A stretch of DNA of 64,000 nucleotides from Treponema primitia ZAS-2 (GTDB lineage Bacteria > Spirochaetota > Spirochaetia > Treponematales > Breznakiellaceae), in the NCBI RefSeq assembly GCF_000214375.1, contig NC_015578.1:3782001-3846000 (forward strand), given 5' to 3'. Each line of letters starts with the position of its first letter. The first letter of the stretch is position 1. Shown one piece after another: positions 1-64,000 of the stretch. The notes under the pieces were generated by a model that was given only the letters and a program-made list of their open reading frames with translations, was not told the origin of the DNA and did not search any database. Made by a program: the position numbers and the translations under genes.

Positions 1-648
1 GTCAGGGAAACTTCCCGCCGGGTCACCAGCCTGATCCACACCCAGGGGCTGGTTCCCGGAGTAAGCTGGGAAATAGGCGGTTCCACCGAGGAAATGCTTT
101 CCTCCTTCCGTTCCCTGATAATCGTTCTTGCTATCGCCATCTTCCTGGTATACGCAGTAATGGTGATACAGTTTGAACGATTCACCCAGCCGTTGTTGAT
201 CATGTCCTCTATTCCCTTCACCCTGATCGGCATCACCGGGGGACTCCTCCTCTTCGGTGGCACCCTCAATATTGTCTCCCTTTTGGGGATCATCACCCTG
301 GCGGGGGTGGTGGTTAATAACGCTATTGTGCTCATCGACTACACAAACATGCTCCGGGACCGCTATGGGATTTCTCTGGAGGAGGCGATCATGACCGGCG
401 CAAAATCCAGGTTGAAGCCCATACTGATGACCACCCTGACCACTCTGCTGGGGGTAATTCCCCTGTCCATAGGCCTTGGGGAAGGGTCGGAACTCTACGC
501 GCCCCTGGGGCAGAGTATCTTCGGCGGCCTTTTCAGCTCCACCTTCATCACCCTGTTTTTCATTCCCGTCCTCTACCTAATCATGGAAAAACGAAAAGAA
601 CGGAAAAAAGCTGCAAAAGGACAAGTGCTAAATTCTGTACAAAATTAG
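1..648 (+). CDS. RND efflux transporter (AcrB/HAE1 family), C-terminal fragment
   Basis: The reading frame is open from base 1, so this is the 3' part of a gene cut by the window edge; about 215 residues remain. The product carries the last transmembrane block of a resistance-nodulation-division pump. A run of hydrophobic helices includes the family-typical stretches around GITGGLLLFGG and NNAIVLIDYTN, then the conserved segment RLKPILMTTLTTLLG, and ends in a basic cytoplasmic tail (KRKERKKAAK). Such proteins export drugs, lipids or other compounds across the inner membrane with a membrane-fusion protein and an outer-membrane channel, using proton motive force. Substrate cannot be inferred. 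The gene converges on the next one, overlapping its stop by 4 bp, and is not part of the cobalamin operon. Confidence 0.9.
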   Translation, partial: VRETSRRVTSLIHTQGLVPGVSWEIGGSTEEMLSSFRSLIIVLAIAIFLVYAVMVIQFERFTQPLLIMSSIPFTLIGITGGLLLFGGTLNIVSLLGIITLAGVVVNNAIVLIDYTNMLRDRYGISLEEAIMTGAKSRLKPILMTTLTTLLGVIPLSIGLGEGSELYAPLGQSIFGGLFSSTFITLFFIPVLYLIMEKRKERKKAAKGQVLNSVQN

Positions 649-2615
649 GTATCACCTTCAAACCCGGTACGCAGCCCCAGCATAAGGGTAAATCCTTGTC
701 CGGGGTACCTATAATAGGATTCGTAGGAATAGTTAAGGGCATTGCGTAGGGTCAGAAAAGCGCTAAAGTTTCTGCTGATTTGTTGGCTGAGGTTCACGGT
801 AAGCAAAACATGGGGATCCAGTTTTTCGCCGTTGTCAGAGTCGCCGTACCGGAGACTTTCCACATGACCGGAAATTAGCAGGGACCCCTCTTTTTGCGGG
901 AGCGGACCGGGCCTGGAGGAACCAATTTTCCAGGGCAGCTCCAAAGAAATGCCCCCGGTGTGGACCGGTGTATAGGGCGCCCGTTTATCCGAAGCAAAAC
1001 CGTATCCTTCCCCCAGAAAATAGCTTAACTGATACCGGTAGGAAAGGGAGAAAACCAGCCTGTCAAAGAAGCTGTAGAGGGGAATATCAAAACCAATCCT
1101 GGTATCGGCGCCGAAAGACGCGGTTTCCCCTACATTCTGAGGAATGAGTATCGTTGATACAGCCGGATCGGGAAGCCAGTGAACAGTATCCTTATTCCAC
1201 TGGGCAAAAATGGCGTTATCAAAATTCAGCCATTCAGTGATGATCCAGAGCGTACCAAGGTCCCCGCCCCAGCCATCTTCAGGTTTAATGGCGCCGTTAC
1301 CCTTGGCGTCACCGCTCTCCCAACGGAGCTCCTGTATGTTGGGATACTTAAATATCCGGTAGTAATTGTTTCTGAAAGTAAGAAAATCGGCAGCATACCA
1401 GAAGATACCCAGTTTCGGTGCCGGCGCTATATAGAAGCCGCCGCCAGGATCGGAGCTAAGCATAGCCTTAATCGACGGGACAATGAGCAAGCTGTCATGA
1501 AGCCTGAATTCTCCGCCAAGAGAAAGACCGCCCTGGTGAAGTTCCTGAGAATTCTTAGCAGTAAGGGAGCTGTAATGATAGTCCCCACCAAACATAATAA
1601 GGGACCTTTCCCCGAAACGCCAGCTCCAGCGATTCAACACAGAGATTGTATATTCCTCCTGGTTATGAAAACCCGGTTCCCGATCATAATACAGGATCTG
1701 CCAACCGCTGTTTATTCCCAGTTCAAACCCTTTATCCCGATCCGGGGTAACAGGAATATTGAAGAGAAAATTATTCCTGAAGGAAAAATAATCCGGGTTT
1801 TCTTCCTTACTACCGTAGTAAAGGTCTCCAGCAACAATTATTTTGGCAGAGTCCGGTAAGTGCATGGTTAAGGCGGCGGATCCTCCCAAGTCCCAGAGAC
1901 CGCCTTTATCCTGCCGCCGGGTATACCCACCATCCCGGTAGAGAAAGTGATTGCCTGCCTGGTTAAAAAAAATGTCCGCTCCCAGAGAGAACCGTTCCAT
2001 GCCCACCCCCGCAGAAAAGACAGCGCCCTGGGTATCCAGCAGATCAATTAACTGGGGATTCTGTTCCTCACCATTATTGCGATAATAGCTTCCCGGCAGG
2101 GCGGCGGTATTCGAAACCTTTCCCTGAACCCGCCAACCTGATTCCTGCCCTTCACCGGTAATAAGATTGACAACCCCGCCTGAAGATCCCGGTATGTTGT
2201 ACAGGGTATCCGCGCCGCCGTAGTAAATCTCTATCCGGTCCACTGCGTTAAGGTCCATGTGTATCAGGGTCAATTCCCCGGGAAGCAGGAAATCTATGGG
2301 CATCCCATTTATCAGGAAAACGGCGCCCCGGGCATCAAAACCCCGAAGGCTTATATTTCCTGTATTGCCGTAGGGGCCGGAACTGATAACGTTTGCGTCA
2401 AGTGCTTCCTGCAAAAGGGTCGCTATATCCGGGGCATTATACTTTTCGATCTCTTCCCTGGTAATAATCCTCTTTAGAACAGCCCTTTCCGGCAGCTCCA
2501 CCCCCAGCTCATCTGCGGCAGAATAATCCGGCGGAAGCTCAGGGAAATTTACCGGCTGGGCGGAAAGTTCCGAAGGGAATAGCAGCACAAAAAGACAGAG
2601 TAATAAGGGAAGCAT
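645..2615 (-). CDS. TonB-dependent outer-membrane receptor, corrinoid-type (distal gene of operon 1)
   Basis: The 656-residue protein starts with a cleavable signal peptide (hydrophobic stretch to about residue 19, ending ELSAQ). A plug domain follows with the REEIEKYNAPDIATLLQEAL and LRGFDARGAVFLINGMP segments, then GSSGGVVNLIT, then a beta-barrel ending in an aromatic-rich strand. This is the architecture of BtuB/Cir receptors that import large nutrients with TonB energy. It is clearly paralogous to the receptor at 12074-14101 (shared GWGGDLG barrel motif and similar flanking strands), so one receptor opens and another closes the same operon. Location downstream of cobS and behind a cobalamin riboswitch makes a corrinoid the most likely ligand. 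No obvious TonB box is seen near the mature N-terminus, which is odd but not decisive. Confidence 0.85.
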   Translation of the reverse strand: MLPLLLCLFVLLFPSELSAQPVNFPELPPDYSAADELGVELPERAVLKRIITREEIEKYNAPDIATLLQEALDANVISSGPYGNTGNISLRGFDARGAVFLINGMPIDFLLPGELTLIHMDLNAVDRIEIYYGGADTLYNIPGSSGGVVNLITGEGQESGWRVQGKVSNTAALPGSYYRNNGEEQNPQLIDLLDTQGAVFSAGVGMERFSLGADIFFNQAGNHFLYRDGGYTRRQDKGGLWDLGGSAALTMHLPDSAKIIVAGDLYYGSKEENPDYFSFRNNFLFNIPVTPDRDKGFELGINSGWQILYYDREPGFHNQEEYTISVLNRWSWRFGERSLIMFGGDYHYSSLTAKNSQELHQGGLSLGGEFRLHDSLLIVPSIKAMLSSDPGGGFYIAPAPKLGIFWYAADFLTFRNNYYRIFKYPNIQELRWESGDAKGNGAIKPEDGWGGDLGTLWIITEWLNFDNAIFAQWNKDTVHWLPDPAVSTILIPQNVGETASFGADTRIGFDIPLYSFFDRLVFSLSYRYQLSYFLGEGYGFASDKRAPYTPVHTGGISLELPWKIGSSRPGPLPQKEGSLLISGHVESLRYGDSDNGEKLDPHVLLTVNLSQQISRNFSAFLTLRNALNYSYESYYRYPGQGFTLMLGLRTGFEGDT

Positions 2616-2646
2616 GATTCATACTACCCAAAGCTGGAACTCTAAT

Positions 2647-3495
2647 CTAGGCGGCAACGCTGAGAATGATATAGGCTACGCTAAGGTGGAGCAGTTCTCC
2701 GGTCTCAATTGCGGCGCCAAGTGCATCACCGGTATACCCTCCCAGGGACCGGTGGTAGACCCGGGCGTAAAACAGCGCAGCCAGGGGGCCGGACAGGCAC
2801 AGTGATATTGCCAGGAGGGGCATTATCGGTATAATTTCCTGGAAATTCCACGTGGGAAACGCCGGACCGCCAAGGACTTCAGCGCCAAAAACAAAGGTGC
2901 CCAGCTTAAAAAAGCCCCAGGCCAGGAGGCCCCAAATTATCAATGCGCTTAGAAAACCCAGGATCGCGCGGAAGGCCTTGGCATCCTTAGCCAGTGCGCC
3001 GAGGCCGCCAGGATTTGCCGGCTTCGCCAGACAGGGAATCAAGGCGCCGCCGAATCTGCCGCTTATGGGATAGGCCAGGAGCAGGACAGCGTATTGGTGG
3101 AAAAAGGGAAGCAGGGCGCTAAGCAGAGCAGCCTTAAGGGAAAGATCCGCAAACCCTGCAAAAAACCCATAGACCCCAACCCGGGAATCCTTCAGTATAG
3201 CCAGACGCTTTTCCCGATCAACCGTTCCCAGAAAAGCGTCAGCACTGTCCATAAGCCCGTCTAAATGAAAAAGATTAAAACAGAAATACTGCACTATAAG
3301 AACAATAATACTGATGACCAGGGGCTCGCTCATTATCAGAACAAGCCCCTGGGACACCAGAAAGACCAGCAAAGCCGGACATACGCCTATGACAGGAAGG
3401 TAGAAATCCATCCTGGAAGCATCAAAGGTAAAATGAATTTTAACCGGAATCCGCGAAACAAGACTGAATGTTGACAGAAACCGGTCTAAGATCAA
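2647..3495 (-). CDS. cobS: Adenosylcobinamide-GDP ribazoletransferase (cobalamin synthase)
   Basis: This 282-residue multi-pass membrane protein joins adenosylcobinamide-GDP with alpha-ribazole or its phosphate, the last assembly step of cobalamin. The diagnostic CobS features are visible: an N-terminal FSLVSRIPVK-like segment, the acidic metal-binding motif HLDGLMDSADAF at about residues 77-88, a following GVYGFFAG segment, and several hydrophobic helices to the C-terminus (GGYTGDALGA near residue 250). Length is normal for the family. The start overlaps the cobT stop by 4 bp, so the two are translationally coupled. It acts in the cytoplasmic membrane using the products of CobU and CobT encoded just upstream. 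Confidence 0.95.
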   Translation of the reverse strand: MILDRFLSTFSLVSRIPVKIHFTFDASRMDFYLPVIGVCPALLVFLVSQGLVLIMSEPLVISIIVLIVQYFCFNLFHLDGLMDSADAFLGTVDREKRLAILKDSRVGVYGFFAGFADLSLKAALLSALLPFFHQYAVLLLAYPISGRFGGALIPCLAKPANPGGLGALAKDAKAFRAILGFLSALIIWGLLAWGFFKLGTFVFGAEVLGGPAFPTWNFQEIIPIMPLLAISLCLSGPLAALFYARVYHRSLGGYTGDALGAAIETGELLHLSVAYIILSVAA

Positions 3496-4538
3496 TATTT
3501 TTCTTCCTTTGTTTCACCACCTGAAACATGGGCCTGGGAAAAGGAGGCCATCTCCCTCGCTGCCCGGACCCCCAGTTCAATGATGTGTCCGCCGATAACC
3601 GCACCGGTACCTTCTCCCAAGCGCATATCAAGGTTCACGATGGGATCAAGCCCCATACGATCCAGCACCGGCTTGTGTCCGACTACCTTGGAAAGGTGGC
3701 CCGCAAAAAGCCAGTCAGAAACCTTAGGGTTGATCATATAGGCCATATAGGCAGCGGAAGTAACCGGAAATCCGTCGATAACACAGGCAATGCCCTTACC
3801 CTCAAGTCCCAAAATAAGACCGGCCATCATGGCAAAATCAAAGGACCCAAGTTTTTGAAGAATGGCCTTCCCATTCTTGGGAGAATTCCGGAGTTTCACA
3901 CTTTCCTGGATGATATGCCGCTTATGTTCAAGCATCGTCTTATCGATGCCGGTTCCCCGGTCTACCATATCATCAATATTAAAGCCTGCAGCAACCAGCA
4001 TTGCTGCGGCAGTACTGGTGTTACTGATACCCAGGTCACCGATAGCAATTATATTCAAACCCCGATCTGCAGCATCCTGTGCCAGGACTTTCCCCTGAGC
4101 CAGGGCCTTTTCTGTTTCTTCCGGAGTAAGGGCATCCTCCTTAAAACTGTTCCGGCAGCCGTTGCCAACACGGGCCCGTACAAAGGTGCATCCCGGTTTT
4201 ACTTCCAGGTCCGGAGGAAATTCCTCCCCTATCACCCCTGCGTCAACCATGATGATTTCCCAGCCTGTACCCCCTGCCAGGGCGTTGATTCCTGCGCCGC
4301 CTGAAAGAATGTTCAGTACCATCTGCCGGGTAACCTCCTGGGGATACAGGGATACTCCTTCCGTAGCAATGCCGTGATCGCTGGCAAATACGTAAACCCC
4401 CTTTTTCTCAACCCTGGGAGGAACCTTCCCCTGTATTTCAGCCATTTTAATACAATAGCTTTCCAGCTTTCCCAGGCTTCCCCGGGGTTTGGTGAGATCA
4501 TCCAGATGGGCTTCCATCTTAATCCTGATGTTTTCCAT
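3492..4538 (-). CDS. cobT: Nicotinate-nucleotide-dimethylbenzimidazole phosphoribosyltransferase
   Basis: CobT activates the lower-ligand base by transferring phosphoribosyl from nicotinate mononucleotide, giving alpha-ribazole 5'-phosphate. The 348-residue length is standard. The family landmarks are LTKPRGSLGKLE near the N-terminus, FASDHGIATEGVSLYPQEVT at about residues 52-71, GGAGINALA, GDLGISNTSTAAA, and a C-terminal MRLGEGTGAVIGG loop. The glutamate of that loop is the known catalytic base in the family. A strong AAGGAGG ribosome-binding site precedes the ATG. It lies between the CbiR-like gene and cobS in operon 1. With CobU and CobS it completes the nucleotide-loop pathway for both salvage and de novo corrinoids. 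Confidence 0.95.
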   Translation of the reverse strand: MENIRIKMEAHLDDLTKPRGSLGKLESYCIKMAEIQGKVPPRVEKKGVYVFASDHGIATEGVSLYPQEVTRQMVLNILSGGAGINALAGGTGWEIIMVDAGVIGEEFPPDLEVKPGCTFVRARVGNGCRNSFKEDALTPEETEKALAQGKVLAQDAADRGLNIIAIGDLGISNTSTAAAMLVAAGFNIDDMVDRGTGIDKTMLEHKRHIIQESVKLRNSPKNGKAILQKLGSFDFAMMAGLILGLEGKGIACVIDGFPVTSAAYMAYMINPKVSDWLFAGHLSKVVGHKPVLDRMGLDPIVNLDMRLGEGTGAVIGGHIIELGVRAAREMASFSQAHVSGGETKEEKY

Positions 4539-4539
4539 T

Positions 4540-5355
4540 TTATGCCTCCTTGCGGCTTTTAATTTGGTTATATTGTTTTATTGAGTTTATACCTGCCTCT
4601 GCTTCTTCCCAAGAAAAAAGTTCAGTATTGATAACCCCGCTAAACTGTGTGAGCAAGGGGTACAATTCCCGGAACCAGGGATCCTCCCCACGGACTGGCC
4701 GGTGATCCACAAGCCGCCCGTCAAGGGCGGCTTTCTCCCGATCAAGGCCGTGAAGATGTATCTCACCAATCCTGTCCCGGTGTTCTGCGAAAAAAGCTGC
4801 AGGGCTTTTCCCTTCCAGAAGGAGATGCCCCGTATCCATACAAATCCCCATATTCTCATCAAGATAGGGCAGCAGGGCATCAAATTTTCCCAGATGAGTG
4901 TTCTCTACCAGAAAGCGATGGGGTGCGGCTTTCGACGATCCCGATTCCGGTGGGTATTTCTTTGCCCAGCCCTTAACCAGGGATCCTAAGGCCGAGGCGT
5001 TTTCAGGATCCCCGGGGTGAACAATAAAATTCCGTACCAGGGGATTAAGCCGCCTCACCAGCTCTTCGTGTTCCGGTAAAACAGTATCCGGCAGGTGAGC
5101 TGTAAAAACAAAACGGTTCGTGAATTGCAGTATCCCTTCCCATTCGGCATCAAGCTGTTCCCTGATTTCATCATTGTACAAAAAAAACAGTAATTCTACA
5201 CCCCGTATTTCCTTCTTATCATCCAGAAAACCCAGATTTTCCAGGTAAGTACCGGGAATAACCCAGGATGGGACCGTAAGACAGCCTTGAGGGAATAAAA
5301 CTGCGTGGGAAACTGTGTTGCAAGCAGCGCTTTGTATTAAAGATTTATCCATCAT
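4540..5355 (-). CDS. cbiR: TIM-barrel phosphodiesterase, probable cobamide-remodelling enzyme CbiR
   Basis: The 271-residue protein has the sugar-phosphate isomerase/AP-endonuclease-2 TIM-barrel pattern. Candidate metal ligands are H87 in FTAHLPD, H113 in VHPGD, E151 in VENTHLG, D174/H177 in CMDTGHLL, H200/H202 in EIHLHG and E245 in NTELFSWEE. CbiR hydrolyses the phosphodiester of intact cobamides, releasing cobinamide phosphate so that a new lower ligand can be attached; it is typically encoded among cobU, cobT and cobS, exactly as here. The name is inferred from fold plus neighbours, not from a search; an unrelated xylose-isomerase-like enzyme remains possible. Residues 11-18 derive from a copy of the 24-bp dispersed repeat (5303-5326), so the extreme N-terminus is probably lineage-specific. 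Confidence 0.7.
   Translation of the reverse strand: MMDKSLIQSAACNTVSHAVLFPQGCLTVPSWVIPGTYLENLGFLDDKKEIRGVELLFFLYNDEIREQLDAEWEGILQFTNRFVFTAHLPDTVLPEHEELVRRLNPLVRNFIVHPGDPENASALGSLVKGWAKKYPPESGSSKAAPHRFLVENTHLGKFDALLPYLDENMGICMDTGHLLLEGKSPAAFFAEHRDRIGEIHLHGLDREKAALDGRLVDHRPVRGEDPWFRELYPLLTQFSGVINTELFSWEEAEAGINSIKQYNQIKSRKEA
5303..5326 (+). repeat. 24-bp dispersed coding repeat, single copy inside the cbiR-like gene
   Basis: The unit reads GCGTGGGA then AACTGTGTTGCAAGCA, about 19 of 24 identical to the consensus, preceded by T and followed by GCGC as in other copies. On the gene's strand it is read as ACNTVSHA, the same frame as the TCNGVPRA peptide in NrdG and ATCNEVIRA in CbiA. It sits at the very N-terminus, before the first barrel strand. 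Confidence 0.75.
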
Positions 5356-5882
5356 TTTACCCTCATGGGAATACCAGAAATCATGAACTCCACCCGATCC
5401 GCAGCAAAAGCAATCTTCCGGTTTGCCTCTGCCAGGAGCAGATTGTAGCGCCGGGTAGTTTCATCAAAAGGGACATTCCCCAATCCGGTTTCGTTGGTAA
5501 CCACAATACAATCTTTCATACCGCCAATAAAAAAATCCAAAATCCGGGAGAAATCATCCTCCCGCTTATAATACATAATATTGTTCACCCACATGGGCAG
5601 ACAGTCCACCACCGCCCGCTGTCCTGCACCGCTAATTACCCGGTCCAATTCCAGGGGCTCCTCAATGGTTATAAATCCCTGCGCACCCCCATTGACCCCG
5701 CCGATTACCGCCCGCTCCTCCTGATGTTTCTTTATGCGGAGTTTCATCTCGCCGTCCAGGGCTTCCGCAGTGGCGATAAAAGAAACCGGTGCCGCCGGAG
5801 AGACCCGCCACTCCTGTATCGCTATATCCAGGGCCCGCCGGGATTTGCCCGATTTAATTCCTCCGGTGATAAGAATGATCAT
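5352..5882 (-). CDS. cobU: Adenosylcobinamide kinase / adenosylcobinamide-phosphate guanylyltransferase
   Basis: This 176-residue bifunctional enzyme phosphorylates adenosylcobinamide and transfers GMP from GTP to give adenosylcobinamide-GDP, the CobS substrate. The N-terminal P-loop TGGIKSGKSRRA (residues 6-17) is the CobU-specific Walker A. It is followed by FIATAEALDGEMKLRIKKHQ, which carries the guanylylated histidine of the family, then VDCLPMWVNNIMY and VTNETGLGNVPFDETTRRY. All these blocks are hallmark CobU motifs and the length is right. The stop overlaps the cbiR-like start by 4 bp. Upstream lies the NifK-like gene, 13 bp away, so the nitrogenase-like pair and the nucleotide-loop genes appear to share one transcript. 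Confidence 0.95.
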   Translation of the reverse strand: MIILITGGIKSGKSRRALDIAIQEWRVSPAAPVSFIATAEALDGEMKLRIKKHQEERAVIGGVNGGAQGFITIEEPLELDRVISGAGQRAVVDCLPMWVNNIMYYKREDDFSRILDFFIGGMKDCIVVTNETGLGNVPFDETTRRYNLLLAEANRKIAFAADRVEFMISGIPMRVK

Positions 5883-5895
5883 AATCCCTTTCCTT

Positions 5896-7197
5896 CTAAT
5901 GTATTACATACCGCAGACCGTTCAAAATCTGTTCCAACAGAAAAAGTGCACCCTCACCGCCAAAAATGGACTTTTCGGTGATGTCCATGTATCCCAGGGA
6001 CGGCAGATAAATTTCTATACCGCAGAATTGCTGCCCATATAATTTTAATTCCGCAATAGTATTACCATCGGCCAGTAAAATATGTGTGGGTGCTTCTATA
6101 ATAGATTTTTGTAAAGTTTCCCCATAATGTATAACCTCAAGAAAGTCCTTCAGTTTTTGTGTGAAATGCGGGTCAGAATCAGGGAGAACCGAAACCGCCG
6201 CAGGGATCATCCCCAGGTAGCCGCAGAACCACCTGGTCAGGGTGTATGCAGTTGAAGCCTCAGCCTTTAGGGAGAATAGGGCCCCCTTGGGCAGCCCCAG
6301 GAGGGACGAGAACCGTGAAAGGTACAGGTATGCCCGGCCCCTGGCTTTATCAATGGTATCCAGAGCCTTTCCAGGATCAGTATCCAAGGCTTCACAGACC
6401 TGCCGCACAAAGCCGGCGGCGGCGTCAAACCCGATGGGGGGACCTTCCCCGGGACAGAGTGAAGGTATGCCGAAGCCGGTCCGTAGGTACTCTCCAATCT
6501 CCCCGCCGTATTCCGCATAAACCACCACGTTCAGGGCGGCTTCGGGGATGCACCGGATCGTTGCAGCGCTGTCCCCCCCGCCTGGGGCAGCTATCACCTC
6601 AATACCGCAGAGATCCAGCAGGCGTTTCAGGACCAGGTAATTTTGATCGTAGTATTTCTGATAGATACAAAGCCCAAGGAGATTCACCGCCTTTTTTTTA
6701 GGCTTCCCCGAAGCTTCCAGGCCGAGAACTTTTAATGCGCCTATGAGGGCATTTTGATACCCCGAAGCAAAGCTGCCGGAAAACCCTGTGTTCTCCACGG
6801 AAAAACAGGGGGTGTCCCGGACTTCCATCTCCAGAAAGCGCTCTAAATCGTCGCCGATAAGGGCCGCTCCGGGAGAATTGATCACAGCTATAAGGGCAAA
6901 GTTCTTTTTTACCGCTGATTTGAGCAGGTCCGCAATTTTAGTACCGCTGCCGAAAACATAATCATTCCCATCCAGGTATGTAGAGGGCACCCGGGACTGT
7001 CCGAAATAAAAACCCTCGGTATGTTCAAGGGGGTCATAAGTGGGGGTGCGGAAAAACTGGTTGTCGCTGATGGCGCTGTGATAGAATTTACACCCTGTAG
7101 GTCCGTTCAACACGGTACAGGCGTCCTTTATTCCCTCTATAGCAAATATGGCGCCGGAGAAGCTGTCAGGAGCAATATTTTCTGAATAGTAATTCAT
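5896..7197 (-). CDS. Nitrogenase component 1-like protein (NifK/BchB/NifN-type subunit), corrinoid-operon associated
   Basis: The 433-residue protein belongs to the oxidoreductase/nitrogenase component 1 superfamily. Evidence is the opening [22 protein letters not shown] (C27, C36), the helix-strand pattern, [10 protein letters not shown] (residues 114-123) and the diagnostic [18 protein letters not shown] (C131 to about 148). The usual third cysteine before IGDD (TCxxxxIGDD in NifK) is replaced by [12 protein letters not shown], so a full P-cluster seems unlikely. This resembles the simpler [4Fe-4S] subunits of protochlorophyllide or F430-type reductases more than true nitrogenase. It overlaps the 3' end of the NifH-NifD fusion by 32 bp with a GGAGG site in the overlap, indicating coupling and a complex. 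No nif cofactor-assembly genes are present. Substrate is unknown; a corrinoid or other tetrapyrrole is a reasonable guess from context only. Confidence 0.85.
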
Positions 7198-9367
7198 CCT
7201 GCCTCCAGCCTTCCTTCAAATTCATCCTGAATATTTCCGCCCAACGTCTTGCCAACAGAATTCCACTCAGAAACCCTGCAGTCGGACTCAGTGGTATGGT
7301 ATCAGTCAGGATGGACTGATCCTGATCATTTGAGCTGTAGTTCGTAATCAGCAGGTCCGGCATAATTCGGGCAACATCAGCCTTCCGCCGGGTGTTTTCA
7401 TAGGAGATATGCAGTTCAAGAATATGATCTTTGAAATTTGTAGTAAAATGATTGTCCTGAGAAAAATTCAGAATCCCCACAAAGACGACATTCATTCCCA
7501 GATCGACCGCAGTCTGTAATATCCAGTCAATATCCTGATTATAGGTGACCACCATCAGCCGTCTACCTTCTAATTGGGGCCTAATCTGTTCAAGCTCGTC
7601 CTGGTATTGTTTCTGATAATCTAGGGTGATAGATTCAATAAGGTCTCTGCTTTTATGAAAATACTCACCAACACTGCGGACCCAGTCACAGCTTTCCCTG
7701 AAACCTATGGGGAAGGGCTTGTCCAGGAATTCCGCGCCAAATTCCGTTTCAAGAAAAGTCCTGATGGTTCTGCCCATATAATCCCCGTAGGCCAAAATAT
7801 TAAGCCGCCCCCGTTTAAACCGGCTGATTTCTTCTACCGTGGTTTCACAGATAAAGTGACAATTCACCCGGATGCCGAAGCGGTCCAGAATGTCCTTCAC
7901 ATACCTGAAGCTTGCATCCCTGGCGTTGGTTTCCGACTTTTCAGCAACAATATTAACCGTGTCATCCTCAGCTTCAAATTCCCGGTCGATAAGCCTCCGG
8001 GCGGTTTCCATGTATGCCATCAGTATACCCTGGAGATAATCTCCCTGAAGGTTGCCATCGGTAAGTAATGGGATAATCTTTATAGCATCATCCTCCAGGT
8101 CCCGGACAAAGCGGATGTCATCACCGATAATCCCGCTGGGACAGCTTGTGAGGACAAAGATAACCCCTGGCTTGCGCGGGGAACTTCGTTGCAAGTAGCG
8201 TGTCTTGGCCTCAATGACTTTTTCCCGCAGTTCTTCTATACCGCCGAAGATCATAACCCCTTCGTTCATTTCCGAAGAAACCACCGGCGGGGAAGAACCG
8301 TAGGGGAGGATTATTCCCCGTTCCAGGATAAAGCGCCGGGGAACAGAGGTGATGCTTTGGTAGGTAATATGGGAGCAGCTTCTGGGACCATGGGCGATAC
8401 TAACGCTGTCATCCACCTGGGTGGTGATGCTCATGGCGCCGCTAAAGGCGCAGCCATGGAGGGGTTCATGTGACACAAGGCTCTTGGAAAAGAAGGCTGG
8501 CTTTTTTGCTGCCCTGTCAATATCCTGAGGCAGCTCTTTCCGCACCCCGGCAGCGGGGGCTTTTTTGCCGAGGATCCGTTCTTCCAGGTTCTCGTCAGAA
8601 AGGGGCTTGGCAGAATAGAGCTCGCTCTGGGAATAAACCTGATCCGCTAGGAAAGAAAACTGTTCCCCCAGCTCCGAGTCCGGGAATGCCTCCACCAGGC
8701 ACATACCTGCTTTTTCACTGTCTGAAAAGAGATCGCTCCTTGGGAACTGGGCAATAAGGGGGAGCCCCACGGCATCACAGAAACGCTTAACCCGGTCTTC
8801 CTCTTCCGCTAGACCCCGGGAATTGAAAATTATGCCCCCGGCGCGGCCCTTCTTCAAATCATAATTATTCAGCCCCCGCAGAATATTATTGGCGGCATAA
8901 ATTGACATAAATTCACCGGAAGTAACGATATACACTTTTTCTGCATAGTCCCGGCGTATGGGCACCGCAAAACCGCCACAGACCACATCCCCCAGAACAT
9001 CGTAGAGTATCCCGTCGTAGTTATTATCTTTAATACCCAGCCGTTCCAGAAGTTCAAAGGTGGTCAGTATACCCCGGCCCGCGCAGCCTACCCCCGGCTC
9101 CGGCCCTCCCGCTTCTACACAGTGAACCCCGAAGGCGCCCAGGTGAACCACGTCGGAAAGGCAACACTGATCCGGAGTTTTCCCCTTGAGGTAATCCAGT
9201 ACCGTAGTGATCCGCTCCCCATGAAGCAGAAACCTGGTAGAATCGTGCTTGGGATCGCAGCCTATCTGTAAAATACGCTTCCCCTGCCGGCCAAGAACCG
9301 CAGAAATATTCGCGGAGATAGTTGATTTGCCGATTCCGCCCTTTCCGTATACTGCAATCTCAGGCAT
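7166..9367 (-). CDS. Fused NifH-like reductase and NifD-like catalytic subunit
   Basis: This 733-residue polypeptide joins two proteins that are separate in known nitrogenase-family systems. Residues 1 to about 250 are an Fe protein: P-loop [10 protein letters not shown] (7-16), CDPKHDST (37-44), the two cluster cysteines C95 in GVGCAGRG and C130 in [13 protein letters not shown] linker of roughly 50 residues follows. Residues from about 300 form a component-1 subunit with three cysteines in P-cluster-like positions: C306 (HGCAFSGA), C331 (HGPRSC) and C409 ([12 protein letters not shown]). ATP-driven electron transfer to a substrate bound between this part and the NifK-like partner is expected from the family. 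Residues 391-398 (YLQRSSPR) come from a dispersed 24-bp repeat. Position between a corrinoid ABC transporter and CobU, behind a B12 riboswitch, suggests a role with cobamides or their metal. Confidence 0.9.
8174..8197 (+). repeat. 24-bp dispersed coding repeat, single copy inside the NifH-NifD fusion gene
   Basis: An exact consensus copy: GCGC plus the 20-bp core GGGGAACTTCGTTGCAAGTA, preceded by T and followed by GCGT. The gene on the other strand reads it as YLQRSSPR, in the component-1 domain between the second and third cluster cysteines, where a surface loop is expected. Other genes read the same DNA in different frames. Confidence 0.9.
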
Positions 9368-10169
9368 GTTTAACTTCCTGTTGATCCATGTCGCATTCTT
9401 TGTGTTCCCCGGTACTCCGCCAATTTTCCAAGGATTCCAGCATAAAGCTGCGGATATCCATATCGTAAATGGAATTGAGGGTTTCCCCGTCCAGAACCTG
9501 GTTCGGTTTGCCGTAGGAAACCAGAGTGCCCTTGTGGATAATAGCGGCGTTATCGCCGTAATAATGGACCATGTTCAAATCATGTAAAACACCAACAACA
9601 GTTTTATTATTATCCTTGGCCCAGGTGATGATATATTGCAGTAACTCTATCTGATGTTTCAGATCCAGGTGGTTGGTTGGTTCATCCAACAGGATGATTT
9701 CCGGATTCTGCGCCAGGGTCCGTGCCAGGAACACCCGCTGTAATTGCCCCCCGGATAATTCATTTATCATCCGATCCTTTTCACTGTAGAGTCCCAGCCT
9801 GTTAAGTATATCCGCAATAATATCCCTATCCTCAGAAGACAGGCTTTTAAGAAACCCCTCAGTGTGGGCATAACGTCCCAGGGAAACCGTATCATAAACG
9901 CTGTAGGGAAAATATATCTCCGACATCTGGCCCATGAGGGCAATTTTTTTCGCAAGCTCTTTTCGGCTGAAGGATGACAGATCCCGGCCATCTATGACCA
10001 CCTTTCCACGATAGGGAAGGATACGGGCTACAGACTTGAGGAGGGTACTCTTACCGCAGCCGTTAGGTCCCAGGATACAGAGAAATTCTCCCTTCTCCGC
10101 CTTCAGATTAATATTGTGGATAACATCAAGGCCATCATACCCGCTGCTTAAATTTTTTATTTCCAACAT
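9360..10169 (-). CDS. ABC transporter ATP-binding protein, FecE/BtuD family (operon 1)
   Basis: This 269-residue cytoplasmic ATPase carries Walker [11 protein letters not shown] (residues 33-42), a Q-loop around [13 protein letters not shown], the signature [17 protein letters not shown], Walker [13 protein letters not shown] and the switch histidine in VLHDLNM. This is the iron-chelate/vitamin B12 importer class. A C-terminal tail rich in acidic and histidine residues extends beyond the normal end. It follows the permease gene by 9 bp and overlaps the NifH-NifD fusion by 8 bp, so transporter and reductase are co-translated. It energises uptake of the ligand bound by the lipoprotein at 11179-12105. 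Corrinoid is the favoured substrate because of the riboswitch and the cob genes; an iron or cobalt chelate cannot be excluded. Confidence 0.92.
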
Positions 10170-10178
10170 ATATACCCC

Positions 10179-11192
10179 CTACTTCTTTTTAAAGTATACC
10201 CATGCAAAGAATGGCGCACCTATCAATGCGGTTATAGCCCCCACAGGAAGTTCCGAGGGAGACACAATGGTCCGGGCTATAAGATCGGTTACCACCATCA
10301 GGCTTCCACCAAGAATAAAAGACATGGGTATCACATACCGGTGATTGGACCCCACAATTTTTCGTGCCATGTGAGGCGCGATAAGATCCACAAAACCGAT
10401 AACACCGCTTAATGAAACCGCCGCCCCGGAAAGGATGGTTGAAAAAACAAACAGCCGCCTCCGCACCTTTTCTGTTTCCACGCCGACGGATTTTGCCTGC
10501 TCCTCTCCAAATGTAAGAATATCCATTTCCCTGGTGTACCGCAGTATCCCCAGGGTTCCAATAACAAAAAAGGGAAGCATCAATCTAACATAGGACCAGC
10601 CCTTGAGGGCAAAGCTCCCCATTTGCCAGTATATCAGATTCCGGAGTTCTTCCCGAAACAGGGCGAGCAGGGTGGTAAGCAAGGCGCCGATAAAGAGGGT
10701 AAACACCATACCAAAGAGAATGATTGTGTTATTCGACATGGTCCTGTCTAACTTTGAGGAAAGGGAAATGACGATATACACTGTTAACAAGCCGAAAAGA
10801 AACCCCGTAAGGGGCAGGGTAAATCCGCCAATCAGAGGGATCGTAAACCCCGTAAGCATGATCAGCGCCGCCCCCAGGGTCGCCCCCGAAGAGACCCCCA
10901 AAATATAGGGAGAGGCGATCTGGTTTTTCAGAACCGACTGAATCACGGCGCCGCCCATGGCAAGGGAACCGCCTATGATAAAGGCTAACAATACTCGGGG
11001 CAGCCTGAGGGTCCATACGATAGACACATCCCGCATCTCAATACCTTCCGTGAGGTGTATGGAAAATATTTTTTCAACAATAATCCTCAGGGTATCATAT
11101 ATAGAGATATAGGTACTCCCGACAGAGGCCCCAATGCATACTATCACTGCTGCAATTATGACACCGATAAGGATCTTCTTAGAACTTTTCAT
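10179..11192 (-). CDS. ABC transporter permease, FecCD/BtuC family (operon 1)
   Basis: A 337-residue integral membrane protein of the BtuC/FecCD type with about ten hydrophobic segments. Typical family landmarks are RLPRVLLAFIIGGSLAMGGAVIQSVLKNQIASPYILGVSSGA (first third, with the conserved RLPR and NPLA-like region), SLSGVIGFVDLIAPHMAR, which couples to the ATPase, and the terminal SPSELPVGAITALIGAPFF block. It forms the homodimeric channel that moves a corrinoid or metal chelate across the inner membrane. The 5' end overlaps the binding-protein gene by 14 bp and the ATPase follows 9 bp downstream, giving a complete three-gene importer in natural order. Confidence 0.93.
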   Translation of the reverse strand: MKSSKKILIGVIIAAVIVCIGASVGSTYISIYDTLRIIVEKIFSIHLTEGIEMRDVSIVWTLRLPRVLLAFIIGGSLAMGGAVIQSVLKNQIASPYILGVSSGATLGAALIMLTGFTIPLIGGFTLPLTGFLFGLLTVYIVISLSSKLDRTMSNNTIILFGMVFTLFIGALLTTLLALFREELRNLIYWQMGSFALKGWSYVRLMLPFFVIGTLGILRYTREMDILTFGEEQAKSVGVETEKVRRRLFVFSTILSGAAVSLSGVIGFVDLIAPHMARKIVGSNHRYVIPMSFILGGSLMVVTDLIARTIVSPSELPVGAITALIGAPFFAWVYFKKK

Positions 11193-12105
11193 ATTTATCC
11201 GGATAAACCGCCTTTGCCATCTGCCGCAAGGCCAGGACTATGCGGGCCGAAGGCCGGGCTGCCGAATTGGTATCCACCAAATAAATAGCATTGTTTTTTA
11301 CCGCATTGATATATTCAAATCCTTCCCTGTTTTTTATTTCCCCAACGGGATTGTATCTCTCCTGGATGTTAGTGATTATGACATCCGGATTTCTCTCCAG
11401 AATAGACTCAGCGCCGGGGAAGATAACACCAATCTGATCGGAAAATATATTTACAGTTCCAATGATGGTCATCATCTCATGCAAATAGGTATTCCGCCCT
11501 ATGGTTACCAGCTCCGGCGCCGGGGATATTTCGAAATACGCCGTCTTTTTGTCCTCGATTGTATTTCCTATAGCAGCTATTTCATCAATCTGGCTTTTAA
11601 AGGATCGTACCAATTCCTTGCCCCGATCCGGCACATTCATCAAATCGGCGATAAATTCTATGTCCCCGCATATACCATCAATATCACTGCTCAAGGGTAT
11701 ATACACCACTGAAATACCTGCTTCCCGGATCAACTTAAAAGGGTCATCCCCTGCTCCGATTTTATTATGACCGTTAGAAATTATCACATCCGGATTGAGG
11801 CCGATTATAACCTCCGCATCGGGGAAGAAAAAATCTATCAAGGGCAGGTCCTGGTTAACCCCTCTTACACCCAGAGAGTATTTGTCTATGGCGGTCAGTT
11901 TATCTGCAAGTCCCAGATCAACTAATATCTCTGTACTGGATGGAGCAGTGGAAATAACTTTATTGACGGGACCGGATATTGCCACGGAGTTCCCGCCCCG
12001 GTCGGTTACAAGCCGTGCATTATTCCCGCCGCATCCGGCTAATAACAAGGCTGCCGCAAACAAGGCAGAAAACTTATTCACTTTTTTTCTCCTTGCCGGG
12101 TTCAA
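11179..12105 (-). CDS. Periplasmic binding lipoprotein, BtuF/FecB-type (operon 1)
   Basis: The 308-residue product starts with a short basic N-terminus, a hydrophobic stretch and a lipobox LLAGC (Cys about residue 25), so it should be a lipid-anchored binding protein. The mature part has the two-lobed helical-backbone pattern of the BtuF/TroA class: VISTAPSSTEILVDLGLADKLTAID, the segment around EVIIGLNPDVIISNGHNKIG, and a C-terminal lobe with PDVIITNIQERYNP and NAIYLVDTN. It overlaps both the upstream TonB receptor (32 bp) and the downstream permease (14 bp). Its job is to pass the ligand delivered by the outer-membrane receptor to the BtuC-like channel. Substrate by context is a corrinoid. 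Confidence 0.9.
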   Translation of the reverse strand: MNPARRKKVNKFSALFAAALLLAGCGGNNARLVTDRGGNSVAISGPVNKVISTAPSSTEILVDLGLADKLTAIDKYSLGVRGVNQDLPLIDFFFPDAEVIIGLNPDVIISNGHNKIGAGDDPFKLIREAGISVVYIPLSSDIDGICGDIEFIADLMNVPDRGKELVRSFKSQIDEIAAIGNTIEDKKTAYFEISPAPELVTIGRNTYLHEMMTIIGTVNIFSDQIGVIFPGAESILERNPDVIITNIQERYNPVGEIKNREGFEYINAVKNNAIYLVDTNSAARPSARIVLALRQMAKAVYPDKYEKF

Positions 12106-14101
12106 TGTTTATCCGCATACCTATGGTTGCGGTAAACCCGGGCACGGGATATGATTCTTTGGATTCATAGAATGTATTGAGCAGATTCCGAAGCGCTAAA
12201 AAAGATGACAAATAATTATTAATTTTTTGATTCACATTAATATTGAGAAGAAAATAAGGGTCCATGGGAGCACTATTATCTCTATCAGAATACCGCAAAG
12301 CCTCATAATGCCCCGAAAGCTGAAGGGAGCCGGTTTTCCATGTAAACTCCAGAGATGCGCCGACAGTGTGCATGGGCATATAGGGGATACGTTTATCCGA
12401 AGCCCAGGTAAAGCCATAACTAAGCAGGTAACTTAAAAGATATTGATAGGAAAGGGAGATTCCAACGGTTTGAAAAACACCCTTGGATAGCGGCATCACA
12501 TATTTTACCCTGGTGTCGTTACCAAAATACATCGCCTCCCCTACATTTTCGGGTCTCCAGGTAGTGCCCACAAAAGGAGCCCAGTGAATTGAGTCCTCTG
12601 TCCATTGGGTATACATCGTAGTTTCGATATTCAAAAACTCTTTATAGGCGTACAGGACCCCCAAATCCCCCCCCCAGCCGTCTTCGGGTTTAAGGTCCGG
12701 ATTACCGTTCATACCCCCGCCGGACCAATAGAGATCCTGAAAATCAGGCTGCTTAAAGCTGCGGAAATAATTGTTTTTCAATCTGAGCGAATCGCTTATA
12801 TTCCAAAGAAGACCAAGCTTTGGAACTGCTACAGCGGGCATACTGGTTTGGGGGCCGCTAAAAACACCCTTGACCGAGGGTATTATGAGAAATTGCTCAA
12901 GGGGCTGAAATTCAGCGGTAAGGTAGATTCCGCCGTCATGCCGGTCATGAAAATTAAACTCCGTTGAATTAAGGAAAGCATACTGGTAATCCGCTCCCAT
13001 CATCAGGGTAAGTTTTTCACCGGGATACCAGGTCCAGCGGTTTATCCCCATAATAAGATGTTCATCATGCAGTGAAGAAGATGATCCATCAATAGAAGGT
13101 GCATAATCTAAAGTTTTCCAGCTATGGGAGAGGGACGCCTCAGTTGCAAAATTGTCATGAAAAACCCGGGGCATATCAAGCAGGAGCTTCTGCCGGGTTG
13201 AAAAATCCGTCTGCTTGCCGATTAAATCGCTTGAAGAACCCACACCGGATTTGGGAATATTTTTATCCCCATAGTATATATCGCCGGATGCAATAATTGT
13301 TGAATAGTCAGGCAAATTCCGGCTATACGATAGTCCGCCGCCAGTATCAAAAACTTCATTGCCTTCCTTCCGGCGGACCGTATCGAAATTTTCATCCTTA
13401 AAGAGAAAATGATTCGCTGCCCGGTTCGTAAATATATTGGCAGTAACAGAGTACTTTTCCGCCCCATAGGAACCAAAAAGGGAGTAATTCTGCGAGTCCA
13501 GAAGGTCCTCATAATGAGGCTTTTCCACATTGCCATCCTGCTTCCGGTATTTTCCGGGCATGGCTGACGTGTTCGATATACTACCCCCCAGCCGTAAACC
13601 TGGTTTTTCCTTCTTCACTGTAATAATATTGATAACCCCGCCAAGGGCACCTGAAACATTGTATTTAGAATCTGAGCCCCCATAGATAACTTCAATCTTG
13701 TCTATGGAAGAGGGATCTATCTGGCTTAAATCAAAGCCGCCGGCTACGAGAGAATTAGCGGGAACCCCGTCAATGAGAAAAGCAATGCGATTGGAATCAA
13801 AACCCCTCATATTGATATTCGTCTGGTTCCCGTAAGCACCATAACTGGTTATCCCCATATCCAAGGTTTCCTGAAGCAGGGTTGCAAGATCATGGGTATT
13901 CTGTTTCTCAATTTCTTCTTTGCTGATTACCCTCATGTGCTGGGTAGTCTCGGTGCTTTCCGTTACGGTAATACCCTCCCCTTCCATAAAGAGGGTATCA
14001 TCCCATTCCTCTTCCTGAGAAAAAACCGAGCCGGGGATGCTTAAAAAGAGAATCCAGGCCGAAAGTATCCTTCCGACCCGGAGAAAACGTCCCTTCATCA
14101 T
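12074..14101 (-). CDS. TonB-dependent outer-membrane receptor, corrinoid-type (operon 1, proximal)
   Basis: A 675-residue receptor with signal peptide (hydrophobic to about residue 28, ending SVFSQ), a TonB-box-like GITVTEST, a plug domain with EEIEKQNTHDLATLLQETLD, MRGFDSNRIAFLIDGVPANS and GALGGVINIIT, and a 22-strand-type barrel ending in aromatic strands. It is a diverged paralogue of the operon's last gene. The C-terminal end extends past a typical final aromatic residue with a charged tail (PGKEKKSE), which may reflect the overlap with the binding-protein gene. The gene lies 27 bp downstream of the riboswitch-proximal lipoprotein. It should bind and import the corrinoid handled by the adjacent ABC transporter. 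Confidence 0.88.
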   Translation of the reverse strand: MMKGRFLRVGRILSAWILFLSIPGSVFSQEEEWDDTLFMEGEGITVTESTETTQHMRVISKEEIEKQNTHDLATLLQETLDMGITSYGAYGNQTNINMRGFDSNRIAFLIDGVPANSLVAGGFDLSQIDPSSIDKIEVIYGGSDSKYNVSGALGGVINIITVKKEKPGLRLGGSISNTSAMPGKYRKQDGNVEKPHYEDLLDSQNYSLFGSYGAEKYSVTANIFTNRAANHFLFKDENFDTVRRKEGNEVFDTGGGLSYSRNLPDYSTIIASGDIYYGDKNIPKSGVGSSSDLIGKQTDFSTRQKLLLDMPRVFHDNFATEASLSHSWKTLDYAPSIDGSSSSLHDEHLIMGINRWTWYPGEKLTLMMGADYQYAFLNSTEFNFHDRHDGGIYLTAEFQPLEQFLIIPSVKGVFSGPQTSMPAVAVPKLGLLWNISDSLRLKNNYFRSFKQPDFQDLYWSGGGMNGNPDLKPEDGWGGDLGVLYAYKEFLNIETTMYTQWTEDSIHWAPFVGTTWRPENVGEAMYFGNDTRVKYVMPLSKGVFQTVGISLSYQYLLSYLLSYGFTWASDKRIPYMPMHTVGASLEFTWKTGSLQLSGHYEALRYSDRDNSAPMDPYFLLNINVNQKINNYLSSFLALRNLLNTFYESKESYPVPGFTATIGMRINIEPGKEKKSE

Positions 14102-14128
14102 ATTAGTTGAAAGTTTTTATAAAGCCCA

Positions 14129-14686
14129 TTACTGCCTGCTCAGGGGAGCAGCCTGCAATGCTGATGCACCTCCGTACCGTTCAGCATTTACAGGGCTGAA
14201 TTTTAGTATGGCTTCTTCCAGTGTTATTACTTCCACATGATCGTTGTCAGGGTACTTATCGGAAGTAGCGACATCGTATGCGCTTCCCATTATTACTGAG
14301 CCTGATTCCAGCTTACGATAATAAACAGCCTGATAGGAGCCAGGGGCGGTATAAGCTGTAATTGATTTTGGATTATCATATTTAACAATAATAGCTCCTG
14401 CGGCTAAACTAAAATTGTAAACATATACAATATTAGCGGAAAACCCCAATCCATATCCCCCATCGTTATAAATGAGCCTGGTATTGCTTATTTCATAACC
14501 ATCATAGACGTTGGCCCAGGAACCAATAAGTCCCGGGTTGAGCTGGTGACCATCCTCAAATTCTTCACCATCCATATCGCACCCAGTCAGGGATAGTGCC
14601 CCCGCAACAAGGCCCAGCACGAGAAACAGGAAAATCGCCCGCCCGAAAGCGCGGGTTTTCCCAACCGAAAAATTGTGTGTAAACAT
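14129..14686 (-). CDS. Unknown lipoprotein, first gene of the riboswitch-controlled operon
   Basis: Start chosen at 14686 because an AAGGAG site precedes that ATG; a longer open frame runs back into the riboswitch and is not credible. The 185-residue product has a basic N-terminus, one hydrophobic segment and a lipobox LTGC, then an acidic linker DMDGEEFEDG. The mature domain contains GLIGSWANVYDGYEIS, NDGGYGLGFSANIVYV and SYQAVYYRKL, a lipocalin-like or beta-barrel pattern I recall from treponemal surface proteins with no assigned role. Being the gene closest to the B12 riboswitch and next to a TonB receptor, it could be a surface corrinoid-binding accessory comparable in role, not in sequence, to BtuG/BtuH of Bacteroidetes. 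That role is inference only. Confidence 0.75.
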   Translation of the reverse strand: MFTHNFSVGKTRAFGRAIFLFLVLGLVAGALSLTGCDMDGEEFEDGHQLNPGLIGSWANVYDGYEISNTRLIYNDGGYGLGFSANIVYVYNFSLAAGAIIVKYDNPKSITAYTAPGSYQAVYYRKLESGSVIMGSAYDVATSDKYPDNDHVEVITLEEAILKFSPVNAERYGGASALQAAPLSRQ

Positions 14687-14754
14687 GGCTCTCTCCTTTC
14701 CGAAGAAAAGGAGCCCGGGAACAGGAACGGACCTTAATCCGCAGTTCCCCGTGG

Positions 14755-14784
14755 AAAAAATGCCGATTAAATTTCGGATTTTTT
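14755..14784 (-). terminator. Possible intrinsic terminator of the riboswitch expression platform
   Basis: On the minus strand a short CCGA/TCGG stem with an AATTTAA loop is flanked by an A-run and followed by CATTTTTT. It lies between the riboswitch aptamer and the lipoprotein start, where an attenuator would be expected. The stem is short, so confidence is limited. An imperfect hairpin around 14792-14811 (AGGCT...AGCCT) just upstream could be the competing antiterminator. Confidence 0.5.
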
Positions 14785-14867
14785 CTCTAGGCTCTATCCT
14801 CGAAGCCTGAAAAAATTTGTTTGGCCCCCGCGTTGTCCTCCCGCGGAAAGCCTGGTCCCTAAAGGGG

Positions 14868-15083
14868 CCTACGCATACCAAAGTCTCCTGGCTTCCGGGT
14901 TTTCAGTCGGAACTGAACCAATTCTGCCGGCCTTCCCAGCCAGAATCACCTGTTGGAACAGGGATCCTTTAGCCAGTGGCCGTAAACGGCGGAATCGGCG
15001 AACATCAAGGCATTCTGGGCCTTAATGTTGAAATTCGGTTACAGTTACGGGACAGCGGAGGATTTTCACCTCGCTTCCTCTGA
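14868..15083 (-). promoter_or_regulatory. Cobalamin riboswitch controlling operon 1
   Basis: Read on the minus strand the element has every classical block in order: AGGTGAAAATCCTC, CGCTGTCCCGTAACTGTAA, the B12-box region GGCCACTGG, GGGAAGGCC, and the 3' signature AAGCCAGGAGAC. Length and spacing match the common adenosylcobalamin/cobalamin class. It lies just downstream of a sigma-70 promoter and upstream of the lipoprotein gene, so cobalamin should shut off the whole transporter, nitrogenase-like and cobUTS operon. The stretch 14687-15134 holds only this element, its platform and its promoter. Confidence 0.93.
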
Positions 15084-15097
15084 AATATGCACTTTTA

Positions 15098-15126
15098 AGT
15101 ATATAGGTGATTTGGGACGCCGTCAA
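15098..15126 (-). promoter_or_regulatory. Sigma-70 promoter of operon 1
   Basis: On the minus strand TTGACG (15121-15126) and TATACT (15098-15103) are separated by exactly 17 bp. Transcription would start near 15091, a few bases before the riboswitch. The -35 box lies only about 10 bp outside the stop codon of the upstream cobyric acid synthase gene. Confidence 0.8.
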
Positions 15127-15134
15127 GTAAAATT

Positions 15135-16589
15135 TTATGAGGCGAATGAAGCAATGGTCAGGATACCTTCAATATCGAGGCAGCCCGCAAGTTCCGCCGC
15201 AAAGGCATCCAGGGCTGCTTCAACCCTTACGGTTTGATCAATCCCATCTGAGATAAGGCCAAGCTTGGCCAACCACCGCGAGCGCTGCCTGGGATCGTCA
15301 AACAGGCGATGAATATAGCAGCCGGCAACACGCCCATCCTGACTGACCGCGCCGTCCAGGGCGCCATTGGAAAATTGGAGCAGGGGGACGGCGCCGGGGT
15401 CAAGCTCGGTTCGCCCGCAATGGATTTCATACCCCCGGAAAGGCGTGTGATCGCCCAGGCTGATTCCATCGACTTCCGTCACACGCTTATCCTCGGTAAG
15501 CACGGTGCGCACCGGCAGCAGGCCAAGCCCCGGGACTTCCCCCGGCGTTCCTTCCAGGCCCAGGGGATCCGCTATGGTTTTCCCCAGCATCTGGTAGCCC
15601 CCGCAGAGGCCCAGCACATGCCCGCCCCGCCTGATATGGGCGGCCAAGTCCAGGTCCCAACCCTGGGCCCGGAAAAACGCCAGGTCGCTGATGGTGGTTT
15701 TGCTTCCGGGCAAAATGATCAGCCGGGCATTTCCCGGCAAAGCCTGTCCCGGCGGCACATGGACGATTCGCACCGAGGCTTCAGCATCCAGGGCGTCAAA
15801 GTCATCGGAGTTCGATATGTGGGGAAGCAGGGGAATCGCTATGGTCACCCCATCCTTGCCGGCCATATCCGCGGGTATAGCATCTTCCTCGGGCAGGCTG
15901 CGCGCTGCGGCAATCCAGGGCACAATCCCCAAACCACGCCAGCCGGTCGATTTTTCAATGGACCGGTAGCCATCATGAAAAAGCCTTACATCCCCACGGA
16001 AGCGGTTGATGAGAAAGCCCTTGATCATTGCCGCATCTTCCGGGTCCAGGACTGCCTTGGTACCCACCAAGGACGCGATAACACCGCCTCGATCAATATC
16101 ACCCACCAAGATGACCGGTACACCCGCAGGCCGGGCAAATCCCATATTGGCGATATCGCCGTTTCTCAGATTTATTTCCGCCGGGCTGCCCGCCCCCTCA
16201 ACGATCACCAGGTCGCTTTCAGCGCGCAGCCGTTCAAAAGACTGCATCACCGGCCCAATCAAAGAAGTGCGGCCATCATTGAAATCTTCCGCACGAAGCT
16301 TGCCGTATACTTTTCCCTGGACAATGACCTGGGCATCGGTGTTCGATTCGGGTTTCAAAAGCACAGGGTTCATGTCGACACTTGGCGGAACCCGGCAGCC
16401 CTGGGCTTGCAGGGCCTGGGCACGGCCGATTTCCCCGCCATCGGCGGTGGGCGCCGCATTGTTGGACATATTTTGCGCCTTAAAGGGACGAACCTTCAGG
16501 CCCCTATTGGCAAACAGCCTGCAAAGTCCCGCTACCAGAACTGATTTACCGACATCCGAGCCGGTGCCTTGAAGCATGATGGCTGGCAT
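15135..16589 (-). CDS. cobQ: Second cobyric acid synthase, alphaproteobacterial-type
   Basis: This 484-residue glutamine amidotransferase amidates side chains b, d, e and g of adenosylcobyrinic acid a,c-diamide. The DTBS-like ATPase motif GTGSDVGKSVLVAGLCR (residues 8-24), FKAQNMSNNA, VEGAGSPAEINL and the triad-1 amidotransferase block GHVLGLCGGYQMLG with the nucleophilic cysteine are all present. It duplicates the cbiP at 19705-21183. Unlike that copy, the wording of its N-terminus (MPAIMLQGTGSDVGKSVLVAGLCRLF-like) and C-terminus (RVEAALDAFAAELAGCLDIE-like) matches what I recall from Rhizobium/Rhodobacter CobQ, and codon choice looks richer in GCC/CGC. It is the last gene of operon 2, separated by an 89-bp gap with an AAGGAGG site. 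Transfer from an alphaproteobacterium is plausible but needs a tree. Confidence 0.93.
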   Translation of the reverse strand: MPAIMLQGTGSDVGKSVLVAGLCRLFANRGLKVRPFKAQNMSNNAAPTADGGEIGRAQALQAQGCRVPPSVDMNPVLLKPESNTDAQVIVQGKVYGKLRAEDFNDGRTSLIGPVMQSFERLRAESDLVIVEGAGSPAEINLRNGDIANMGFARPAGVPVILVGDIDRGGVIASLVGTKAVLDPEDAAMIKGFLINRFRGDVRLFHDGYRSIEKSTGWRGLGIVPWIAAARSLPEEDAIPADMAGKDGVTIAIPLLPHISNSDDFDALDAEASVRIVHVPPGQALPGNARLIILPGSKTTISDLAFFRAQGWDLDLAAHIRRGGHVLGLCGGYQMLGKTIADPLGLEGTPGEVPGLGLLPVRTVLTEDKRVTEVDGISLGDHTPFRGYEIHCGRTELDPGAVPLLQFSNGALDGAVSQDGRVAGCYIHRLFDDPRQRSRWLAKLGLISDGIDQTVRVEAALDAFAAELAGCLDIEGILTIASFAS

Positions 16590-16678
16590 TAGGCGCCTCC
16601 TTCATAGGTATTCGAGCAAAACCATGAGACGGTATACCACAGGCGGATAGATCAGGCAAGACGAATTATCAAAGCCGC

Positions 16679-17491
16679 TTATGGCGATTCACCCATGTTA
16701 TCGTAAAAAAGAAATCCCCTGCAAGGCAAAATTTCCGCTTTCACCGAAAACACCCCGGCAAAAAATTCCGGGGTAAAGACCCTATCGGGGTTCCCATCGG
16801 CGGCGATTCGGCCCCGATTGAGGGCGATGATCCGGCTGGTAAAGCGGTAGGCCAGGTTCAGGTCGTGGTGTATGCCGATAACCGTGAGTCCCCGATCTTT
16901 TACCAACCGAGAGAGGAGCTTCATCATGGCGATTCGGGCGGCTATGTCCAGCTCGCTCAGGGTTTCGTCCAGGAGGAGAAGCCGGGAAGGGGCGGCGGCA
17001 GAACCGGGATCGGGGAAAATCTGGAGCAGCGCCCGGGCCAGGAGGAGCCGCTGCATCTGGCCCCCGGAAATTTCGGTGACACTCTTGGCGGCCAGGTGCC
17101 AGACACCGGTTTCTTCCATAAGTTCCCGGGCCCGGTCCAGGGAAGCTTCATCCCAGGGGGCAAAACGGCTCTGGTGGGGGTGAAGGCCCATGAGGACCGT
17201 CTCCAGGCAGGTGTAGGGGAACTCAATTCGCCCGCCCTGGGGCACAAAGGCTATGCGCCGGGCCCGCTCAGGCACGGGGTACCGGTGTATTTCCCGGTTT
17301 TCTAGCAGGACTTCCCCGGTAGCGGGGGTAAAATAGCCTAACAGGAGCTGGAAAAGGGTAGTTTTGCCGCTGCCGTTGGGGCCAACCAGGGCTATATGCT
17401 CACCACTTTCCACCGAAAGGGCAATGTCCTTCAGCACATCCTCCTTATTGCTGTACGAAAAGGAGAGGTTTTTCACCGAAAGGAGGCTCAT
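16679..17491 (-). CDS. ABC transporter ATP-binding protein, BtuD/FecE family (operon 2)
   Basis: A 270-residue ATPase with Walker A VGPNGSGKTT (residues 35-44), Q-loop FVPQGGRIEFPYTC, signature EISGGQMQRLLLARALL, an insertion rich in proline, alanine and serine between signature and Walker B (LLLLDETLSELD), and switch histidine in GIHHDLNLAYRF. The terminal region (SVKAEILPCRGFLFY) is typical for metal-chelate/B12 importers. It overlaps the permease gene by 4 bp. The binding protein of this pair is not adjacent; the BtuF-like lipoprotein at 34239-35198, divergently transcribed with cbiK, is the likely partner. Substrate: corrinoid or a cobalt chelate. Confidence 0.92.
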   Translation of the reverse strand: MSLLSVKNLSFSYSNKEDVLKDIALSVESGEHIALVGPNGSGKTTLFQLLLGYFTPATGEVLLENREIHRYPVPERARRIAFVPQGGRIEFPYTCLETVLMGLHPHQSRFAPWDEASLDRARELMEETGVWHLAAKSVTEISGGQMQRLLLARALLQIFPDPGSAAAPSRLLLLDETLSELDIAARIAMMKLLSRLVKDRGLTVIGIHHDLNLAYRFTSRIIALNRGRIAADGNPDRVFTPEFFAGVFSVKAEILPCRGFLFYDNMGESP

Positions 17492-18570
17492 AGGCCACGC
17501 CCGCCCTTTTGTCTGAGGAAAATGAAGATGAAAAAGGGCCCCCCTAGAAGGGTGGTGAGGACCCCGACGGGTATTTCGCCCCCGGACAGAAGCCGAGCGA
17601 AGGTATCGGCGGCGCAGAGGAGGAGTCCTCCAAGGAGGGCGGACAGGGGTATGAGCAGCCGGTTGTCCGAGGTAACGGCCATGCGCAGCAGGTGGGGCAC
17701 GATGAGGCCTACAAAGCCTATCACCCCGCAGGTGGAGACGCAGACAGCAGAGATGGTGGCGCCCAGGAAAAGGTAGAACAGCCGGGTCCGCTTGACCTGG
17801 ACTCCCAGGGATTCGGCGCTGCGGCTGCCCAGGGTCAGGATGTTCAGATCCGCCGCAAAAATCCGGGCCAGGACAAGGGCGGCGGGGACCACTGTCGCGA
17901 GAAGCAGAGCTTCATTCCAGCCTTTGGCGGAAAGGCTTCCCATGAGCCAAAAAACGATTGCACCAACGTTTTCACCGGAAAGCATTTTCAGAAAACTGAT
18001 GCCCGCAGAAAGGATGGCGCTGAGTATGATCCCCGCCATGATGAGGTTCGCGCTGACCAGGCCGCTGCTCCGTTGTGCAATGAGCAGCACCAGTGCCAGG
18101 GTCAGAGCAGCGAAAACCAGGGCCGCCGAGGATACCGGGAGGAGCAGGCCCAAGGTTATGTTGAAAAATATAGCCAGGGAGGCACCGAAAGCTGCGCCGG
18201 TGCTTATGCCTAAGGTATAGGGATCCGCCAAAGGGTTTTGGAGTATGCCCTGGAATATCACCCCGGCTACCGCCAGCCCAGCCCCGGCGAGTATGCTGAG
18301 GAGTATCCTGGGAAGCCGCAGTTCCCAGACCACCGCAACCATTCCCGAGGAAATGCCTGCCAGTGCTTCCGGACTGCCGACCGGCCCGAAAAAAGCGGTC
18401 CGGAGCTTTGCCGAAAGGATACGGAGTATGCTGGACGCCGGGATATCCATGGCCCCCATACCCAGAGTAAAGATCACAGCCAGGACTAGGGCAACCCAGA
18501 GCAGCAGTCCCAGGAGGAAACACCGTTTCCGAATCGCCCTGTAGGCCTGGACCGGGTCCACAGTTTTCAC
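17488..18570 (-). CDS. ABC transporter permease, BtuC/FecCD family (operon 2)
   Basis: A 360-residue membrane protein with about ten helices and the BtuC landmarks ELRLPRILLSILAGAGLAVAG, QNPLADPYTLGISTGAAFGA, VCGVIGFVGLIVPHLLR, and the terminal GEIPVGVLTTLLGGPFFIFIFLRQKGG. It retains the NPLADPYTLG motif in full, unlike the operon 1 permease (NQIASPYILG), so the two importers are not recent duplicates. It overlaps cbiC by 4 bp upstream and the ATPase by 4 bp downstream. It lies inside the corrin-ring operon, which supports corrinoid or cobalt-compound uptake, under the same B12 riboswitch. Confidence 0.93.
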   Translation of the reverse strand: MKTVDPVQAYRAIRKRCFLLGLLLWVALVLAVIFTLGMGAMDIPASSILRILSAKLRTAFFGPVGSPEALAGISSGMVAVVWELRLPRILLSILAGAGLAVAGVIFQGILQNPLADPYTLGISTGAAFGASLAIFFNITLGLLLPVSSAALVFAALTLALVLLIAQRSSGLVSANLIMAGIILSAILSAGISFLKMLSGENVGAIVFWLMGSLSAKGWNEALLLATVVPAALVLARIFAADLNILTLGSRSAESLGVQVKRTRLFYLFLGATISAVCVSTCGVIGFVGLIVPHLLRMAVTSDNRLLIPLSALLGGLLLCAADTFARLLSGGEIPVGVLTTLLGGPFFIFIFLRQKGGRGL

Positions 18571-19205
18571 AAAGCTTCCTCCGCCATACGCAGCAGGGCA
18601 TTGCAGATAGCCGCCGCCACCGGACTGCCACCCTTCCGGCCCCGCACAGTAATATAAGGGGCGGTCCCGGCCATAAGCTTCTCCTTGGACTCCATCACGT
18701 TGACGAAGCCCACAGGTACGCCGATGATCAGCGGGGCCATCAACAGGCCCCGGGAATGTAAATCAAAGAGGCGGCCTAAAGCGGTGGGGGCGTTACCGAT
18801 GGCGAAGATCAGGGGCTTCCCAAGGGCCGCCGCCTTATCCATGGCAGCCAGGGCCCGGGTGGTGCCGTTTTTCTTTGCCGATTCCGCCACATCACTGTCC
18901 GCCATGAAACAGTAAACCTCAGCGCCAAATTTTCCCAGCCGCACTTTATCTATGCCGGCCTGGGCCATCCGGGTGTCAGTGACTATGGATGTTCCTTCAC
19001 GCAGGGCCTGTATTGCCAGAAGGGCGGCGCCTTCTGAAGCACAGAGATTCTGCACAAAGCTGAAATCGGCGGTGGCGTGAATCACCCGTATAAGGACGGC
19101 TTCCAGTATCGGGTCCAGTTTAGGCATATCAGGGGCGAGCTCCCGGCGAATGATCTCAAAACTCCGCTTTTCAATGTCCTCAGGCTTATCGTATTGCCAA
19201 TTCAT
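18567..19205 (-). CDS. cbiC: Cobalt-precorrin-8 methylmutase
   Basis: CbiC moves the C11 methyl to C12, converting cobalt-precorrin-8 to cobyrinic acid. The 212-residue length and the motifs are those of the CbiC/CobH family: EKRSFEIIRREL near the N-terminus, VIHATADFSF with the conserved catalytic histidine, TDTRMAQAGI, GNAPTALGRL, and a C-terminal GVPVGFVNVMESKEKL and GRKGGSPVAAAICNAL. The stop overlaps the permease start by 4 bp and its start touches the cobA stop, so translation is coupled. It acts in the cytoplasm after CbiET and before CbiA. Confidence 0.95.
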   Translation of the reverse strand: MNWQYDKPEDIEKRSFEIIRRELAPDMPKLDPILEAVLIRVIHATADFSFVQNLCASEGAALLAIQALREGTSIVTDTRMAQAGIDKVRLGKFGAEVYCFMADSDVAESAKKNGTTRALAAMDKAAALGKPLIFAIGNAPTALGRLFDLHSRGLLMAPLIIGVPVGFVNVMESKEKLMAGTAPYITVRGRKGGSPVAAAICNALLRMAEEAL

Positions 19206-19708
19206 TAATATTCAATTCCTTCCCGGGCTTTCACGCCCAGATCGTAGGGGTGTTTTATCTTCCGGATCTCCGAAACATAATCCGCCGCCTCCACCAGATG
19301 AGGGGGCGGGTCCCGGCCGGTAAGAACCAATTCGGGCTTTTCCCCTGTTTTAAAAACCAGATCGTCTATCAGCTCCCGATCCAGGGCGCCCAGGTTATAG
19401 GCGGACAAAACTTCGTCCATGACCAGGAGATCACAGGGCAGGGCCAGGGCTTCTTTAAGGTTACTGTTATTATCATCGGTCATTTCTGTGCGGGTATCTT
19501 CGACCAGGTTCCGAAAAAAACCGTAATCCTTCTTGTTCCGCAGTACCGTGATATTCGGAACAAATTTCAGGCTGTGAATCTCCCCGGTATCCCGGCCTTT
19601 CATGAATTGCAGTATTACTACGCGCTTTCCGCTTCCGGCTGCCCTCAGGGCAAGTCCCAGGGCGGCGGTTGTTTTTCCCTTACCGTCGCCGGTATAAATA
19701 TGGATCAT
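19205..19708 (-). CDS. cobA: Corrinoid adenosyltransferase, CobA/BtuR type
   Basis: This 167-residue P-loop enzyme transfers the 5'-deoxyadenosyl group of ATP to Co(I) corrinoids. Family evidence: IYTGDGKGKTTAALGLALRAAG at residues 4-25 (the CobA P-loop), VVILQFMKGRDTGE, PCDLLVMDEVLSAYNLGAL and a terminal VSEIRKIKHPYDLGVKAREGIEY. Length is slightly under that of the Salmonella enzyme because the N-terminal helix is missing, a common variation. It overlaps cbiP upstream by 4 bp and shares its last base with the next gene's start. The adenosylated product feeds CbiP and the nucleotide-loop enzymes. Confidence 0.95.
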   Translation of the reverse strand: MIHIYTGDGKGKTTAALGLALRAAGSGKRVVILQFMKGRDTGEIHSLKFVPNITVLRNKKDYGFFRNLVEDTRTEMTDDNNSNLKEALALPCDLLVMDEVLSAYNLGALDRELIDDLVFKTGEKPELVLTGRDPPPHLVEAADYVSEIRKIKHPYDLGVKAREGIEY

Positions 19709-21183
19709 GCTCCCTCCTCCAGTATGCGGTATATAAAGGGCATATCCAGGTTTTCCCGTACCGCATCCTCCAAGATATCAAACTGCTCTTCCTTGTACTG
19801 GTGCAGATCAAATACATGATCCGACAATGAAGCTATTCCTTTCTTTTCACAGAGGGCCGCAAAAAGGGCTGACCGGCATTCGGCGCTGTCAAAAATACCG
19901 TGGAGGTAGGTTCCGTACACATTGCCCCGTTGGGTCAAAAGGGATCGCTCTTCCGTACCATCCGCATTAAAGGTGCTTCCCATGTGGATTTCGTAGCCCT
20001 CTACGGCGCAGCCTCCAAAGGCCGTGACAATACCCTTCACCTGTTTCCGCTGTTTTTCCCGCATGAACACTGTCCGCTGGGGCAGAAGGCTAAGCCCCGC
20101 CATACTGCCGCCACCCTCGATTTCCACGCCTTCCCCATCTGTGACCTTTTCCCCCAGCATTTGATACCCCCCGCAGATGCCGAAGATCATGGTTCCTGTT
20201 TCCGCAAGCCTAAGCAATGCCCCTTCCAGGCCGCTTTCCCGCAGCCACTTGAGATCAGAAATAGTGTTCTTAGTCCCAGGTAGAATCAGCAGGTCCGGTT
20301 TTCCCAGGGAACGGAGATCCCCTACATAGCGCACCCCCACACCATCGGTGGCTTCCAGGGCAAAGAAGTCGGTGAAGTTCGATATTTTAGGAAGCCGTAT
20401 CACCGCCACATCCAGGAGACTGTCCCGCTTTTTTGCCCCAAAACGGTCAGTAAGGCTGTCCTCATCTTCAATATCCACCTGTAGCCAGGGCAGTACCCCT
20501 GCTACGGGTTTCCCGCTCTTTTCCTCCAGCATACCCAAGCCGGGGAGCAGTATTTTTGGATCGCCCCGGAACTTGTTGATCACCAGGGCCTTTACCAGGT
20601 CCCGCTCTTCCGGGTCCAGCAGCATCAGGGTACCGCAAAGCTGGGCAAACACCCCGCCCCGGTCAATATCCCCCGCAAGCAGCACCGGCGCCCGCACTTT
20701 TTTTGCAAGCCCCATGTTTACAAATTCGTCGTCCAGATTGATCTCCGCCGGGCTGCCTGCCCCTTCAATAACGATAATATCGTTGTCTCCTGCCAGGGTT
20801 TCGTAGGCAGAGAGCACCTGGGAGAGGAGATTGTTTTTCTGCATAAAATATTCGGCGGCCTTAAGGGTACCCAGAACTTCGCCCATTACGATAACCTGGG
20901 AGCCCATATCGGTGGTTGGTTTGAGCAGTATGGGATTCATGAGCACACTGGGCGCAATACCGCAGGCTTCGGCCTGCACTACCTGGGCGCGGCCCATCTC
21001 CAAACCTTCATCGGTGATCCAGGAGTTGAGGGCCATGTTCTGGGACTTGAATGGCACGACCTTATAGCCGTCTTTGCTAAAAACCCGGCACAGTCCTGTT
21101 ACCAGAAGGCTCTTGCCGGCGTTTGACATTGTTCCCTGAACCATGATGGGCCGTGCCTTGCCCTTAATTTTTCTGTTCATCAA
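19705..21183 (-). CDS. cbiP: Cobyric acid synthase (native-type copy)
   Basis: A 492-residue glutamine-dependent amidase for side chains b, d, e and g. It carries VQGTMSNAGKSLLVTGLCRVF at residues 14-34, FKSQNMALNSWIT, VIEGAGSPAEINL, the switch GDIDRGGVFAQL, and the amidotransferase nucleophile in MIFGICGGYQMLGE. The MALNS wording is the Firmicute/Spirochaete style and differs from MSNNA in the second copy at 15135-16589. It sits between cobA and cobD with overlaps of 4 and 20 bp, the expected pathway neighbourhood, so this is probably the ancestral enzyme. Having two full-length, apparently active synthases in one operon is unusual. Confidence 0.95.
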   Translation of the reverse strand: MMNRKIKGKARPIMVQGTMSNAGKSLLVTGLCRVFSKDGYKVVPFKSQNMALNSWITDEGLEMGRAQVVQAEACGIAPSVLMNPILLKPTTDMGSQVIVMGEVLGTLKAAEYFMQKNNLLSQVLSAYETLAGDNDIIVIEGAGSPAEINLDDEFVNMGLAKKVRAPVLLAGDIDRGGVFAQLCGTLMLLDPEERDLVKALVINKFRGDPKILLPGLGMLEEKSGKPVAGVLPWLQVDIEDEDSLTDRFGAKKRDSLLDVAVIRLPKISNFTDFFALEATDGVGVRYVGDLRSLGKPDLLILPGTKNTISDLKWLRESGLEGALLRLAETGTMIFGICGGYQMLGEKVTDGEGVEIEGGGSMAGLSLLPQRTVFMREKQRKQVKGIVTAFGGCAVEGYEIHMGSTFNADGTEERSLLTQRGNVYGTYLHGIFDSAECRSALFAALCEKKGIASLSDHVFDLHQYKEEQFDILEDAVRENLDMPFIYRILEEGA

Positions 21184-22219
21184 GCACCTCCCTGATTGCT
21201 GCCATCAGCCGTTCATTTTGTTCCCGTTGTTTTACACAAACACGGTAGTAATGCTCATCCAAACCATGAAAATTACTGCAGTTACGAATCAGGACACCCT
21301 TCCCGATAAGTCTTTCCTTTAGAGAAGCCGCGCCGCAGAAAAGCAAAAAGTTGGCGTCACTGTCAAAAACATTAAAACCCGCATCCCTCAGTTCATAGGA
21401 GAGGAATTCCCGTTCAGTATCTATGACAGCCCTGCTCTGCTCTACCCAGCCGGTACATTCAAGGGCGACGAGGCCGGCTGCCTGGGCAGGGGCCGAAACA
21501 CTCCAGCACTGCCCCGTATCAGCCACGGTGGCAATAAGAGCAGCATCTGCGGCCAGGATGTAGCCGAGGCGCAGGCCTGCCATGCTGAAAGTTTTTGTGA
21601 AGGCCTTCAATACGACCAAAGAGGATCCTAAGTTTTCCGCCAGGGATTCGGCGGGGGTAAAGGGCAGGAAACATTCATCCATCACCAGCAGGATGCGAAA
21701 CTCCCTGCACCGCCGCAGTATATCTGCCAGCAGTTCCTGGTCGATCAGGCGGCCTGTGGGGTTGTTTGGATTGCAGAGAAAGGCCATATCAAGGCCGGGG
21801 CTAAGGTCCTCCAAGAAGCGTCTGCCCAGAGCAAAACCTTCGGCTTCTTTCAAGTAATGAAAAACAGTTTCGCCCCCCGCCAGTTTTACCGCCCGCTCGT
21901 ATTCGGAAAAGGTCGGGGCACATATCAGGGCACGGCGGGGTTTGCGGGCCAGACAAAGCCGGAATATCAAATCCGCAGCGCCATTACCGCAGTAAATGCG
22001 ATCCTCAGAAACCCCCTCGTGGGTAGAAAGGCCGGCCCGCAAAGCCCGGCATGAAGGATCAGGGTAACGCTGGTATTCATCCACATGGGCGCAGATTGCC
22101 TCCCTTACCGATGGAGGCATACCCAGAGGATTGGTATTCACCGAATAATCAAGGAACAGGCCTTCCCGGTCCTTTTCTATTAATTGTTCATGACTGTAAA
22201 TATCACCGCCATGCAGCAT
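21164..22219 (-). CDS. cobD: L-threonine-O-3-phosphate decarboxylase
   Basis: This 351-residue PLP enzyme of the aminotransferase I/II fold makes (R)-1-amino-2-propanol phosphate, the linker between corrin ring and nucleotide loop. Evidence: the HGGDIY start typical of CobD, DYSVNTNPLGMPPSV, YPDPSCRALRAGLS, CGNGAADLIFRL, FLCNPNNPTGRLI, DECFLPFTP, and the PLP-lysine motif LKAFTKTFSMAGLRLGY. It overlaps cbiP by 20 bp downstream and cbiB by 40 bp upstream. CobD beside CbiB is the normal arrangement because CbiB consumes its product. Confidence 0.93.
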   Translation of the reverse strand: MLHGGDIYSHEQLIEKDREGLFLDYSVNTNPLGMPPSVREAICAHVDEYQRYPDPSCRALRAGLSTHEGVSEDRIYCGNGAADLIFRLCLARKPRRALICAPTFSEYERAVKLAGGETVFHYLKEAEGFALGRRFLEDLSPGLDMAFLCNPNNPTGRLIDQELLADILRRCREFRILLVMDECFLPFTPAESLAENLGSSLVVLKAFTKTFSMAGLRLGYILAADAALIATVADTGQCWSVSAPAQAAGLVALECTGWVEQSRAVIDTEREFLSYELRDAGFNVFDSDANFLLFCGAASLKERLIGKGVLIRNCSNFHGLDEHYYRVCVKQREQNERLMAAIREVLDEQKN

Positions 22220-23169
22220 ATCCGTACCCCCATTGCCAGAATAAACAGCAGTATTGCTGTGCCGTAAAGAAGCCGGTTGGCCCTGATTATATCATCATCC
22301 TCTATAGGCCTGGTATCATCCCCGATATAGAGCTTTTCTTCAAGGGCCCCCTCATAGTATGCCGGCCCTGCAAGGCGCACACCCAGGGCTCCGGCGCACA
22401 CCGCCTCAGTCTGAGCCGAGTTAGGGCTGGCATGGTTGCGGGAATCCCGGCGCCAAATACGCAGGGCATTTTTGGCATCAAAGCGGAACAGCGCCGTTGC
22501 GAAGATCATGACGAGGGCGCAAAGCCGGGAGGGCAGGAAGTTAAGGATATCGTCCAGCTTGGCGGCAGCCCTTCCGAAGTAAAGATACTTTTCGTTTTTA
22601 TACCCCACCATGGAATCCATGGTATTAACGGACTTAAAGAAACAGCCCAGGGCCGCCCCGCCCAGCATAAGGTAAAAAAGGGGGGAAGCCACGCCATCGC
22701 CGGTATTCTCAGCTACTGTTTCTACCGCCGCCCGGGTAATCCCCGCCCGGTCAAGCCGATCAGTATCCCTGCCCACGATCCGGGAAACCGCCCACCGCGC
22801 TCCATCCAAATCATCAGCTTTTAGGCGATCATAAACCCGCATACTTTCTACCCGCATATCTTTTACGGCGATAAGCTGATAACAGAGAAAGCTTTCTACC
22901 AGAAAACCCGCAACAGGATGGATCCCGTAGGCAAAATACAGTAAAGCGAAGGGAATGCCGGTGCTGATCAGGATCACTACGCAGGTAAAGCATAGACCAG
23001 AGCAGAACTGAACACCGGGAGATTTTCCGACTTTTAGAAATAATTTTTCTAACCGGGAAACAATTTTCCCCACAAAACGGATGATATGGGGAATAGCCGG
23101 CGGGTCGCCAAAGATAAGGTCTAGGATGAAACCTGTTGCAAGGGCGGCAGTGGACCAGAGGAGTATCAT
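22180..23169 (-). CDS. cbiB: Adenosylcobinamide-phosphate synthase
   Basis: CbiB is the membrane ligase that attaches aminopropanol phosphate to adenosylcobyric acid. The 329-residue protein shows the family signature LDLIFGDPPAIPHIIRFVGKIVSRLEKL near the N-terminus, SFLCYQLIAVKDM, SRIVGRDTDRLDRAGITRAAVETVAENTGDGVASPLFYL, and NHASPNSAQTEAVCAGALGVRLAG, with several hydrophobic helices. Length is normal. It overlaps cobD at its 3' end and cbiA by 4 bp at its 5' end, so it is embedded in the coupled operon 2 transcript. Confidence 0.95.
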   Translation of the reverse strand: MILLWSTAALATGFILDLIFGDPPAIPHIIRFVGKIVSRLEKLFLKVGKSPGVQFCSGLCFTCVVILISTGIPFALLYFAYGIHPVAGFLVESFLCYQLIAVKDMRVESMRVYDRLKADDLDGARWAVSRIVGRDTDRLDRAGITRAAVETVAENTGDGVASPLFYLMLGGAALGCFFKSVNTMDSMVGYKNEKYLYFGRAAAKLDDILNFLPSRLCALVMIFATALFRFDAKNALRIWRRDSRNHASPNSAQTEAVCAGALGVRLAGPAYYEGALEEKLYIGDDTRPIEDDDIIRANRLLYGTAILLFILAMGVRICCMAVIFTVMNN

Positions 23170-24665
23170 GGTAAAACTCCTGCCGCCGATTTCTTATAGG
23201 CCGCCATCCGCTCAACAAAACTGCGGGCAAAATTGGGATTTGCCAGGAAATACAGGTGAGGGAATCCGGCGTAAAGGGTTTCTCCGGCGTGGATACAAGG
23301 GTAGGCATTCTCCCTGCCGGCTTTGGCTGCAATAAAGCCATCTCCGGAGTTATCGCTTTCCCAGTAGTGAAATTCGTGGGAACGGATGGATTCCCCTGCC
23401 TTGCAGAGCAGGTTGTCCTGCTCCGCAGTAAGGGTGATATAACCAAAACGCTGTAGGCGGTCCGTGCGCCATGCTTTACCGGAGATAATAGCCGCCATGG
23501 GGTAGTCATCCAGGGTTTCATGAAGGTAGAGGAAGCCTCCGCATTCGGCTATTGTTGGCAGTCCCCGATTTATAACCCTGCGTATATCCTCGCGCATAGA
23601 AGTATTATCCGATAACGTTTGTGTGTACAGCTCCGGGTACCCGCCGCAGAGGTACAGGCCCTGCAAATCCGGAGGCAAAGCTTTGTCCTGGATGGGGCTG
23701 AAAAAAACCAACTCGCAGCCCAGGCGTTCCAGGAGATCCAAGTTTTCCGCATACAGAAAACAGAACGCCTCATCCCGGGCTACGGCAAGCCTCAATCCGC
23801 CGCCTGTGGGTAATGGCGGGGATTCTGGCTGCCAATGCGAAGGACCGCCGGACAAGGTCGGGGGTTCTGGCTGCTGGAGCAAGGACTCACCGAGGAATAC
23901 CGAAGGCGTTACCCGCCGGAGCTTAGGTCCACCGGGTAAGATCGGCAGATCCGGCGCGGAATCCGCCAAGGCCAGAAGGCTATCCACATCAATAGAATTT
24001 TCCGCCTGCCGCCCCAGGGCGAAAAGTTTTTCCTGTATCCCGGGGATCTCTGCTGCTGTGGTAAGCCCTAGGTGGCGGCTTTCAATTTGCCACGAAACAT
24101 TGCGGGGCAGCCATCCGAAGGCCTCAAGGCCCACACTCTCAGTAATACGGCGCATATCCGGGTAGCGGGACTCATTGATCCCGTTGAAGATCACCCCCCG
24201 GATGCCGCTGTCCCCCCGGTAGTGAACAAACCCTTCCAGCAGGGCGCCCAAAGAATTCCCCATACCCCGGACATCGGCCACTAATACTGCGGGTGTTTTA
24301 GTCGCCTTGGTAACAGTATAAGGTGAAGCCTTGTCTGTGTTTGCTATACCATCGTAGTACCCCATTGCCCCTTCCAATAGTGATAGTGCGCGGATAACTT
24401 CGTTGCAGGTAGCGCTAATTTCTGAAGATCCGTATTCCGCAAGATGGGCTGCCAGTCTCTCATCTTCCATAAAGAAGGGGTCCAGGTTGTAAGCTTTTAC
24501 TCCGGAGACGGAACGGTGAAACATGGGATCGATGTAGTCGGGGCCGCATTTGAAGGCGGTGACATCAAGGCCCCTGGCCTTAAAAGCCGCCAGGACCGCA
24601 CAGGCAACAGTAGTTTTACCGCAGCCGCTATGGGTCCCGGTGATGAGCAGCCGCCTCATTCCCAC
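23166..24665 (-). CDS. cbiA: Cobyrinic acid a,c-diamide synthase
   Basis: This 499-residue enzyme amidates the a and c side chains using glutamine and ATP. The N-terminal P-loop reads ITGTHSGCGKTTVACAVLAAF (residues 8-28). FKCGPDYIDPMFH, LEGAMGYYDG and the C-terminal amidotransferase with PTIAECGGFLYLHE (nucleophilic Cys) and SHEFHYWE complete the family pattern. Two odd features appear. Residues 85-93 (ATCNEVIRA) come from a copy of the 24-bp dispersed repeat. The linker between the two domains, around residues 236-285, holds imperfect proline/glycine repeats (LPILPGGP, PPTLSGGP, SPPLPTGG) absent from normal CbiA. Both insertions lie in places that look tolerant, and all catalytic motifs are intact. 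Confidence 0.94.
   Translation of the reverse strand: MGMRRLLITGTHSGCGKTTVACAVLAAFKARGLDVTAFKCGPDYIDPMFHRSVSGVKAYNLDPFFMEDERLAAHLAEYGSSEISATCNEVIRALSLLEGAMGYYDGIANTDKASPYTVTKATKTPAVLVADVRGMGNSLGALLEGFVHYRGDSGIRGVIFNGINESRYPDMRRITESVGLEAFGWLPRNVSWQIESRHLGLTTAAEIPGIQEKLFALGRQAENSIDVDSLLALADSAPDLPILPGGPKLRRVTPSVFLGESLLQQPEPPTLSGGPSHWQPESPPLPTGGGLRLAVARDEAFCFLYAENLDLLERLGCELVFFSPIQDKALPPDLQGLYLCGGYPELYTQTLSDNTSMREDIRRVINRGLPTIAECGGFLYLHETLDDYPMAAIISGKAWRTDRLQRFGYITLTAEQDNLLCKAGESIRSHEFHYWESDNSGDGFIAAKAGRENAYPCIHAGETLYAGFPHLYFLANPNFARSFVERMAAYKKSAAGVLP
23800..23960 (-). repeat. Imperfect tandem repeat in the CbiA interdomain linker
   Basis: Three diverged copies of roughly 45 bp can be aligned around the motif (C)GGGGATTCTGGCTGC, encoding LPILPGGP, QPEPPTLSGGP and QPESPPLPTGG. 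The copies keep the reading frame and lengthen the linker between the ATP-binding and glutaminase domains. This is different in sequence from the 24-bp repeat. The boundaries are approximate. Confidence 0.5.
24388..24411 (+). repeat. 24-bp dispersed coding repeat, single copy inside cbiA
   Basis: The unit is GCGCGGAT plus AACTTCGTTGCAGGTA, 21 or 22 of 24 identical to consensus, preceded by T and followed by GCGC. On the coding strand it is read as TCNEVIRA, the same frame as in NrdG and the CbiR-like protein. It follows the DERLAAHLAEYG helix of CbiA. Confidence 0.85.
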
Positions 24666-25915
24666 CCTCCCGCACTTATGATCATCACCGGGTTCTGGCC
24701 GATAAACAGATGGCTGTCCCCGGCTTTTTTTGCCCTGGCTGCGGAAACCTGGGTAAGCTCGGCCCCAGGCAGCAGGGCCAGGGCTGCAGCGGCGGTTTCC
24801 AGGGTAATCGCCGTAATAACAATGCGTGCCCGAGAATTTTTCTCCAGGATCACTGTCAGTATTTCTTTCAGGTTCCCGCCGCTGCCGCCTATAAAAACTG
24901 CGTCCGGTGGCGGCAGTTCCGCTAAGCCCCCGGGCGCTTCACCGGCAATGGGCTCCACGTTTCCCAGATGAAAGGCCCAGCAGTTTTGACTGATCAAGCC
25001 CAGGACATTGCCCTGCCGCTCAACTGCGTACACCTTCCCCCGGTAAGCCGCCATGGCCATTTCCACGGTCACCGAACCTGTTCCCGCGCCTATGTCCCAG
25101 CAGATATCCCCGGGCCGCAGGGCAAGCTTAGCAAGGGACAGGGCCCGAATCTCAGACTTAGTCATGGGGATACCCTCGCTGCGGACAAAGACCTCATCGG
25201 GGAGTCCAAAGCGGATGCGGTCATCGGGAGCTTCGTTGACAAAAAGGAGAACCGACAGGGGCGCAATGTGCAAAGAAGTTCTCTCCGCAACTTGCAACGG
25301 AGTTTCCCGCGCATTTTGCAACGGAGTTTCCCGCGCAATATCTGAGGCGGAAAGTTCTCTCGCAGTAATAGTGCGAATCCGTTCTTCTGCGGAGCCTAGG
25401 TTTTCGCCCGCATGAACCGTGATGTCCCCATAACCGGTGGCGCAGAGAGCTTCCCCCAGGGCGGCAGCGTTATTACCTGTCAGGCAGAAGGTATGATGGT
25501 TGCGGCGCACCAATCCGGTGAGGGCCGACAGGTCCCGCCCGTGAACACTGAGCAGCGCCGCATCCTGCCAGGGAATGCCGAGGCGGGCGCAGAAGTACGC
25601 AATTGATGAGACGCCGGGAATGAGCCGGGGTTCATAGTCACTCAGGGCCTCGCAAATCCCTGCGGCGGCGCTGTAAAAGCCGGTATCCCCGGAAACCAGC
25701 ACAGCAAAACTATTTTCATCCCTGTTCTTGATCGCCTCAAGAATCTCGCCAGGCTTGTAGATGGGGTAGACGGTTTTTTCTGCGAAAAAAGGCTTGAGCA
25801 GTTCCAGTAAGCGGGATGCGCCGAACCAAACTTCGGCGTCCCCTAGGGCTTTCATCCCTTCCCCGCTTATGGAAGACGGCCCCATGCCGGTCCCGACAAT
25901 AACGATCTGTTTCAT
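24656..25915 (-). CDS. cbiET: Cobalt-precorrin-7 C5-methyltransferase / precorrin-6B C15-methyltransferase (decarboxylating), CbiE-CbiT fusion
   Basis: The 419-residue protein fuses a CbiE tetrapyrrole methylase (VIVGTGMGPSSIS at residues 5-17, VLVSGDTGFYSAAAG, LIPGVSSIAYFCARLG) with a CbiT SAM methyltransferase (MTKSEIRALSLAKL, DICWDIGAGTGSVTVEMA, DAVFIGGSGGNLKEIL). It methylates C5 and C15 and decarboxylates the C12 acetate. This corresponds to CobL of the aerobic route. Residues 194-217 between the two domains are three tandem 8-residue units (ARETPLQN, ARETPLQV, AERTSLHI) encoded by the 24-bp repeat, so the element has lengthened the domain linker without breaking either active site. It overlaps cbiA by 10 bp and cbiJ by 4 bp. 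Confidence 0.95.
   Translation of the reverse strand: MKQIVIVGTGMGPSSISGEGMKALGDAEVWFGASRLLELLKPFFAEKTVYPIYKPGEILEAIKNRDENSFAVLVSGDTGFYSAAAGICEALSDYEPRLIPGVSSIAYFCARLGIPWQDAALLSVHGRDLSALTGLVRRNHHTFCLTGNNAAALGEALCATGYGDITVHAGENLGSAEERIRTITARELSASDIARETPLQNARETPLQVAERTSLHIAPLSVLLFVNEAPDDRIRFGLPDEVFVRSEGIPMTKSEIRALSLAKLALRPGDICWDIGAGTGSVTVEMAMAAYRGKVYAVERQGNVLGLISQNCWAFHLGNVEPIAGEAPGGLAELPPPDAVFIGGSGGNLKEILTVILEKNSRARIVITAITLETAAAALALLPGAELTQVSAARAKKAGDSHLFIGQNPVMIISAGGWE
25265..25336 (-). repeat. Tandem array of three 24-bp dispersed coding repeats in the CbiE-CbiT linker
   Basis: Units at 25265-25288, 25289-25312 and 25313-25336, each exactly 24 bp. Units 2 and 3 are nearly identical (GCGCGGGAAACTCCGTTGCA plus four bases on the minus strand); unit 1 is more diverged. 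Reading gives the 8-residue peptide ARETPLQx three times. A fourth, very decayed match (GCGGAAAGTTCTCTCGCAG on the plus strand) follows at about 25347-25365. Confidence 0.92.
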
Positions 25916-26658
25916 GAGCCAAGTCCCTCCAATTCTGCGATGGCCCTTTCCAGGGGAACACCCCCAGGATCAGGAGGACGGGTCAGCAGGGCTACGTGCA
26001 TACCCAGGTCCCGAGCCGCCTCCAGCTTTTCTGCGAAGCCCCCGGGGGCGCCGGAATTTTTGGTGACCAGGATGGATGCAGCAGCGGCGGCAAACATGGC
26101 CCGGTTAAGGTCCCGGGAGAAAGGACCCTGCATACACATAATGCGAGCGGCGGAATAGCCAAGGTCCAGACAGTTTTTCAAGCCCAAAATATCGGGAAGC
26201 ATCCTGAACCAGATCCGCTCCTGAAAACCCGAAAGCCCGGTAAAGATCGCCGCTTCCTTCGCTCCGGTAGCCACAAAGATCGCCCCAGAGGTTTTCTCAA
26301 GCCAGGCAATAAGATCAGTATGGGTAGAAAAACTAAGGCAATCCTTTGTCACTTCCCCTTCATCTCGCAGAATCCTTACCAAGGCTACCCCAGCTTCCAT
26401 GCAGGACGCCCGGATATTGGCGCTCACCTCCGCCGCATAGGGGTGGGTGGCATCCAGAACCAGGGCGGGCCGCTCCTGTTGTATCAGAGCCGTCATGGCT
26501 AGACTGTCTAGTCTGCCAATCCTGGGGGTGATCCCCGGCAACAGTACGGCCCCCAGTTCAGTGGCAACGCAGTATATGGCGTTTATGCCCCGGGCGGAAC
26601 AGGCCTCACAGAGAAGCCGGCCCTCGGTGGTTCCACCGAAGATCAGGGCTTTAGGCAT
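25912..26658 (-). CDS. cbiJ: Cobalt-precorrin-6A reductase
   Basis: This 248-residue NAD(P)H-dependent reductase saturates the C18-C19 bond of cobalt-precorrin-6A. Family landmarks: the nucleotide-binding N-terminus ALIFGGTTEGRLLCEACSARG, RIGRLDSLAMTALIQ, LVLDATHPYAAEVSANIRASC, VATGAKEAAIF, the segment RIMCMQGPFSRDLNRAMF, and VTKNSGAPGGFAEKLEAA near the C-terminus. All are typical of CbiJ/CobK. It overlaps cbiET by 4 bp and the cbiH gene by 8 bp, consistent with one coupled transcript. It acts between CbiG/CbiD products and CbiET. Confidence 0.93.
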   Translation of the reverse strand: MPKALIFGGTTEGRLLCEACSARGINAIYCVATELGAVLLPGITPRIGRLDSLAMTALIQQERPALVLDATHPYAAEVSANIRASCMEAGVALVRILRDEGEVTKDCLSFSTHTDLIAWLEKTSGAIFVATGAKEAAIFTGLSGFQERIWFRMLPDILGLKNCLDLGYSAARIMCMQGPFSRDLNRAMFAAAAASILVTKNSGAPGGFAEKLEAARDLGMHVALLTRPPDPGGVPLERAIAELEGLGS

Positions 26659-27382
26659 TCCGGTATCCCCTGGGGGTAAGCATTTTCCCGCTCACAACAC
26701 GGGTGCGGGAGCTGCCGATAAAAACGGTAGTGAACATATCAACTTCCGTTTTTCCTAGATCCTCCAGCATGGTAGTAATACTGCTTTCCCCGGACCGCCC
26801 TATATTACGGGCAAGGCCGCAGACCCGGCCGGGGGGCAGGGTTTCAAGGAGTATATCACAGGCTGTTCGCAGATGGTCCGGCCGGCCGGCGCTTCCCGGG
26901 TTGTACAGACAGATGACAAAGTCCCCCTCCGCCGCCATGCGCAGCCGCTTCTCAATGATTTCCCAGGGGGTCAGCAGATCGCTCAGGCTTATTACTGCAA
27001 AGTCGTGGCCCAGGGGCGCCCCCAAAAGGGCCCCGCCGCTTGAGGCTGCGGTCACCCCGGGGATCACCTCAATGGAAGCGGCGGGGTAATCCGCCGCAAG
27101 TTCGAACACCAGGGAGGCCATGCCGTAGATGCCGCTGTCCCCGCTGGAAATCAGGCAGACCCTGCGATCCCCCTCGGCCAGTTTCAAGGCTTCCCGGCAG
27201 CGTTCAGTTTCGCCGGTCATGGGAGTTTCCAGGTAGGATTTCTGCGGATAGAGATGCTTAACCAGGGCGGTGTAGCCCGTATAACCCGCAATGATGTCCG
27301 CCCCTTCCAGGGCATCCCGGCAGGCGGCGGTCATGTGGTCCTCTCCGCCGGGACCGATGCCGGCGATAATCAATTTACCCAT
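26651..27382 (-). CDS. cbiH: Cobalt-precorrin-3 C17-methyltransferase
   Basis: The start is placed at 27382 (MGKLIIAGIGPGG), since an upstream extension in frame is rich in arginine and lies inside cbiG. The 243-residue SAM-dependent methylase contracts the ring and methylates C17. Motifs are GIGPGGEDHMTAAC near the N-terminus, CLISSGDSGIYGMASLV, EVIPGVTAASSGGALLGAPLGHDFAVISLSDLLTPW (strongly diagnostic for CbiH/CobJ), and FVICLYNPGSAGRPDHL. It overlaps cbiG by 8 bp and cbiJ by 8 bp. It belongs to the anaerobic branch with CbiG, CbiF and CbiD alongside. Confidence 0.94.
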   Translation of the reverse strand: MGKLIIAGIGPGGEDHMTAACRDALEGADIIAGYTGYTALVKHLYPQKSYLETPMTGETERCREALKLAEGDRRVCLISSGDSGIYGMASLVFELAADYPAASIEVIPGVTAASSGGALLGAPLGHDFAVISLSDLLTPWEIIEKRLRMAAEGDFVICLYNPGSAGRPDHLRTACDILLETLPPGRVCGLARNIGRSGESSITTMLEDLGKTEVDMFTTVFIGSSRTRVVSGKMLTPRGYRNA

Positions 27383-28166
27383 GTACATACTCCTTTTCAA
27401 ACACCGCCAGGGTGACCCCCTCAAAGGCGGTTTTCGGAACAATCAAATGGCCCTTCCCGCCTCCGGCAACAGCGGCCCGCTCACAGACATTGTCTGTGCC
27501 GGTGACTTCCTTTACATAATCGGAGGAAGTAAATGTTCCCTGAAGGCCGTTAAGTTCCTCTGCACTGAAACAGCAAAATTGCGCTCCCAGGAATTCTGAA
27601 AATTCAATAAGCCCCGGCTCATCCTGTTTCAAATCAATGGTACAAATGCTGCGTACCCTGATGGGGGACAGGTGCTTATCCGCAAAAACCCGCTCAAAGA
27701 CGAGGCGTATTGTTTCGGCGGAAATACCCTTTCTACACCCCACACCGGCAACCAGGTTTCGCGGGAGGATCCGAGGCGAAGATTCAGAAGCAGTGGTTAT
27801 CACCGGGACTGAGCCCAGAAGGGCTGCAAGTTCCGCCGCCAGAGCATTGGCCCCGCCCTCGTGGCCGGAAAGCAGGGAAATGGCGAAAGAAGCGGTGTCA
27901 CCGCAGACCACCACCGCCGGGTCGGTATATTTGGAACTGATATAGGGCGCGATAGCCCGTATCGCTATTCCGGATGCGCAGAGGAACACCAGCCCCTCGT
28001 AGGACTCCCACAGTTCCCGAATGATACCGTGCAGGGTTTCAAATGATCCCTGCCCCGGAGCCGCGTGGGGGGCGAACACAAAAACTGCAGATTCTGGAAG
28101 GCCTGGGCGCAGAATTTCCGCAAGGGCCGCCCCTGTAGCGGATACGGCAATAATAGCGGTTTTCAT
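27375..28166 (-). CDS. cbiG: Cobalt-precorrin-5A hydrolase
   Basis: CbiG opens the delta-lactone of cobalt-precorrin-5A and releases acetaldehyde, a step specific to the anaerobic pathway. The 263-residue length is short for the family but both halves are present: an N-terminal part with LVFLCASGIAIRAIAPYISSKYTDPAVVVCGDTASFAISLLSGHEGGANALA and a C-terminal part with LVAGVGCRKGISAETIRLVFE and TFTSSDYVKEVTGTDNVCERAA. The gene overlaps cbiF by 4 bp and cbiH by 8 bp. Its presence, along with CbiD and CbiK, shows that the oxygen-independent, early-cobalt route is used. Confidence 0.95.
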   Translation of the reverse strand: MKTAIIAVSATGAALAEILRPGLPESAVFVFAPHAAPGQGSFETLHGIIRELWESYEGLVFLCASGIAIRAIAPYISSKYTDPAVVVCGDTASFAISLLSGHEGGANALAAELAALLGSVPVITTASESSPRILPRNLVAGVGCRKGISAETIRLVFERVFADKHLSPIRVRSICTIDLKQDEPGLIEFSEFLGAQFCCFSAEELNGLQGTFTSSDYVKEVTGTDNVCERAAVAGGGKGHLIVPKTAFEGVTLAVFEKEYVHG

Positions 28167-28915
28167 GGGCGGCCTTCTCTGAAAGCGGTGGTAAAATCCG
28201 GGGCGTAGAGGCGGGAAAGCTCGTACTCATCACCCAGGACATTCCCCACGATGACCAGGGCCGTTTTTTCTGCGGCCCCCAGTTTGGCAAGGGTTCCCAC
28301 AGTACCCCGGAGTATTTGTTGTTCCGGCCAGCTCGCCTTGTATACAATCGCTGCGGGAGTTTCCGGAGAAAGGCCCCCTTTTATCAGCTCCGCAGAAACC
28401 TTATCCAGCATCCCTGCACTCAGAAAAAGTACCATAGTTGCTCCATGAGAAGCTAAAGCTGATAGTTTTTCTCCTTCCGGAACTGCGGTCCTCCCCTCAG
28501 CCCGGGTGATTATCAGGGTCTGACTTACCCCGGGCAGGGTATACTCCGCCTCCAGGGCGGCGGCGGCGGCGCAGAAACTGGAAACACCGGGGCAGATATC
28601 ATAACTGATGCCCAGCGCCTTGAGCCGGTCCATCTGTTCCCGAATTGCCCCATAAAGGCTTGGGTCCCCGGTGTGGAGGCGGACAATTTTTTTACCCTGT
28701 TCAGATGCTGTGGTCATGACGGCGATCACCTCGTCCAGGGTCATCTCCGCGCTATTGTGAATTTCAGAGCCCTTTTTGGTATAATCCAACAAGGCTGGGT
28801 TAACCAAGGAACCGGCGTAGATAACCACCGCGGCCTGTTCAAGCAAATCCCTGCCCCGCAGAGTCAGTAAGTCCGGTGCTCCCGGTCCGGCGCCCACAAA
28901 ATGTACGGTACTCAT
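28163..28915 (-). CDS. cbiF: Cobalt-precorrin-4 C11-methyltransferase
   Basis: A 250-residue tetrapyrrole methylase. The CbiF/CobM signature blocks are VHFVGAGPGAPDLLTLRGRDLLEQAAVVIYAGSLVNPALL at the N-terminus, VRLHTGDPSLYGAIREQMDRL, CPGVSSFCAAAAALEAEYTLPGVSQTLIITRAEGRT, and the terminal EYELSRLYAPDFTTAFR. It methylates C11 of cobalt-precorrin-4. It overlaps cbiD by 4 bp and cbiG by 4 bp. No CbiL (C20 methylation) is found beside it or anywhere in the window, so that enzyme must be encoded elsewhere. Confidence 0.95.
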   Translation of the reverse strand: MSTVHFVGAGPGAPDLLTLRGRDLLEQAAVVIYAGSLVNPALLDYTKKGSEIHNSAEMTLDEVIAVMTTASEQGKKIVRLHTGDPSLYGAIREQMDRLKALGISYDICPGVSSFCAAAAALEAEYTLPGVSQTLIITRAEGRTAVPEGEKLSALASHGATMVLFLSAGMLDKVSAELIKGGLSPETPAAIVYKASWPEQQILRGTVGTLAKLGAAEKTALVIVGNVLGDEYELSRLYAPDFTTAFREGRP

Positions 28916-30117
28916 GTTTTAAACACCTCCATAAGGGAAAGGGCATTCGCACTTTGGGCCACAATTTCCCCTTCCTTGTTCAGGGATTCCGGAGAAGGGT
29001 CCTCCGGATCAGGGCTGGTTTTACCAAAACAGATAAACCCGGCTTCCATATTGTTTCCGTTATGCCGGGCCAGGGTTTCCTCCATCCGGGAACCCAGAAC
29101 CGCCATGGTTTGTTCCAACAAGCCTACCTCTCGCAGTACGACCAGAACCCCGTCAGTAGTAACACTGTCATTTACAGCCCGCAGCACTTCCAGCGTTGCC
29201 CCCGCCTCAAGGGCGCATGCAACCAGGGTTTCTATGCGCCCGTCTCCCCTGGAAGAATGGGTATCCATAACCCCTATGCCAAGCTTGACCAGCTTGCCGA
29301 TATGTCCCACCAGGAGGGCCCGGTTAAATCCGAGTTCCACAGCGGCACTAAAGGCATCGCCAATAAAATTTGAGCACTTTATCTGCGCGGAAAGGGACAG
29401 TCCCAAAAAATCCCGGGCAAAGGCTGCGGAAAAATTCCCTATGGTGATGAGCACATCCCGGTGTCCCGCAGCGTAGAGCTGCCGCATTTCCACCCGTAGG
29501 CTGTCCGCCCAGGCCTTCTCACTCATGGGCTCAACCATGCCGCTGGTACCCAGGATGGAAATTCCCCCGACAATGCCCACCCTGGGATTGAAGGTCCGCT
29601 TCGCCAGTTCCTCGCCCCTGGGAACAGTGATGGTCACCGAAAGCCCCCCGCTATACCCGGATTCGACGCACACCCGCTGACATTCACCGGCAATCATCCG
29701 GCGGGGGGTCGAATTGACAGCCGCCTGTCCCACGCTCTGATCGAGTCCCGGCTTAGTCACCCGGCCTACCCCCTCGCCGCCATCTATCACTATCCCTGAG
29801 GGAATTTTCCGTACCCTGGCATAAACCAGAATACCGTGGGTAATATCCGGATCATCCCCGGAATCCTTCTGCACCCCACAGGAAGCTGATTCAGTATCAT
29901 AAAAGGGGTTTACAATATCCAGGGTCATGGACACACCCCTGGGGGTAGTCAGAAACCAGGTTTCGCATTTTTTTTGGTTCAACAGCATATCTGCTGCCGC
30001 TCCCGCCGCAGCCGCCGCACAGCTTCCGGTAGTATATCCAAAGCGGAGCAAACGACCGTTTACCAGACGGGATGACAGAGCCGGGCCGCCAGCATTATTT
30101 TCATGGATCACTGTCAT
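28912..30117 (-). CDS. cbiD: Cobalt-precorrin-5B C1-methyltransferase
   Basis: The 401-residue protein has the CbiD-specific N-terminus LRFGYTTGSCAAAAAGAA and later blocks GEGVGRVTKPGLDQSVGQAAVNSTPRRMI, RTFNPRVGIVGGISILGTSGMVEPMSE, GNFSAAFARDFLG and LVGHIGKLVKLGIGVMDTHSSRGDGRIE. CbiD uses SAM to methylate C1 in the anaerobic pathway and has a fold unlike the other methylases. The gene lies 3 bp downstream of tonB and overlaps cbiF by 4 bp. It is the first ring-building gene of operon 2 after the uptake genes. Confidence 0.96.
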   Translation of the reverse strand: MTVIHENNAGGPALSSRLVNGRLLRFGYTTGSCAAAAAGAAADMLLNQKKCETWFLTTPRGVSMTLDIVNPFYDTESASCGVQKDSGDDPDITHGILVYARVRKIPSGIVIDGGEGVGRVTKPGLDQSVGQAAVNSTPRRMIAGECQRVCVESGYSGGLSVTITVPRGEELAKRTFNPRVGIVGGISILGTSGMVEPMSEKAWADSLRVEMRQLYAAGHRDVLITIGNFSAAFARDFLGLSLSAQIKCSNFIGDAFSAAVELGFNRALLVGHIGKLVKLGIGVMDTHSSRGDGRIETLVACALEAGATLEVLRAVNDSVTTDGVLVVLREVGLLEQTMAVLGSRMEETLARHNGNNMEAGFICFGKTSPDPEDPSPESLNKEGEIVAQSANALSLMEVFKT

Positions 30118-30120
30118 TGC

Positions 30121-30810
30121 TCAGCCTCCTGAAAACAGAGAAAAGGTTATAGCAACCGAAAAATTTAATTCCGGCTCCAGAATATCTGGTGGAAAGGGCG
30201 GATAGGGGGCGGCGTCCCTGACCGCCTCCAAAGCCGCTGTATTGAGGCTGGCGTACCGGCATTTTTTTTCCAGCGCCGGCTCCCCCACCAGTCGGCCGGG
30301 GCGTGACACCACAAAGCTGACCTGCACCGTTCCTTCCTGATTGCGCTGCCGTGCCTGATATGGATAGTGCTTGTGACCGTCAATACGAGATCGCAGGTTT
30401 CCAAAATACAGGGAAATCGCTTCCTGCCGACGGGATGGATCGTGAACCACAGGGGTTCCGGAGATCACTTCAGGAGCTTCAACAATACTGTACCCTTCAA
30501 CCACGGCTGGCCCGGAAGGCAGCTCAGGTTCCGGGCTTTCCACGGGGATACCCGCTGTATCCTGCTCAGGGGGAAGCTCAGGCAGCTTTACTGCGGGGCT
30601 GCTCAAGGGGGGCCTGGGTGGTTGAATTGCCGGAGCATCCCCGGGGATTAGGGAAAGGTTCACCAGTGAAAGTGTTTTTTGATCCCTAGGCAGCGCCATC
30701 AGCGGGGGGGATTGCAAAACCCCTGATACTGATGCAATAAACCCGGCGTGGAGCAATACGGAGACGCTAATCATGATTATCAGCCGGGCAGGGCTCCTTT
30801 TCTTCATCAT
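30121..30810 (-). CDS. tonB: TonB-family energy transducer
   Basis: A 229-residue protein with a single N-terminal membrane anchor (about residues 10-30), a proline-rich periplasmic spacer (PPRPPLSSPAVKLPELPPEQ region) and a C-terminal TonB domain: YFGNLRSRIDGHKHYPYQARQRNQEGTVQVSFVVSRPGRL and AALEAVRDAAPYPPFPPDI. It transmits proton-motive energy to outer-membrane receptors. No exbB or exbD is near, so those are encoded elsewhere or shared. It overlaps the BtuB-like receptor by 4 bp and precedes cbiD, so it is probably dedicated to corrinoid uptake and shares the B12 riboswitch. Confidence 0.9.
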   Translation of the reverse strand: MMKKRSPARLIIMISVSVLLHAGFIASVSGVLQSPPLMALPRDQKTLSLVNLSLIPGDAPAIQPPRPPLSSPAVKLPELPPEQDTAGIPVESPEPELPSGPAVVEGYSIVEAPEVISGTPVVHDPSRRQEAISLYFGNLRSRIDGHKHYPYQARQRNQEGTVQVSFVVSRPGRLVGEPALEKKCRYASLNTAALEAVRDAAPYPPFPPDILEPELNFSVAITFSLFSGG

Positions 30811-32774
30811 AGGGTGTAGGTGAGCCCCATGGTAACCGTTTGACCGATTTTAGGTCCATAGTAGTAGATATCCCCCAACAGATTATCCACAGAAGTATGA
30901 ACGATGAAGTGCTTGCCCAATCCGATATTGAAATAAAAATCCAGAATGAACCGAGGATCCTCATCGGCATCATACCTCCCATCACCTCGGAGAGAGAAAA
31001 ATCGCCCTTGAAAGTAGGTATTAAGCATGGTCATTTTTCGTTCGCGGCTTTTATAATTGAATCCAGCCTTAGCCTTGATCGTATGGGCGGGTTGATCATG
31101 CTTTTCCGTATCCCGGGTCCGGTCATAGGCGTATATCCAACTGTAACCTGCGGATACAAAGAAATACTGCAAAAAATTCAGCCGCCCTTCGGTGTCCACT
31201 CCAGTCCGCAGGGATCGGGCAATGTTTTCACGTTTATCTATCCGGACACCATCCGGATCAACTAATCCGGTATTATTATTGGTATCGATCTCATTAAAAA
31301 GTTCAGTGTAATAGCCGTTTAGTTGAAGGAAGCCCCACTGGTTTGAATATTCTGCGCCTATATTAAAACTGGCCGAATATTCAGGGTCCAGATCCAGAGT
31401 GGGAATAATATGATACGGGTCTGAGCCGGTATTGGTATAGTCCCGATAGAGTTCGTTAAAGGCAGGAGCCCGATAACCCATACCTGCACCGCCGAGCACA
31501 CGGAAGCCATCAAAAAAATAGTACATCCCCGACAGTTTTGGTGCTGCCATAAAACCGAATTGGGAATTCCGTTCTACCCTGACGCCCCCAAGCAGGGAAT
31601 ATTTGTCTTCCCTGAACCATTCGGCCTGAAAGAAAATTGCTTCCTTGTCTATAGCCGCAGTATCAGTAAATTCGAAATGTTCCATAGTATTATAGGCTAC
31701 CTCAAGGCCTCCGGTAAAAAGGAAATTTGGGAGCCCTTCATACACAGCCTGTGCATCCAGGACAGCGAGGTTTTCATTCTCGTGTTTCTTTCCGGTAGTC
31801 CAGGTATCGGTACGTTTTTCATAGGCATCATTATCTCGTTGGTAGAAAGTATCGTAAAGCTTTACCGTAAGGTTTGTGTTTTCAAGGGGCATAAAATCCA
31901 TTTCAACGTATCCGCCGGTCCGCAAATACTCGTTCTGTGCCAGAGAAAGGTTTTTAGTCCGGCTGTTTCTACTCCAATCACCGGTCTGCATCTGCATAAA
32001 GGAAGCGCCAAAGCGCAGTTCGGAGGTATCTCCCAGGGGAATAGCCGTATCAAGACTGCCGCCGCCCTGATAATACTCGGGCAGGATCGAGACATCCTCA
32101 TCTTCCCCATAGTAAAATGCTCTCCGGCTGCCTTCCAGGGTCAGCAAGTTTCGCAGGGGACCGATGGAAAATCCCGTAGTAACCGTGGCATCCTGTTCCC
32201 GAAGGGGATCAAAATCATCAAAGGGGTCCGGTTTGGCGGAAGTTTTTGGGTCGTCATAGGCAAAAAGAAAGCGATTTTGCAGGGATGTTGAGAGAGAAAA
32301 AGTCTCTTGAGGCTTTTTAGTAATAATATTTATTACCCCCCCTATGCTTTCAGAGCCATAGAGGGCGGACTGGGGACCCCGGACTATCTCAATGCGTTCC
32401 ACATCCCCTGCGGGTATGGTTGCACCCCTGAGCCGCTGGCTTGTCCTCCCGGCAATCCGCCTGCCGTTTACCAGATAGAGTATTCGGCCCTGGTCCATGC
32501 CCTGGAGCATGACATAGTCGCCCATGGCGCCGCTCCAATACATAAGCCCATAGTCGTCAAGCACATCCCCTACAGTAGCGGCGCCGGAATTTCCGATTTC
32601 CTCTGCGGTGATGACCTCGGTCGCCACCGGTGAATCTTTCAGACGCTTTTCGGCACCCGTTCCTGTGACGGTGATATCCTCAAGCTGATGAATTGGCTGG
32701 ATGTTTTCTTCAGCGGCCAAAGAAGCCCCAAAACCAATGCACAGAACTGCTGCTATTTGAAAAGAAAAACGCAT
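30807..32774 (-). CDS. btuB: TonB-dependent vitamin B12 receptor, BtuB-like
   Basis: Start at 32774 is fixed by a strong GAGGAGGAAAG site; the longer frame to 32804 is rejected. The 655-residue protein has a signal peptide ending SLAAE, a TonB-box-like LEDITVTGTG right after it, a plug with SPVATEVITAEEIGNSGAATVGDVLDDYG, GMDQGRILYLVNGRRIAG, VERIEIVRGPQSALYGSESIGGVINIITKK, and a barrel ending in the conserved YYGPKIGQTVTMGLTYTL. These are close to BtuB and other nutrient receptors. It is the first gene of operon 2, directly behind a cobalamin riboswitch whose platform can hide the ribosome-binding site. It is not especially close to the two operon 1 receptors. Confidence 0.93.
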   Translation of the reverse strand: MRFSFQIAAVLCIGFGASLAAEENIQPIHQLEDITVTGTGAEKRLKDSPVATEVITAEEIGNSGAATVGDVLDDYGLMYWSGAMGDYVMLQGMDQGRILYLVNGRRIAGRTSQRLRGATIPAGDVERIEIVRGPQSALYGSESIGGVINIITKKPQETFSLSTSLQNRFLFAYDDPKTSAKPDPFDDFDPLREQDATVTTGFSIGPLRNLLTLEGSRRAFYYGEDEDVSILPEYYQGGGSLDTAIPLGDTSELRFGASFMQMQTGDWSRNSRTKNLSLAQNEYLRTGGYVEMDFMPLENTNLTVKLYDTFYQRDNDAYEKRTDTWTTGKKHENENLAVLDAQAVYEGLPNFLFTGGLEVAYNTMEHFEFTDTAAIDKEAIFFQAEWFREDKYSLLGGVRVERNSQFGFMAAPKLSGMYYFFDGFRVLGGAGMGYRAPAFNELYRDYTNTGSDPYHIIPTLDLDPEYSASFNIGAEYSNQWGFLQLNGYYTELFNEIDTNNNTGLVDPDGVRIDKRENIARSLRTGVDTEGRLNFLQYFFVSAGYSWIYAYDRTRDTEKHDQPAHTIKAKAGFNYKSRERKMTMLNTYFQGRFFSLRGDGRYDADEDPRFILDFYFNIGLGKHFIVHTSVDNLLGDIYYYGPKIGQTVTMGLTYTL

Positions 32775-32777
32775 CTT

Positions 32778-32810
32778 TCCTCCTCGGGAATTTATCTGAC
32801 CCAAGGAGGA
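32778..32810 (-). promoter_or_regulatory. Hairpin masking the btuB ribosome-binding site
   Basis: On the minus strand TCCTCCTTGGG (32800-32810) can pair over 11 positions, one of them G-U, with CCCGAGGAGGA (32778-32788), which contains the btuB Shine-Dalgarno sequence. The loop is 11 bases. This arrangement just after the riboswitch suggests control of translation initiation rather than termination; no U-run follows. Confidence 0.75.
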
Positions 32811-32882
32811 TAAGGAAAAAGGTGCAAGAACCGGAAAACGGCTTTTACCCTAACGTCCTTCCTTCGAGGGTTCAGGTAATAA

Positions 32883-32974
32883 GCACAAGGACCGTCTCCC
32901 GGCTTCCGGCTCGTTAGTCCGGTTACGATGGCGGGACCGCTACGGATTCTCACCGTATTCCGATATCCCTGTGC
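32883..32974 (-). promoter_or_regulatory. Short cobalamin riboswitch controlling operon 2 (btuB to cobQ)
   Basis: Minus-strand blocks in order: GCACAGGG, GGTGAGAATCCGTAGC, GGTCCCGCCATCGTAACCGG, and AAGCCGGGAGACGGTCC, closed by CCTTGTGC which pairs with the first block as P1. These are the core segments of the cobalamin class, but the usual GCCACTG reads GCCATCG and the peripheral domain between core and 3' signature is much reduced compared with the operon 1 element. Its ligand is expected to be a cobalamin form. Confidence 0.85.
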
Positions 32975-32981
32975 GGGAATT

Positions 32982-33010
32982 ACCATACTCCGGATATTCT
33001 GTGCCGTCAA
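32982..33010 (-). promoter_or_regulatory. Promoter of operon 2
   Basis: On the minus strand TTGACG (33005-33010) and TATGGT (32982-32987) are 17 bp apart. Predicted start near 32975 coincides with the first P1 bases of the riboswitch. The same TTGACGGC wording is used by the operon 1 promoter. Confidence 0.7.
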
Positions 33011-33059
33011 GTCCGAATATTTCAAAATTGAAAAATTATAAAAAAGTTGAAAATTTCTA

Positions 33060-33094
33060 TTGACAAACCATTCCGCATCATACAATAATATAAA
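33060..33094 (+). promoter_or_regulatory. Promoter of the cbiK operon
   Basis: A consensus -35 TTGACA (33060-33065) precedes an AT-rich stretch with TACAAT (33081-33086, 15-bp spacing) and overlapping AATAAT. The exact -10 is uncertain because spacing is short. It fires away from the operon 2 promoter, whose -35 lies 50 bp away. The stretch 32775-33333 contains only the two riboswitches, these promoters and the terminator. Confidence 0.6.
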
Positions 33095-33097
33095 AGA

Positions 33098-33165
33098 TAT
33101 TGGGGAAGTTGGGTGAAAGTCCCACGCAAGTGCGTTACCGTTATAGCCGGGGTACCAAGGTTGTA
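33098..33165 (+). promoter_or_regulatory. Compact cobalamin riboswitch-like element upstream of cbiK
   Basis: The plus strand shows GTTGGGTGAAAGTCCCACGC, then GTGCGTTACCGTTATAG, then GCCGGGGTACCAAGG, which match in order the GGTGAAAxTCC, CCCGCxACTGTxA and GCCAGGAGACC cores of cobalamin riboswitches. It is even shorter than the neighbouring element on the other strand and has degenerate core bases, so the ligand class is less sure. An intrinsic terminator 40 bp downstream completes a transcription-attenuation arrangement. Confidence 0.7.
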
Positions 33166-33205
33166 TTTCTTTGCGCAAACCAAGGAATATGAAATGTATT
33201 TCATA

Positions 33206-33236
33206 AGCCATGGTGCGGTGCGCCATGGCTTTTTTA
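33206..33236 (+). terminator. Riboswitch-linked intrinsic terminator upstream of cbiK
   Basis: AGCCATGG (33206-33213) pairs perfectly with CCATGGCT (33223-33230) around a 9-base loop and is followed by TTTTTAT. It lies between the riboswitch-like element and the cbiK start, so it should stop transcription in one ligand state. A weaker hairpin ATGAAAT/ATTTCAT just upstream overlaps and could be part of the switch. Confidence 0.85.
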
Positions 33237-33333
33237 TGGCAGCCCACATGACTTACGGTGCTATTTGCCCCAATATACACCAATGGAAATTCGGGAAATT
33301 GTTTCCCTGAGATTCTTGCAAGGAGCGAATAGT

Positions 33334-34242
33334 ATGAAAAGTTTCACGAGAACAGGAGTAGTTTTCGCACTACCCCTGTTAATCACCCTTCTCCTTCCGG
33401 CTTGCGCGGGGAACTTCGTTGCACGTAGTGGCAGTTCAAAAGCTGCGGTGGGGGAGAAAAAACCGGTTGTCCTGGTGGTCAGTTTCGGCACTAGTTACAA
33501 TGATACCAGGGCAAACACTATTGGGGCCATTGAAAAAGCTATTGCCGCCGCGTACCCGAACTATGAGCAGCGCCAAGCCTTTACCAGCCAGATCATCATA
33601 GATAAGCTGCGCAAGCGGGATGGACTTCAGATTGACAATATCACTGAGGCCATGAACCGACTTAAGGCTGACGGGGTAAAGGAACTGGTGGTCCAGCCTA
33701 CCCACGTCATGAACGGCCTTGAATATGACGAGATGCAGGAGGCCATCAAGCCTTTTAGTAAAGATTTTACTAAACTCAGCTACGGTCTGCCCCTGCTCAT
33801 CTCCGACTCGGATTATACCGAAGTGGTCAATATTATAACGAACGATACAAAACAGTACGCTGCAGACGATACCGCCGTTGTTTTCATGGGCCACGGTACA
33901 GAGCATGAAGCAAATGCTACCTATTCAAAACTAGATACCCTGTTAAAAGCCAAGGGCTTCAGCCGATATATCATCGGTACCGTGGAAGCCACACCTTCCC
34001 TGGACGACGTCATTGCCCAGGTAGACGCATTGAATGTTAAAAAAGTAGTATTATTCCCCTTTATGATCGTCGCCGGGGACCATGCCAATAATGATATGGC
34101 CGGAGATGAGGAAGATTCCTGGAAAACGATCCTTGAATCCAAGGGCTATACGGTACGGGCGGTATTGCGGGGTCTCGGTGAATATCCGGGGATCCAAGCC
34201 ATGTTTGTACGCCACGCCGGAGATGCCATAGGTAATTCGTGA
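33334..34242 (+). CDS. cbiK: Sirohydrochlorin cobaltochelatase, exported lipoprotein form
   Basis: Start at 33334 is supported by AAGGAG eight bases upstream. The 302-residue protein opens with a signal peptide and lipobox LLPAC (Cys24), so it is predicted to be lipid-anchored in the periplasm, like the periplasmic CbiKP of Desulfovibrio. The catalytic domain follows: VVLVVSFGTSYNDTRANTIGAIEKAI, VQPTHVMNGLEYDEM, VVFMGHGTEHEANATYSKLD, FPFMIVAGDHANNDMAGDEEDSWKTILE, and the metal-binding histidines in these blocks are the CbiK set. It inserts cobalt into sirohydrochlorin, the first committed step of the anaerobic route. The bases at and after the lipid-anchored cysteine belong to a 24-bp dispersed repeat (33404-33427). 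It overlaps the btuF-like gene by 4 bp. Confidence 0.93.
   Translation: MKSFTRTGVVFALPLLITLLLPACAGNFVARSGSSKAAVGEKKPVVLVVSFGTSYNDTRANTIGAIEKAIAAAYPNYEQRQAFTSQIIIDKLRKRDGLQIDNITEAMNRLKADGVKELVVQPTHVMNGLEYDEMQEAIKPFSKDFTKLSYGLPLLISDSDYTEVVNIITNDTKQYAADDTAVVFMGHGTEHEANATYSKLDTLLKAKGFSRYIIGTVEATPSLDDVIAQVDALNVKKVVLFPFMIVAGDHANNDMAGDEEDSWKTILESKGYTVRAVLRGLGEYPGIQAMFVRHAGDAIGNS
33404..33427 (+). repeat. 24-bp dispersed coding repeat at the cbiK lipobox
   Basis: GCGC plus GGGGAACTTCGTTGCACGTA, one mismatch to consensus, preceded by T and followed by GTGG. Read as (C)AGNFVARS. The lipobox cysteine codon TGC is formed by the flanking T and the first two bases of the repeat, so the modified residue sits exactly on the repeat boundary. 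Confidence 0.9.
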
Positions 34243-35198
34243 GAATTCAACAGCCCTTACTGTTACTGTGGATTGGCTGCCTCTTTTTTCTGTTAAATTC
34301 CTGTAACAAGGGGAGGGATACTGCTCTCTCCCCATCTCAGGAAAACGCCATTAGTTTTATTGATGACGATGGAAAAGCGGTCAGTCTGGATGAAAAGCGG
34401 CGGCGGATCATTTCCCTGTATTCCGCCCACACGGAGAACCTTTTCGCCATAGGGGCGGGAAATAGCCTTATCGGCGGCCATACTACCTGTACCTGGCCGC
34501 CCGAAGCGGCTTCCTTTGCGGTTTACGATTACAACGGCGACCCAGAGTATATCATCGCTGCGGAACCGGATCTGGTGCTGATCCGCCCCTTTATCCGCAG
34601 GCGCAGTCCCGGCTACATCGCGGAAATTGAAAAGGCAGGGATACTTGTGGTATCCCTGTACCCGGAAAATTTTGAAGATTTTGACGGATATATAAAAAAA
34701 CTGGCCCTGCTTACCGGTACAGAGGAGGAAGCGGAACAACAGCTCATCCTTTTTCATCAGAACCTGGATCAGACAAGCGTCATCACCGGAATAATCGCAG
34801 AAAAACAAACCCTGTTCTTTGAATCCACCGAAGCGGAGATACGCACCGCCGCCGCCGGTTCTCTGCCGGCCCTGGCCATAGAAATCGCCGGAGGTCTAAA
34901 TATAGCCGGTGGCGCCAAATCGGGAACGCCGGGAAGCTCCATCGCCCCATTCGGTGCAGAAAAACTGCTCCAGTACGCTGATAAAATAGATGCCTACATC
35001 ATCCAGCAGGGTTCCATGAATACCGGAAACGGTGTTGCCCTTTCTGCCCGCCCCGGCTACCACACCATAAAGGCGATACAGAACAACCGGGTGTTCTATA
35101 TCGACGAAAAACTGATATCCTCCCCCACCTTCCGCTATCTTACGGGGGTGCAGGAACTGGCGCAGTTTTTGTACCCCGGGGAAAAATTCCCTTTTTAG
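34239..35198 (+). CDS. Periplasmic binding lipoprotein, BtuF-like
   Basis: A 319-residue protein with signal peptide and lipobox LLNSC (Cys22). The mature part shows the class III (helical-backbone) binding-protein pattern: RRIISLYSAHTENLFAIGAGNSLIGGHTTCTWPPEA, NGDPEYIIAAEPDLVLIRPFIRRRSPGYIAEIEKAGI, and a C-terminal lobe with NNRVFYIDEKLISSPTFRYLTGVQELAQFLYP. Such proteins deliver cobalamin or metal chelates to BtuCD. It overlaps cbiK by 4 bp and has no permease beside it; the orphan permease-ATPase pair at 16679-18570 is the likely partner. The last bases of the gene (TTTTTGTACCCC) recur downstream of the intact sirtuin gene at about 37041, a trace of a local duplication. Confidence 0.85.
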   Translation: MRIQQPLLLLWIGCLFFLLNSCNKGRDTALSPSQENAISFIDDDGKAVSLDEKRRRIISLYSAHTENLFAIGAGNSLIGGHTTCTWPPEAASFAVYDYNGDPEYIIAAEPDLVLIRPFIRRRSPGYIAEIEKAGILVVSLYPENFEDFDGYIKKLALLTGTEEEAEQQLILFHQNLDQTSVITGIIAEKQTLFFESTEAEIRTAAAGSLPALAIEIAGGLNIAGGAKSGTPGSSIAPFGAEKLLQYADKIDAYIIQQGSMNTGNGVALSARPGYHTIKAIQNNRVFYIDEKLISSPTFRYLTGVQELAQFLYPGEKFPF

Positions 35199-35365
35199 TC
35201 CCGGCTCAATCAACAACCTCGCCATTTAGGGCGGAGTATTAGACCTCCTCAATACGAATAGCAGTTCCCGAATGCCCTCAAAAGCCTTCTCCAGGTCCCA
35301 TAACCTTTTCCAAAATCAACATACCCCGCTGCAGAGCACTAAACCTGACCCACAACGAGCAATAA

Positions 35366-35426
35366 GAAGAATTTCACCACGAGGGAAACAAAGGAACACA
35401 AAGATAAATAGGAAAAGATCATAGAA
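35366..35426 (-). repeat. Dispersed intergenic repeat, copy 1 of 2
   Basis: The sequence around TTTCACCACGAGGGA, AACACAAAGATAAATAGG and AAAAGATCATAG closely matches the reverse complement of 62990-63052 near the end of the window. Both copies are outside functional genes. The ACCACGA motif is reminiscent of scattered CACGAAG-type intergenic repeats seen in other bacteria. Confidence 0.65.
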
Positions 35427-35570
35427 CTACCTGCTCAACCAGTATATCAATTCGGTATTCATAATCATTTCTCTCCCCCCGCAGAAGCGGGCTTTGGGTA
35501 TTAATCCCGCTTGCGAATAAACGGCCTTGGCGGTTCCTCAGGCATCCCCGACAAACACAGGGCAGAGCCT

Positions 35571-35594
35571 CCGAAGAGAACTGCGTTGGAAGTA
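35571..35594 (+). repeat. 24-bp dispersed repeat, variant copy inside the sirtuin remnant
   Basis: CCGAAGAG plus AACTGCGTTGGAAGTA, 19 of 24 identical to consensus. The variant GTTGGAAGTACCGG end is shared with the copy at 52028-52051. The intact sirtuin gene has about 23 bp fewer at the corresponding point (around 37765), so this looks like a filled site. Confidence 0.7.
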
Positions 35595-35663
35595 CCGGGG
35601 GGCATTTGCCCGTAAATTCCCGGGGAAGATATAAAATTAATCGCCAGCCAGCAAAAATATTTC

Positions 35664-35691
35664 TTGACTTATCGCCAATGAGACTTATAAT
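35664..35691 (+). promoter_or_regulatory. Promoter of the UroD-family gene
   Basis: TTGACT (35664-35669) and a perfect TATAAT (35686-35691) are 16 bp apart, 38 bp upstream of the start codon. An AGGAGG ribosome-binding site follows at 35715-35720. Confidence 0.8.
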
Positions 35692-35728
35692 AATATGTCA
35701 ATCTTTCCGAAATCAGGAGGCAAAGCCA

Positions 35729-36976
35729 ATGTCCACGTATGAAAAAAGATTAAAACGTTTGAATGACGCTGTAGCATTAAAAGAACCCGACCAGGTGCCT
35801 TTTAATGCCATCTGCCAATGTTACCCGATCTTGGAGGCGGGCCACACAATGGCGGAAGCGCTTTATGACTTTTCGGTGATAACCGATGGCTATCTCAAAT
35901 TTGGTAAGAAGTACCAACCTGATGGCTTATTCGGCCATGCCTACCTCCATGGCGGCATGGGCCCGATATTCGAAATTCTACAACCAAACACGGTGCGCTG
36001 GGCCGGAATGCCTGGCAACATCATAGACAAGAATTCCATTCATCAATTTATTGAGTTCCCCCTGATCAAAGAAGAGGATTTTGATCTCTTCGATAATGAC
36101 CGGACCGGCTGGCTCTTTAGCAAGGGGCTTCCCATGATAGCCAAACTACTTGAGCCGGTAGCCAAATGGAACCTTTCTACCCTAGGCCCGATGTACGCCG
36201 CCACTACACAACTGGCGGCGATTTTCAGCTCCCCGGAAACAAAAAAATTATTCGAAGCATTCGATAAGATAACAACCATCAACAACAAAGTAAGGCGTCA
36301 ATCTGCGGAGCTGGACGAAAAAATTGAAAAAGAATTGGGAATACCGGCGCTTCCCAAGGGATTCGCCGCAGTACCCTTTGACGCATACAGCGATTTTTAC
36401 CGGGGAACCCTGGATGCCATGGCAGACATGCTTGAACGGGATGATGTTATCGCCCGTTTTAGCGCAAATGCGTTAAAGAATACCCTCCGGTCAATCGAAA
36501 TGCAGGGGAAAATCATGCCAGGCAAGTGGGTGTTCATGGCGCTGCACAAAGGAATAGACGGGTTTATGTCAGACGCGCAGTATCGCAGGTTCTACTGGAA
36601 GGACTTGCAGACCATTATCGAACATATCATTGCCAATGGAATGACGCCGTATATCTACACCGAAGGCTCCTATACGAGCCGGCTTGATTGCCTTAAGGAG
36701 GTAACCAAGGGCAAAGTAGTTTATCATTTTGAACAATGTGATATGGCCCAGGCAAAAAAAACGCTCGGCAATACAGCATGCATAGCCGGTGCCTTTCCGA
36801 TATATTTGCTTGAATTCGGCACAAAGCAGCAGGTAATTGATGAGGCAAAACGGCTGATCGATATTTGTGCTCCTGGCGGCGGATTCATCTTTGAAACCAG
36901 TTCTGGTTACGATGCGGTTAAAACGGAAAATGTAGAGGCGCTGTTTGAAACCGTCAGAACCTACGGCAAGAAATAG
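35729..36976 (+). CDS. Uroporphyrinogen decarboxylase-family protein (probable corrinoid-linked methyltransferase or demethylase)
   Basis: Start 35729 is fixed by AGGAGG; 41 residues of upstream open frame are not credible. The 415-residue product has the UroD/MtaA superfamily pattern: an N-terminal YEKRLKRLNDAVALKEPDQVPF opening seen in methyltransferase-like members, a central region with FMALHKGIDGFMSDAQYRRFYWKDLQTII, YIYTEGSYTSRLDCL, and a terminal VKTENVEALFETVRTYG. It lacks the arginine-rich N-terminal substrate loop of true HemE, so methyl transfer to or from a corrinoid protein is more likely than haem synthesis. Base composition is richer in A and T than in the flanking genes, and it splits the sirtuin gene from its decayed duplicate, which suggests later arrival. 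No corrinoid protein is adjacent. Confidence 0.8.
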   Translation: MSTYEKRLKRLNDAVALKEPDQVPFNAICQCYPILEAGHTMAEALYDFSVITDGYLKFGKKYQPDGLFGHAYLHGGMGPIFEILQPNTVRWAGMPGNIIDKNSIHQFIEFPLIKEEDFDLFDNDRTGWLFSKGLPMIAKLLEPVAKWNLSTLGPMYAATTQLAAIFSSPETKKLFEAFDKITTINNKVRRQSAELDEKIEKELGIPALPKGFAAVPFDAYSDFYRGTLDAMADMLERDDVIARFSANALKNTLRSIEMQGKIMPGKWVFMALHKGIDGFMSDAQYRRFYWKDLQTIIEHIIANGMTPYIYTEGSYTSRLDCLKEVTKGKVVYHFEQCDMAQAKKTLGNTACIAGAFPIYLLEFGTKQQVIDEAKRLIDICAPGGGFIFETSSGYDAVKTENVEALFETVRTYGKK

Positions 36977-36992
36977 GTATCTTGTAAATTAC

Positions 36993-37031
36993 AAATAGAT
37001 CACAGGAGGTTTTGCCTTTTATGATCTATTT
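36993..37031 (+). terminator. Terminator after the UroD-family gene
   Basis: AAATAGATCA (36993-37002) and TGATCTATTT (37022-37031) form a perfect 10-bp stem with a 19-base loop, followed by TAATTTATTTTTG. The structure can serve both convergent genes. Confidence 0.7.
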
Positions 37032-37052
37032 TAATTTATTTTTGTACCCCTT

Positions 37053-37937
37053 TTAGTCCCGGCTCAGCAGCAGCTCCCGAATGCCCTCAAAAGTCTCCTC
37101 CAGATCCCAGAGGCGGAGGCTGGCGTCTTCGTCCAGGGGAGTCCCCATATCATTGACGATCGCCAGCTTGCCGCCGCGCTGCAATGTTGTGCGGGGAATA
37201 GCGGCGGCAGGCTGCACCGTAAGGCTGGACCCCAGGATGAGCATCAGGTCCGCATCCTGGGCTTCCGTTTCTGCTGCCCGGCGGCTATCCATGGGGAGAC
37301 TTTCGCCGTAAAAGGTGATGGCCGGTTTCAAAACTCTGCCGCATTGGGGACACCGGGGCATAGTTCCGGCTTTTACCAACCCTGCAACCTCGGCGTAACC
37401 CACCCGGATACCGGCGCAGTGGAGACAGTAATGCATACGGGGAGAACCGTGCACTTCTATTACCCGACTGCTCCCCGCCTTCTGGTGGAGAAAGTCGATG
37501 TTCTGGGTAATGACCGCCTTAATGAAACCTCTCTGTTCCAGTTCAGCCAGGCAGGTATGCACTATTGAGGGCTCCTTTTCGTCAACCGTATATACCAGGG
37601 GGCCGGCGTTAGTATAAAAATATGAGGGGTCCTTCTCAAATTCGTCAATATCAAAGGCCTTTTCCGATAGAAACGGTGTTGACTGTTCCCCAGGGGACGG
37701 TGCAGATTCCTCAGGGTGCTGAGACTGCAATGCCTCAGGCAGCCCCGACAGGTACAGGGCGAGAACTTCCGGTGGATATTTGTCCATAAATTCCTGGGGC
37801 AGACCGGCGGTATACAGGCCGTTCTTGCCCCGGAAGTCCGGTATGCCTGAAAGGGTACTCACCCCCGCGCCAGTTAGGGCCACGCAATGACGGGCACCGG
37901 TAATCAGGGCAAACAGTTTTACTATCTCATCCTTCAT
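37053..37937 (-). CDS. NAD-dependent protein deacylase (sirtuin)
   Basis: Start at 37937 (MKDEIVKLF) is preferred because AGGA precedes it; the longer frame lies in queH. The 294-residue protein carries [24 protein letters not shown] (NAD-binding GAGxS), [14 protein letters not shown], the catalytic histidine in [13 protein letters not shown], a zinc knuckle CLHC...[16 protein letters not shown], and [13 protein letters not shown]. It removes acyl groups from lysines. An acidic insertion of about 50 residues ([15 protein letters not shown] through [13 protein letters not shown]) lengthens the helical module. In other bacteria a sirtuin called CobB serves cobamide synthesis and acetyl-CoA synthetase control. 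Here it overlaps queH by 11 bp, which gives no hint of target. Confidence 0.92.
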
Positions 37938-38472
37938 TATTCCTGTTTCCCAAGTAACGTTCTTCCTCACTAAAAATGCACCCGCAGTATTTTTGTATAT
38001 AGAACCCCCGTTCCCTGGCTTGTTTCTGACCTTCCCTGAAACCCGGACGGAAATCCCGGTAGAAGAAGGGTATGCCGTACTTCTCCGCCATCCCTTCAGC
38101 AGCTTCCCGGATGAGATCGTGTTTTTGATAGGGGCTTATCAGCAGGGTGGTAGAAAAGCAATCATACCCACGGGCCGCCGCAAAAGATGCGGTTTTTTCA
38201 AGCCGGAGGCGATAGCAGAAAGTACAGCGATTAGTGTAGTCCTGCCCAAGCCCTGCCAGAAAGGAGCGGAGGCCGTATTCGTCTTCCATGAGAAGGTTCA
38301 GCCCAATGTCAGCGACAAACTGGGCCAGGGTGTCACGCCGGGCTTTGTACTCTGTATAGGGGTGGATGTTGGGGTTATACCAGAAGAGGTCCGGGCGTAT
38401 ATCCTCAGCCCGCAGGGTTTCCAGGCACTGAACGGAACAGGGGGCGCAGCAGGTGTGGAGGAGGAGCTTCAT
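37927..38472 (-). CDS. queH: Epoxyqueuosine reductase QueH
   Basis: The 181-residue protein reduces epoxyqueuosine to queuosine in tRNA. It matches QueH (formerly DUF208): LLLHTCCAPCSVQCLETL with the adjacent-cysteine pair near the N-terminus, FWYNPNIHPYTEYKARRDTL, YTNRCTFCYRLRLEKTASFAAARGYDCFSTTLLISPYQKHD, and FYIQKYCGC near the end. These cysteines bind an iron-sulphur cluster and a second metal site in characterised members. An alternative GTG start at 38487 would contain a TATAAT, which I read as the promoter -10. It overlaps the sirtuin start by 11 bp, so the two may be co-transcribed. Confidence 0.92.
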   Translation of the reverse strand: MKLLLHTCCAPCSVQCLETLRAEDIRPDLFWYNPNIHPYTEYKARRDTLAQFVADIGLNLLMEDEYGLRSFLAGLGQDYTNRCTFCYRLRLEKTASFAAARGYDCFSTTLLISPYQKHDLIREAAEGMAEKYGIPFFYRDFRPGFREGQKQARERGFYIQKYCGCIFSEEERYLGNRNNEG

Positions 38473-38567
38473 AGGGGAATTATACACCTAAAACCGGGAA
38501 AAAGGCAGAGTACGAATTGAACGAAGTTTCAATTACCGAGAATTCCTCGGCAACTACCGCAGATTGC

Positions 38568-39197
38568 TCACTCCCCCGGCATCACCACAACCATCCCGGC
38601 CCCCAAGCTCCGGCCCACGTCAATGAGCCGCTGGTTAGAGGAGCCCCGGAAAAACAGGTCGATGTTCCGCAGTTCCCGGATAAAGGGGCCGTCCACCAGT
38701 ACGTCCGTGGCCATGATGAGCCGCCACCAGTCCGGATTATCCGCCGCCAGAAGCGCCTCCCAGGTGTAGCCCGTGTAGGTCATCACTGAAAGACCCAGAG
38801 CGCGGACTTCTTCCGCAAGAGCGGCACAGGAGGCTGCCTGGGTGAAGGGATCGCCCCCGGAAAGGGTCAGGCCGTCCAAGAGGGGGTTGCACCGGATGGC
38901 GTCCAGTAGTTCCCCCACAGTAACACTGCGGCCCCCGGTAAAGGGCTGCAATTGAGCGTTGTGGCAGCCGGGGCAGCGGAAATTGCAACCCTGGACAAAC
39001 ACGGTGTAGCGGAAGCCCGGACCATCAACGATAGATTCTGGCTCTATGCCGCCGATGGAGAGTATCTCCCCCGCTGCGCGGGGAACTGCGTTGCAAGTAG
39101 CGCGGGGAACTCCGTTGCAAGTAGCGCGGGGAACTCCGTTGCAAGTTGTACCGTCTATGGTTAAGCCCTCATTACGAGGCTGTGCTATGGTCAACAT
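38568..39197 (-). CDS. nrdG: Anaerobic ribonucleotide reductase-activating protein
   Basis: The 209-residue radical-SAM enzyme installs the glycyl radical on NrdD. The core is normal: ESIVDGPGFRYTVFVQGCNFRCPGCHN (CxxxCxxC cluster), LSGGDPFTQAASCAALAEEV, and VMTYTGYTWEALL. The N-terminus is extended: residues 18-41 are three 8-residue repeats (TCNGVPRA, TCNGVPRA, TCNAVPRA) encoded by the tandem 24-bp array at 39076-39147, placed before the first core strand. The gene overlaps the end of nrdD by 26 bp and has no clear ribosome-binding site, so it depends on coupling. A start after the array is not available upstream of the core unless a rare codon is used, so the array is probably translated. 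Confidence 0.93.
   Translation of the reverse strand: MLTIAQPRNEGLTIDGTTCNGVPRATCNGVPRATCNAVPRAAGEILSIGGIEPESIVDGPGFRYTVFVQGCNFRCPGCHNAQLQPFTGGRSVTVGELLDAIRCNPLLDGLTLSGGDPFTQAASCAALAEEVRALGLSVMTYTGYTWEALLAADNPDWWRLIMATDVLVDGPFIRELRNIDLFFRGSSNQRLIDVGRSLGAGMVVVMPGE
39076..39147 (+). repeat. Tandem array of three 24-bp dispersed coding repeats in nrdG
   Basis: Units at 39076-39099, 39100-39123 and 39124-39147. Each is GCGC plus GGGGAACTxCGTTGCAAGTw, with only two or three differences between units. The array is preceded by T. On the coding strand it is read as TCN(G/A)VPRA repeated three times. The near-identity of units indicates recent tandem growth. Confidence 0.95.
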
Positions 39198-41499
39198 GGA
39201 AATGCTTTACCCGGTCCCGTTCTTCTGCCCGCTTGGCGTTGTTAAAACGGTCCAGGGTGCCCACCAGATAGCCGGTGATACGCCGGATCCGCTCAAAGGG
39301 GGCATTTCCCTCAGGGCGGCCGCACTTGGGGCATGTCTCGCCGATGATGCCCCGAAAACCGCAGACCGGGTCCCGGTCTAGTGGGTGGTTCAGGCTGCCG
39401 TAGCCTATACCCGCATCCTTCATGGCCCGGACTATCCTCTCAAAAGCCTCAGGGTTCTTGGAGGCGTCCCCGTCCAGCTCTATGTAGCTGATATGCCCGG
39501 CGTTGGTCAGGGCATGGTAGGGAGCCTCAACCTCTATCTTCTTCAGAGCACCTGTGGGGTAGTAGACCGGCACATGAAAACTGTTGGTGTAGTAGTCCCG
39601 GTCGGTGACTCCCGGAATGGAGCCGAAGATCTGCCGGTCCAGTTTGACAAAGCGGCCGGAAAGCCCCTCCGCCGGGGTGGCGATGAGGGAGAAATTGAGC
39701 TTCTTTTCCAGGGAGGCCTGATCCATGCGGCTGCGGAGTTTGCCAATAATCTGTAAGCCCAGAGCCTGGGCTTCCGTGGATTCCCCGTGGTGCTGCCCGG
39801 TCAGGGCCTTGAGGCATTCCGCCAGGCCGATGAAGCCCAGGGTCAGAGTCCCGTGCTTGAGGACCTCCCGGATTTCGTCCTCCCATTCCAGTTTGTCAGA
39901 ATCGATCCAAATCCCCTGGCCCATGAGGAAGGGGAAATTTTTCACCTTTTTCCGGGCCTGGATCTCGAAGCGCTCCAGAAGCTGGGCTATCACCAGGTCG
40001 GTTTTTTTGTCCAGCTCGTCAAAGAACAGGTCCAGGTTGCCATTGGCCCGCAGGGCAAGCCGGGGCAGATTTATCGAGGTAAAGCTGAGGTTCCCCCGGC
40101 CGTAGGTGAGCTCCCGGTCAGGGTCGTGGATGTTCCCCATCACCCGGGTGCGGCAGCCCATGTAGGCTATTTCGGTTTCCGGCCGGTCCGGGTGGTAGTA
40201 CTGGAGGTTGTAGGGGGCATCCTGGAAAGAGAAGTTGGGGAACAGCCGCTTGGAACTGACCCGGCAGGCAAGCTTAAAAAGGTCGTAGTTGGGATCGTCC
40301 TTATTGTAGTTGATCCCCTCTTTGACCCGGAAAATCTGGATCGGGAAGATTGGGGTCTCCCCGTCACCCAGCCCTGCCTCGGTGGACAGGAGTATGTTCC
40401 GGATTATCATCCGGCCTTCCGGGGAGGTGTCGGTGCCGTAATTTATAGAAGAAAAGGGGATCTGGGCGCCGGCCCGGCTGTGCATGGTGTTGAGGTTGTG
40501 GATCAGGGCTTCCATGGCCTGGTAGGTGTTGCGCTCAGTCTCTTTCAGGGCCGATGACAGGGCAAAATCCTGGGCCCGCTTCACGGTGTCGGCGTCCAGG
40601 TACCGGGCCAGGACCGCAGCCTCGGCCCGGCAGTACTCTTCGGATCCCGCAAGCTTGGGCCGCAGGGGCTTGGAGAAAATCTCCTCCTTGAGGGCCTTTT
40701 CCAGCTCCTCCGCCTGGGCAAAGGCCAGGAGTTCCAGGGCCTTCAGCAGGTTCTGCCGGTACATTTTGACGTAGGTCTTGGCCACCCCCGGGGCAAGCCC
40801 CCGGTCAAAGTTGGGGATGCTCTGCCCCCCGTGCTGGTCGTTCTGGTTGGACTGGATGGCGATGCAGGCCAGGGCTGAATAGCTGCGAATATCGTTGGGC
40901 TCCCGGATAGCCCCGTGACCGGTGCCAAAGCCGCCGGTGAAGAGCTTGTCGATGTCGATCTGGCAGCAGGTGGTGGTCAGGGTGAGGAAATCCAGGTCGT
41001 GGATGTGGATATCCCCCTCGTGGTGGGCCTTGGCATGGACCGGGTTGAGGATAAAGAGCTCATTGAACTGCTTTGCCCCCTCGGAACCGTAGCGGAGCAT
41101 GTGCCCCATGGCGGTATTGCCGTCAATATTCGCGTTTTCCCGCTTTAAGTCCGTATCCTTGGCATCCTTATCGGTCAATTCCTCGTAGGTCCGCATGAGC
41201 CGGGTGTTCATTTCCCGGATCCGGGTCCGTTCAGCCCGGTACAGGATGAATTTCTTCGCCACCGGCCCCAGGCCGCTTTCGATCATCACCTGTTCAACCG
41301 TGTCCTGGATCTCTTCCACCGCCGGAACCCGGCCTTTGTAGGAGTCCTCCAGCCGGCCCACGGCCTTTTCCGAGATCCCCATGGCCATTTCCCAGTCCAT
41401 GGTCCCGGCGGCCATCCCCGCCTTGTAGATGGCATTGGTTATCTTTTCAATATTAAACGGCGCCTCCCGGCCGTCCCGTTTCAAAATCCTCGTAGGCAT
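39172..41499 (-). CDS. nrdD: Anaerobic (class III) ribonucleoside-triphosphate reductase
   Basis: The 775-residue enzyme makes deoxyribonucleotides without oxygen. Features are an N-terminal ATP-cone (MPTRILKRDGREAPFNIEKITNAIYKA), a PFL-like core with HNLNTMHSRAGAQIPFSSINYGTD, the zinc site CGFRG...CPKCGRPEG, and the glycyl-radical motif RITGYLVGTLDRFNNAKRAEERDRVKH at the C-terminus. Start at 41499 is chosen as the ATG following a run of nine G residues that must act as the ribosome-binding site; TTG at 41520 and ATG at 41511 are alternatives. A pair of NrdR boxes and a sigma-70 promoter precede it. It is coupled to nrdG. Confidence 0.95.
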   Translation of the reverse strand: MPTRILKRDGREAPFNIEKITNAIYKAGMAAGTMDWEMAMGISEKAVGRLEDSYKGRVPAVEEIQDTVEQVMIESGLGPVAKKFILYRAERTRIREMNTRLMRTYEELTDKDAKDTDLKRENANIDGNTAMGHMLRYGSEGAKQFNELFILNPVHAKAHHEGDIHIHDLDFLTLTTTCCQIDIDKLFTGGFGTGHGAIREPNDIRSYSALACIAIQSNQNDQHGGQSIPNFDRGLAPGVAKTYVKMYRQNLLKALELLAFAQAEELEKALKEEIFSKPLRPKLAGSEEYCRAEAAVLARYLDADTVKRAQDFALSSALKETERNTYQAMEALIHNLNTMHSRAGAQIPFSSINYGTDTSPEGRMIIRNILLSTEAGLGDGETPIFPIQIFRVKEGINYNKDDPNYDLFKLACRVSSKRLFPNFSFQDAPYNLQYYHPDRPETEIAYMGCRTRVMGNIHDPDRELTYGRGNLSFTSINLPRLALRANGNLDLFFDELDKKTDLVIAQLLERFEIQARKKVKNFPFLMGQGIWIDSDKLEWEDEIREVLKHGTLTLGFIGLAECLKALTGQHHGESTEAQALGLQIIGKLRSRMDQASLEKKLNFSLIATPAEGLSGRFVKLDRQIFGSIPGVTDRDYYTNSFHVPVYYPTGALKKIEVEAPYHALTNAGHISYIELDGDASKNPEAFERIVRAMKDAGIGYGSLNHPLDRDPVCGFRGIIGETCPKCGRPEGNAPFERIRRITGYLVGTLDRFNNAKRAEERDRVKHFHVDHSTAS

Positions 41500-41500
41500 A

Positions 41501-41509
41501 CCCCCCCCC
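41501..41509 (-). promoter_or_regulatory. Nine-G tract serving as ribosome-binding site of nrdD
   Basis: On the minus strand nine consecutive G lie one base before the ATG at 41499 (GGG, T, ATG). No other Shine-Dalgarno is seen. Homopolymer runs of this length are prone to slippage, which would change the spacing or fuse the frame to the upstream ATG at 41511. Confidence 0.55.
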
Positions 41510-41562
41510 ATTTTTCCCAAATTTTTACTTTGTGATCATTATTTATGTTTCGGTTACATACG

Positions 41563-41609
41563 ACACAGTATATAGCGTTAATAGGCATAATATTACTCTA
41601 TCTATAGCG
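41563..41609 (-). promoter_or_regulatory. Pair of NrdR boxes upstream of nrdD
   Basis: ACACAGTATATAGCG (41563-41577) and ACTCTATCTATAGCG (41595-41609) resemble the NrdR consensus ACACwATATwTwGTG. The two are 32 bp apart centre to centre, the characteristic three-turn spacing of NrdR boxes in front of nrd operons. The second box occupies the spacer between the -35 and -10 of the nrdD promoter, so NrdR would block RNA polymerase. Confidence 0.8.
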
Positions 41610-41615
41610 TGTCAA
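41587..41615 (-). promoter_or_regulatory. Sigma-70 promoter of nrdDG
   Basis: On the minus strand a perfect TTGACA (41610-41615) and TATTAT (41587-41592) are separated by 17 bp. The spacer is filled by an NrdR box. Transcription would start about 80 bp upstream of the nrdD ATG. Confidence 0.85.
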
Positions 41616-41646
41616 CGGATGGACATACATGTCTGTTTAATTTTAT

Positions 41647-41680
41647 TAAAAAATAATGTATACTAAAAAATAATGTATAC
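41647..41680 (+). repeat. Perfect 17-bp tandem duplication upstream of the DUF2804 gene
   Basis: TAAAAAATAATGTATAC occurs twice without interruption (41647-41663, 41664-41680). It lies directly before the ribosome-binding site of the next gene. It could be an operator, or a doubled promoter -10 region. Each copy contains an in-register ATG that is not in the same frame as the other. Confidence 0.85.
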
Positions 41681-41690
41681 AAGGGAAATT

Positions 41691-42722
41691 ATGGCCTCCC
41701 GGGGAACTCCTATTGAAAATGGCATTCCCATTTATGGAACCTGGGCCCAGGCCTTTGAATCTGTGGATCTTTTGGATATCCAGCGCCCCTTTCCCTATCC
41801 CCTGCCCCGGGGCTTGCGGACTTTGCGAGTAAAAGAATGGGAAGCCTTTACCATTCAGGATGATCATTTCTATTTAGACGCCTTTTGGGCGAATGTCAAA
41901 TACTACCATATTGCCCAGGTGAGCCTTTACGATAAGGAAACCCAGGAGCAGCTCTGTTTTAACAAGATTATCCCCTTTGGTGGACGGCATTTGCCCCGGA
42001 ATCTCTGGAATTCTTCGGTAGTCAGCCGTTCTTACGGGTTCTTTTTCCGTATCCACAACTGGCTGGACGCCCAAACCATCAAAGTAGATCTGGATATAGA
42101 GGCAACCCACAGGCGGCCCTCCTTTACAGCCCATCTGGAATTTGCCCTGAATCATCTCAAAACTCCCCCCATGGCGGTGAACCTGCCCTTTTCTGAGCGA
42201 CGCTGTATGTACGCGTTTAAAGCGTTTTCCGCCGTCCGGGGGGATATGGTCTTTGGGGGTAGGCATATTTCACTGGACCCGGCAAAAACCACCGGGATCT
42301 TTCGGGACTATAAGGGATTTTTCCCCTACCGTATGCGTTCCACCTGGTGTACCGCTGCAGCGGCGGGGGAAAAAAATTCATGGTTTGGCTTCAGTATTGC
42401 CGAAAATCAAGCTAAGGAGACCTTTAAGAACAATGAGAATGCCCTCTGGCAGGAAGGCCGGCTAACCCCCTTACCCCCGGTACGGATAACTATGCCTAAC
42501 GGGGTTGAATCGGACTGGGTGATCCAGGATGTGGAGGGAATGGTGGACCTCACCTTCACCCCCCAAAAAAAGATCCGCAGTTCCTTTAATTTATTGCTTA
42601 CAAAGTGGGAATATAACACTCCCCTGGGATATTATAATGGTATGCTGGTAAATGCTGAGGGCGAACAAATTCCAGTCCACAACCTTTGGGGGCTGGGGGA
42701 AAAACTCTATCTACGGGTATAA
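41691..42722 (+). CDS. DUF2804 family protein
   Basis: Start at 41691 (MASRGTPIENG) is preferred because AAGGGA precedes it and the alternative ATG at 41673 lies inside a tandem repeat. The 343-residue product resembles the DUF2804 family: ENGIPIYGTWAQAFESVDLLDIQRPFPYPLPRGLRTLRVKEWEAF near the start, then an aromatic-rich, beta-dominated body with FRDYKGFFPYRMRSTWCTAA and GWFGFSIAENQ-like segments. It has no signal peptide. The family is common in spirochaetes and clostridia, and its function is not known to me. The next gene begins 6 bp after its stop, so they form a unit. Confidence 0.7.
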   Translation: MASRGTPIENGIPIYGTWAQAFESVDLLDIQRPFPYPLPRGLRTLRVKEWEAFTIQDDHFYLDAFWANVKYYHIAQVSLYDKETQEQLCFNKIIPFGGRHLPRNLWNSSVVSRSYGFFFRIHNWLDAQTIKVDLDIEATHRRPSFTAHLEFALNHLKTPPMAVNLPFSERRCMYAFKAFSAVRGDMVFGGRHISLDPAKTTGIFRDYKGFFPYRMRSTWCTAAAAGEKNSWFGFSIAENQAKETFKNNENALWQEGRLTPLPPVRITMPNGVESDWVIQDVEGMVDLTFTPQKKIRSSFNLLLTKWEYNTPLGYYNGMLVNAEGEQIPVHNLWGLGEKLYLRV

Positions 42723-42728
42723 ATTATT

Positions 42729-44816
42729 ATGGCAAAACAAAATGCAGTATACGAACCAGGCGAACTGGACCGGGTACGAGGAAAATTAGGCTCCCTTGAT
42801 CCCAATGAGGCCAAACGTATGGCCCAGGTCCTGGGGGGAAAGGTTGGGGTTGAAAAGTCGGAGACTCCGCCGCCACCCAGGCCTAGAACCCGGACTGAGA
42901 CCGTGGATGTCCATGTAAAGGGCAAATCCGGCAGCGGCGGCGGAAACCGCAGCCAGCCCAGACGCCGGCCCGAGAGTCCCCTTCCGGTGGATTCAGAAGA
43001 CGAGGAGTCCCTGCTCAGGACGGTTCCTAAAAAGCCGAACCCGGCGGATGATCCCACTAAACCCTACCGGCTGTCCTACTGGGAACGGACAAAAATGGAC
43101 CGCATGGCAGGCTCCGCGGAATTCGATATTAAGAACCCTATCCAGGTGCTCCAGTCGATACTGTCCTTTTTCAGCCGCCCTGCGGATCTGGTCAGTTCCT
43201 CCTTTGTGAAAGGCCGGATGAACGAATATTACAAACATATTGAAACCCTGGTCACCGCCACCCGGAGCCTCCTGCCCCGGAATAATGTGCTGCGGAACGA
43301 GCGGATGAAGCGTATTTCCTACCCGGCCTATCTGATCCTTGATCTTATCCGCCAATGGAATATTGAAAAAATAGCCAGTGATCTGTCGAGGATTCAGGCC
43401 AACCCCCGGAGCGCCAGGGTTGAAGATTTCCAGGAAATTCTCAAAATTATATATAGGCCCATGTTTCTTATGGAACAACTGGATCTGGAAAACCATATCA
43501 AAGAAGCCTACCGGTTGGTCTACAAGATTCTCTTTATAGAAAACCCCACGGAAGCCCAAAACAAACAGCAGGAACTGCTCCGCAACGCGGTGGCCGCCTT
43601 CGGAGTGATACGCCGGGACATACGGTTCCTTTTGTATCCTTTGCTCCTTAAACTGCTGTCGGATAAATTCCTTACCTACAATGCCTTCTTTACCGAGCGG
43701 CGAAACCGGTTCATAACCTTTATCGAAGCCACCGAAGCCGATCGCCTTTCTCCCCAAAGCCTTCTGAAGGATTCCGAGGTTACCGAAGAGATGGTCATCG
43801 GGAAAAAGGAGGGTGAAGAGGAGGAGAATGCCGCAGACGAAAGCATAGACGAAAGCGACCTGAACGATGCGGAAAAGAAAAAACGGGTGGTCCTGGAGGC
43901 GGAACGGAAGGCCCTGGACCGGGGGCTAGATACCCTGGAAACCCTGTTTCCCAAGGCAGGCTGGGACCAGATCTCCGAATTCCCCGACCTGTTCCCCTAC
44001 TTTTCCGAGTTATTGGATTTGAAAAAGGGCTATATCCTCATTCCGGCCACAGATCCCCTCCAGCAGGTAGCGGTACTCACCCGTATACTGGAGGAACTCC
44101 TCTTCGGCCTCAGGTATGTAAACTTCACCACCGTGGATCAGGACGGTAACCCCGAAGATATTTCCGAAGCCATGACCAGCATTATGACTAACTGGCACTT
44201 TTACATTGACGATGCCTTTGGCAAGGAATACCTCCCCCGGCTTGATGAATACTGCCACATCCTGGATAACCCCGCCGAATCCCGGAGTTCCCCCTATGCG
44301 AAGCGGCTGCTCAATGAAATTCACTGGATCAAGCGCTTGTATTTCCTTCCTTATTATCGTTTTGAAGCAAGCTCCCCCCCGCCCTTCCAGAAAAAGGAAG
44401 TCACCGCCCTCTACCCGGAGATACGTCATTTGCGAAAATACCTGACCGCCGTAGCCGCAGGGATAGAACAGGGCATCAAGGTAGGGAGCCCAAAAGAAAA
44501 CACCCGCTGCGATGGCATCGGCAACCCCTGGGAGCCCTATATATTCCAAGTTCCCAACCCGGTTTCCAAACGCCTGGACTCCCTACTGGGTAAAAAGCAG
44601 ACCAACGCCTCCCTGATTTTCTACACCCTGGCGGTGACGGTGGTACTGGACAACCTGGTAAACGATGAACGCAGTTGGGCTTACAACGTCGATTGGACCG
44701 CCAGCTTCTTCCGCAGCGTAAATAACGCCGGGGTTACCCCGGTCTTCGGTATAGATGAAAAGGTTGACACTGAGGCTATATTTAAACAGTCCCTCAAACA
44801 GAAGGAAGAAGGATAA
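42729..44816 (+). CDS. Large hypothetical protein, treponemal type
   Basis: The 695-residue protein is not recognised. It begins with a charged, low-complexity region to about residue 100 (runs of Pro/Arg/Gly/Ser such as ETPPPPRPRTRTE and GSGGGNRSQPRRRPE). It continues as a long, mostly helical, cytoplasmic protein without signal peptide, membrane segment or nucleotide-binding motif. An acidic stretch lies at about residues 360-385 (EGEEEENAADESIDESD). The gene ends 140 bp before a tRNA gene and the rpmH cluster. It is co-directional with the DUF2804 gene 6 bp upstream. Size and composition suggest a structural or scaffold role, but nothing in the sequence proves it. Confidence 0.8.
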   Translation: MAKQNAVYEPGELDRVRGKLGSLDPNEAKRMAQVLGGKVGVEKSETPPPPRPRTRTETVDVHVKGKSGSGGGNRSQPRRRPESPLPVDSEDEESLLRTVPKKPNPADDPTKPYRLSYWERTKMDRMAGSAEFDIKNPIQVLQSILSFFSRPADLVSSSFVKGRMNEYYKHIETLVTATRSLLPRNNVLRNERMKRISYPAYLILDLIRQWNIEKIASDLSRIQANPRSARVEDFQEILKIIYRPMFLMEQLDLENHIKEAYRLVYKILFIENPTEAQNKQQELLRNAVAAFGVIRRDIRFLLYPLLLKLLSDKFLTYNAFFTERRNRFITFIEATEADRLSPQSLLKDSEVTEEMVIGKKEGEEEENAADESIDESDLNDAEKKKRVVLEAERKALDRGLDTLETLFPKAGWDQISEFPDLFPYFSELLDLKKGYILIPATDPLQQVAVLTRILEELLFGLRYVNFTTVDQDGNPEDISEAMTSIMTNWHFYIDDAFGKEYLPRLDEYCHILDNPAESRSSPYAKRLLNEIHWIKRLYFLPYYRFEASSPPPFQKKEVTALYPEIRHLRKYLTAVAAGIEQGIKVGSPKENTRCDGIGNPWEPYIFQVPNPVSKRLDSLLGKKQTNASLIFYTLAVTVVLDNLVNDERSWAYNVDWTASFFRSVNNAGVTPVFGIDEKVDTEAIFKQSLKQKEEG

Positions 44817-44854
44817 GCCAAGACCGCAGCGTCCTGCTTCGGGCCTCCAGGCCG

Positions 44855-44918
44855 GGGTTCAGCCCTGACGGGGCCCTCCATGGCCTCTTTTCTTCCCGTT
44901 GGTCAGCGGGCTGAACCC
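44855..44918. repeat. Inverted repeat between the large hypothetical gene and tRNA-Thr
   Basis: GGGTTCAGCCC (44855-44865) and GGGCTGAACCC (44908-44918) are perfect inverted copies, with smaller GC-rich hairpins between. The segment is flanked by direct repeats of GCCAAGACCG (44817-44826 and 44957-44966), the second being the 3' end of the tRNA gene. This could be the tRNA terminator region, a structured RNA or a relic of an insertion at the tRNA end. The stretch 44817-45189 otherwise holds only the tRNA and the rpmH promoter. Confidence 0.55.
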
Positions 44919-44955
44919 TTCGATTCCCGGCCTTAGTTTGGTCGTAAACATCTTG

Positions 44956-45028
44956 AGCCAAGACCGGGAATCGAACCCGGGACCTACACATTACGAGTGT
45001 GTCGCTCTACCGACTGAGCCATCTTGGC
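44956..45028 (-). tRNA. tRNA-Thr (anticodon CGT)
   Basis: The minus strand folds into a 73-base cloverleaf. The acceptor stem is GCCAAGA/TCTTGGC, the D arm contains GCTCAGTCGGTAGAGC, the anticodon stem is ACACA/TGTGT with loop CTCGTAA (anticodon CGT), and the T arm has GGGTTCGATTCCC. The discriminator base is T, and CCA is not encoded. It reads ACG threonine codons. Confidence 0.95.
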
Positions 45029-45107
45029 ATGACTGTAAACCACAATCCTGGGTATTATAACAAATTAGCCCCAAAAAAGACAAGTCATGCCTTTTAAACA
45101 AACCCTA

Positions 45108-45137
45108 TTGATCATTTTCCCTCTTTTCCCCTATACT
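45108..45137 (+). promoter_or_regulatory. Probable promoter of the rpmH-rnpA-yidD-yidC-jag cluster
   Basis: TTGATC (45108-45113) and TATACT (45132-45137) are separated by 18 bp, about 52 bp upstream of the rpmH start. A TAGGAGAAA ribosome-binding site follows at about 45176-45184. Confidence 0.65.
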
Positions 45138-45189
45138 GAACCACTATTAATTTGCTTTCATGACCTTAATATAGATAGGAGAAATTCCC

Positions 45190-45345
45190 ATGAAACGGAC
45201 TTATCAACCCAGTAAAGTAAAGCGGAACCGTAAATTCGGGTTCCGGGCCCGGATGAAAACCCGGGGTGGAAGGCTTGTGCTGAAACGCCGGCGGGCAAAA
45301 GGCCGGACGAAACTGTCTATTTCCGACGAAAAGAAACCCTATTAG
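45190..45345 (+). CDS. rpmH: 50S ribosomal protein L34
   Basis: A 51-residue, highly basic protein beginning [20 protein letters not shown] and continuing [23 protein letters not shown], the L34 signature throughout. A GGAG site lies 7 bases before the ATG. L34 is a small structural protein of the large ribosomal subunit. The C-terminal SISDEKKPY extension is a few residues longer than in E. coli. The reading frame is too short for usual open-frame cut-offs but its identity is unambiguous. It heads the conserved rpmH-rnpA-yidD-yidC-jag block, normally found near the replication origin; no dnaA is seen here. Confidence 0.97.
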
Positions 45346-45350
45346 GGTTT

Positions 45351-45773
45351 GTGGAAGGGTCTTTCCCTATGAAAAAGGCGGGTCCTGAAGGGGATTCGGG
45401 GAACTTCCAAGAGGAGTTTCGGGGAAAGTTCCGGTTTCGACGGATTGAGCGACTAAAGAGAAGGGAAGAGATAGGGGCGGTTTTTAATCACCGGAAGGGG
45501 GTTAGCTGCCAGGGTGCGAAGTTGTTCCGGTTGGAAAATGGACTGCCCTATAACCGGATCGCCTTTACCTTTGCGCGGAAATACGGAAATGCGGTGGAAA
45601 GAAACCGGTCCCGACGGGTTAGCCGGGAAGCGTACCGGTACATACGAAACCGTCTGATAGGCGGTTTCGATTTGGTCTTACTGGTTTACCCTGGTAAAGA
45701 TTTCCTGAAGGACCGGTCCCGGCAGATGGAGGCCCTGTTTTCCAGGGCCGGTTTACTGACGGAAACTGAATAA
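45351..45773 (+). CDS. rnpA: Ribonuclease P protein component
   Basis: The protein subunit of RNase P assists the catalytic RNA in trimming tRNA 5' leaders. The core is evident: [62 protein letters not shown] (the RNR basic motif) and [10 protein letters not shown]. Start is either GTG 45351 or ATG 45369 (134 residues); neither has a good ribosome-binding site, so coupling to rpmH, 5 bp upstream, is likely. The roughly 25 residues before the core ([17 protein letters not shown]) are extra. Their DNA contains CGGGGAACTTC followed by CAAG, which may be a decayed 24-bp repeat. Confidence 0.93.
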
Positions 45774-45991
45774 TGACGGTATTACAAAAAGCGGTACTGC
45801 TTTTTATCCGGTTCTATCAGCAGGCTATAACCCCCCATTTCCCTTCCAGTTGCCGGTATGTGCCGACCTGTTCCGCCTATACCTATGACGCGGTGCGGAA
45901 ATACGGCGCCATCCGGGGAGTTGCCCTGGGAATTAGGCGGATCCTGCGCTGCCATCCTTTTCATCCCGGGGGTTACGATCCGGTACCTTAG
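45773..45991 (+). CDS. yidD: Membrane protein insertion efficiency factor
   Basis: This 72-residue protein shows all YidD hallmarks: a short amphipathic N-terminus ([39 protein letters not shown]) with the conserved cysteines, followed by [18 protein letters not shown], the C-terminal motif of the family. It supports insertion of inner-membrane proteins by YidC in an as yet loosely defined way. Its ATG shares an A with the rnpA stop codon (TAATG), so the two genes are translationally coupled. The yidC gene follows after 39 bp. Confidence 0.95.
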
Positions 45992-46030
45992 CGATGGGGA
46001 AAGCAGATAGACTTTCCTCTTGGAGTTTAC

Positions 46031-47833
46031 ATGGACAAAAGAACCTTATTAGCGGTAGCGCTTTCAATCGTGGTGATTTCGGCGTTTTATCTTATCCAGG
46101 GCACATTTTTTCCGCCCAAGCCAAAGACTGCCACTGAAACGGTGGCAGAACAGCCCGGCGGGCAGCAAGTTATAAGCGAAAGCCCGATACAGGCGGATCC
46201 CGTACTGATCCAGCAAGCTGCCCCGGATTTTCAAGAAACCGGCATTGAAGCCGGCCCTGCTTCGGAACAACGGATAACTATCAATACCGGGCTTGCTACA
46301 GTGGTGCTCAGCAATGCCGGTGGGGATGTGGTTTCCTATAAGCTCAATGAACACAATGACCGGGAGGATTTCGTGGAAATGGTCCTCCCCGGAACAAAGG
46401 AATCCCATGCCTTTACGGTGGCCTTGGGGGGGATTAACGCCCAGCCCTTAAGCTCCTTTTTCAATGTTACCCGGGTTTCTAATTATATAGTCGAATTCTA
46501 CCGTGACTTTGCGGTGAGCGATGGCGGACAGGTCCGGCTGACAAAGCGCTTTGACTTCAGGCCCGATGAATATATGTTTGAACTGACGGTCACCCTGGAT
46601 GGCGGCAGAACCCTGTCTTCCTTAAATTTTTCCGCAGGAAACGGATCTGCCGCCTATACCCTGGGGTCGGCGCCCCAATTCGGGCCCCGGTTTGAAAAAC
46701 TGGATCAGCGCTATGAATACCGGCGCTACTATACCTTTACGGATGGCAAATTCAAAACCATAAAGGTAAATAACAATAACCCCTCGCTTATTAATCCCGG
46801 ATTTGCCTGGGGCGCCGTGGCGGGAAAGTACTTTGCCCTCATTGCCATGCCCCTGACAAATCAGGTTGAGATGGCCTTTTCCACCCGTTCCGAACCGGGT
46901 ATCCCCGACAGTTCCCGGCTGTACCTGATCCGGCCTGCGGTTCAGAACGGTTCTCGTGTTTCGGATGTGTACCGGTTCTACCTGGGGCCTAAAAGCCAGA
47001 ACGCCCTGGGGGTCTATGATACAGCGGCCAACAGCTTTAAGCTGCGGGATACCCAGCTTATCAAAGTCGCCAATACCAGCGGTTTCCTGGGACCCCTGGA
47101 ATCATTACTCAAATGGCTGCTCATGCTTTTCTACCGGATTATCCCAAATTATGGGGCGGCGATTATCCTCCTCACTATCCTGGTTAAGGCGATCATGTTC
47201 CCCCTGACCAAAAAAGGCTCTGAATCGACCCTGCGGATGCAGTCCCTTTCCCCGAAGATCAAGGAAATCCAGGACAAATACAAGGATAATCCCCAGAAGA
47301 TGAATGCTGAGATGGGGGAGCTCTACAAAAAAGAAGGTTACAACCCCCTGTCGGGATGCCTGCCCATGATTATCCAGCTTCCGATTTTCTTTGCCATGTA
47401 CAATCTCTTTAATACCCATTTTGATCTCCGGGGTGCCATGTTCATTCCCGGGTGGATACCGGATCTTTCCTTGCCCGAATCGATCTGGACTATGCCCTTC
47501 AAAGTACCCCTACTGGGCTGGAGCAATCTCCGGGTTTTGCCTTTCCTCTATGTCGGGTCCCAGCTGCTCTACGGGAAGGTGACCCAGACCCCGGATCAGC
47601 AGGGTAATGCCCAGATGAAGATGATGCTCTATGTTATGCCCATCATGTTCTTCTTCATCCTCTACGATGTGCCTTCGGGACTATTGCTGTACTGGATCAT
47701 GTCCAATGTGCTGACCATGGTTCAGCAGTTGACGATCAACAAATATCTGGCAAAAAAGAAAAGCGAAGCGGCGGCGGCAAACCCAACACCGATTATTGCC
47801 CCCCATCCTAAGAAAAAAAAGAAGAGAGGCTAA
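46031..47833 (+). CDS. yidC: Membrane protein insertase YidC
   Basis: The 600-residue insertase has an N-terminal transmembrane helix (residues 5-25), a large periplasmic P1 beta-domain to about residue 350, and a five-helix C-terminal core. The core contains FYRIIPNYGAAIILLTILVKAIMFPLTKKG, the segment KYKDNPQKMNAEMGELYKKEGYNPLSGCLPMIIQLPIFFAMYNLF, and SGLLLYWIMSNVLTMVQQ. The hydrophilic groove arginine/lysine near the start of the core is retained. The C-terminus ends in a basic tail (HPKKKKKRG) that could contact ribosomes. The long P1 domain marks the diderm form of the family. The jag gene follows by about 60 bp. Confidence 0.96.
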   Translation: MDKRTLLAVALSIVVISAFYLIQGTFFPPKPKTATETVAEQPGGQQVISESPIQADPVLIQQAAPDFQETGIEAGPASEQRITINTGLATVVLSNAGGDVVSYKLNEHNDREDFVEMVLPGTKESHAFTVALGGINAQPLSSFFNVTRVSNYIVEFYRDFAVSDGGQVRLTKRFDFRPDEYMFELTVTLDGGRTLSSLNFSAGNGSAAYTLGSAPQFGPRFEKLDQRYEYRRYYTFTDGKFKTIKVNNNNPSLINPGFAWGAVAGKYFALIAMPLTNQVEMAFSTRSEPGIPDSSRLYLIRPAVQNGSRVSDVYRFYLGPKSQNALGVYDTAANSFKLRDTQLIKVANTSGFLGPLESLLKWLLMLFYRIIPNYGAAIILLTILVKAIMFPLTKKGSESTLRMQSLSPKIKEIQDKYKDNPQKMNAEMGELYKKEGYNPLSGCLPMIIQLPIFFAMYNLFNTHFDLRGAMFIPGWIPDLSLPESIWTMPFKVPLLGWSNLRVLPFLYVGSQLLYGKVTQTPDQQGNAQMKMMLYVMPIMFFFILYDVPSGLLLYWIMSNVLTMVQQLTINKYLAKKKSEAAAANPTPIIAPHPKKKKKRG

Positions 47834-47893
47834 TCAGCCGGGGCGGCCATGGGAGTCGCATTATTGTGCAATTTCAATCGCGAGGAGCGCGTT

Positions 47894-48634
47894 ATGGTAT
47901 ATGAATTTGAAGGCCGTACCGAAAAAGAAGCTATTGACCGGGCGGCGGAAGAACTGGGACTTGAAAAGGACGGCTTTGATGTCGAAATCCTTGAAACTCA
48001 GCGTTCAGGACTGTTTAAGAAAGGGTATGTAAAAATCCAGGTCCATACGGACAAACCGGTATCTCTGACTCACAAAGTTCATGATAATGAAGATGATGAG
48101 CAGAGTCCCAGGACAAAACCGGAGAGCAGCCAATTCAGCCCGGCAGCGGTATTCGGGGATCCGGAATCACAGAATGAATTTGAACAGAAACTGATCGATT
48201 TTGTCGTGGGCCTTATTGAACGGATGGGCTATGACGGGAAAGTATCGGTGCTGTTCCGGGAAGAACGGAAGATAGGTCTTAAGATCGATTCCGAATATTC
48301 TTCTATCCTGATTGGGAAAAAAGGTAAAAACCTGGACGCCCTTCAGTTACTGGCCAATATCTACGCCGGAAGGCAGGGCCGGGAGGATATGCGGGTCATC
48401 CTGGACAGCGAAAACTACCGGATCCGCCGGGAAGAGTCACTAGTTCGCCTGGCCTATACGGTGGCCGACCGGGTCCGGGAAAACCGGGGCTCTATTCTGC
48501 TGGAACCCATGAACCCCTTTGACCGCCGGCTGATCCACACTACCCTGAACGACATCGCGGATGTGGAAACCAAAAGCGAAGGCGAAGGGCTTTACAAGCA
48601 GGTCCGGGTCTATTATCGGGGCGGTATGCGCTAA
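47894..48634 (+). CDS. jag: RNA-binding protein Jag/KhpB
   Basis: Start at 47894 (MVYEFEGRTEKEAID) is supported by GAGGAGCGC upstream and by the conserved Jag N-terminus; an in-frame upstream start has no support. The 246-residue protein has an N-terminal Jag domain (EFEGRTEKEAIDRAAEELGL), an acidic linker, a KH domain (IGLKIDSEYSSILIGKKGKNLDALQLLANIYA) and an R3H domain (ENYRIRREESLVRLAYTVADRVRENRGSILLEPMNPFDRRLIHTTL). It binds RNA, probably with KhpA, and is usually encoded after yidC. A large palindrome starts one base after its stop codon. Confidence 0.94.
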   Translation: MVYEFEGRTEKEAIDRAAEELGLEKDGFDVEILETQRSGLFKKGYVKIQVHTDKPVSLTHKVHDNEDDEQSPRTKPESSQFSPAAVFGDPESQNEFEQKLIDFVVGLIERMGYDGKVSVLFREERKIGLKIDSEYSSILIGKKGKNLDALQLLANIYAGRQGREDMRVILDSENYRIRREESLVRLAYTVADRVRENRGSILLEPMNPFDRRLIHTTLNDIADVETKSEGEGLYKQVRVYYRGGMR

Positions 48635-48768
48635 CAGAAAAGAATATGCCCGGGAAGCTTTATTTGGGGTCCTGGCGGTGGAAATAAATATGGGGCCCCC
48701 CTGGGGGTCCCCCCATATTTATTTCCACCGCCACCCCTTATAACATTATTGGGGCATATTCTTTTCTG
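48635..48768. repeat. 134-bp nested palindrome after jag (possible MITE or long RNA hairpin)
   Basis: Outer arms of 17 bp are perfect inverted copies: CAGAAAAGAATATGCCC (48635-48651) and its complement at 48752-48768. Inner arms of 23 bp (48673-48695 and 48711-48733) are also perfect and run from TGGCGGTGGAAATAAATATG. The centre is GC-rich. Short GGGGT/ACCCC pairs lie between the arms. There is no U-run after the structure, so it is not an ordinary terminator. Fixed inverted ends and compact size resemble a miniature inverted-repeat element, though no target duplication is obvious. Confidence 0.85.
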
Positions 48769-48808
48769 CCTGGAACATCAGTCCTGTAAACCAGGTGGTG
48801 AAATTTTT

Positions 48809-50380
48809 ATGAGCATTGCCGATGATGTTTTGAAAGCCCGGGCGGATATTGCTGGGCTTTCGGTTTTTTCTGCTATTAAGAAAACTCCCCTTGTCCGGGC
48901 TTTTGAACGGCTGCTGGAAGAAGTAAGCCGACAGAGCTTGGGGCAACTCGATGAAGGCCCCGGCCTTACCAGAGAGAGGCAGCCCAGGAACAAGGCCCCT
49001 ATCCGGCTTATCCGAAGCTGGACCGCCTTTACTGAAGCCCTGATTCAACTACCTGTAACGAAGTCCCCCGCGCTACTTGCAACGAAGTTTCCCGCGCAGA
49101 GCGGCGCCCCCTCATTTTATTCCCAGATAGCATTCCTGGCCCTTACGGATGATAATCCCTTTACACGCTTGGCTGAACATGGCGCCGGGTCTGAAGGGCA
49201 GCGACCGGATTCACAAGCTGAAGCTTCACCGAAGTCGGCACCTATACCGGCGGCCCTGCGGTCCCTGGCGAAGAACGACCTGGCGCGGCTGGGGCGGCTC
49301 GCGGCCTTTGACATACCCAGCTTGGGCGCCTACATAGGCGCCATACTCAGGAAAGCGGGGCTGGATGACAGCGCCACCGCCCTGGAGGAAGAGGCCCGGA
49401 TTATCGGCGCCCAGGGGGACAAAACCCAGGGCGCCCTGTTTCCGGTTGATACGTCTTGGGATAGGGCATTGCCGGATCTGGAAAAATACCTGGAGGCCCA
49501 AGGCGCCGGGGAACTTGGCCTGTACAGTGCGTTTTTCTGGGCCGGGACCCGCAGCGGCACTTCCCGTGAAGCTCCCCGTGGCGCAAAATGCCTGCGCGGG
49601 GAACTTCGTTGCAAGTTACGCCCGGTGACACATCCGGACCCTATACGGCTTTCCCAGCTTTCCGGCTATGAAGATCAGCGTTCCATCGTGATTGCCAATA
49701 CCCTCCGCTTCCTGGAGGGGAAGGCCGCCAACAACCTGCTCCTCTATGGGGACCGGGGAACGGGAAAATCCGCCACCGTAAAGGCGGTCTGTAACGAATA
49801 CGCCTCCCGGAGGCTGCGGCTCCTGGAACTTCGCAAGGGGGACCTGACGGATCTGCCGGCTATACTGGACCTGCTCTCCACCCGTTTCCTGCGCTTCATT
49901 GTGTTTATTGATGATCTGTCCTTTGAAAGCACCGGGGATGCCTTTACCACCCTCAAGGCCCTTCTGGAAGGGGGTGTGGAAGCCCGGCCGGATAATGTGG
50001 TGGTCTACGCCACCAGTAACCGGCGGCACCTGGTGAAGGAACACATGGCAGACCGGCCTACTACCGCTATGGCCGCAGAGGCTGTGTCTACCGGAGATGT
50101 CCGGGCCTTTGACAGTATGCAGGAACAGTTCTCCCTAGCAGACCGTTTCGGGGTTACCGTGGTTTACACAGCCCCAAGCCAGGATGAGTACCTCAATATC
50201 GCCTGTTTCATAGCAGAGCAACGGGGTATTCTGAGCCCCTCAGGCGGGGAAGAAGCCAGGCAGCGCTTTCGGGAGGACGCCCTTCGCTGGGAACGGTGGT
50301 TCAATGGCCGCTCCCCCCGGACTGCGGTACAGTTTGTTGACTGGGCAGCGGCAGGCGGTGGATTTCCCTGGGAAATTTAA
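48809..50380 (+). CDS. DUF815-family AAA-type ATPase
   Basis: Start at 48809 follows AGGTGGTG with good spacing; the longer frame begins inside the palindrome. The 523-residue protein has an alpha-helical N-terminal half of unknown role. A DUF815 ATPase follows: SGYEDQRSIVIANTLRFLEGKAANNLLLYGDRGTGKSATVKAVCNEY (Walker A GDRGTGKSA), FIVFIDDLSFE (Walker B) and VVVYATSNRRHLVKEHMADR (sensor 1), ending with an Arg-rich lid. Function of the family is unknown. Two tandem 24-bp repeats (read LPVTKSPA and LLATKFPA) are inserted at about residues 81-97. One more, in another frame (RGELRCKL), lies at about 263-269 beside a possible inverted decayed copy. It is the gene with most copies of the element. 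Confidence 0.85.
   Translation: MSIADDVLKARADIAGLSVFSAIKKTPLVRAFERLLEEVSRQSLGQLDEGPGLTRERQPRNKAPIRLIRSWTAFTEALIQLPVTKSPALLATKFPAQSGAPSFYSQIAFLALTDDNPFTRLAEHGAGSEGQRPDSQAEASPKSAPIPAALRSLAKNDLARLGRLAAFDIPSLGAYIGAILRKAGLDDSATALEEEARIIGAQGDKTQGALFPVDTSWDRALPDLEKYLEAQGAGELGLYSAFFWAGTRSGTSREAPRGAKCLRGELRCKLRPVTHPDPIRLSQLSGYEDQRSIVIANTLRFLEGKAANNLLLYGDRGTGKSATVKAVCNEYASRRLRLLELRKGDLTDLPAILDLLSTRFLRFIVFIDDLSFESTGDAFTTLKALLEGGVEARPDNVVVYATSNRRHLVKEHMADRPTTAMAAEAVSTGDVRAFDSMQEQFSLADRFGVTVVYTAPSQDEYLNIACFIAEQRGILSPSGGEEARQRFREDALRWERWFNGRSPRTAVQFVDWAAAGGGFPWEI
49050..49097 (-). repeat. Two tandem 24-bp dispersed coding repeats in the DUF815 gene
   Basis: Units at 49050-49073 and 49074-49097, in reverse orientation relative to the gene. 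The second is an almost exact consensus; the first has lost a few bases of identity (TACCTGTAACGAAGTCCCCC). They are read as VTKSPALL and ATKFPAxx, a frame not used in any other gene of the window. Confidence 0.92.
49594..49617 (+). repeat. 24-bp dispersed coding repeat, single copy in the DUF815 gene (second site)
   Basis: GCGC plus GGGGAACTTCGTTGCAAGTT, preceded by T and followed by ACGC. It is read as RGELRCKL. In this frame the consensus end AAGTAG would create a TAG stop; here the copy ends AAGTTA, which keeps the gene open. A weak inverted match (49558-49582, ACTTCCCGTGAAGCTCCCC) lies just before it. Confidence 0.9.
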
Positions 50381-50474
50381 AAAGGCCGCCCACCGGCAAA
50401 AGCCAGCCTGGCAGCCTTGCCTACCCATAATGGACAGGCTATATATAAAACGTCCCTTAGGAGGACGCATCAGC

Positions 50475-50508
50475 ACGGACGCAAAATTTTGGCGTCCGTA
50501 GTATTTTT
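50475..50508 (+). terminator. Intrinsic terminator after the DUF815 gene
   Basis: ACGGACGC (50475-50482) pairs with GCGTCCGT (50492-50499) around AAAATTTTG, followed by AGTATTTTTA. A second hairpin, CGTCCCTTAGGAGGACG (50452-50468), lies just before. The remaining sequence up to 50611 is AT-rich and may carry the promoter of the next gene (TTGACG at about 50573). Confidence 0.75.
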
Positions 50509-50611
50509 ATAAATATAATGTGGATTCCTTTCAATCGAAAGGGGGTTTTACTAATGTTTTTATAAAAGACTGTTGACGTAACACCATGTTTTCATACAAA
50601 ATACAATAACT

Positions 50612-50950
50612 ATGTCTGATAAAAGAAGAAGCGCTCGATACCCAACCCTCGCCAGAGCTCTTATTGCGAATGTATCTGACGGTGAGGCGCTGCTCAAGGA
50701 TCTCAGTATTACCGGGTGTTGTATCGAATATACCATGTTCGTAGATATAAAACCCGATACTCCCTATAAGCTCCAGATCCTTCCCGACTCCACCGCAGGA
50801 ATTGACCCCTTTGACCTTCAGGTAGAAAGCCGGTGGATCCGTACCGGGGGCTATTCTTGCGAAATCGGGCTTGCCATAACCGCTTCTCCCAAGGGGCGGG
50901 ATTTTCAGCGCTACGTCGATTACCTTGCCTGGCGTTCAAGCTCCGTCTGA
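50612..50950 (+). CDS. PilZ-domain protein, probable c-di-GMP effector
   Basis: A 112-residue single-domain PilZ protein. The two nucleotide-binding motifs are visible: RRSARYP (RxxxR type) at residues 5-11 and DLSITGCC (DxSxxG) at about 30-37, followed by a beta-barrel with FDLQVESRWIRTGGYSCEIGLAI. It should bind cyclic di-GMP and transmit the signal by protein contact, perhaps to motility or surface processes. No ribosome-binding site is evident at the ATG. The downstream methyltransferase gene starts 26 bp before its stop in another frame. Confidence 0.85.
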   Translation: MSDKRRSARYPTLARALIANVSDGEALLKDLSITGCCIEYTMFVDIKPDTPYKLQILPDSTAGIDPFDLQVESRWIRTGGYSCEIGLAITASPKGRDFQRYVDYLAWRSSSV

Positions 50951-51911
50951 GCCGGTTTTTCCTGCGGTAAAACCTCTTCCTGGTTGTATTTTTCAGGTTA
51001 TTCCGGAATTTGAGGACCATTTAGAGCAGGAACTGGGGACCTGGGACGCCTCCTGGGGACCTTTTTACTGGGTGCAAAACCCGCCGGAACAAGTTTTCTG
51101 GTTCCAAAACAGATGGCTAAACCCTTTTCGTCTTGAATTTGACTCTATTTCCCAGGCAGCCTCGGCGCTCCGCTCTATGCAGCGTAATTGGGCGCCCTCC
51201 CTTTTCACCCAATACCGCCGGGGCACCCTGATTGGAACAAAACTGCCCCCCCTAACGATAAAAAACCGACCCTTCCCCTGGCAACTGCCGGACTCGCCCA
51301 TGGGAAACTGGACCCTCCTGGACGCCCATACCCTGATAGGCTCCGCTACCTGTTCCAGCCCCTTCCCCGGGGGGCTTATCGAATTTGAGGAGGATAAGCT
51401 GGGGCCGCCCAGCCGGGCCTACCTGAAGCTTTGGGAAGCCTTGGTACGCTGCGGCCATCTGCCGACTTCGGGAGAGCGCTGCCTGGATGCCGGTGCAAGC
51501 CCCGGGGGCTGGACCTGGGCCCTGGCAAAGCTGGGAGCTACGGTCCTGGCGGTAGACCGCGCCCCCTTGGAAGACCGCGTCATGGAGATGCCCGGAGTCA
51601 GCTTTATGCGCCACGATGCCTTTACCCTGAACCCCGAAGAAATAGGCCCCGTAGACTGGCTGTTTTGCGATGTGATCTGCTACCCCAAACGCCTCTACGA
51701 GTGGATAGAAAAGTGGCTGGCCTCGGGGCTCTGCAAAAACTACATCTGCACCATAAAATGCCAGGGCAAAGCCGGTTCAGGCAACGAGCCGGAGGATGAT
51801 GCCGCTTATTTTGAGGTAAGCCGCCAGTTTGCCGCAATACCCGGCAGCAGGGTACTGCATTTATGCCACAACAAGCATGAATTAACCTGGATAAAATGTA
51901 ATAATTTATAG
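50925..51911 (+). CDS. FtsJ/RlmM-like SAM-dependent RNA 2'-O-methyltransferase
   Basis: This 328-residue protein has a long N-terminal region and a C-terminal Rossmann methyltransferase. The SAM motif is ERCLDAGASPGGWTWALAKLGATVLAVDRAPL (residues about 183-214). DWLFCDVICYPKRLYEWIEKWL and NYICTIKCQGKAG follow and fit the K-D-K-E catalytic set of FtsJ-type ribose methyltransferases. Domain order resembles RlmM, which modifies 23S rRNA. The start codon appears to be TTG, inside the PilZ gene; a later start would shorten the N-terminal region only. The next gene, also an RNA methyltransferase, is 39 bp downstream. Confidence 0.8.
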   Translation: MPGVQAPSEPVFPAVKPLPGCIFQVIPEFEDHLEQELGTWDASWGPFYWVQNPPEQVFWFQNRWLNPFRLEFDSISQAASALRSMQRNWAPSLFTQYRRGTLIGTKLPPLTIKNRPFPWQLPDSPMGNWTLLDAHTLIGSATCSSPFPGGLIEFEEDKLGPPSRAYLKLWEALVRCGHLPTSGERCLDAGASPGGWTWALAKLGATVLAVDRAPLEDRVMEMPGVSFMRHDAFTLNPEEIGPVDWLFCDVICYPKRLYEWIEKWLASGLCKNYICTIKCQGKAGSGNEPEDDAAYFEVSRQFAAIPGSRVLHLCHNKHELTWIKCNNL

Positions 51912-51950
51912 ACGACATTTTTACAAAATGTGTTATAGTGTTAGGTATAA

Positions 51951-53174
51951 ATGGAAACAATAGTTGCTCTTTGCGGCCTTGGAGTAGAAAGGGTTATTTC
52001 AAATGAAATACGAAAACTGACCCCCGGTACTTCCAACGAAGCTTCCCCTGGCGAAACAGGGAAATATCGAATTTTGGAGGCCGGGTTCGGAAGGGTCCGC
52101 TTTGAAACGGACATCCCGGGAATTTACCGGGCCCTCATGGCCCTTCGGGCGGCGGATCGTATACTCTTGGAAGCCGCTTCCTTCCCTGCCGAGGATTTTG
52201 ACAGCCTCTTTGAGGGGATAAAGGCGGTTTCCTGGGAAGACTGGATACCCCCGGGCATGGGCCTACGGATTGCCAAGGTCAGGTCCAACCGGTCCAAGCT
52301 ACAGGGAATCACCACCATCCAGGCAATGGTCCATAAGGCAGCGGCTGACCGACTCTGTGAAAAACACGGGCTGACCAGGTTGAATGATGGGGGGCCCCAG
52401 GCGGAAATCCGGGTATACGTGGAAAAGGATCAAGTGTCGGCCCTGCTGGACCTTTCCGGGGACCCCTTGTTCAAACGGGGCTACCGTACCGAAGGAGGCA
52501 TTGCCCCCCTCAGGGAGACTACCGCCGCAGCCATAGTGCTCCTGGCAAACTGGCGCCGGAAATACCCCTTCTACGACCCTTTCTGCGGGTCCGGGGCCAT
52601 CGCCATTGAGGCGGCCATGTACGCCTGGGATATGGCCCCCGGCCTGGGGCGGCGCTTTGCCCTGTCGAGCCTGGTTCAAGCGGATTCCAGGGTGGAGCAG
52701 TCGATACGGGAGGAACTTCTGGGGAAAGTCAACTTTGAACGAACCATCCGTATATATGGAAGCGATATGGACCTCCGGGCAGTTTCCATGGCCAAATCCA
52801 ATGTCCAGCGGGCCTACGATCTGGCCCAGGGAAAAAAGCCCGAAGGGGGAATACGCCGGGAAATCCGGCTTCCCTGGCTCCCGGAGTTCCGCACGATCCC
52901 TATGAAGGCAGCCCGCCCGGCGGAGGATCTCGCTGGGGAACGGGGTTTTATCATCACCAACCCGCCCTACGGAAAACGGCTGGGAGAACCGGCTGAAGCG
53001 GAAGCGCTGTACGGGGAAATGACCTCTCTGATGGAGAGCTTCCCGGGCTGGAAATTGGGGGTAATCACGGATCATCCGGGGTTTGAATCACATTTTGGCA
53101 AAAAGGCCGATTCCTGCCGAAAACTGACCAACGGCGCCCTGGATTCGTATTTTTATGAGTTTGAAGGGCTCTGA
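51951..53174 (+). CDS. THUMP-domain class I RNA methyltransferase (RlmL N-terminal/YpsC type)
   Basis: A 407-residue enzyme with an N-terminal ferredoxin-like/THUMP region (FETDIPGIYRALMALRAADRILLEAA, then AEIRVYVEKDQVSALLDLSGDPLFKRGYRTEGG) and a methyltransferase domain: YPFYDPFCGSGAIAIEAAMYAWDMAPG for SAM binding and FIITNPPYGKRLGE, the NPPY catalytic motif for N2-guanine or N6-adenine methylation. Members methylate rRNA or tRNA guanines. Residues 26-34 (TSNEASPGE) come from a variant 24-bp repeat at 52028-52051, inserted in the N-terminal subdomain. It lies directly after the RlmM-like gene, suggesting a small RNA-modification unit. Confidence 0.88.
   Translation: METIVALCGLGVERVISNEIRKLTPGTSNEASPGETGKYRILEAGFGRVRFETDIPGIYRALMALRAADRILLEAASFPAEDFDSLFEGIKAVSWEDWIPPGMGLRIAKVRSNRSKLQGITTIQAMVHKAAADRLCEKHGLTRLNDGGPQAEIRVYVEKDQVSALLDLSGDPLFKRGYRTEGGIAPLRETTAAAIVLLANWRRKYPFYDPFCGSGAIAIEAAMYAWDMAPGLGRRFALSSLVQADSRVEQSIREELLGKVNFERTIRIYGSDMDLRAVSMAKSNVQRAYDLAQGKKPEGGIRREIRLPWLPEFRTIPMKAARPAEDLAGERGFIITNPPYGKRLGEPAEAEALYGEMTSLMESFPGWKLGVITDHPGFESHFGKKADSCRKLTNGALDSYFYEFEGL
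52028..52051 (-). repeat. 24-bp dispersed coding repeat, variant copy in the THUMP methyltransferase gene
   Basis: TACTTCCAACGAAGCTTCCC plus CTGG on the plus strand, about 19 of 24 identical to the reverse consensus. Shares the CCGGTACTTCC end with the copy in the sirtuin remnant (35571-35594), so the two form a sub-family. Read as TSNEASPG, the same frame as TCNEVPRA. Confidence 0.75.
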
Positions 53175-53196
53175 ACCTTTATAGGGAGCGCGGATC

Positions 53197-53793
53197 ATGT
53201 CAATTGTAGTGGAACATGACAAAAGACGGCTGGAAATCCTGGAAAAAGCCTTGGATGTCTTTATAGACGAAGGATTTGAAAACGCAACGTTCCAAAAAAT
53301 CGCGGACCGCTGCGGCATCACCAGGACTACCTTGTATATATACTTTAAAAATAAAAAGGAAATCTTCAATTACAGCATCAAACACCTCCTTCTGGGGGTG
53401 GAACGGGATCTCCAACGAGTCAGAAAAAACAATGACCTTAACAGCCCTGAAAAAATAATCAAGGTTATTATCCTGATAATTGAACGACTGGAAGAAAACC
53501 GCCGGCTCCTTTCTGTGGTCCTGAATTACCTGCTCTACCTCTCAAAGAGCGATTCCGACCCGGATCAACGGGTACGCCGCAGGACCATACGGCTGCGGCA
53601 TATTCTGGCGAGCATGATGATAGAGGGTATACGAGTCGGAGAAATTAAACCGGTCAATGTCCGCACCATGGACGATCTGCTTTACGGGCTCATTGAAACC
53701 GCCCTTTTCCGCCTGGTGGTCCTGAAACGCAGCGATGTGGGGGAGCTGAAAAAAGCGGTGGAGCAGGCCATAGGCCAGATACGGACCGATTGA
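53197..53793 (+). CDS. TetR/AcrR-family transcriptional regulator
   Basis: A 198-residue regulator with an N-terminal TetR helix-turn-helix: KRRLEILEKALDVFIDEGFENATFQKIADRCGITRTTLYIYFKNKKEIFNYSI (residues 8-60), the pattern being unmistakable. The C-terminal ligand-binding part is helical and basic and gives no clue to the inducer. It begins 22 bp after the methyltransferase gene with AGGGAGCGC as ribosome-binding site, and it ends at a strong terminator. Its target could be its own operon or the neighbouring chemoreceptors, but no operator was recognised. Confidence 0.92.
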   Translation: MSIVVEHDKRRLEILEKALDVFIDEGFENATFQKIADRCGITRTTLYIYFKNKKEIFNYSIKHLLLGVERDLQRVRKNNDLNSPEKIIKVIILIIERLEENRRLLSVVLNYLLYLSKSDSDPDQRVRRRTIRLRHILASMMIEGIRVGEIKPVNVRTMDDLLYGLIETALFRLVVLKRSDVGELKKAVEQAIGQIRTD

Positions 53794-53801
53794 GCGCCAA
53801 T

Positions 53802-53844
53802 CAACCAACCCCGGCCGCAGAGCGGCCGGGGTTGGTTGTTCTTT
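53802..53844 (+). terminator. Strong intrinsic terminator after the TetR gene
   Basis: A perfect 17-bp stem, CAACCAACCCCGGCCGC (53802-53818) with its complement at 53822-53838, has a 3-base loop and is followed by TTCTTT. It ends the RNA methyltransferase-TetR unit. Confidence 0.92.
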
Positions 53845-53859
53845 AGAGGTATTAGACTC

Positions 53860-53915
53860 GGGTACATACCCTTTATTACGCCCTAAAGGGCGGGGTATGT
53901 ACCCTCGCTACGAAT
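53860..53915. repeat. Palindromic element downstream of the TetR gene
   Basis: GGGTACATACCC (53860-53871) and GGGTATGTACCC (53893-53904) are perfect inverted copies around GCCCTAAAGGGC, itself a hairpin. The right part (AGGGCGGGGTAT...CC...TACGAAT) resembles a segment inserted in the sirtuin remnant (about 35224-35262), so this is probably a dispersed repetitive extragenic palindrome family. Confidence 0.65.
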
Positions 53916-53963
53916 CAGACATTAGCTGTTGAAAAATTCCGCGTTATTCAATATCATTAGAGT

Positions 53964-54737
53964 ATGGCCGTAGAAAATTCCGTTGAAATAACAGGCAAAA
54001 AAATATTCTTTCTGTATCCTGCAGTGATTGTACAAAACGATATTGTAGAGGCGTTAATACAGGAGGAATTAGAGGTCTATGTCATCAAGGATCACGAAAA
54101 ACTTCGAAAAATCGTAACTCAATACCCTGATTCGGTTATTCTGGTAAATATCAGCGAACAGATGCCCGAAGGGGATTGGGAACGGTGGATCCGAGGGATC
54201 ATGGCCGATCAGGCAACTGCCAGGGTGGATATCGGCATACTTTGCCCCAACGGCGATGCAAAACTCCAGCAAAAATATGTCAATATCCTAAAACTGAAGT
54301 GCGGGTATATTCAGGTAAAATCGGATTCCAAAGTATTATTCCGCCAGCTTATGGAGGCCCTTAAGGCTGCGAATGCCAGGGGGCAAAGAAAACATATCCG
54401 GGCAGCCCTGGAGGGTGATGCCGTAACCGCCATTAACCTGCCGGTAAACGGTGATTTTATTAAGGGAACCCTCAAGGATATCAGTACCGTGGGGCTTTCC
54501 TGCGTTTTTGAAAGAGACCCGGGGTTGGGGAAAAACTCCCTCTGCCAGGATGTCCAGATAAAACTCCAGAGCATGATCCTCAAAATTGAAGGGATTGTAT
54601 TCGGTTCCCGGATTGACGGTGACACAAAAATCTACGTCATCGTCTTTACCCAGCGGACCGATCCGGCGGTGCGTGCAAAGATACGGAAGTACATCCAAAC
54701 TACCCTGCAATCCCGGATAGACGCCGAATTTAAATAG
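53964..54737 (+). CDS. PilZ-domain protein with N-terminal receiver-like domain
   Basis: A 257-residue cytoplasmic protein. The first 130 residues have an alternating strand-helix pattern of a receiver-like fold (KIFFLYPAVIVQNDIVEALIQEELEVYVIKDHEKLRKIVTQYPDSVILVNI) but the phospho-acceptor aspartate is not evident. The C-terminal half is a PilZ domain with RKHIRAAL and DISTVGLSC (DxSxxG). It is likely to bind c-di-GMP and act on motility or chemotaxis, matching the three chemoreceptors next door, towards which it converges. No clear ribosome-binding site is present at the ATG. Confidence 0.75.
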   Translation: MAVENSVEITGKKIFFLYPAVIVQNDIVEALIQEELEVYVIKDHEKLRKIVTQYPDSVILVNISEQMPEGDWERWIRGIMADQATARVDIGILCPNGDAKLQQKYVNILKLKCGYIQVKSDSKVLFRQLMEALKAANARGQRKHIRAALEGDAVTAINLPVNGDFIKGTLKDISTVGLSCVFERDPGLGKNSLCQDVQIKLQSMILKIEGIVFGSRIDGDTKIYVIVFTQRTDPAVRAKIRKYIQTTLQSRIDAEFK

Positions 54738-54769
54738 GCATTTGCCCGTCAAAAGAACAGGCAAATGCC
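54737..54769. terminator. Hairpin between the convergent PilZ and chemoreceptor genes
   Basis: GGCATTTGCC (54737-54746) and GGCAAATGCC (54760-54769) form a perfect 10-bp stem with a 13-base loop immediately after the PilZ stop. No long U-run on either side; it may work in both directions. Confidence 0.6.
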
Positions 54770-54807
54770 GGCACAAAGCTTACTATGCAAACTTACATGC
54801 AGAAACG

Positions 54808-56976
54808 CTACTCAACCTTAAAACGTGATACTTCCCTGACCAGAATATCAATGCTCTCCTTGTTTTCCACACTGATGGTGTTCACCCGGTTTACCGCCAC
54901 ATTGATCTCATCCGCCCCTACGGACATTTCGTTCATCCCGTTAGTGATCTCCTGGGTTGCCAACTCCAGGTTCTTCCCTTCGGTAATGATTTCTTTACTA
55001 CCCTCAAGCATTTCTCCGGATCCGTTTTTCACCTGCTGGGTAATATCATTGAGCTGACCTATCTCTTCCAGAATCTGCTGGCTCCCAACACTCTGCTCTT
55101 CCATGGCGTTTTTGATGTTTTCTGACTGTTCAGAAACGGTCTTGACCCCCAGGTCTATGGCCCCAAACTTACTCAGAACGCTGTCGGTAGATTTGGTTAT
55201 CTTATCGATGGAATCCTTTATCTTTTTCAGCACCGTACTGATGGTCTTTGACTGTTCTCCGGAACTCTCCGCCAGCTTGCGGATCTCGTCGGCCACTACC
55301 GCGAAGCCTTTCCCCGCTTCCCCGGCGTGAGCCGCTTCGATAGCCGCATTCATGGACAGCAGATTGGTCTGGCTGGCTATGTTCTCCATCACTGCGTTGA
55401 TTTCCAGCAGACCCTCGGATTCCCGGGCAATTTCCTGAATATCCGCAGACACCCCGGAAAGCCCCGTGCGGCCCACATCGGAGGCTTCCATTAACAGCCG
55501 GACATTTTCTGCGTTCTTTCCCAGGGTGTCGGTGACAGATTTAATGTTCGCAATCATCTCCTCAATAGCGCTGGAAGACTTAGCCACGCTGGCGGTTTGA
55601 TTCTCTACGTGCCCATTGAGCTTGTCGATATTAACAGTAATCTGTTCCATGGTGGCGTTAGTTTCATTCACCGAAGCGGACTGGTTAACAACCCTGGTTT
55701 TAATGCTCTGAATATTGGCGGTAATTTCATTGATAGCCGCCGCCGTCTCGGTCATATTACTGGCAAGCTCGTTCCCAATATCGAAAAGGGCTGCGGCCTG
55801 TTTTTTTATGATAACCACCAGGTTCCTGATCTTTTCCAGGGTCAGGTTGAAGTACCGGGACAGGTCGCCGATTTCGTCCTTTGTCTTGGTTGCAATCTGT
55901 TTGGTCAGGTCCCCCTCACCCTCTGAAATATCCTTGAGCGTATCGGACACCTTAACAATGGGCTTGATAATGGAGAGGGAAATAAAATAGACCAGAATCG
56001 ACGATATAATAATTGCGATCCCCGCTAACAGTAAGGTAAAGCTGGTGATCGTATTAACATTTGCCATCACTGTTTCCAGGGGCACCAGGGCGACCAGCGC
56101 CCAGGGAGTAAGGGTATCCCCAACATAAAAGGGATAGCTTTGAAATATCATTCCGTCAAATATCGCGGTATTCGGTTTCCCATCCGCCAGGGACTGCATG
56201 ACACTGGTTATCCCCGCCTGGCCTACCACAACGCCGCCGGTTTCCTGGATAAATTCTCCCCGGCGATCCGCTGTGCGATGCGCAATTATCCTGCCGTTAT
56301 TGGCAAAAAGGGCGGCATACCCCGTTCCATAGGGTTTAATCGGTTCGATAAATTCCTGGGTTGCGTCAAGGCTGATATTGATCCCTACCATCCCCACAAT
56401 TTCCTTGGTAGCATCCACAATAATGGGTATAACAAGCTCAGTAGTTAACACATCTTTGCCGTTGACATTTTCGTATTCCGGGTTAGTTATGGTCGGAATC
56501 GATGAAAGTCTTCCCAATTCGGCTTCCCAATTAGGGTAGGCCTGAAGTTCAATGGGGCCCCGTCTCCGGGTATAATAGGGGATAAAATTACCCGTCCCGT
56601 CGGTACCGGGGGTATTGGCAAATTCGGCGTCACTGCCGTCCAGTATCCCGGGTTTCCACACCGAAAAAATCCCCACAAAACGGGGGTTGGCTACCAGAAT
56701 ATCCCGCAGGATAGTATTATAGGTGGACCGCCGGTCCGTCCGGCCCACATCCTGATACCCGTTAAAAACCTGGGTTACCGCCAAACCGATGTCGTAGTAC
56801 TTTTGATACCGTGCGACCAGGTAGTTGGCGTTCAGGCCGGTCAAGTTTTCCATGTTCTCCAGGGCAGCCTCGGTTACCAGTTCCCGGGACCGGGTAAGAA
56901 ACACGAAGGTTATGGTCGCAACCACCGCTATCATCATGGCCGCCATTATTATGGTAAGCCGCATTTTTAATTTCAT
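54808..56976 (-). CDS. Methyl-accepting chemotaxis protein 1
   Basis: Start at 56976 ([14 protein letters not shown]) follows GGAGGAA. The 722-residue receptor has a membrane helix (about residues 8-28), a periplasmic double-Cache-like sensor (segments such as [42 protein letters not shown] and [15 protein letters not shown]), a second membrane helix near residue 320, a HAMP domain ([38 protein letters not shown]) and the signalling hairpin with [42 protein letters not shown]. The Cache domain often binds amino acids or carboxylates. It lacks a CheR-tethering pentapeptide and ends VSRFKVE. Confidence 0.95.
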
Positions 56977-57099
56977 AAATAATTCCTCCGGGAGCCCAAT
57001 CAATAATTATCGAAACTGTTTCAGATACCTCTGCTTCTAGTCTCGTTTTTAAGCGGGCGGAGGGGGAGCATTATATTATAAGGTTTGTAACTTTGTTGC

Positions 57100-57131
57100 A
57101 AAAAAAGAAAAGCACCGGAATGGCCGGTGCT
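57100..57131 (-). terminator. Intrinsic terminator between chemoreceptor genes 2 and 1
   Basis: On the minus strand AGCACCGG/CCGGTGCT (57111-57131) forms a hairpin with loop CCATT and is followed by TTCTTTTTTTG. It ends transcription coming from the second receptor gene before the first one. Confidence 0.85.
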
Positions 57132-57186
57132 TAGGTTAAGCAAAAACAATATAAATGGAAAAGCGGACTTTAGGCCACTTTTCCAA

Positions 57187-57226
57187 GAGACAATTTCAAA
57201 ACCCAAGCGGGTTTTGAAATTGTCTC
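57187..57226 (-). terminator. Long hairpin at the stop codon of chemoreceptor gene 2
   Basis: GAGACAATTTCAAAACCC (57187-57204) and its perfect complement (57209-57226) enclose a 4-base loop. The stem includes the TGA stop codon of the receptor gene. It has no U-run and may stabilise the transcript 3' end or assist the terminator 60 bp downstream. Confidence 0.7.
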
Positions 57227-59393
57227 ATTCTACTTTAAACTTGGACACTTCCTGGACCAGAACGTCGATGTTCTCTTTGTTCTGTCCGCTGATATCGTTT
57301 ACCCGGTTCACCGCAACGTTTATCTGATCCGCCCCGGTGGCCATTTCGTTCATCCCGTTGGTGATCTCCTGGGTCGCCATCTCCAGGTTCTTCCCCTCGG
57401 TGATGATCTCCTTGCTCCCCTCAAGCATCTCCATGGACCCGCCCTTCACCTGCTGGGTAATCTCATTCAGCTGGCTGATCACTTCCAGGATCTGCTGGCT
57501 TCCCACGCTCTGCTCTTCCATGGCGTTACGGATATTTTCCGCCTGCTCGGACACGGTCTTTACACCCGTGTCTATAGCTTCAAACTTGTTGAGCACGTTG
57601 TCGGTAGATTTAGTGATCTTATCAATGGATTCCTTTATCTTCTTCAATACCGTGCTGATGGTCTTTGACTGCTCCCCGGAGCTTTCCGCCAGCTTCCGGA
57701 TCTCGTCGGCTACTACCGCAAAGCCCTTCCCCGCTTCCCCGGCGTGGGCCGCTTCTATGGCCGCGTTCATGGAAAGCAGATTTGTCTGACTGGCGATATT
57801 TTCCATCACCGCATTGATCTCCAACAGGCCCTCGGACTCCCGGCTAATCTCCTGGATGTCCGTGGATACTTCCTGAAGGCCTGTGCGGCCCACATCGGAA
57901 GACTCTATCAGGTCCTGGACGCTTTCGGCGTTCTTCGTCAGGGTGTTGGTTACGGACTGGATATTGGCGATCATCTCCTCAATGGCGCTGGAAGACTTAG
58001 CCACACTGCCGGTCTGGTTTTCCACATGGGCGTTGAGTTTGTCGATGTTGACGGTGATCTGCTCCATGGTGGCGTTAGTTTCGGTGACCGAAGCAGACTG
58101 GTTGATGACCCGGCCTTTGATGCTCTGGATGTTGGCGGTAATCTCATTGATAGCCGCCGCAGTCTCGGTCATGTTGGACGCAAGCTCGTTCCCGATATCG
58201 AAAAGGGCTATGGCCTGACGCTTAATGGTTATCACCAGGTTTTTGATCTTCTCCAGGGTCTGGTTAAAGTACTTGGATAGATCGGCGATTTCGTCGTTGC
58301 CCTTTAGAGGAATAGTCTTGGTCAAGTCTCCTTCGCCTTCGGAAATATCCTTGAGGGTCAGGGACACATTGACAATGGGCTTAATAATATTGGTGGCGAT
58401 AATAAAGGTGATAATCGCAGAAATAATAATGGCGATTGCTGCTAAAATAATGGTGAATTCCGTCAGGTGATTAACCGCCGCAAAAACTACATCTGTGCCT
58501 GCAGAGGTCAGCACTGCCCAAGGAGTGGAAGTAGCCCCTACCCAGAAAGGATAGGCGGCGCTTATGCGGCCGTTGTAGATCACAAAATCCGGTTTTCCGT
58601 CCCGAATAACCCCCGTGAGCCTGGATATCCCCTCGGGTCCCAGCACTGCTGCAGAGGAAACCTGGGCGCTCTTTCCCACCTCGGAAAAGTTGTAATGCCC
58701 GCCGATGGTCAGATCATTGGCATAGAGAACTGCCCGGCCGCCTTCTCCATAGGGATGCATCTCTTCAATGATTTTTTGCGCCTGGTCAAGGTTCACCTCG
58801 GCGCCGATCACACCCACTATGCGGCCATCGTCGGTAACAATGGGAGTGGTCATCCTGACGATAAAACCAGGCTTGCCGTTGATGACCTTAGCAATGGGGT
58901 TACTCAGGGCTTGGGTAGTGGAGATATTTGCCGCCAGATCCCTGGCCCCGGGGAAAGCCCGCAGCTCTATCTCGCCGGTTTCCCTGGTATACCAGGACAT
59001 ATATTCCCCGGTTTCGTCGGTTCCCGGGGTATTACGCAGAGATGCGGCCCGGCTGTCAACCACTCCGGGCTTCCAGACCGTATACAGCCCCACTATTTCC
59101 GTCTTGGATTGGACCACTGAATAAAGCATATCGTTGTACTGGGTACGCCGATCACCTTCAGGCACCGCTTCAAACCCATTTACGATTTGGGCAATGGTAA
59201 CGATAGAATCCATGGGCTCTTCATAAAGGGCCTGCAATTCCTTGGCCTCAAGGCCCGCCATGTTTTCCATGTTATCCCGGGCGGAGATGGTTTGCAGTCC
59301 CCTGGCCTGGGTTAACAAAACGACTGATACGGTGGCAACCACCACGATCATCAGAGCAATAATAATGATAGTAAGTCTGAACTTCAGTTTCAC
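57225..59393 (-). CDS. Methyl-accepting chemotaxis protein 2
   Basis: A 722-residue receptor starting at a GTG preceded by AAGGAGG. Organisation is the same as in its neighbours: membrane helix, double-Cache-like periplasmic sensor ([42 protein letters not shown] and [32 protein letters not shown]), second helix, HAMP ([34 protein letters not shown]) and signalling domain ending VSKFKVE. The last 360 residues are almost identical to those of receptor 3, while the sensor domains differ, so ligand specificity differs with a common output. It is followed by a long hairpin and preceded 33 bp away by receptor 3. Confidence 0.95.
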
Positions 59394-59426
59394 TACGGCC
59401 TCCTTGCGGATTTTAAAAATCCGACA

Positions 59427-61610
59427 TTATTCCACTTTAAACTTAGACACTTCGTTAACCAACAAATCGATATTTTCTTTATTTTGTCCGCTGATATCGT
59501 TTACCCGGTTCACCGCAACGTTTATCTGATCCGCCCCGGTGGCCATTTCGTTCATCCCGTTGGTTATCTCCTGGGTCGCCATCTCCAGGTTCTTCCCTTC
59601 GGTGATGATCTCCTTGCTTCCCTCAAGCATCTCCATGGACCCGCCTTTCACCTGCTGGGTGATCCCATTCAGCTGGCTGATCACTTCCAGGATCTGCTGG
59701 CTTCCTACGCTCTGCTCTTCCATGGCATTTCGGATATTTTCCGCCTGCTCGGACACGGTCTTTACACCCGTGTCTATGGCTTCGAACTTGTTAAGTACAT
59801 TATCGGTAGACTTGGTTATCTTGTCTATCGATTCCTTGATCTTCTTTAATACCGTGCTGATGGTCTTACTCTGTTCCCCGGAACTTTCCGCCAGCTTCCG
59901 GATCTCGTCGGCTACTACCGCAAAGCCCTTCCCCGCCTCTCCGGCGTGGGCCGCTTCTATGGCCGCATTCATCGACAGCAGGTTGGTCTGGCTGGCGATA
60001 TTCTCCATCACCGCATTGATCTCCAACAGGCCCTCGGACTCCCGGCTAATCTCCTGGATGTCCGTGGCCACTTCCTGGAGGCCCGTGCGGCCCACATCGG
60101 AAGACTCTATCAGGTCTTGGACGCTCTCGGCGTTCTTTCCCAGGGTATTGGTTACTGACTGGATATTGGCGATCATCTCCTCAATGGCGCTGGAAGACTT
60201 GGCCACGCTGGAGGTCTGGTTTTCCACATGGGCGTTGAGCTTGTCGATATTGACAGTGATCTGTTCCATGGTCGCGTTTGTTTCGGTGACCGAAGCGGAC
60301 TGGTTGATTACCCGGCCTTTGATGCTCTGGATGTTGGCGGTGATCTCATTGATAGCCGCCGCAGTCTCGGTCATGTTGGACGCAAGCTCATTCCCAATGT
60401 CAAAGAGGGCAGCCGCCTGCTTTTTGATGGTCAACACCAGATTTCTAATTTTACCCAGGGTTTGGTTGAAGTACTTGGCCAGGTCGGCGATTTCGTCATT
60501 GCCCTTTTGAACAATGGTTTTGGTCAGATCCCCCTCGCCTTCGGAGATATCCTTGAGGGTCAGGGCAACGTTCACAATGGGCTTGGTAATGGTCCCTGCC
60601 ACAAAGAAGATGATCACCGCCGAAATCACCGCGAAAATCAACGCCATGACTATGGTAAAGTAGGTCATCTGGTGTACTTCCGCCAGGACTACGTCCTCCT
60701 CGGTGCCTATCATGATGGACCAGGGGGTCTTGGCGTCTCCGATAACGAAGGGGTAGAGCACTATCCGCAAATCATCATCCAAAACCACAGAATGCTCTTT
60801 CAGCCGCTGAAGGGAGCCATTTCTAATGACCGCCGCCACACGGGAGCTATCCGAGTAAAGGATACGGTCCGCATCAACAACATTTTTGCCTATCCGGTCC
60901 GGGGCATAGCTGGCGATAATCGTACCGTTGGTGGTATAAACCGCCGCAGCGGCAATATCAGTATTTTCCTTGATCATCTGCTCTATAACCGGCTGGAGGT
61001 AGCTCAGATCAATGTTGATACCGACCAAACCCACCAGTTCGTTCCGGGAGTTTTTAATGGGAACCGTGACACTCAGGCTATAAGTCGCCTTACCCGCAAT
61101 GGTCCGGGGTACGGGGTCTGTAATCTTAATTTCGTCCGAAAGGGTATCCAGAAATGGCTGATAATCGGCATATGACCGGTATTCTATTTTTCCGGATTCC
61201 CGGGTATACCAGGGGATAAATTGGCCGGTAGGACCGGCTCCGGTCTGACCCGCATACTGGCTGTCGTAACTGTCTATGGTGTTTGGTTTCCAGACCGAAA
61301 AGGCACCCACAATACGTTGGTTTGCCTGCAGTATCGAAAGCAGCATGGAGCTGTACATTTCACGGCGCTGGGGCTCAGAATCACCCTCAAAATCACCAAA
61401 AACGGTGGCTAAATTCTGGGCGGTAATCATATAAAGGGCATAACGGCCTTCCACATCCCCAGCCTGGGCAAAGGCAAGGCGTTCTATACTTTCAAGGGAC
61501 AACTCCATCTGGTGGTTGGAGGACTGCTTAAGTAAAATAACGGAGATAGTGGCAACTACCGCTACCATAACAGCGATGACAATTATGCTCAACCTGAAAC
61601 GAAGTTTCAT
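59427..61610 (-). CDS. Methyl-accepting chemotaxis protein 3
   Basis: Start at 61610 ([15 protein letters not shown]) is preferred to an upstream in-frame ATG because CAGAGGAAAAG precedes it. The 727-residue receptor carries a double-Cache-like sensor ([44 protein letters not shown] and [26 protein letters not shown]), HAMP and signalling domains as in receptors 1 and 2. The signalling part is nearly identical to receptor 2 at both protein and DNA level. The gene is the first of the minus-strand receptor pair with receptor 2. It diverges from the AI-2E-family gene; no promoter was pinned down in the AT-rich spacer 61611-61878. Confidence 0.95.
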
Positions 61611-61878
61611 ACAACTTTTCCTCTGCTCTAGAAAATTTAAGTGCTCTTTTCCTAACAATTTAGTTAGATTCTACTTTCGGTTAATTATGTCATTCGTTCA
61701 TTCGTAACGTCAACTACCCTAAAATTATATTATGCTTTTTATGGAAGTATTTCAATAAGTTGGCCTAAACATACAAAATATTCAGGTTTTAGTGCTTTTT
61801 GAGAAAGAAATATATTTTTGCCCAGGTTATGCCGGAATAATCCTGACAAAAAGATTACAATATGCCATACTGAGAGGT

Positions 61879-62985
61879 ATGAAAGATAAATTTAGAAGTT
61901 TTAACTCCGGACGGGCAAATTTCTTTCTGGTAGCCTTTATCGCCCTAGTCTTAGGCGGGGCGGTATTGAAGGTCACTGCCCCCATTGTTCTGCCCTTTAC
62001 CATAGCCCTGCTCCTGGCCTTCGTGATAGAACCTATGGTCATTTTCTTCCTTAAAAGAAAAATCCCCCGGGGAGTTTCGATTTCTCTGGCCATACTCATT
62101 ATTGTCGCCGGCTTATACCTGCTGGGGATGGTACTTTTTTCCTCTGCCAGGACGATCATTTCCATGTACCCCCGATATGAACGACGTTTGACCGAAATTT
62201 ATATCGGGGTAGCGGAATTTTTTGATCTTTCCTATGACGCACACCTGAGTTTTATGGAAAACCTTTGGGCCCAGTTGGGGTTCAGAACCAGGGTAAGGAA
62301 TATGACCTTTACCTTTTCCAACTCCTTCATTGGCTTCCTGAAAGACGCCTTCCTGGTAGTTTTATTCCTGGTTTTTATGCTCTATGAAGCGGCTTTTGCC
62401 AAGGAAAAAATCGACCAGGCCTTTGAGGATAAATATTCGGGCCCGATAAAAAAGATAAGCGACGATATAGTTCTGCAAATCATCCGGTACCTTTCTACAA
62501 AATTTCTTATTTCTCTGGTTACGGGGATTGTGGTCGGTGTTGCACTCCACCTGGTAGGGCTTGAATTCGCCCTGGTATGGGGGCTAATTCAGTTTGTCCT
62601 GAATTTTATTCCCAATATCGGGAGCATCGCCGCCGGTTTGGGGGCGGGTATTTTCGGCCTCCTCCAATTCTGGCCTGAACCCGGACCTATCATCGCGGTA
62701 GCCCTGATCATGCTGGCGTCCAACATGGTTATCGGTAATATCCTGGAACCAAAAATAATGGGGGATAACCTGGGACTTTCGCCCCTGGCGGTATTGGTAT
62801 CCTTGCTTATTTGGGGCTGGCTCTGGGGTTTTGCAGGGATGATCCTGGCGGTTCCCATGACCGTAATCGTTAAAATAATCTGTGAAAATATTCCGGTCTT
62901 GGAACCGTTTTCAATAATCCTGGGTTCCCACCGGGCAATAATGGCGGCAAAAACCTCCGAAGAAGGACCGGAAGAAGCGATATAA
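61879..62985 (+). CDS. AI-2E/PerM-family membrane transporter
   Basis: Start at 61879 (MKDKFRSFNSGRANFF) is chosen because GAGAGG lies just before it; about 29 residues of upstream open frame lack support. The 368-residue protein has seven to eight membrane segments and the family motifs PFTIALLLAFVIEPMVIFFLKRKIPRGVSI, GVALHLVGLEFALVWGLIQFVLNFIPNIGSIAAGLGA, and LEPKIMGDNLGLSPLAVLVSLLIWGWLWGFAGMILAVPMTVIVKII. Members export autoinducer-2, act as sodium/proton antiporters, or have unknown substrates, so transport specificity is open. Confidence 0.92.
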   Translation: MKDKFRSFNSGRANFFLVAFIALVLGGAVLKVTAPIVLPFTIALLLAFVIEPMVIFFLKRKIPRGVSISLAILIIVAGLYLLGMVLFSSARTIISMYPRYERRLTEIYIGVAEFFDLSYDAHLSFMENLWAQLGFRTRVRNMTFTFSNSFIGFLKDAFLVVLFLVFMLYEAAFAKEKIDQAFEDKYSGPIKKISDDIVLQIIRYLSTKFLISLVTGIVVGVALHLVGLEFALVWGLIQFVLNFIPNIGSIAAGLGAGIFGLLQFWPEPGPIIAVALIMLASNMVIGNILEPKIMGDNLGLSPLAVLVSLLIWGWLWGFAGMILAVPMTVIVKIICENIPVLEPFSIILGSHRAIMAAKTSEEGPEEAI

Positions 62986-62989
62986 AAAA

Positions 62990-63052
62990 AACCACGGGGA
63001 GTCCTATGATCTTTTTCTATTCATCTTTTTGTCCCTTCGTGGTTAAAAATTC
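62990..63052 (+). repeat. Dispersed intergenic repeat copy 2, probably also a bidirectional terminator
   Basis: AACCACG (62990-62996) and CGTGGTT (63038-63044) form a stem flanked by A- and T-runs between two convergent genes. The intervening sequence (CCTATGATCTTTTTCTATTC) is close to the reverse complement of 35366-35426 in the sirtuin remnant. Confidence 0.65.
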
Positions 63053-63070
63053 TTCCTATTCTTTTAGACG

Positions 63071-64000
63071 TTACAAGGTACTAGCCCGGGAAAGCCGGTC
63101 GTTGATTGCGGGGCCAAGTTCATACGGGGGAGCCGCTTCCACCCGGATATAGGCCGCCTCCAAACGGTCCAGTTTATGGAGCAGATCAAAGAGATTTGCC
63201 GCCCCGTCCAGGGTGCTACCGCTGTCCGAAAGCGTCCAAATGAGGTCTTTGGGGAAGGTCCGATTTTGTACCGCAAGCCAGGAATCTCTGCTTTTAGGTG
63301 AAAAAAAGATGAACAATTCTCCGGGGCTATAGGCCAAGGATGCCATGGCCTCAGGGCTATACAAAACCAGGGGGGTTATCGGCGCATAGTGGCTCTTAAG
63401 CTGCCCCGGAGAAACCGGGCCGGACTGACCCGGTGTAAACGCCGTCGGATCCGAAATACCAGCGGCCTCGGAGGCTGAAAACCCCGGCGCCAAAAACTCC
63501 ACCGGCCCAATTACCGCCTCTATGGCCTCCCGGGAAAGTCCGCCGGGCCGGAGTATGCGGGGTACGGGGGCGGCGGCAGCCGGAGAGCTCCCCCCAGATA
63601 GGTCCAGTACCGTAGATTCCACCCCCACTGAAGTGCGACCACCGTCCAAGATAAAGTCCACCCGGTCCCCCAGTTGGTCCCGCACATGCTCCGCCTTGGT
63701 GGGAGAAAGCCGCCCAAAGGGATTGGCACTGGGGGCAGCCACTGCACCGGTAGAAAGCCGGATAAGCTCCAATGCAGCCGGATGATCCGGACAGCGGACC
63801 GCCACCGAAGGTAGGCCGCTGGTAGCCAGGTCCGGGACTTCCGGCTTTTTGGGGAGGATCAGGGTCAGGGGGCCGGGCCAGAACCGGGCCATAAGGGCGG
63901 CGGCCTTTTCCCGCATAAGGGGAGTCAGGGCGGAAAGGTCCGCCAGCCGGTCCAGGGTTTCCAAGGACGCAATGTGGATGATCAGGGGGTCAAACCGAGG
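63071..64000 (-). CDS. Threonylcarbamoyl-AMP synthase (Sua5/YwlC), 5' end cut by window
   Basis: The frame is open to the window edge and reads PRFDPLIIHIASLETLD before the first in-window methionine, a segment typical of Sua5 (KGRPxFNPLIVHV), so the true start lies beyond base 64000. The catalytic YrdC domain contains MARFWPGPLTLILPKKPEVPDLATSGLPSVAVRCPDHPAALELIRLS, APSANPFGRLSPTKAEHV and LDGGRTSVGVESTVLDLSG. A linker and the C-terminal Sua5 domain follow (PGQLKSHYAPITPLVLY). It makes threonylcarbamoyl-AMP for the t6A modification of tRNAs that read ANN codons. It converges on the AI-2E-family gene. Confidence 0.93.
   Translation of the reverse strand, partial: PRFDPLIIHIASLETLDRLADLSALTPLMREKAAALMARFWPGPLTLILPKKPEVPDLATSGLPSVAVRCPDHPAALELIRLSTGAVAAPSANPFGRLSPTKAEHVRDQLGDRVDFILDGGRTSVGVESTVLDLSGGSSPAAAAPVPRILRPGGLSREAIEAVIGPVEFLAPGFSASEAAGISDPTAFTPGQSGPVSPGQLKSHYAPITPLVLYSPEAMASLAYSPGELFIFFSPKSRDSWLAVQNRTFPKDLIWTLSDSGSTLDGAANLFDLLHKLDRLEAAYIRVEAAPPYELGPAINDRLSRASTL

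Follow-up and report, generated by a model that had tools for sequence, protein, structure and literature searches.

What is the task of a nitrogenase-like reductase encoded in the middle of a cobalamin-regulated operon of Treponema primitia ZAS-2? Relatives of nitrogenase with a known function act on N2, on chlorophyll precursors, on the F430 precursor or on methylthio compounds, and to our knowledge the reduction of a corrinoid is the job of none of them. We analysed a stretch of 64,000 nucleotides (contig NC_015578.1, positions 3,782,001 to 3,846,000; hereafter the window), in which twelve minus-strand genes, extending from position 14881 down to 645 with gaps of -32 to +31 nt, form an uninterrupted run with a B12 riboswitch at its head. 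The features of this run are as follows:

14865-15124, minus strand: cobalamin riboswitch at the operon head (RF00174, 47 bits, full model)
14129-14881, minus strand: small putative lipoprotein, first gene past the riboswitch (start of the open reading frame uncertain; a similar gene occupies the same place in locus L045)
12074-14101, minus strand: TonB-dependent receptor (best NCBIfam match TonB-B12, below the cut-off)
11179-12105, minus strand: BtuF-type binding protein (profile matches)
10179-11192, minus strand: BtuC-type FecCD permease (best NCBIfam match vitamin B12 permease BtuC, below the cut-off)
9360-10169, minus strand: BtuD/FecE-type ABC ATPase (profile matches)
7166-9367, minus strand: fused NifH-like/NifD-like reductase, 733 aa (NifH-like 1-265, flexible linker about 269-303, NifD-like 306-712)
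5896-7197, minus strand: NifK-like partner subunit, 433 aa (single conserved cysteine, C36)
5352-5882, minus strand: CobU (recognised by sequence and position; conserved in loci L045, L060 and L061)
4540-5355, minus strand: CbiR cobamide-remodelling phosphodiesterase (NCBIfam NF041277, 112 bits, cut-off 105)
3492-4538, minus strand: CobT (recognised by sequence)
2647-3495, minus strand: CobS (recognised by sequence)
645-2615, minus strand: second receptor of the TonB-dependent type (may be the final gene of the operon)

The gene run and the matches to NF041277 and RF00174 agree with the initial annotation, which had placed the reductase next to a corrinoid-type ABC transporter and cobU-cbiR-cobT-cobS under a cobalamin riboswitch. 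It had also noted that nif assembly genes are absent from this locus, and indeed the nifHDKEN genes of the genome are situated near 1.30 Mb of the chromosome. The names CobU, CobT, CobS, CbiJ, PduO and those of the ECF transporter parts, here and below, are based on sequence reading and pairwise similarity rather than on curated models. Elsewhere in the window, two divergent B12 riboswitches of the AdoCbl-II and Cobalamin types (33086-33165, plus strand, and 32873-33002, minus strand) are set back to back, flanked by a TonB receptor operon and by a CbiK-like gene.

The open reading frames of the 733- and 433-residue chains share a 32-nt overlap. Pfam recognises Fer4_NifH (residues 3-263; 2.6e-92) and Oxidored_nitro (306-712; 2.8e-66) in the longer chain and Oxidored_nitro (13-428; 8e-45) in the shorter one; with the Fer4_NifH and Oxidored_nitro domains, a Walker A motif and two cluster cysteines, the fusion has the attributes of a nitrogenase superfamily member. 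Residues C95 and C130 of the H domain and C306, C331 and C409 of the D domain are invariant across 33 relatives, as is C36 of the K-like chain in 23. One of the patterns used in our genome scan included Cys306, and the D cysteines were rechecked in eight relatives found by homology alone, every one of which (8/8) has all three. Reading frames, Pfam domains and alignment therefore agree on the architecture first proposed from the sequence, i.e. a NifH-NifD fusion with both H cysteines and three D cysteines, followed by an overlapping NifK-like gene. In the structure models, which are of single chains, both domains of the Treponema fusion fold well and the linker (269-303) is predicted to be disordered (pLDDT <50); its length varies from 36 to 116 residues across the fused family. 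With one H domain per D domain, the proteins would be expected to form an (HD)2K2 particle in which one Fe-protein pair serves both D/K sites, as opposed to the two pairs of nitrogenase, and the sites may therefore alternate, or H domains may be shared between particles.

Can the substrate be deduced from membership of a known group? The equivalents of NifD Cys62, Cys88 and Cys154 are kept in every fused D sequence, while the K partners keep only the equivalent of Cys95 among the three NifK cysteines, the position of Cys70 being mostly Asp and that of Cys153 mostly Pro. The alignment reveals no equivalent of the FeMoco ligands NifD Cys275 and His442 in the fused D domain. The absence of these two ligands, the presence of four cysteines in place of the six of the P-cluster, and the trees described below rule out an N2-fixing nitrogenase. 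MarHDK and the other Nfl proteins belong to the same superfamily, and among PDB sequences the K-like chain comes closest to the methylthio-alkane reductase complex. However, that enzyme has a P-cluster held by six cysteines and an [Fe8S9C] cofactor, whereas the fusion pair has four cysteines and no cofactor ligands; since K retains one of three P-cluster cysteines, and in view of the trees, this identity is rejected as well.

Closer parallels are found among the tetrapyrrole reductases. Protochlorophyllide reductase (DPOR, BchLNB) and chlorophyllide reductase (COR, BchXYZ) also combine an ATP-driven NifH-type donor with a D/K-type pair lacking FeMoco ligands. Three cysteines in D and one in K correspond to the COR pattern (as read from the alignment), and the ligand set of the [4Fe-4S] type found in DPOR and COR, with three residues in N/Y and one in B/Z, is present in the fusion as far as sequence comparison can tell. 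The second cluster of chlorophyllide reductase is a [4Fe-4S] cluster. Foldseek gives BchB as the top match of the K chain (TM 0.77-0.79), by a small margin over nearly equal nitrogenase chains. BchXYZ and BchLNB differ from the fusion in having a separate H subunit, another place in the tree and chlorophyll genes as neighbours instead of B12 genes and a riboswitch; the trees, in which D, K and H form clades of their own, speak against membership of the DPOR/COR group. CfbCD, the Ni-sirohydrochlorin a,c-diamide reductase, likewise acts on a metal tetrapyrrole, and the best NCBIfam model of the fused H domain is CfbC. It differs in its separate subunits and single D-type protein, and identity with CfbCD is excluded by the tree placement and by the score of the H domain (321 bits, under the cut-off of 402).

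A component-1 tree of 85 sequences, computed with a quick method, groups every one of the 23 fused D domains in a single clade (SH-aLRT 100) and every one of the 23 K partners in another; in an H tree computed with a careful method, the 23 fused H domains also form a single clade (93/89). The D and K clades lie outside Nif, Nfl, Bch and Cfb, the reference groups compared, H is likewise separate, and the fused clades do not include CfbC or CfbD of Methanococcoides. The suggested phylogeny thus placed both component-1 subunits outside every group of known substrate with which they were compared. The Bch and Cfb branches are long, leaving the nearest sister group and the exact place of Bch unsure. 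Such single clades, for D, K and H alike, fit one fusion event with joint inheritance thereafter, as judged from these sequences.

The fusion is not a local curiosity or an assembly error, given that dozens of genomes contain it. A scan of 84,980 species by NifD-domain alignment yielded 59 loci, which belong to Bacillota, Actinomycetota, Desulfobacterota, Chloroflexi, Planctomycetes, Spirochaetota and methanogens; because a hit had to contain either of two short motifs, this count may omit members that are divergent or unfused. In practically all of them NifH and NifD share one frame, followed by NifK. In even samples, whose counts take in the centre genome and some holders already known, the fusion was present in 5/398 Bacillota, 3/297 Desulfobacterota and 7/197 relatives of Methanococcoides, i.e. 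in about 1% of the sampled Bacillota and Desulfobacterota. A Spirochaetota sample yielded the family in two of 393 genomes, other matches at the threshold being distant (26-28% identical). Cultured holders include Clostridium tetanomorphum, Sporobacter termitidis, Desulfocicer vacuolatum and Methanococcoides vulcani. The initial view that all known relatives have separate subunits had to be abandoned, since relatives with the same fusion exist, and Dos Santos et al. 2012 (PMC3464626) mention fused nifH-nifE-like genes in one sentence ('data not shown'), with no function or link to corrinoids. These genes very probably represent the fused NifHD-NifK family; in a table published in 2014, Ca. M. 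intestinalis also appears with a 'fused nifH/nifE' (PMC4153887). Our search of open-licence papers found no functional study of the fusion and no link to a riboswitch. The fusion itself was noticed earlier; what is new is its enrichment in B12 riboswitches and its corrinoid-salvage setting.

This setting recurs in unrelated hosts. Termite-gut Treponema loci carry BtuFCD, CobU, CbiR, CobT and CobS, the T. primitia operon being shared by one further genome, and a planctomycete locus carries BtuC, CobU, CobT, CobS and DUF71. In Marinisporobacter, DUF71 (Pfam Diphthami_syn_2) lies directly ahead of the fusion; DUF71-B12 has been predicted to act in B12 salvage, 75 of its 102 members adjoining B12 transporter genes (PMC3541065). 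Many Bacillota loci encode transcobalamin-like DUF4430 proteins, named for a domain of the transcobalamin C-terminus (PMC4350170), which suggests a corrinoid link of DUF4430 in bacteria too. CobO is present at L069 and PduO beside L094, and in methanogens the order is CbiZ-BtuFCD-fusion-NifK-CbiK, in one case with CobN in addition. Among the loci picked by homology alone, four of eight have a corrinoid setting: three methanogens (CbiZ-BtuFCD) and one member of the Bacillota, whose locus encodes an ECF-type transporter as well as a DUF4430 protein. Overall, a riboswitch or marker gene lies within reach in 28/59 scan loci (22/52 without Treponema); additionally, a BtuD-type ATPase is all that is left on the short contig of L064. 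About half of the loci have no corrinoid gene or switch within reach, many of these being short contigs (metagenome contigs are short) or bicistronic loci without informative neighbours. Neighbours of other kinds include zinc-type ABC genes at L072/L075 and branched-chain transporter genes at L092/L095. The association with corrinoid genes, which had been put forward from the Treponema locus, thus falls between the extremes, about half of the loci having markers, far above chance, and the rest having none.

Mutually similar TIM-barrel proteins are encoded beside CbiZ or BtuC genes at L108 (4514-5563) and L100 (15410-16540); they have an AP_endonuc_2 fold like CbiR and no NCBIfam CbiR match, and possibly represent a second CbiR-like family. 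In the methanogen loci L195 and L196, DUF1638-like genes, identified by eye, adjoin the fusion.

For 37 fusion loci with whole genomes, the expected number of cobalamin riboswitches was calculated from the RF00174 density of the same genomes (323 in 126.7 Mb). These loci contain 27 RF00174 matches as against 1.8 expected (about 15-fold enrichment), and 12/37 have at least one cobalamin riboswitch (1.8 expected, P ~5e-8). The switch lies directly ahead of the fusion at L069 (269 nt), L086 (166 nt) and L100 (about 140 nt), and heads its gene run at L062, L103, L115 and L116. As a control, 145 kb from nine loci with other nitrogenase-like clusters, most of them in the same genomes, contain no cobalamin riboswitch. 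On both controls, genome density and other clusters, chance clustering with B12 genes can be dismissed. A point against the corrinoid reading is that the Methanococcoides genome has no cobalamin riboswitch at any position.

Taken together, the Fe-protein domain, the predicted second [4Fe-4S] site, the presumably empty cofactor cavity, the expected B12-responsive expression and the setting of importer and salvage genes point to the reduction of imported corrinoids. We therefore propose, with a probability of about 0.8, that the fusion and its K partner form an ATP-driven corrinoid reductase acting in corrinoid uptake and salvage. Somewhat less firmly, we regard it as probable that they add another class to the tetrapyrrole reductases of the nitrogenase superfamily, and the first one with a corrinoid substrate, as a self-contained fusion with its own Fe protein for each catalytic chain. 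As for the task originally predicted, the ATP-driven reductase, the corrinoid link, B12 control and the distance from groups of known substrate all stand; the options of another tetrapyrrole or a metal complex have become less likely in the light of the survey.

Among the possible reactions, the leading candidate is the conversion of an imported Co(III) or Co(II) corrinoid to the Co(I) state for adenosylation, to which we give slightly less than even odds. In such a cycle, which presupposes [4Fe-4S] clusters, a docking step and a corrinoid substrate, ferredoxin or flavodoxin would reduce a [4Fe-4S] cluster held by C95 and C130 of two NifH domains. ATP binding would dock the NifH pair on the D/K pair, and electrons would pass to a second [4Fe-4S] cluster, with C306, C331 and C409 of D and C36 of K as ligands, and from there straight to a corrinoid lying in the cavity where nitrogenase keeps FeMoco. 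The resulting Co(I) corrinoid would then be adenosylated and handled by CobU, CbiZ or CbiR.

Adenosylation requires Co(I). CobU and archaeal CbiZ use adenosylated cobinamide (PMC3541065), and a corrinoid protein is reduced from Co(II) to Co(I) at about -530 mV, a barrier that other anaerobes spend ATP to cross (PMC6739815). Taking these points together, formation of Co(I) is favoured over reduction of the ring. RamA and the O-demethylase activating enzyme likewise expend ATP for Co(I) corrinoids, although they act on corrinoid proteins rather than on free corrinoids and are unrelated to nitrogenase-like proteins. On the other hand, Co(I) for adenosylation is usually supplied by flavoproteins without ATP, and the characterised [4Fe-4S]-type relatives (DPOR, COR and CfbCD) reduce double bonds of the ring of their tetrapyrroles, not the metal. 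Co(I) as the actual product is the most tentative element of the proposal.

The precedent of these relatives lends some weight to reduction of a C=C bond of the corrin ring, in the service of repair, conversion or breakdown of unusable or oxidised corrinoids, or of cobalt release for re-insertion by neighbouring chelatases. The presence of CbiK and CobN in methanogen operons accords with such a role, but the Treponema operon has no chelatase, the adjoining salvage enzymes use intact corrin rings and we know of no natural ring-reduced corrinoid; this reaction is therefore conceivable but unlikely. It is rather improbable that the substrate is some other imported compound (a siderophore, haem, F430 or a metal complex), with corrinoid genes adjoining through shared import only. 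FecCD-type importers do carry many chelates, a metal transporter lies beside the fusion at L072/L075, and further nitrogenase-like sets also adjoin FecCD importers; nevertheless, B12 riboswitches directly ahead of the fusion and the corrinoid-specific neighbours CbiZ, CbiR, CobU, CobT and PduO in unrelated phyla speak for a corrinoid. Alternatively, the enzyme might strip imported corrinoids of their upper ligand by decyanation or dealkylation, Co(I) or Co(II) arising as a by-product. This would suit the same riboswitches and neighbours and would target the first intracellular form after import, but the known routes depend on flavin or glutathione and use no ATP, which makes it improbable. Finally, the enzyme might stand in for an absent step in the synthesis of cobalamin de novo, for example the ring-bond reduction by CbiJ, which is chemically close to that of protochlorophyllide reductase; this is dismissed because the window holds a seemingly complete anaerobic cbi run (19705-30117) with a CbiJ-like gene recognised by sequence (25912-26658).

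If the proposed corrinoid reduction is correct, a member acting on corrinoids would tie the nitrogenase superfamily to B12 metabolism, anaerobes would possess an ATP-driven means of returning scavenged B12 to its active form, and the study of ATP-gated electron transfer would gain a natural chain in which an Fe protein is fused to a catalytic subunit. The B12 riboswitches and the cultured holders make this prediction testable.

A PF00148 search of the T. primitia genome found ten proteins: nifDKEN near 1.30 Mb, a pair at 29-32 kb behind sulfate-assimilation genes, another at 626-629 kb accompanied by a NifH, and the fusion pair. An apparent second fusion at 28.5 kb ('open frame 771') was rejected, as the DNA shows a separate NifH of 297 aa. 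The NifHDK-like genes of this region (L042 8487-12160, i.e. 28.5-32.2 kb) end a sulfate/sulfonate assimilation run with an ABC importer and genes of the CysH, CysD and CysN types; since neither Cys62 nor Cys154 has a counterpart in their D subunit, this is no canonical methylthio-alkane reductase. Unfused NifHDK-like sets whose NifH is about 50% identical to the H domain of the fusion occur at L043 (7411-10895), L047 and L050, the latter two being followed by FecCD/BtuF-type importer genes. Sporobacter termitidis (L166, contig positions 45001-64000) has a further, different unfused set (12742-15865), accompanied by FecCD-type importers and genes similar to MoeA. Three molybdenum/tungsten (Moco) riboswitches occur around it, and it apparently represents a nitrogenase-like group tied to Mo/W.
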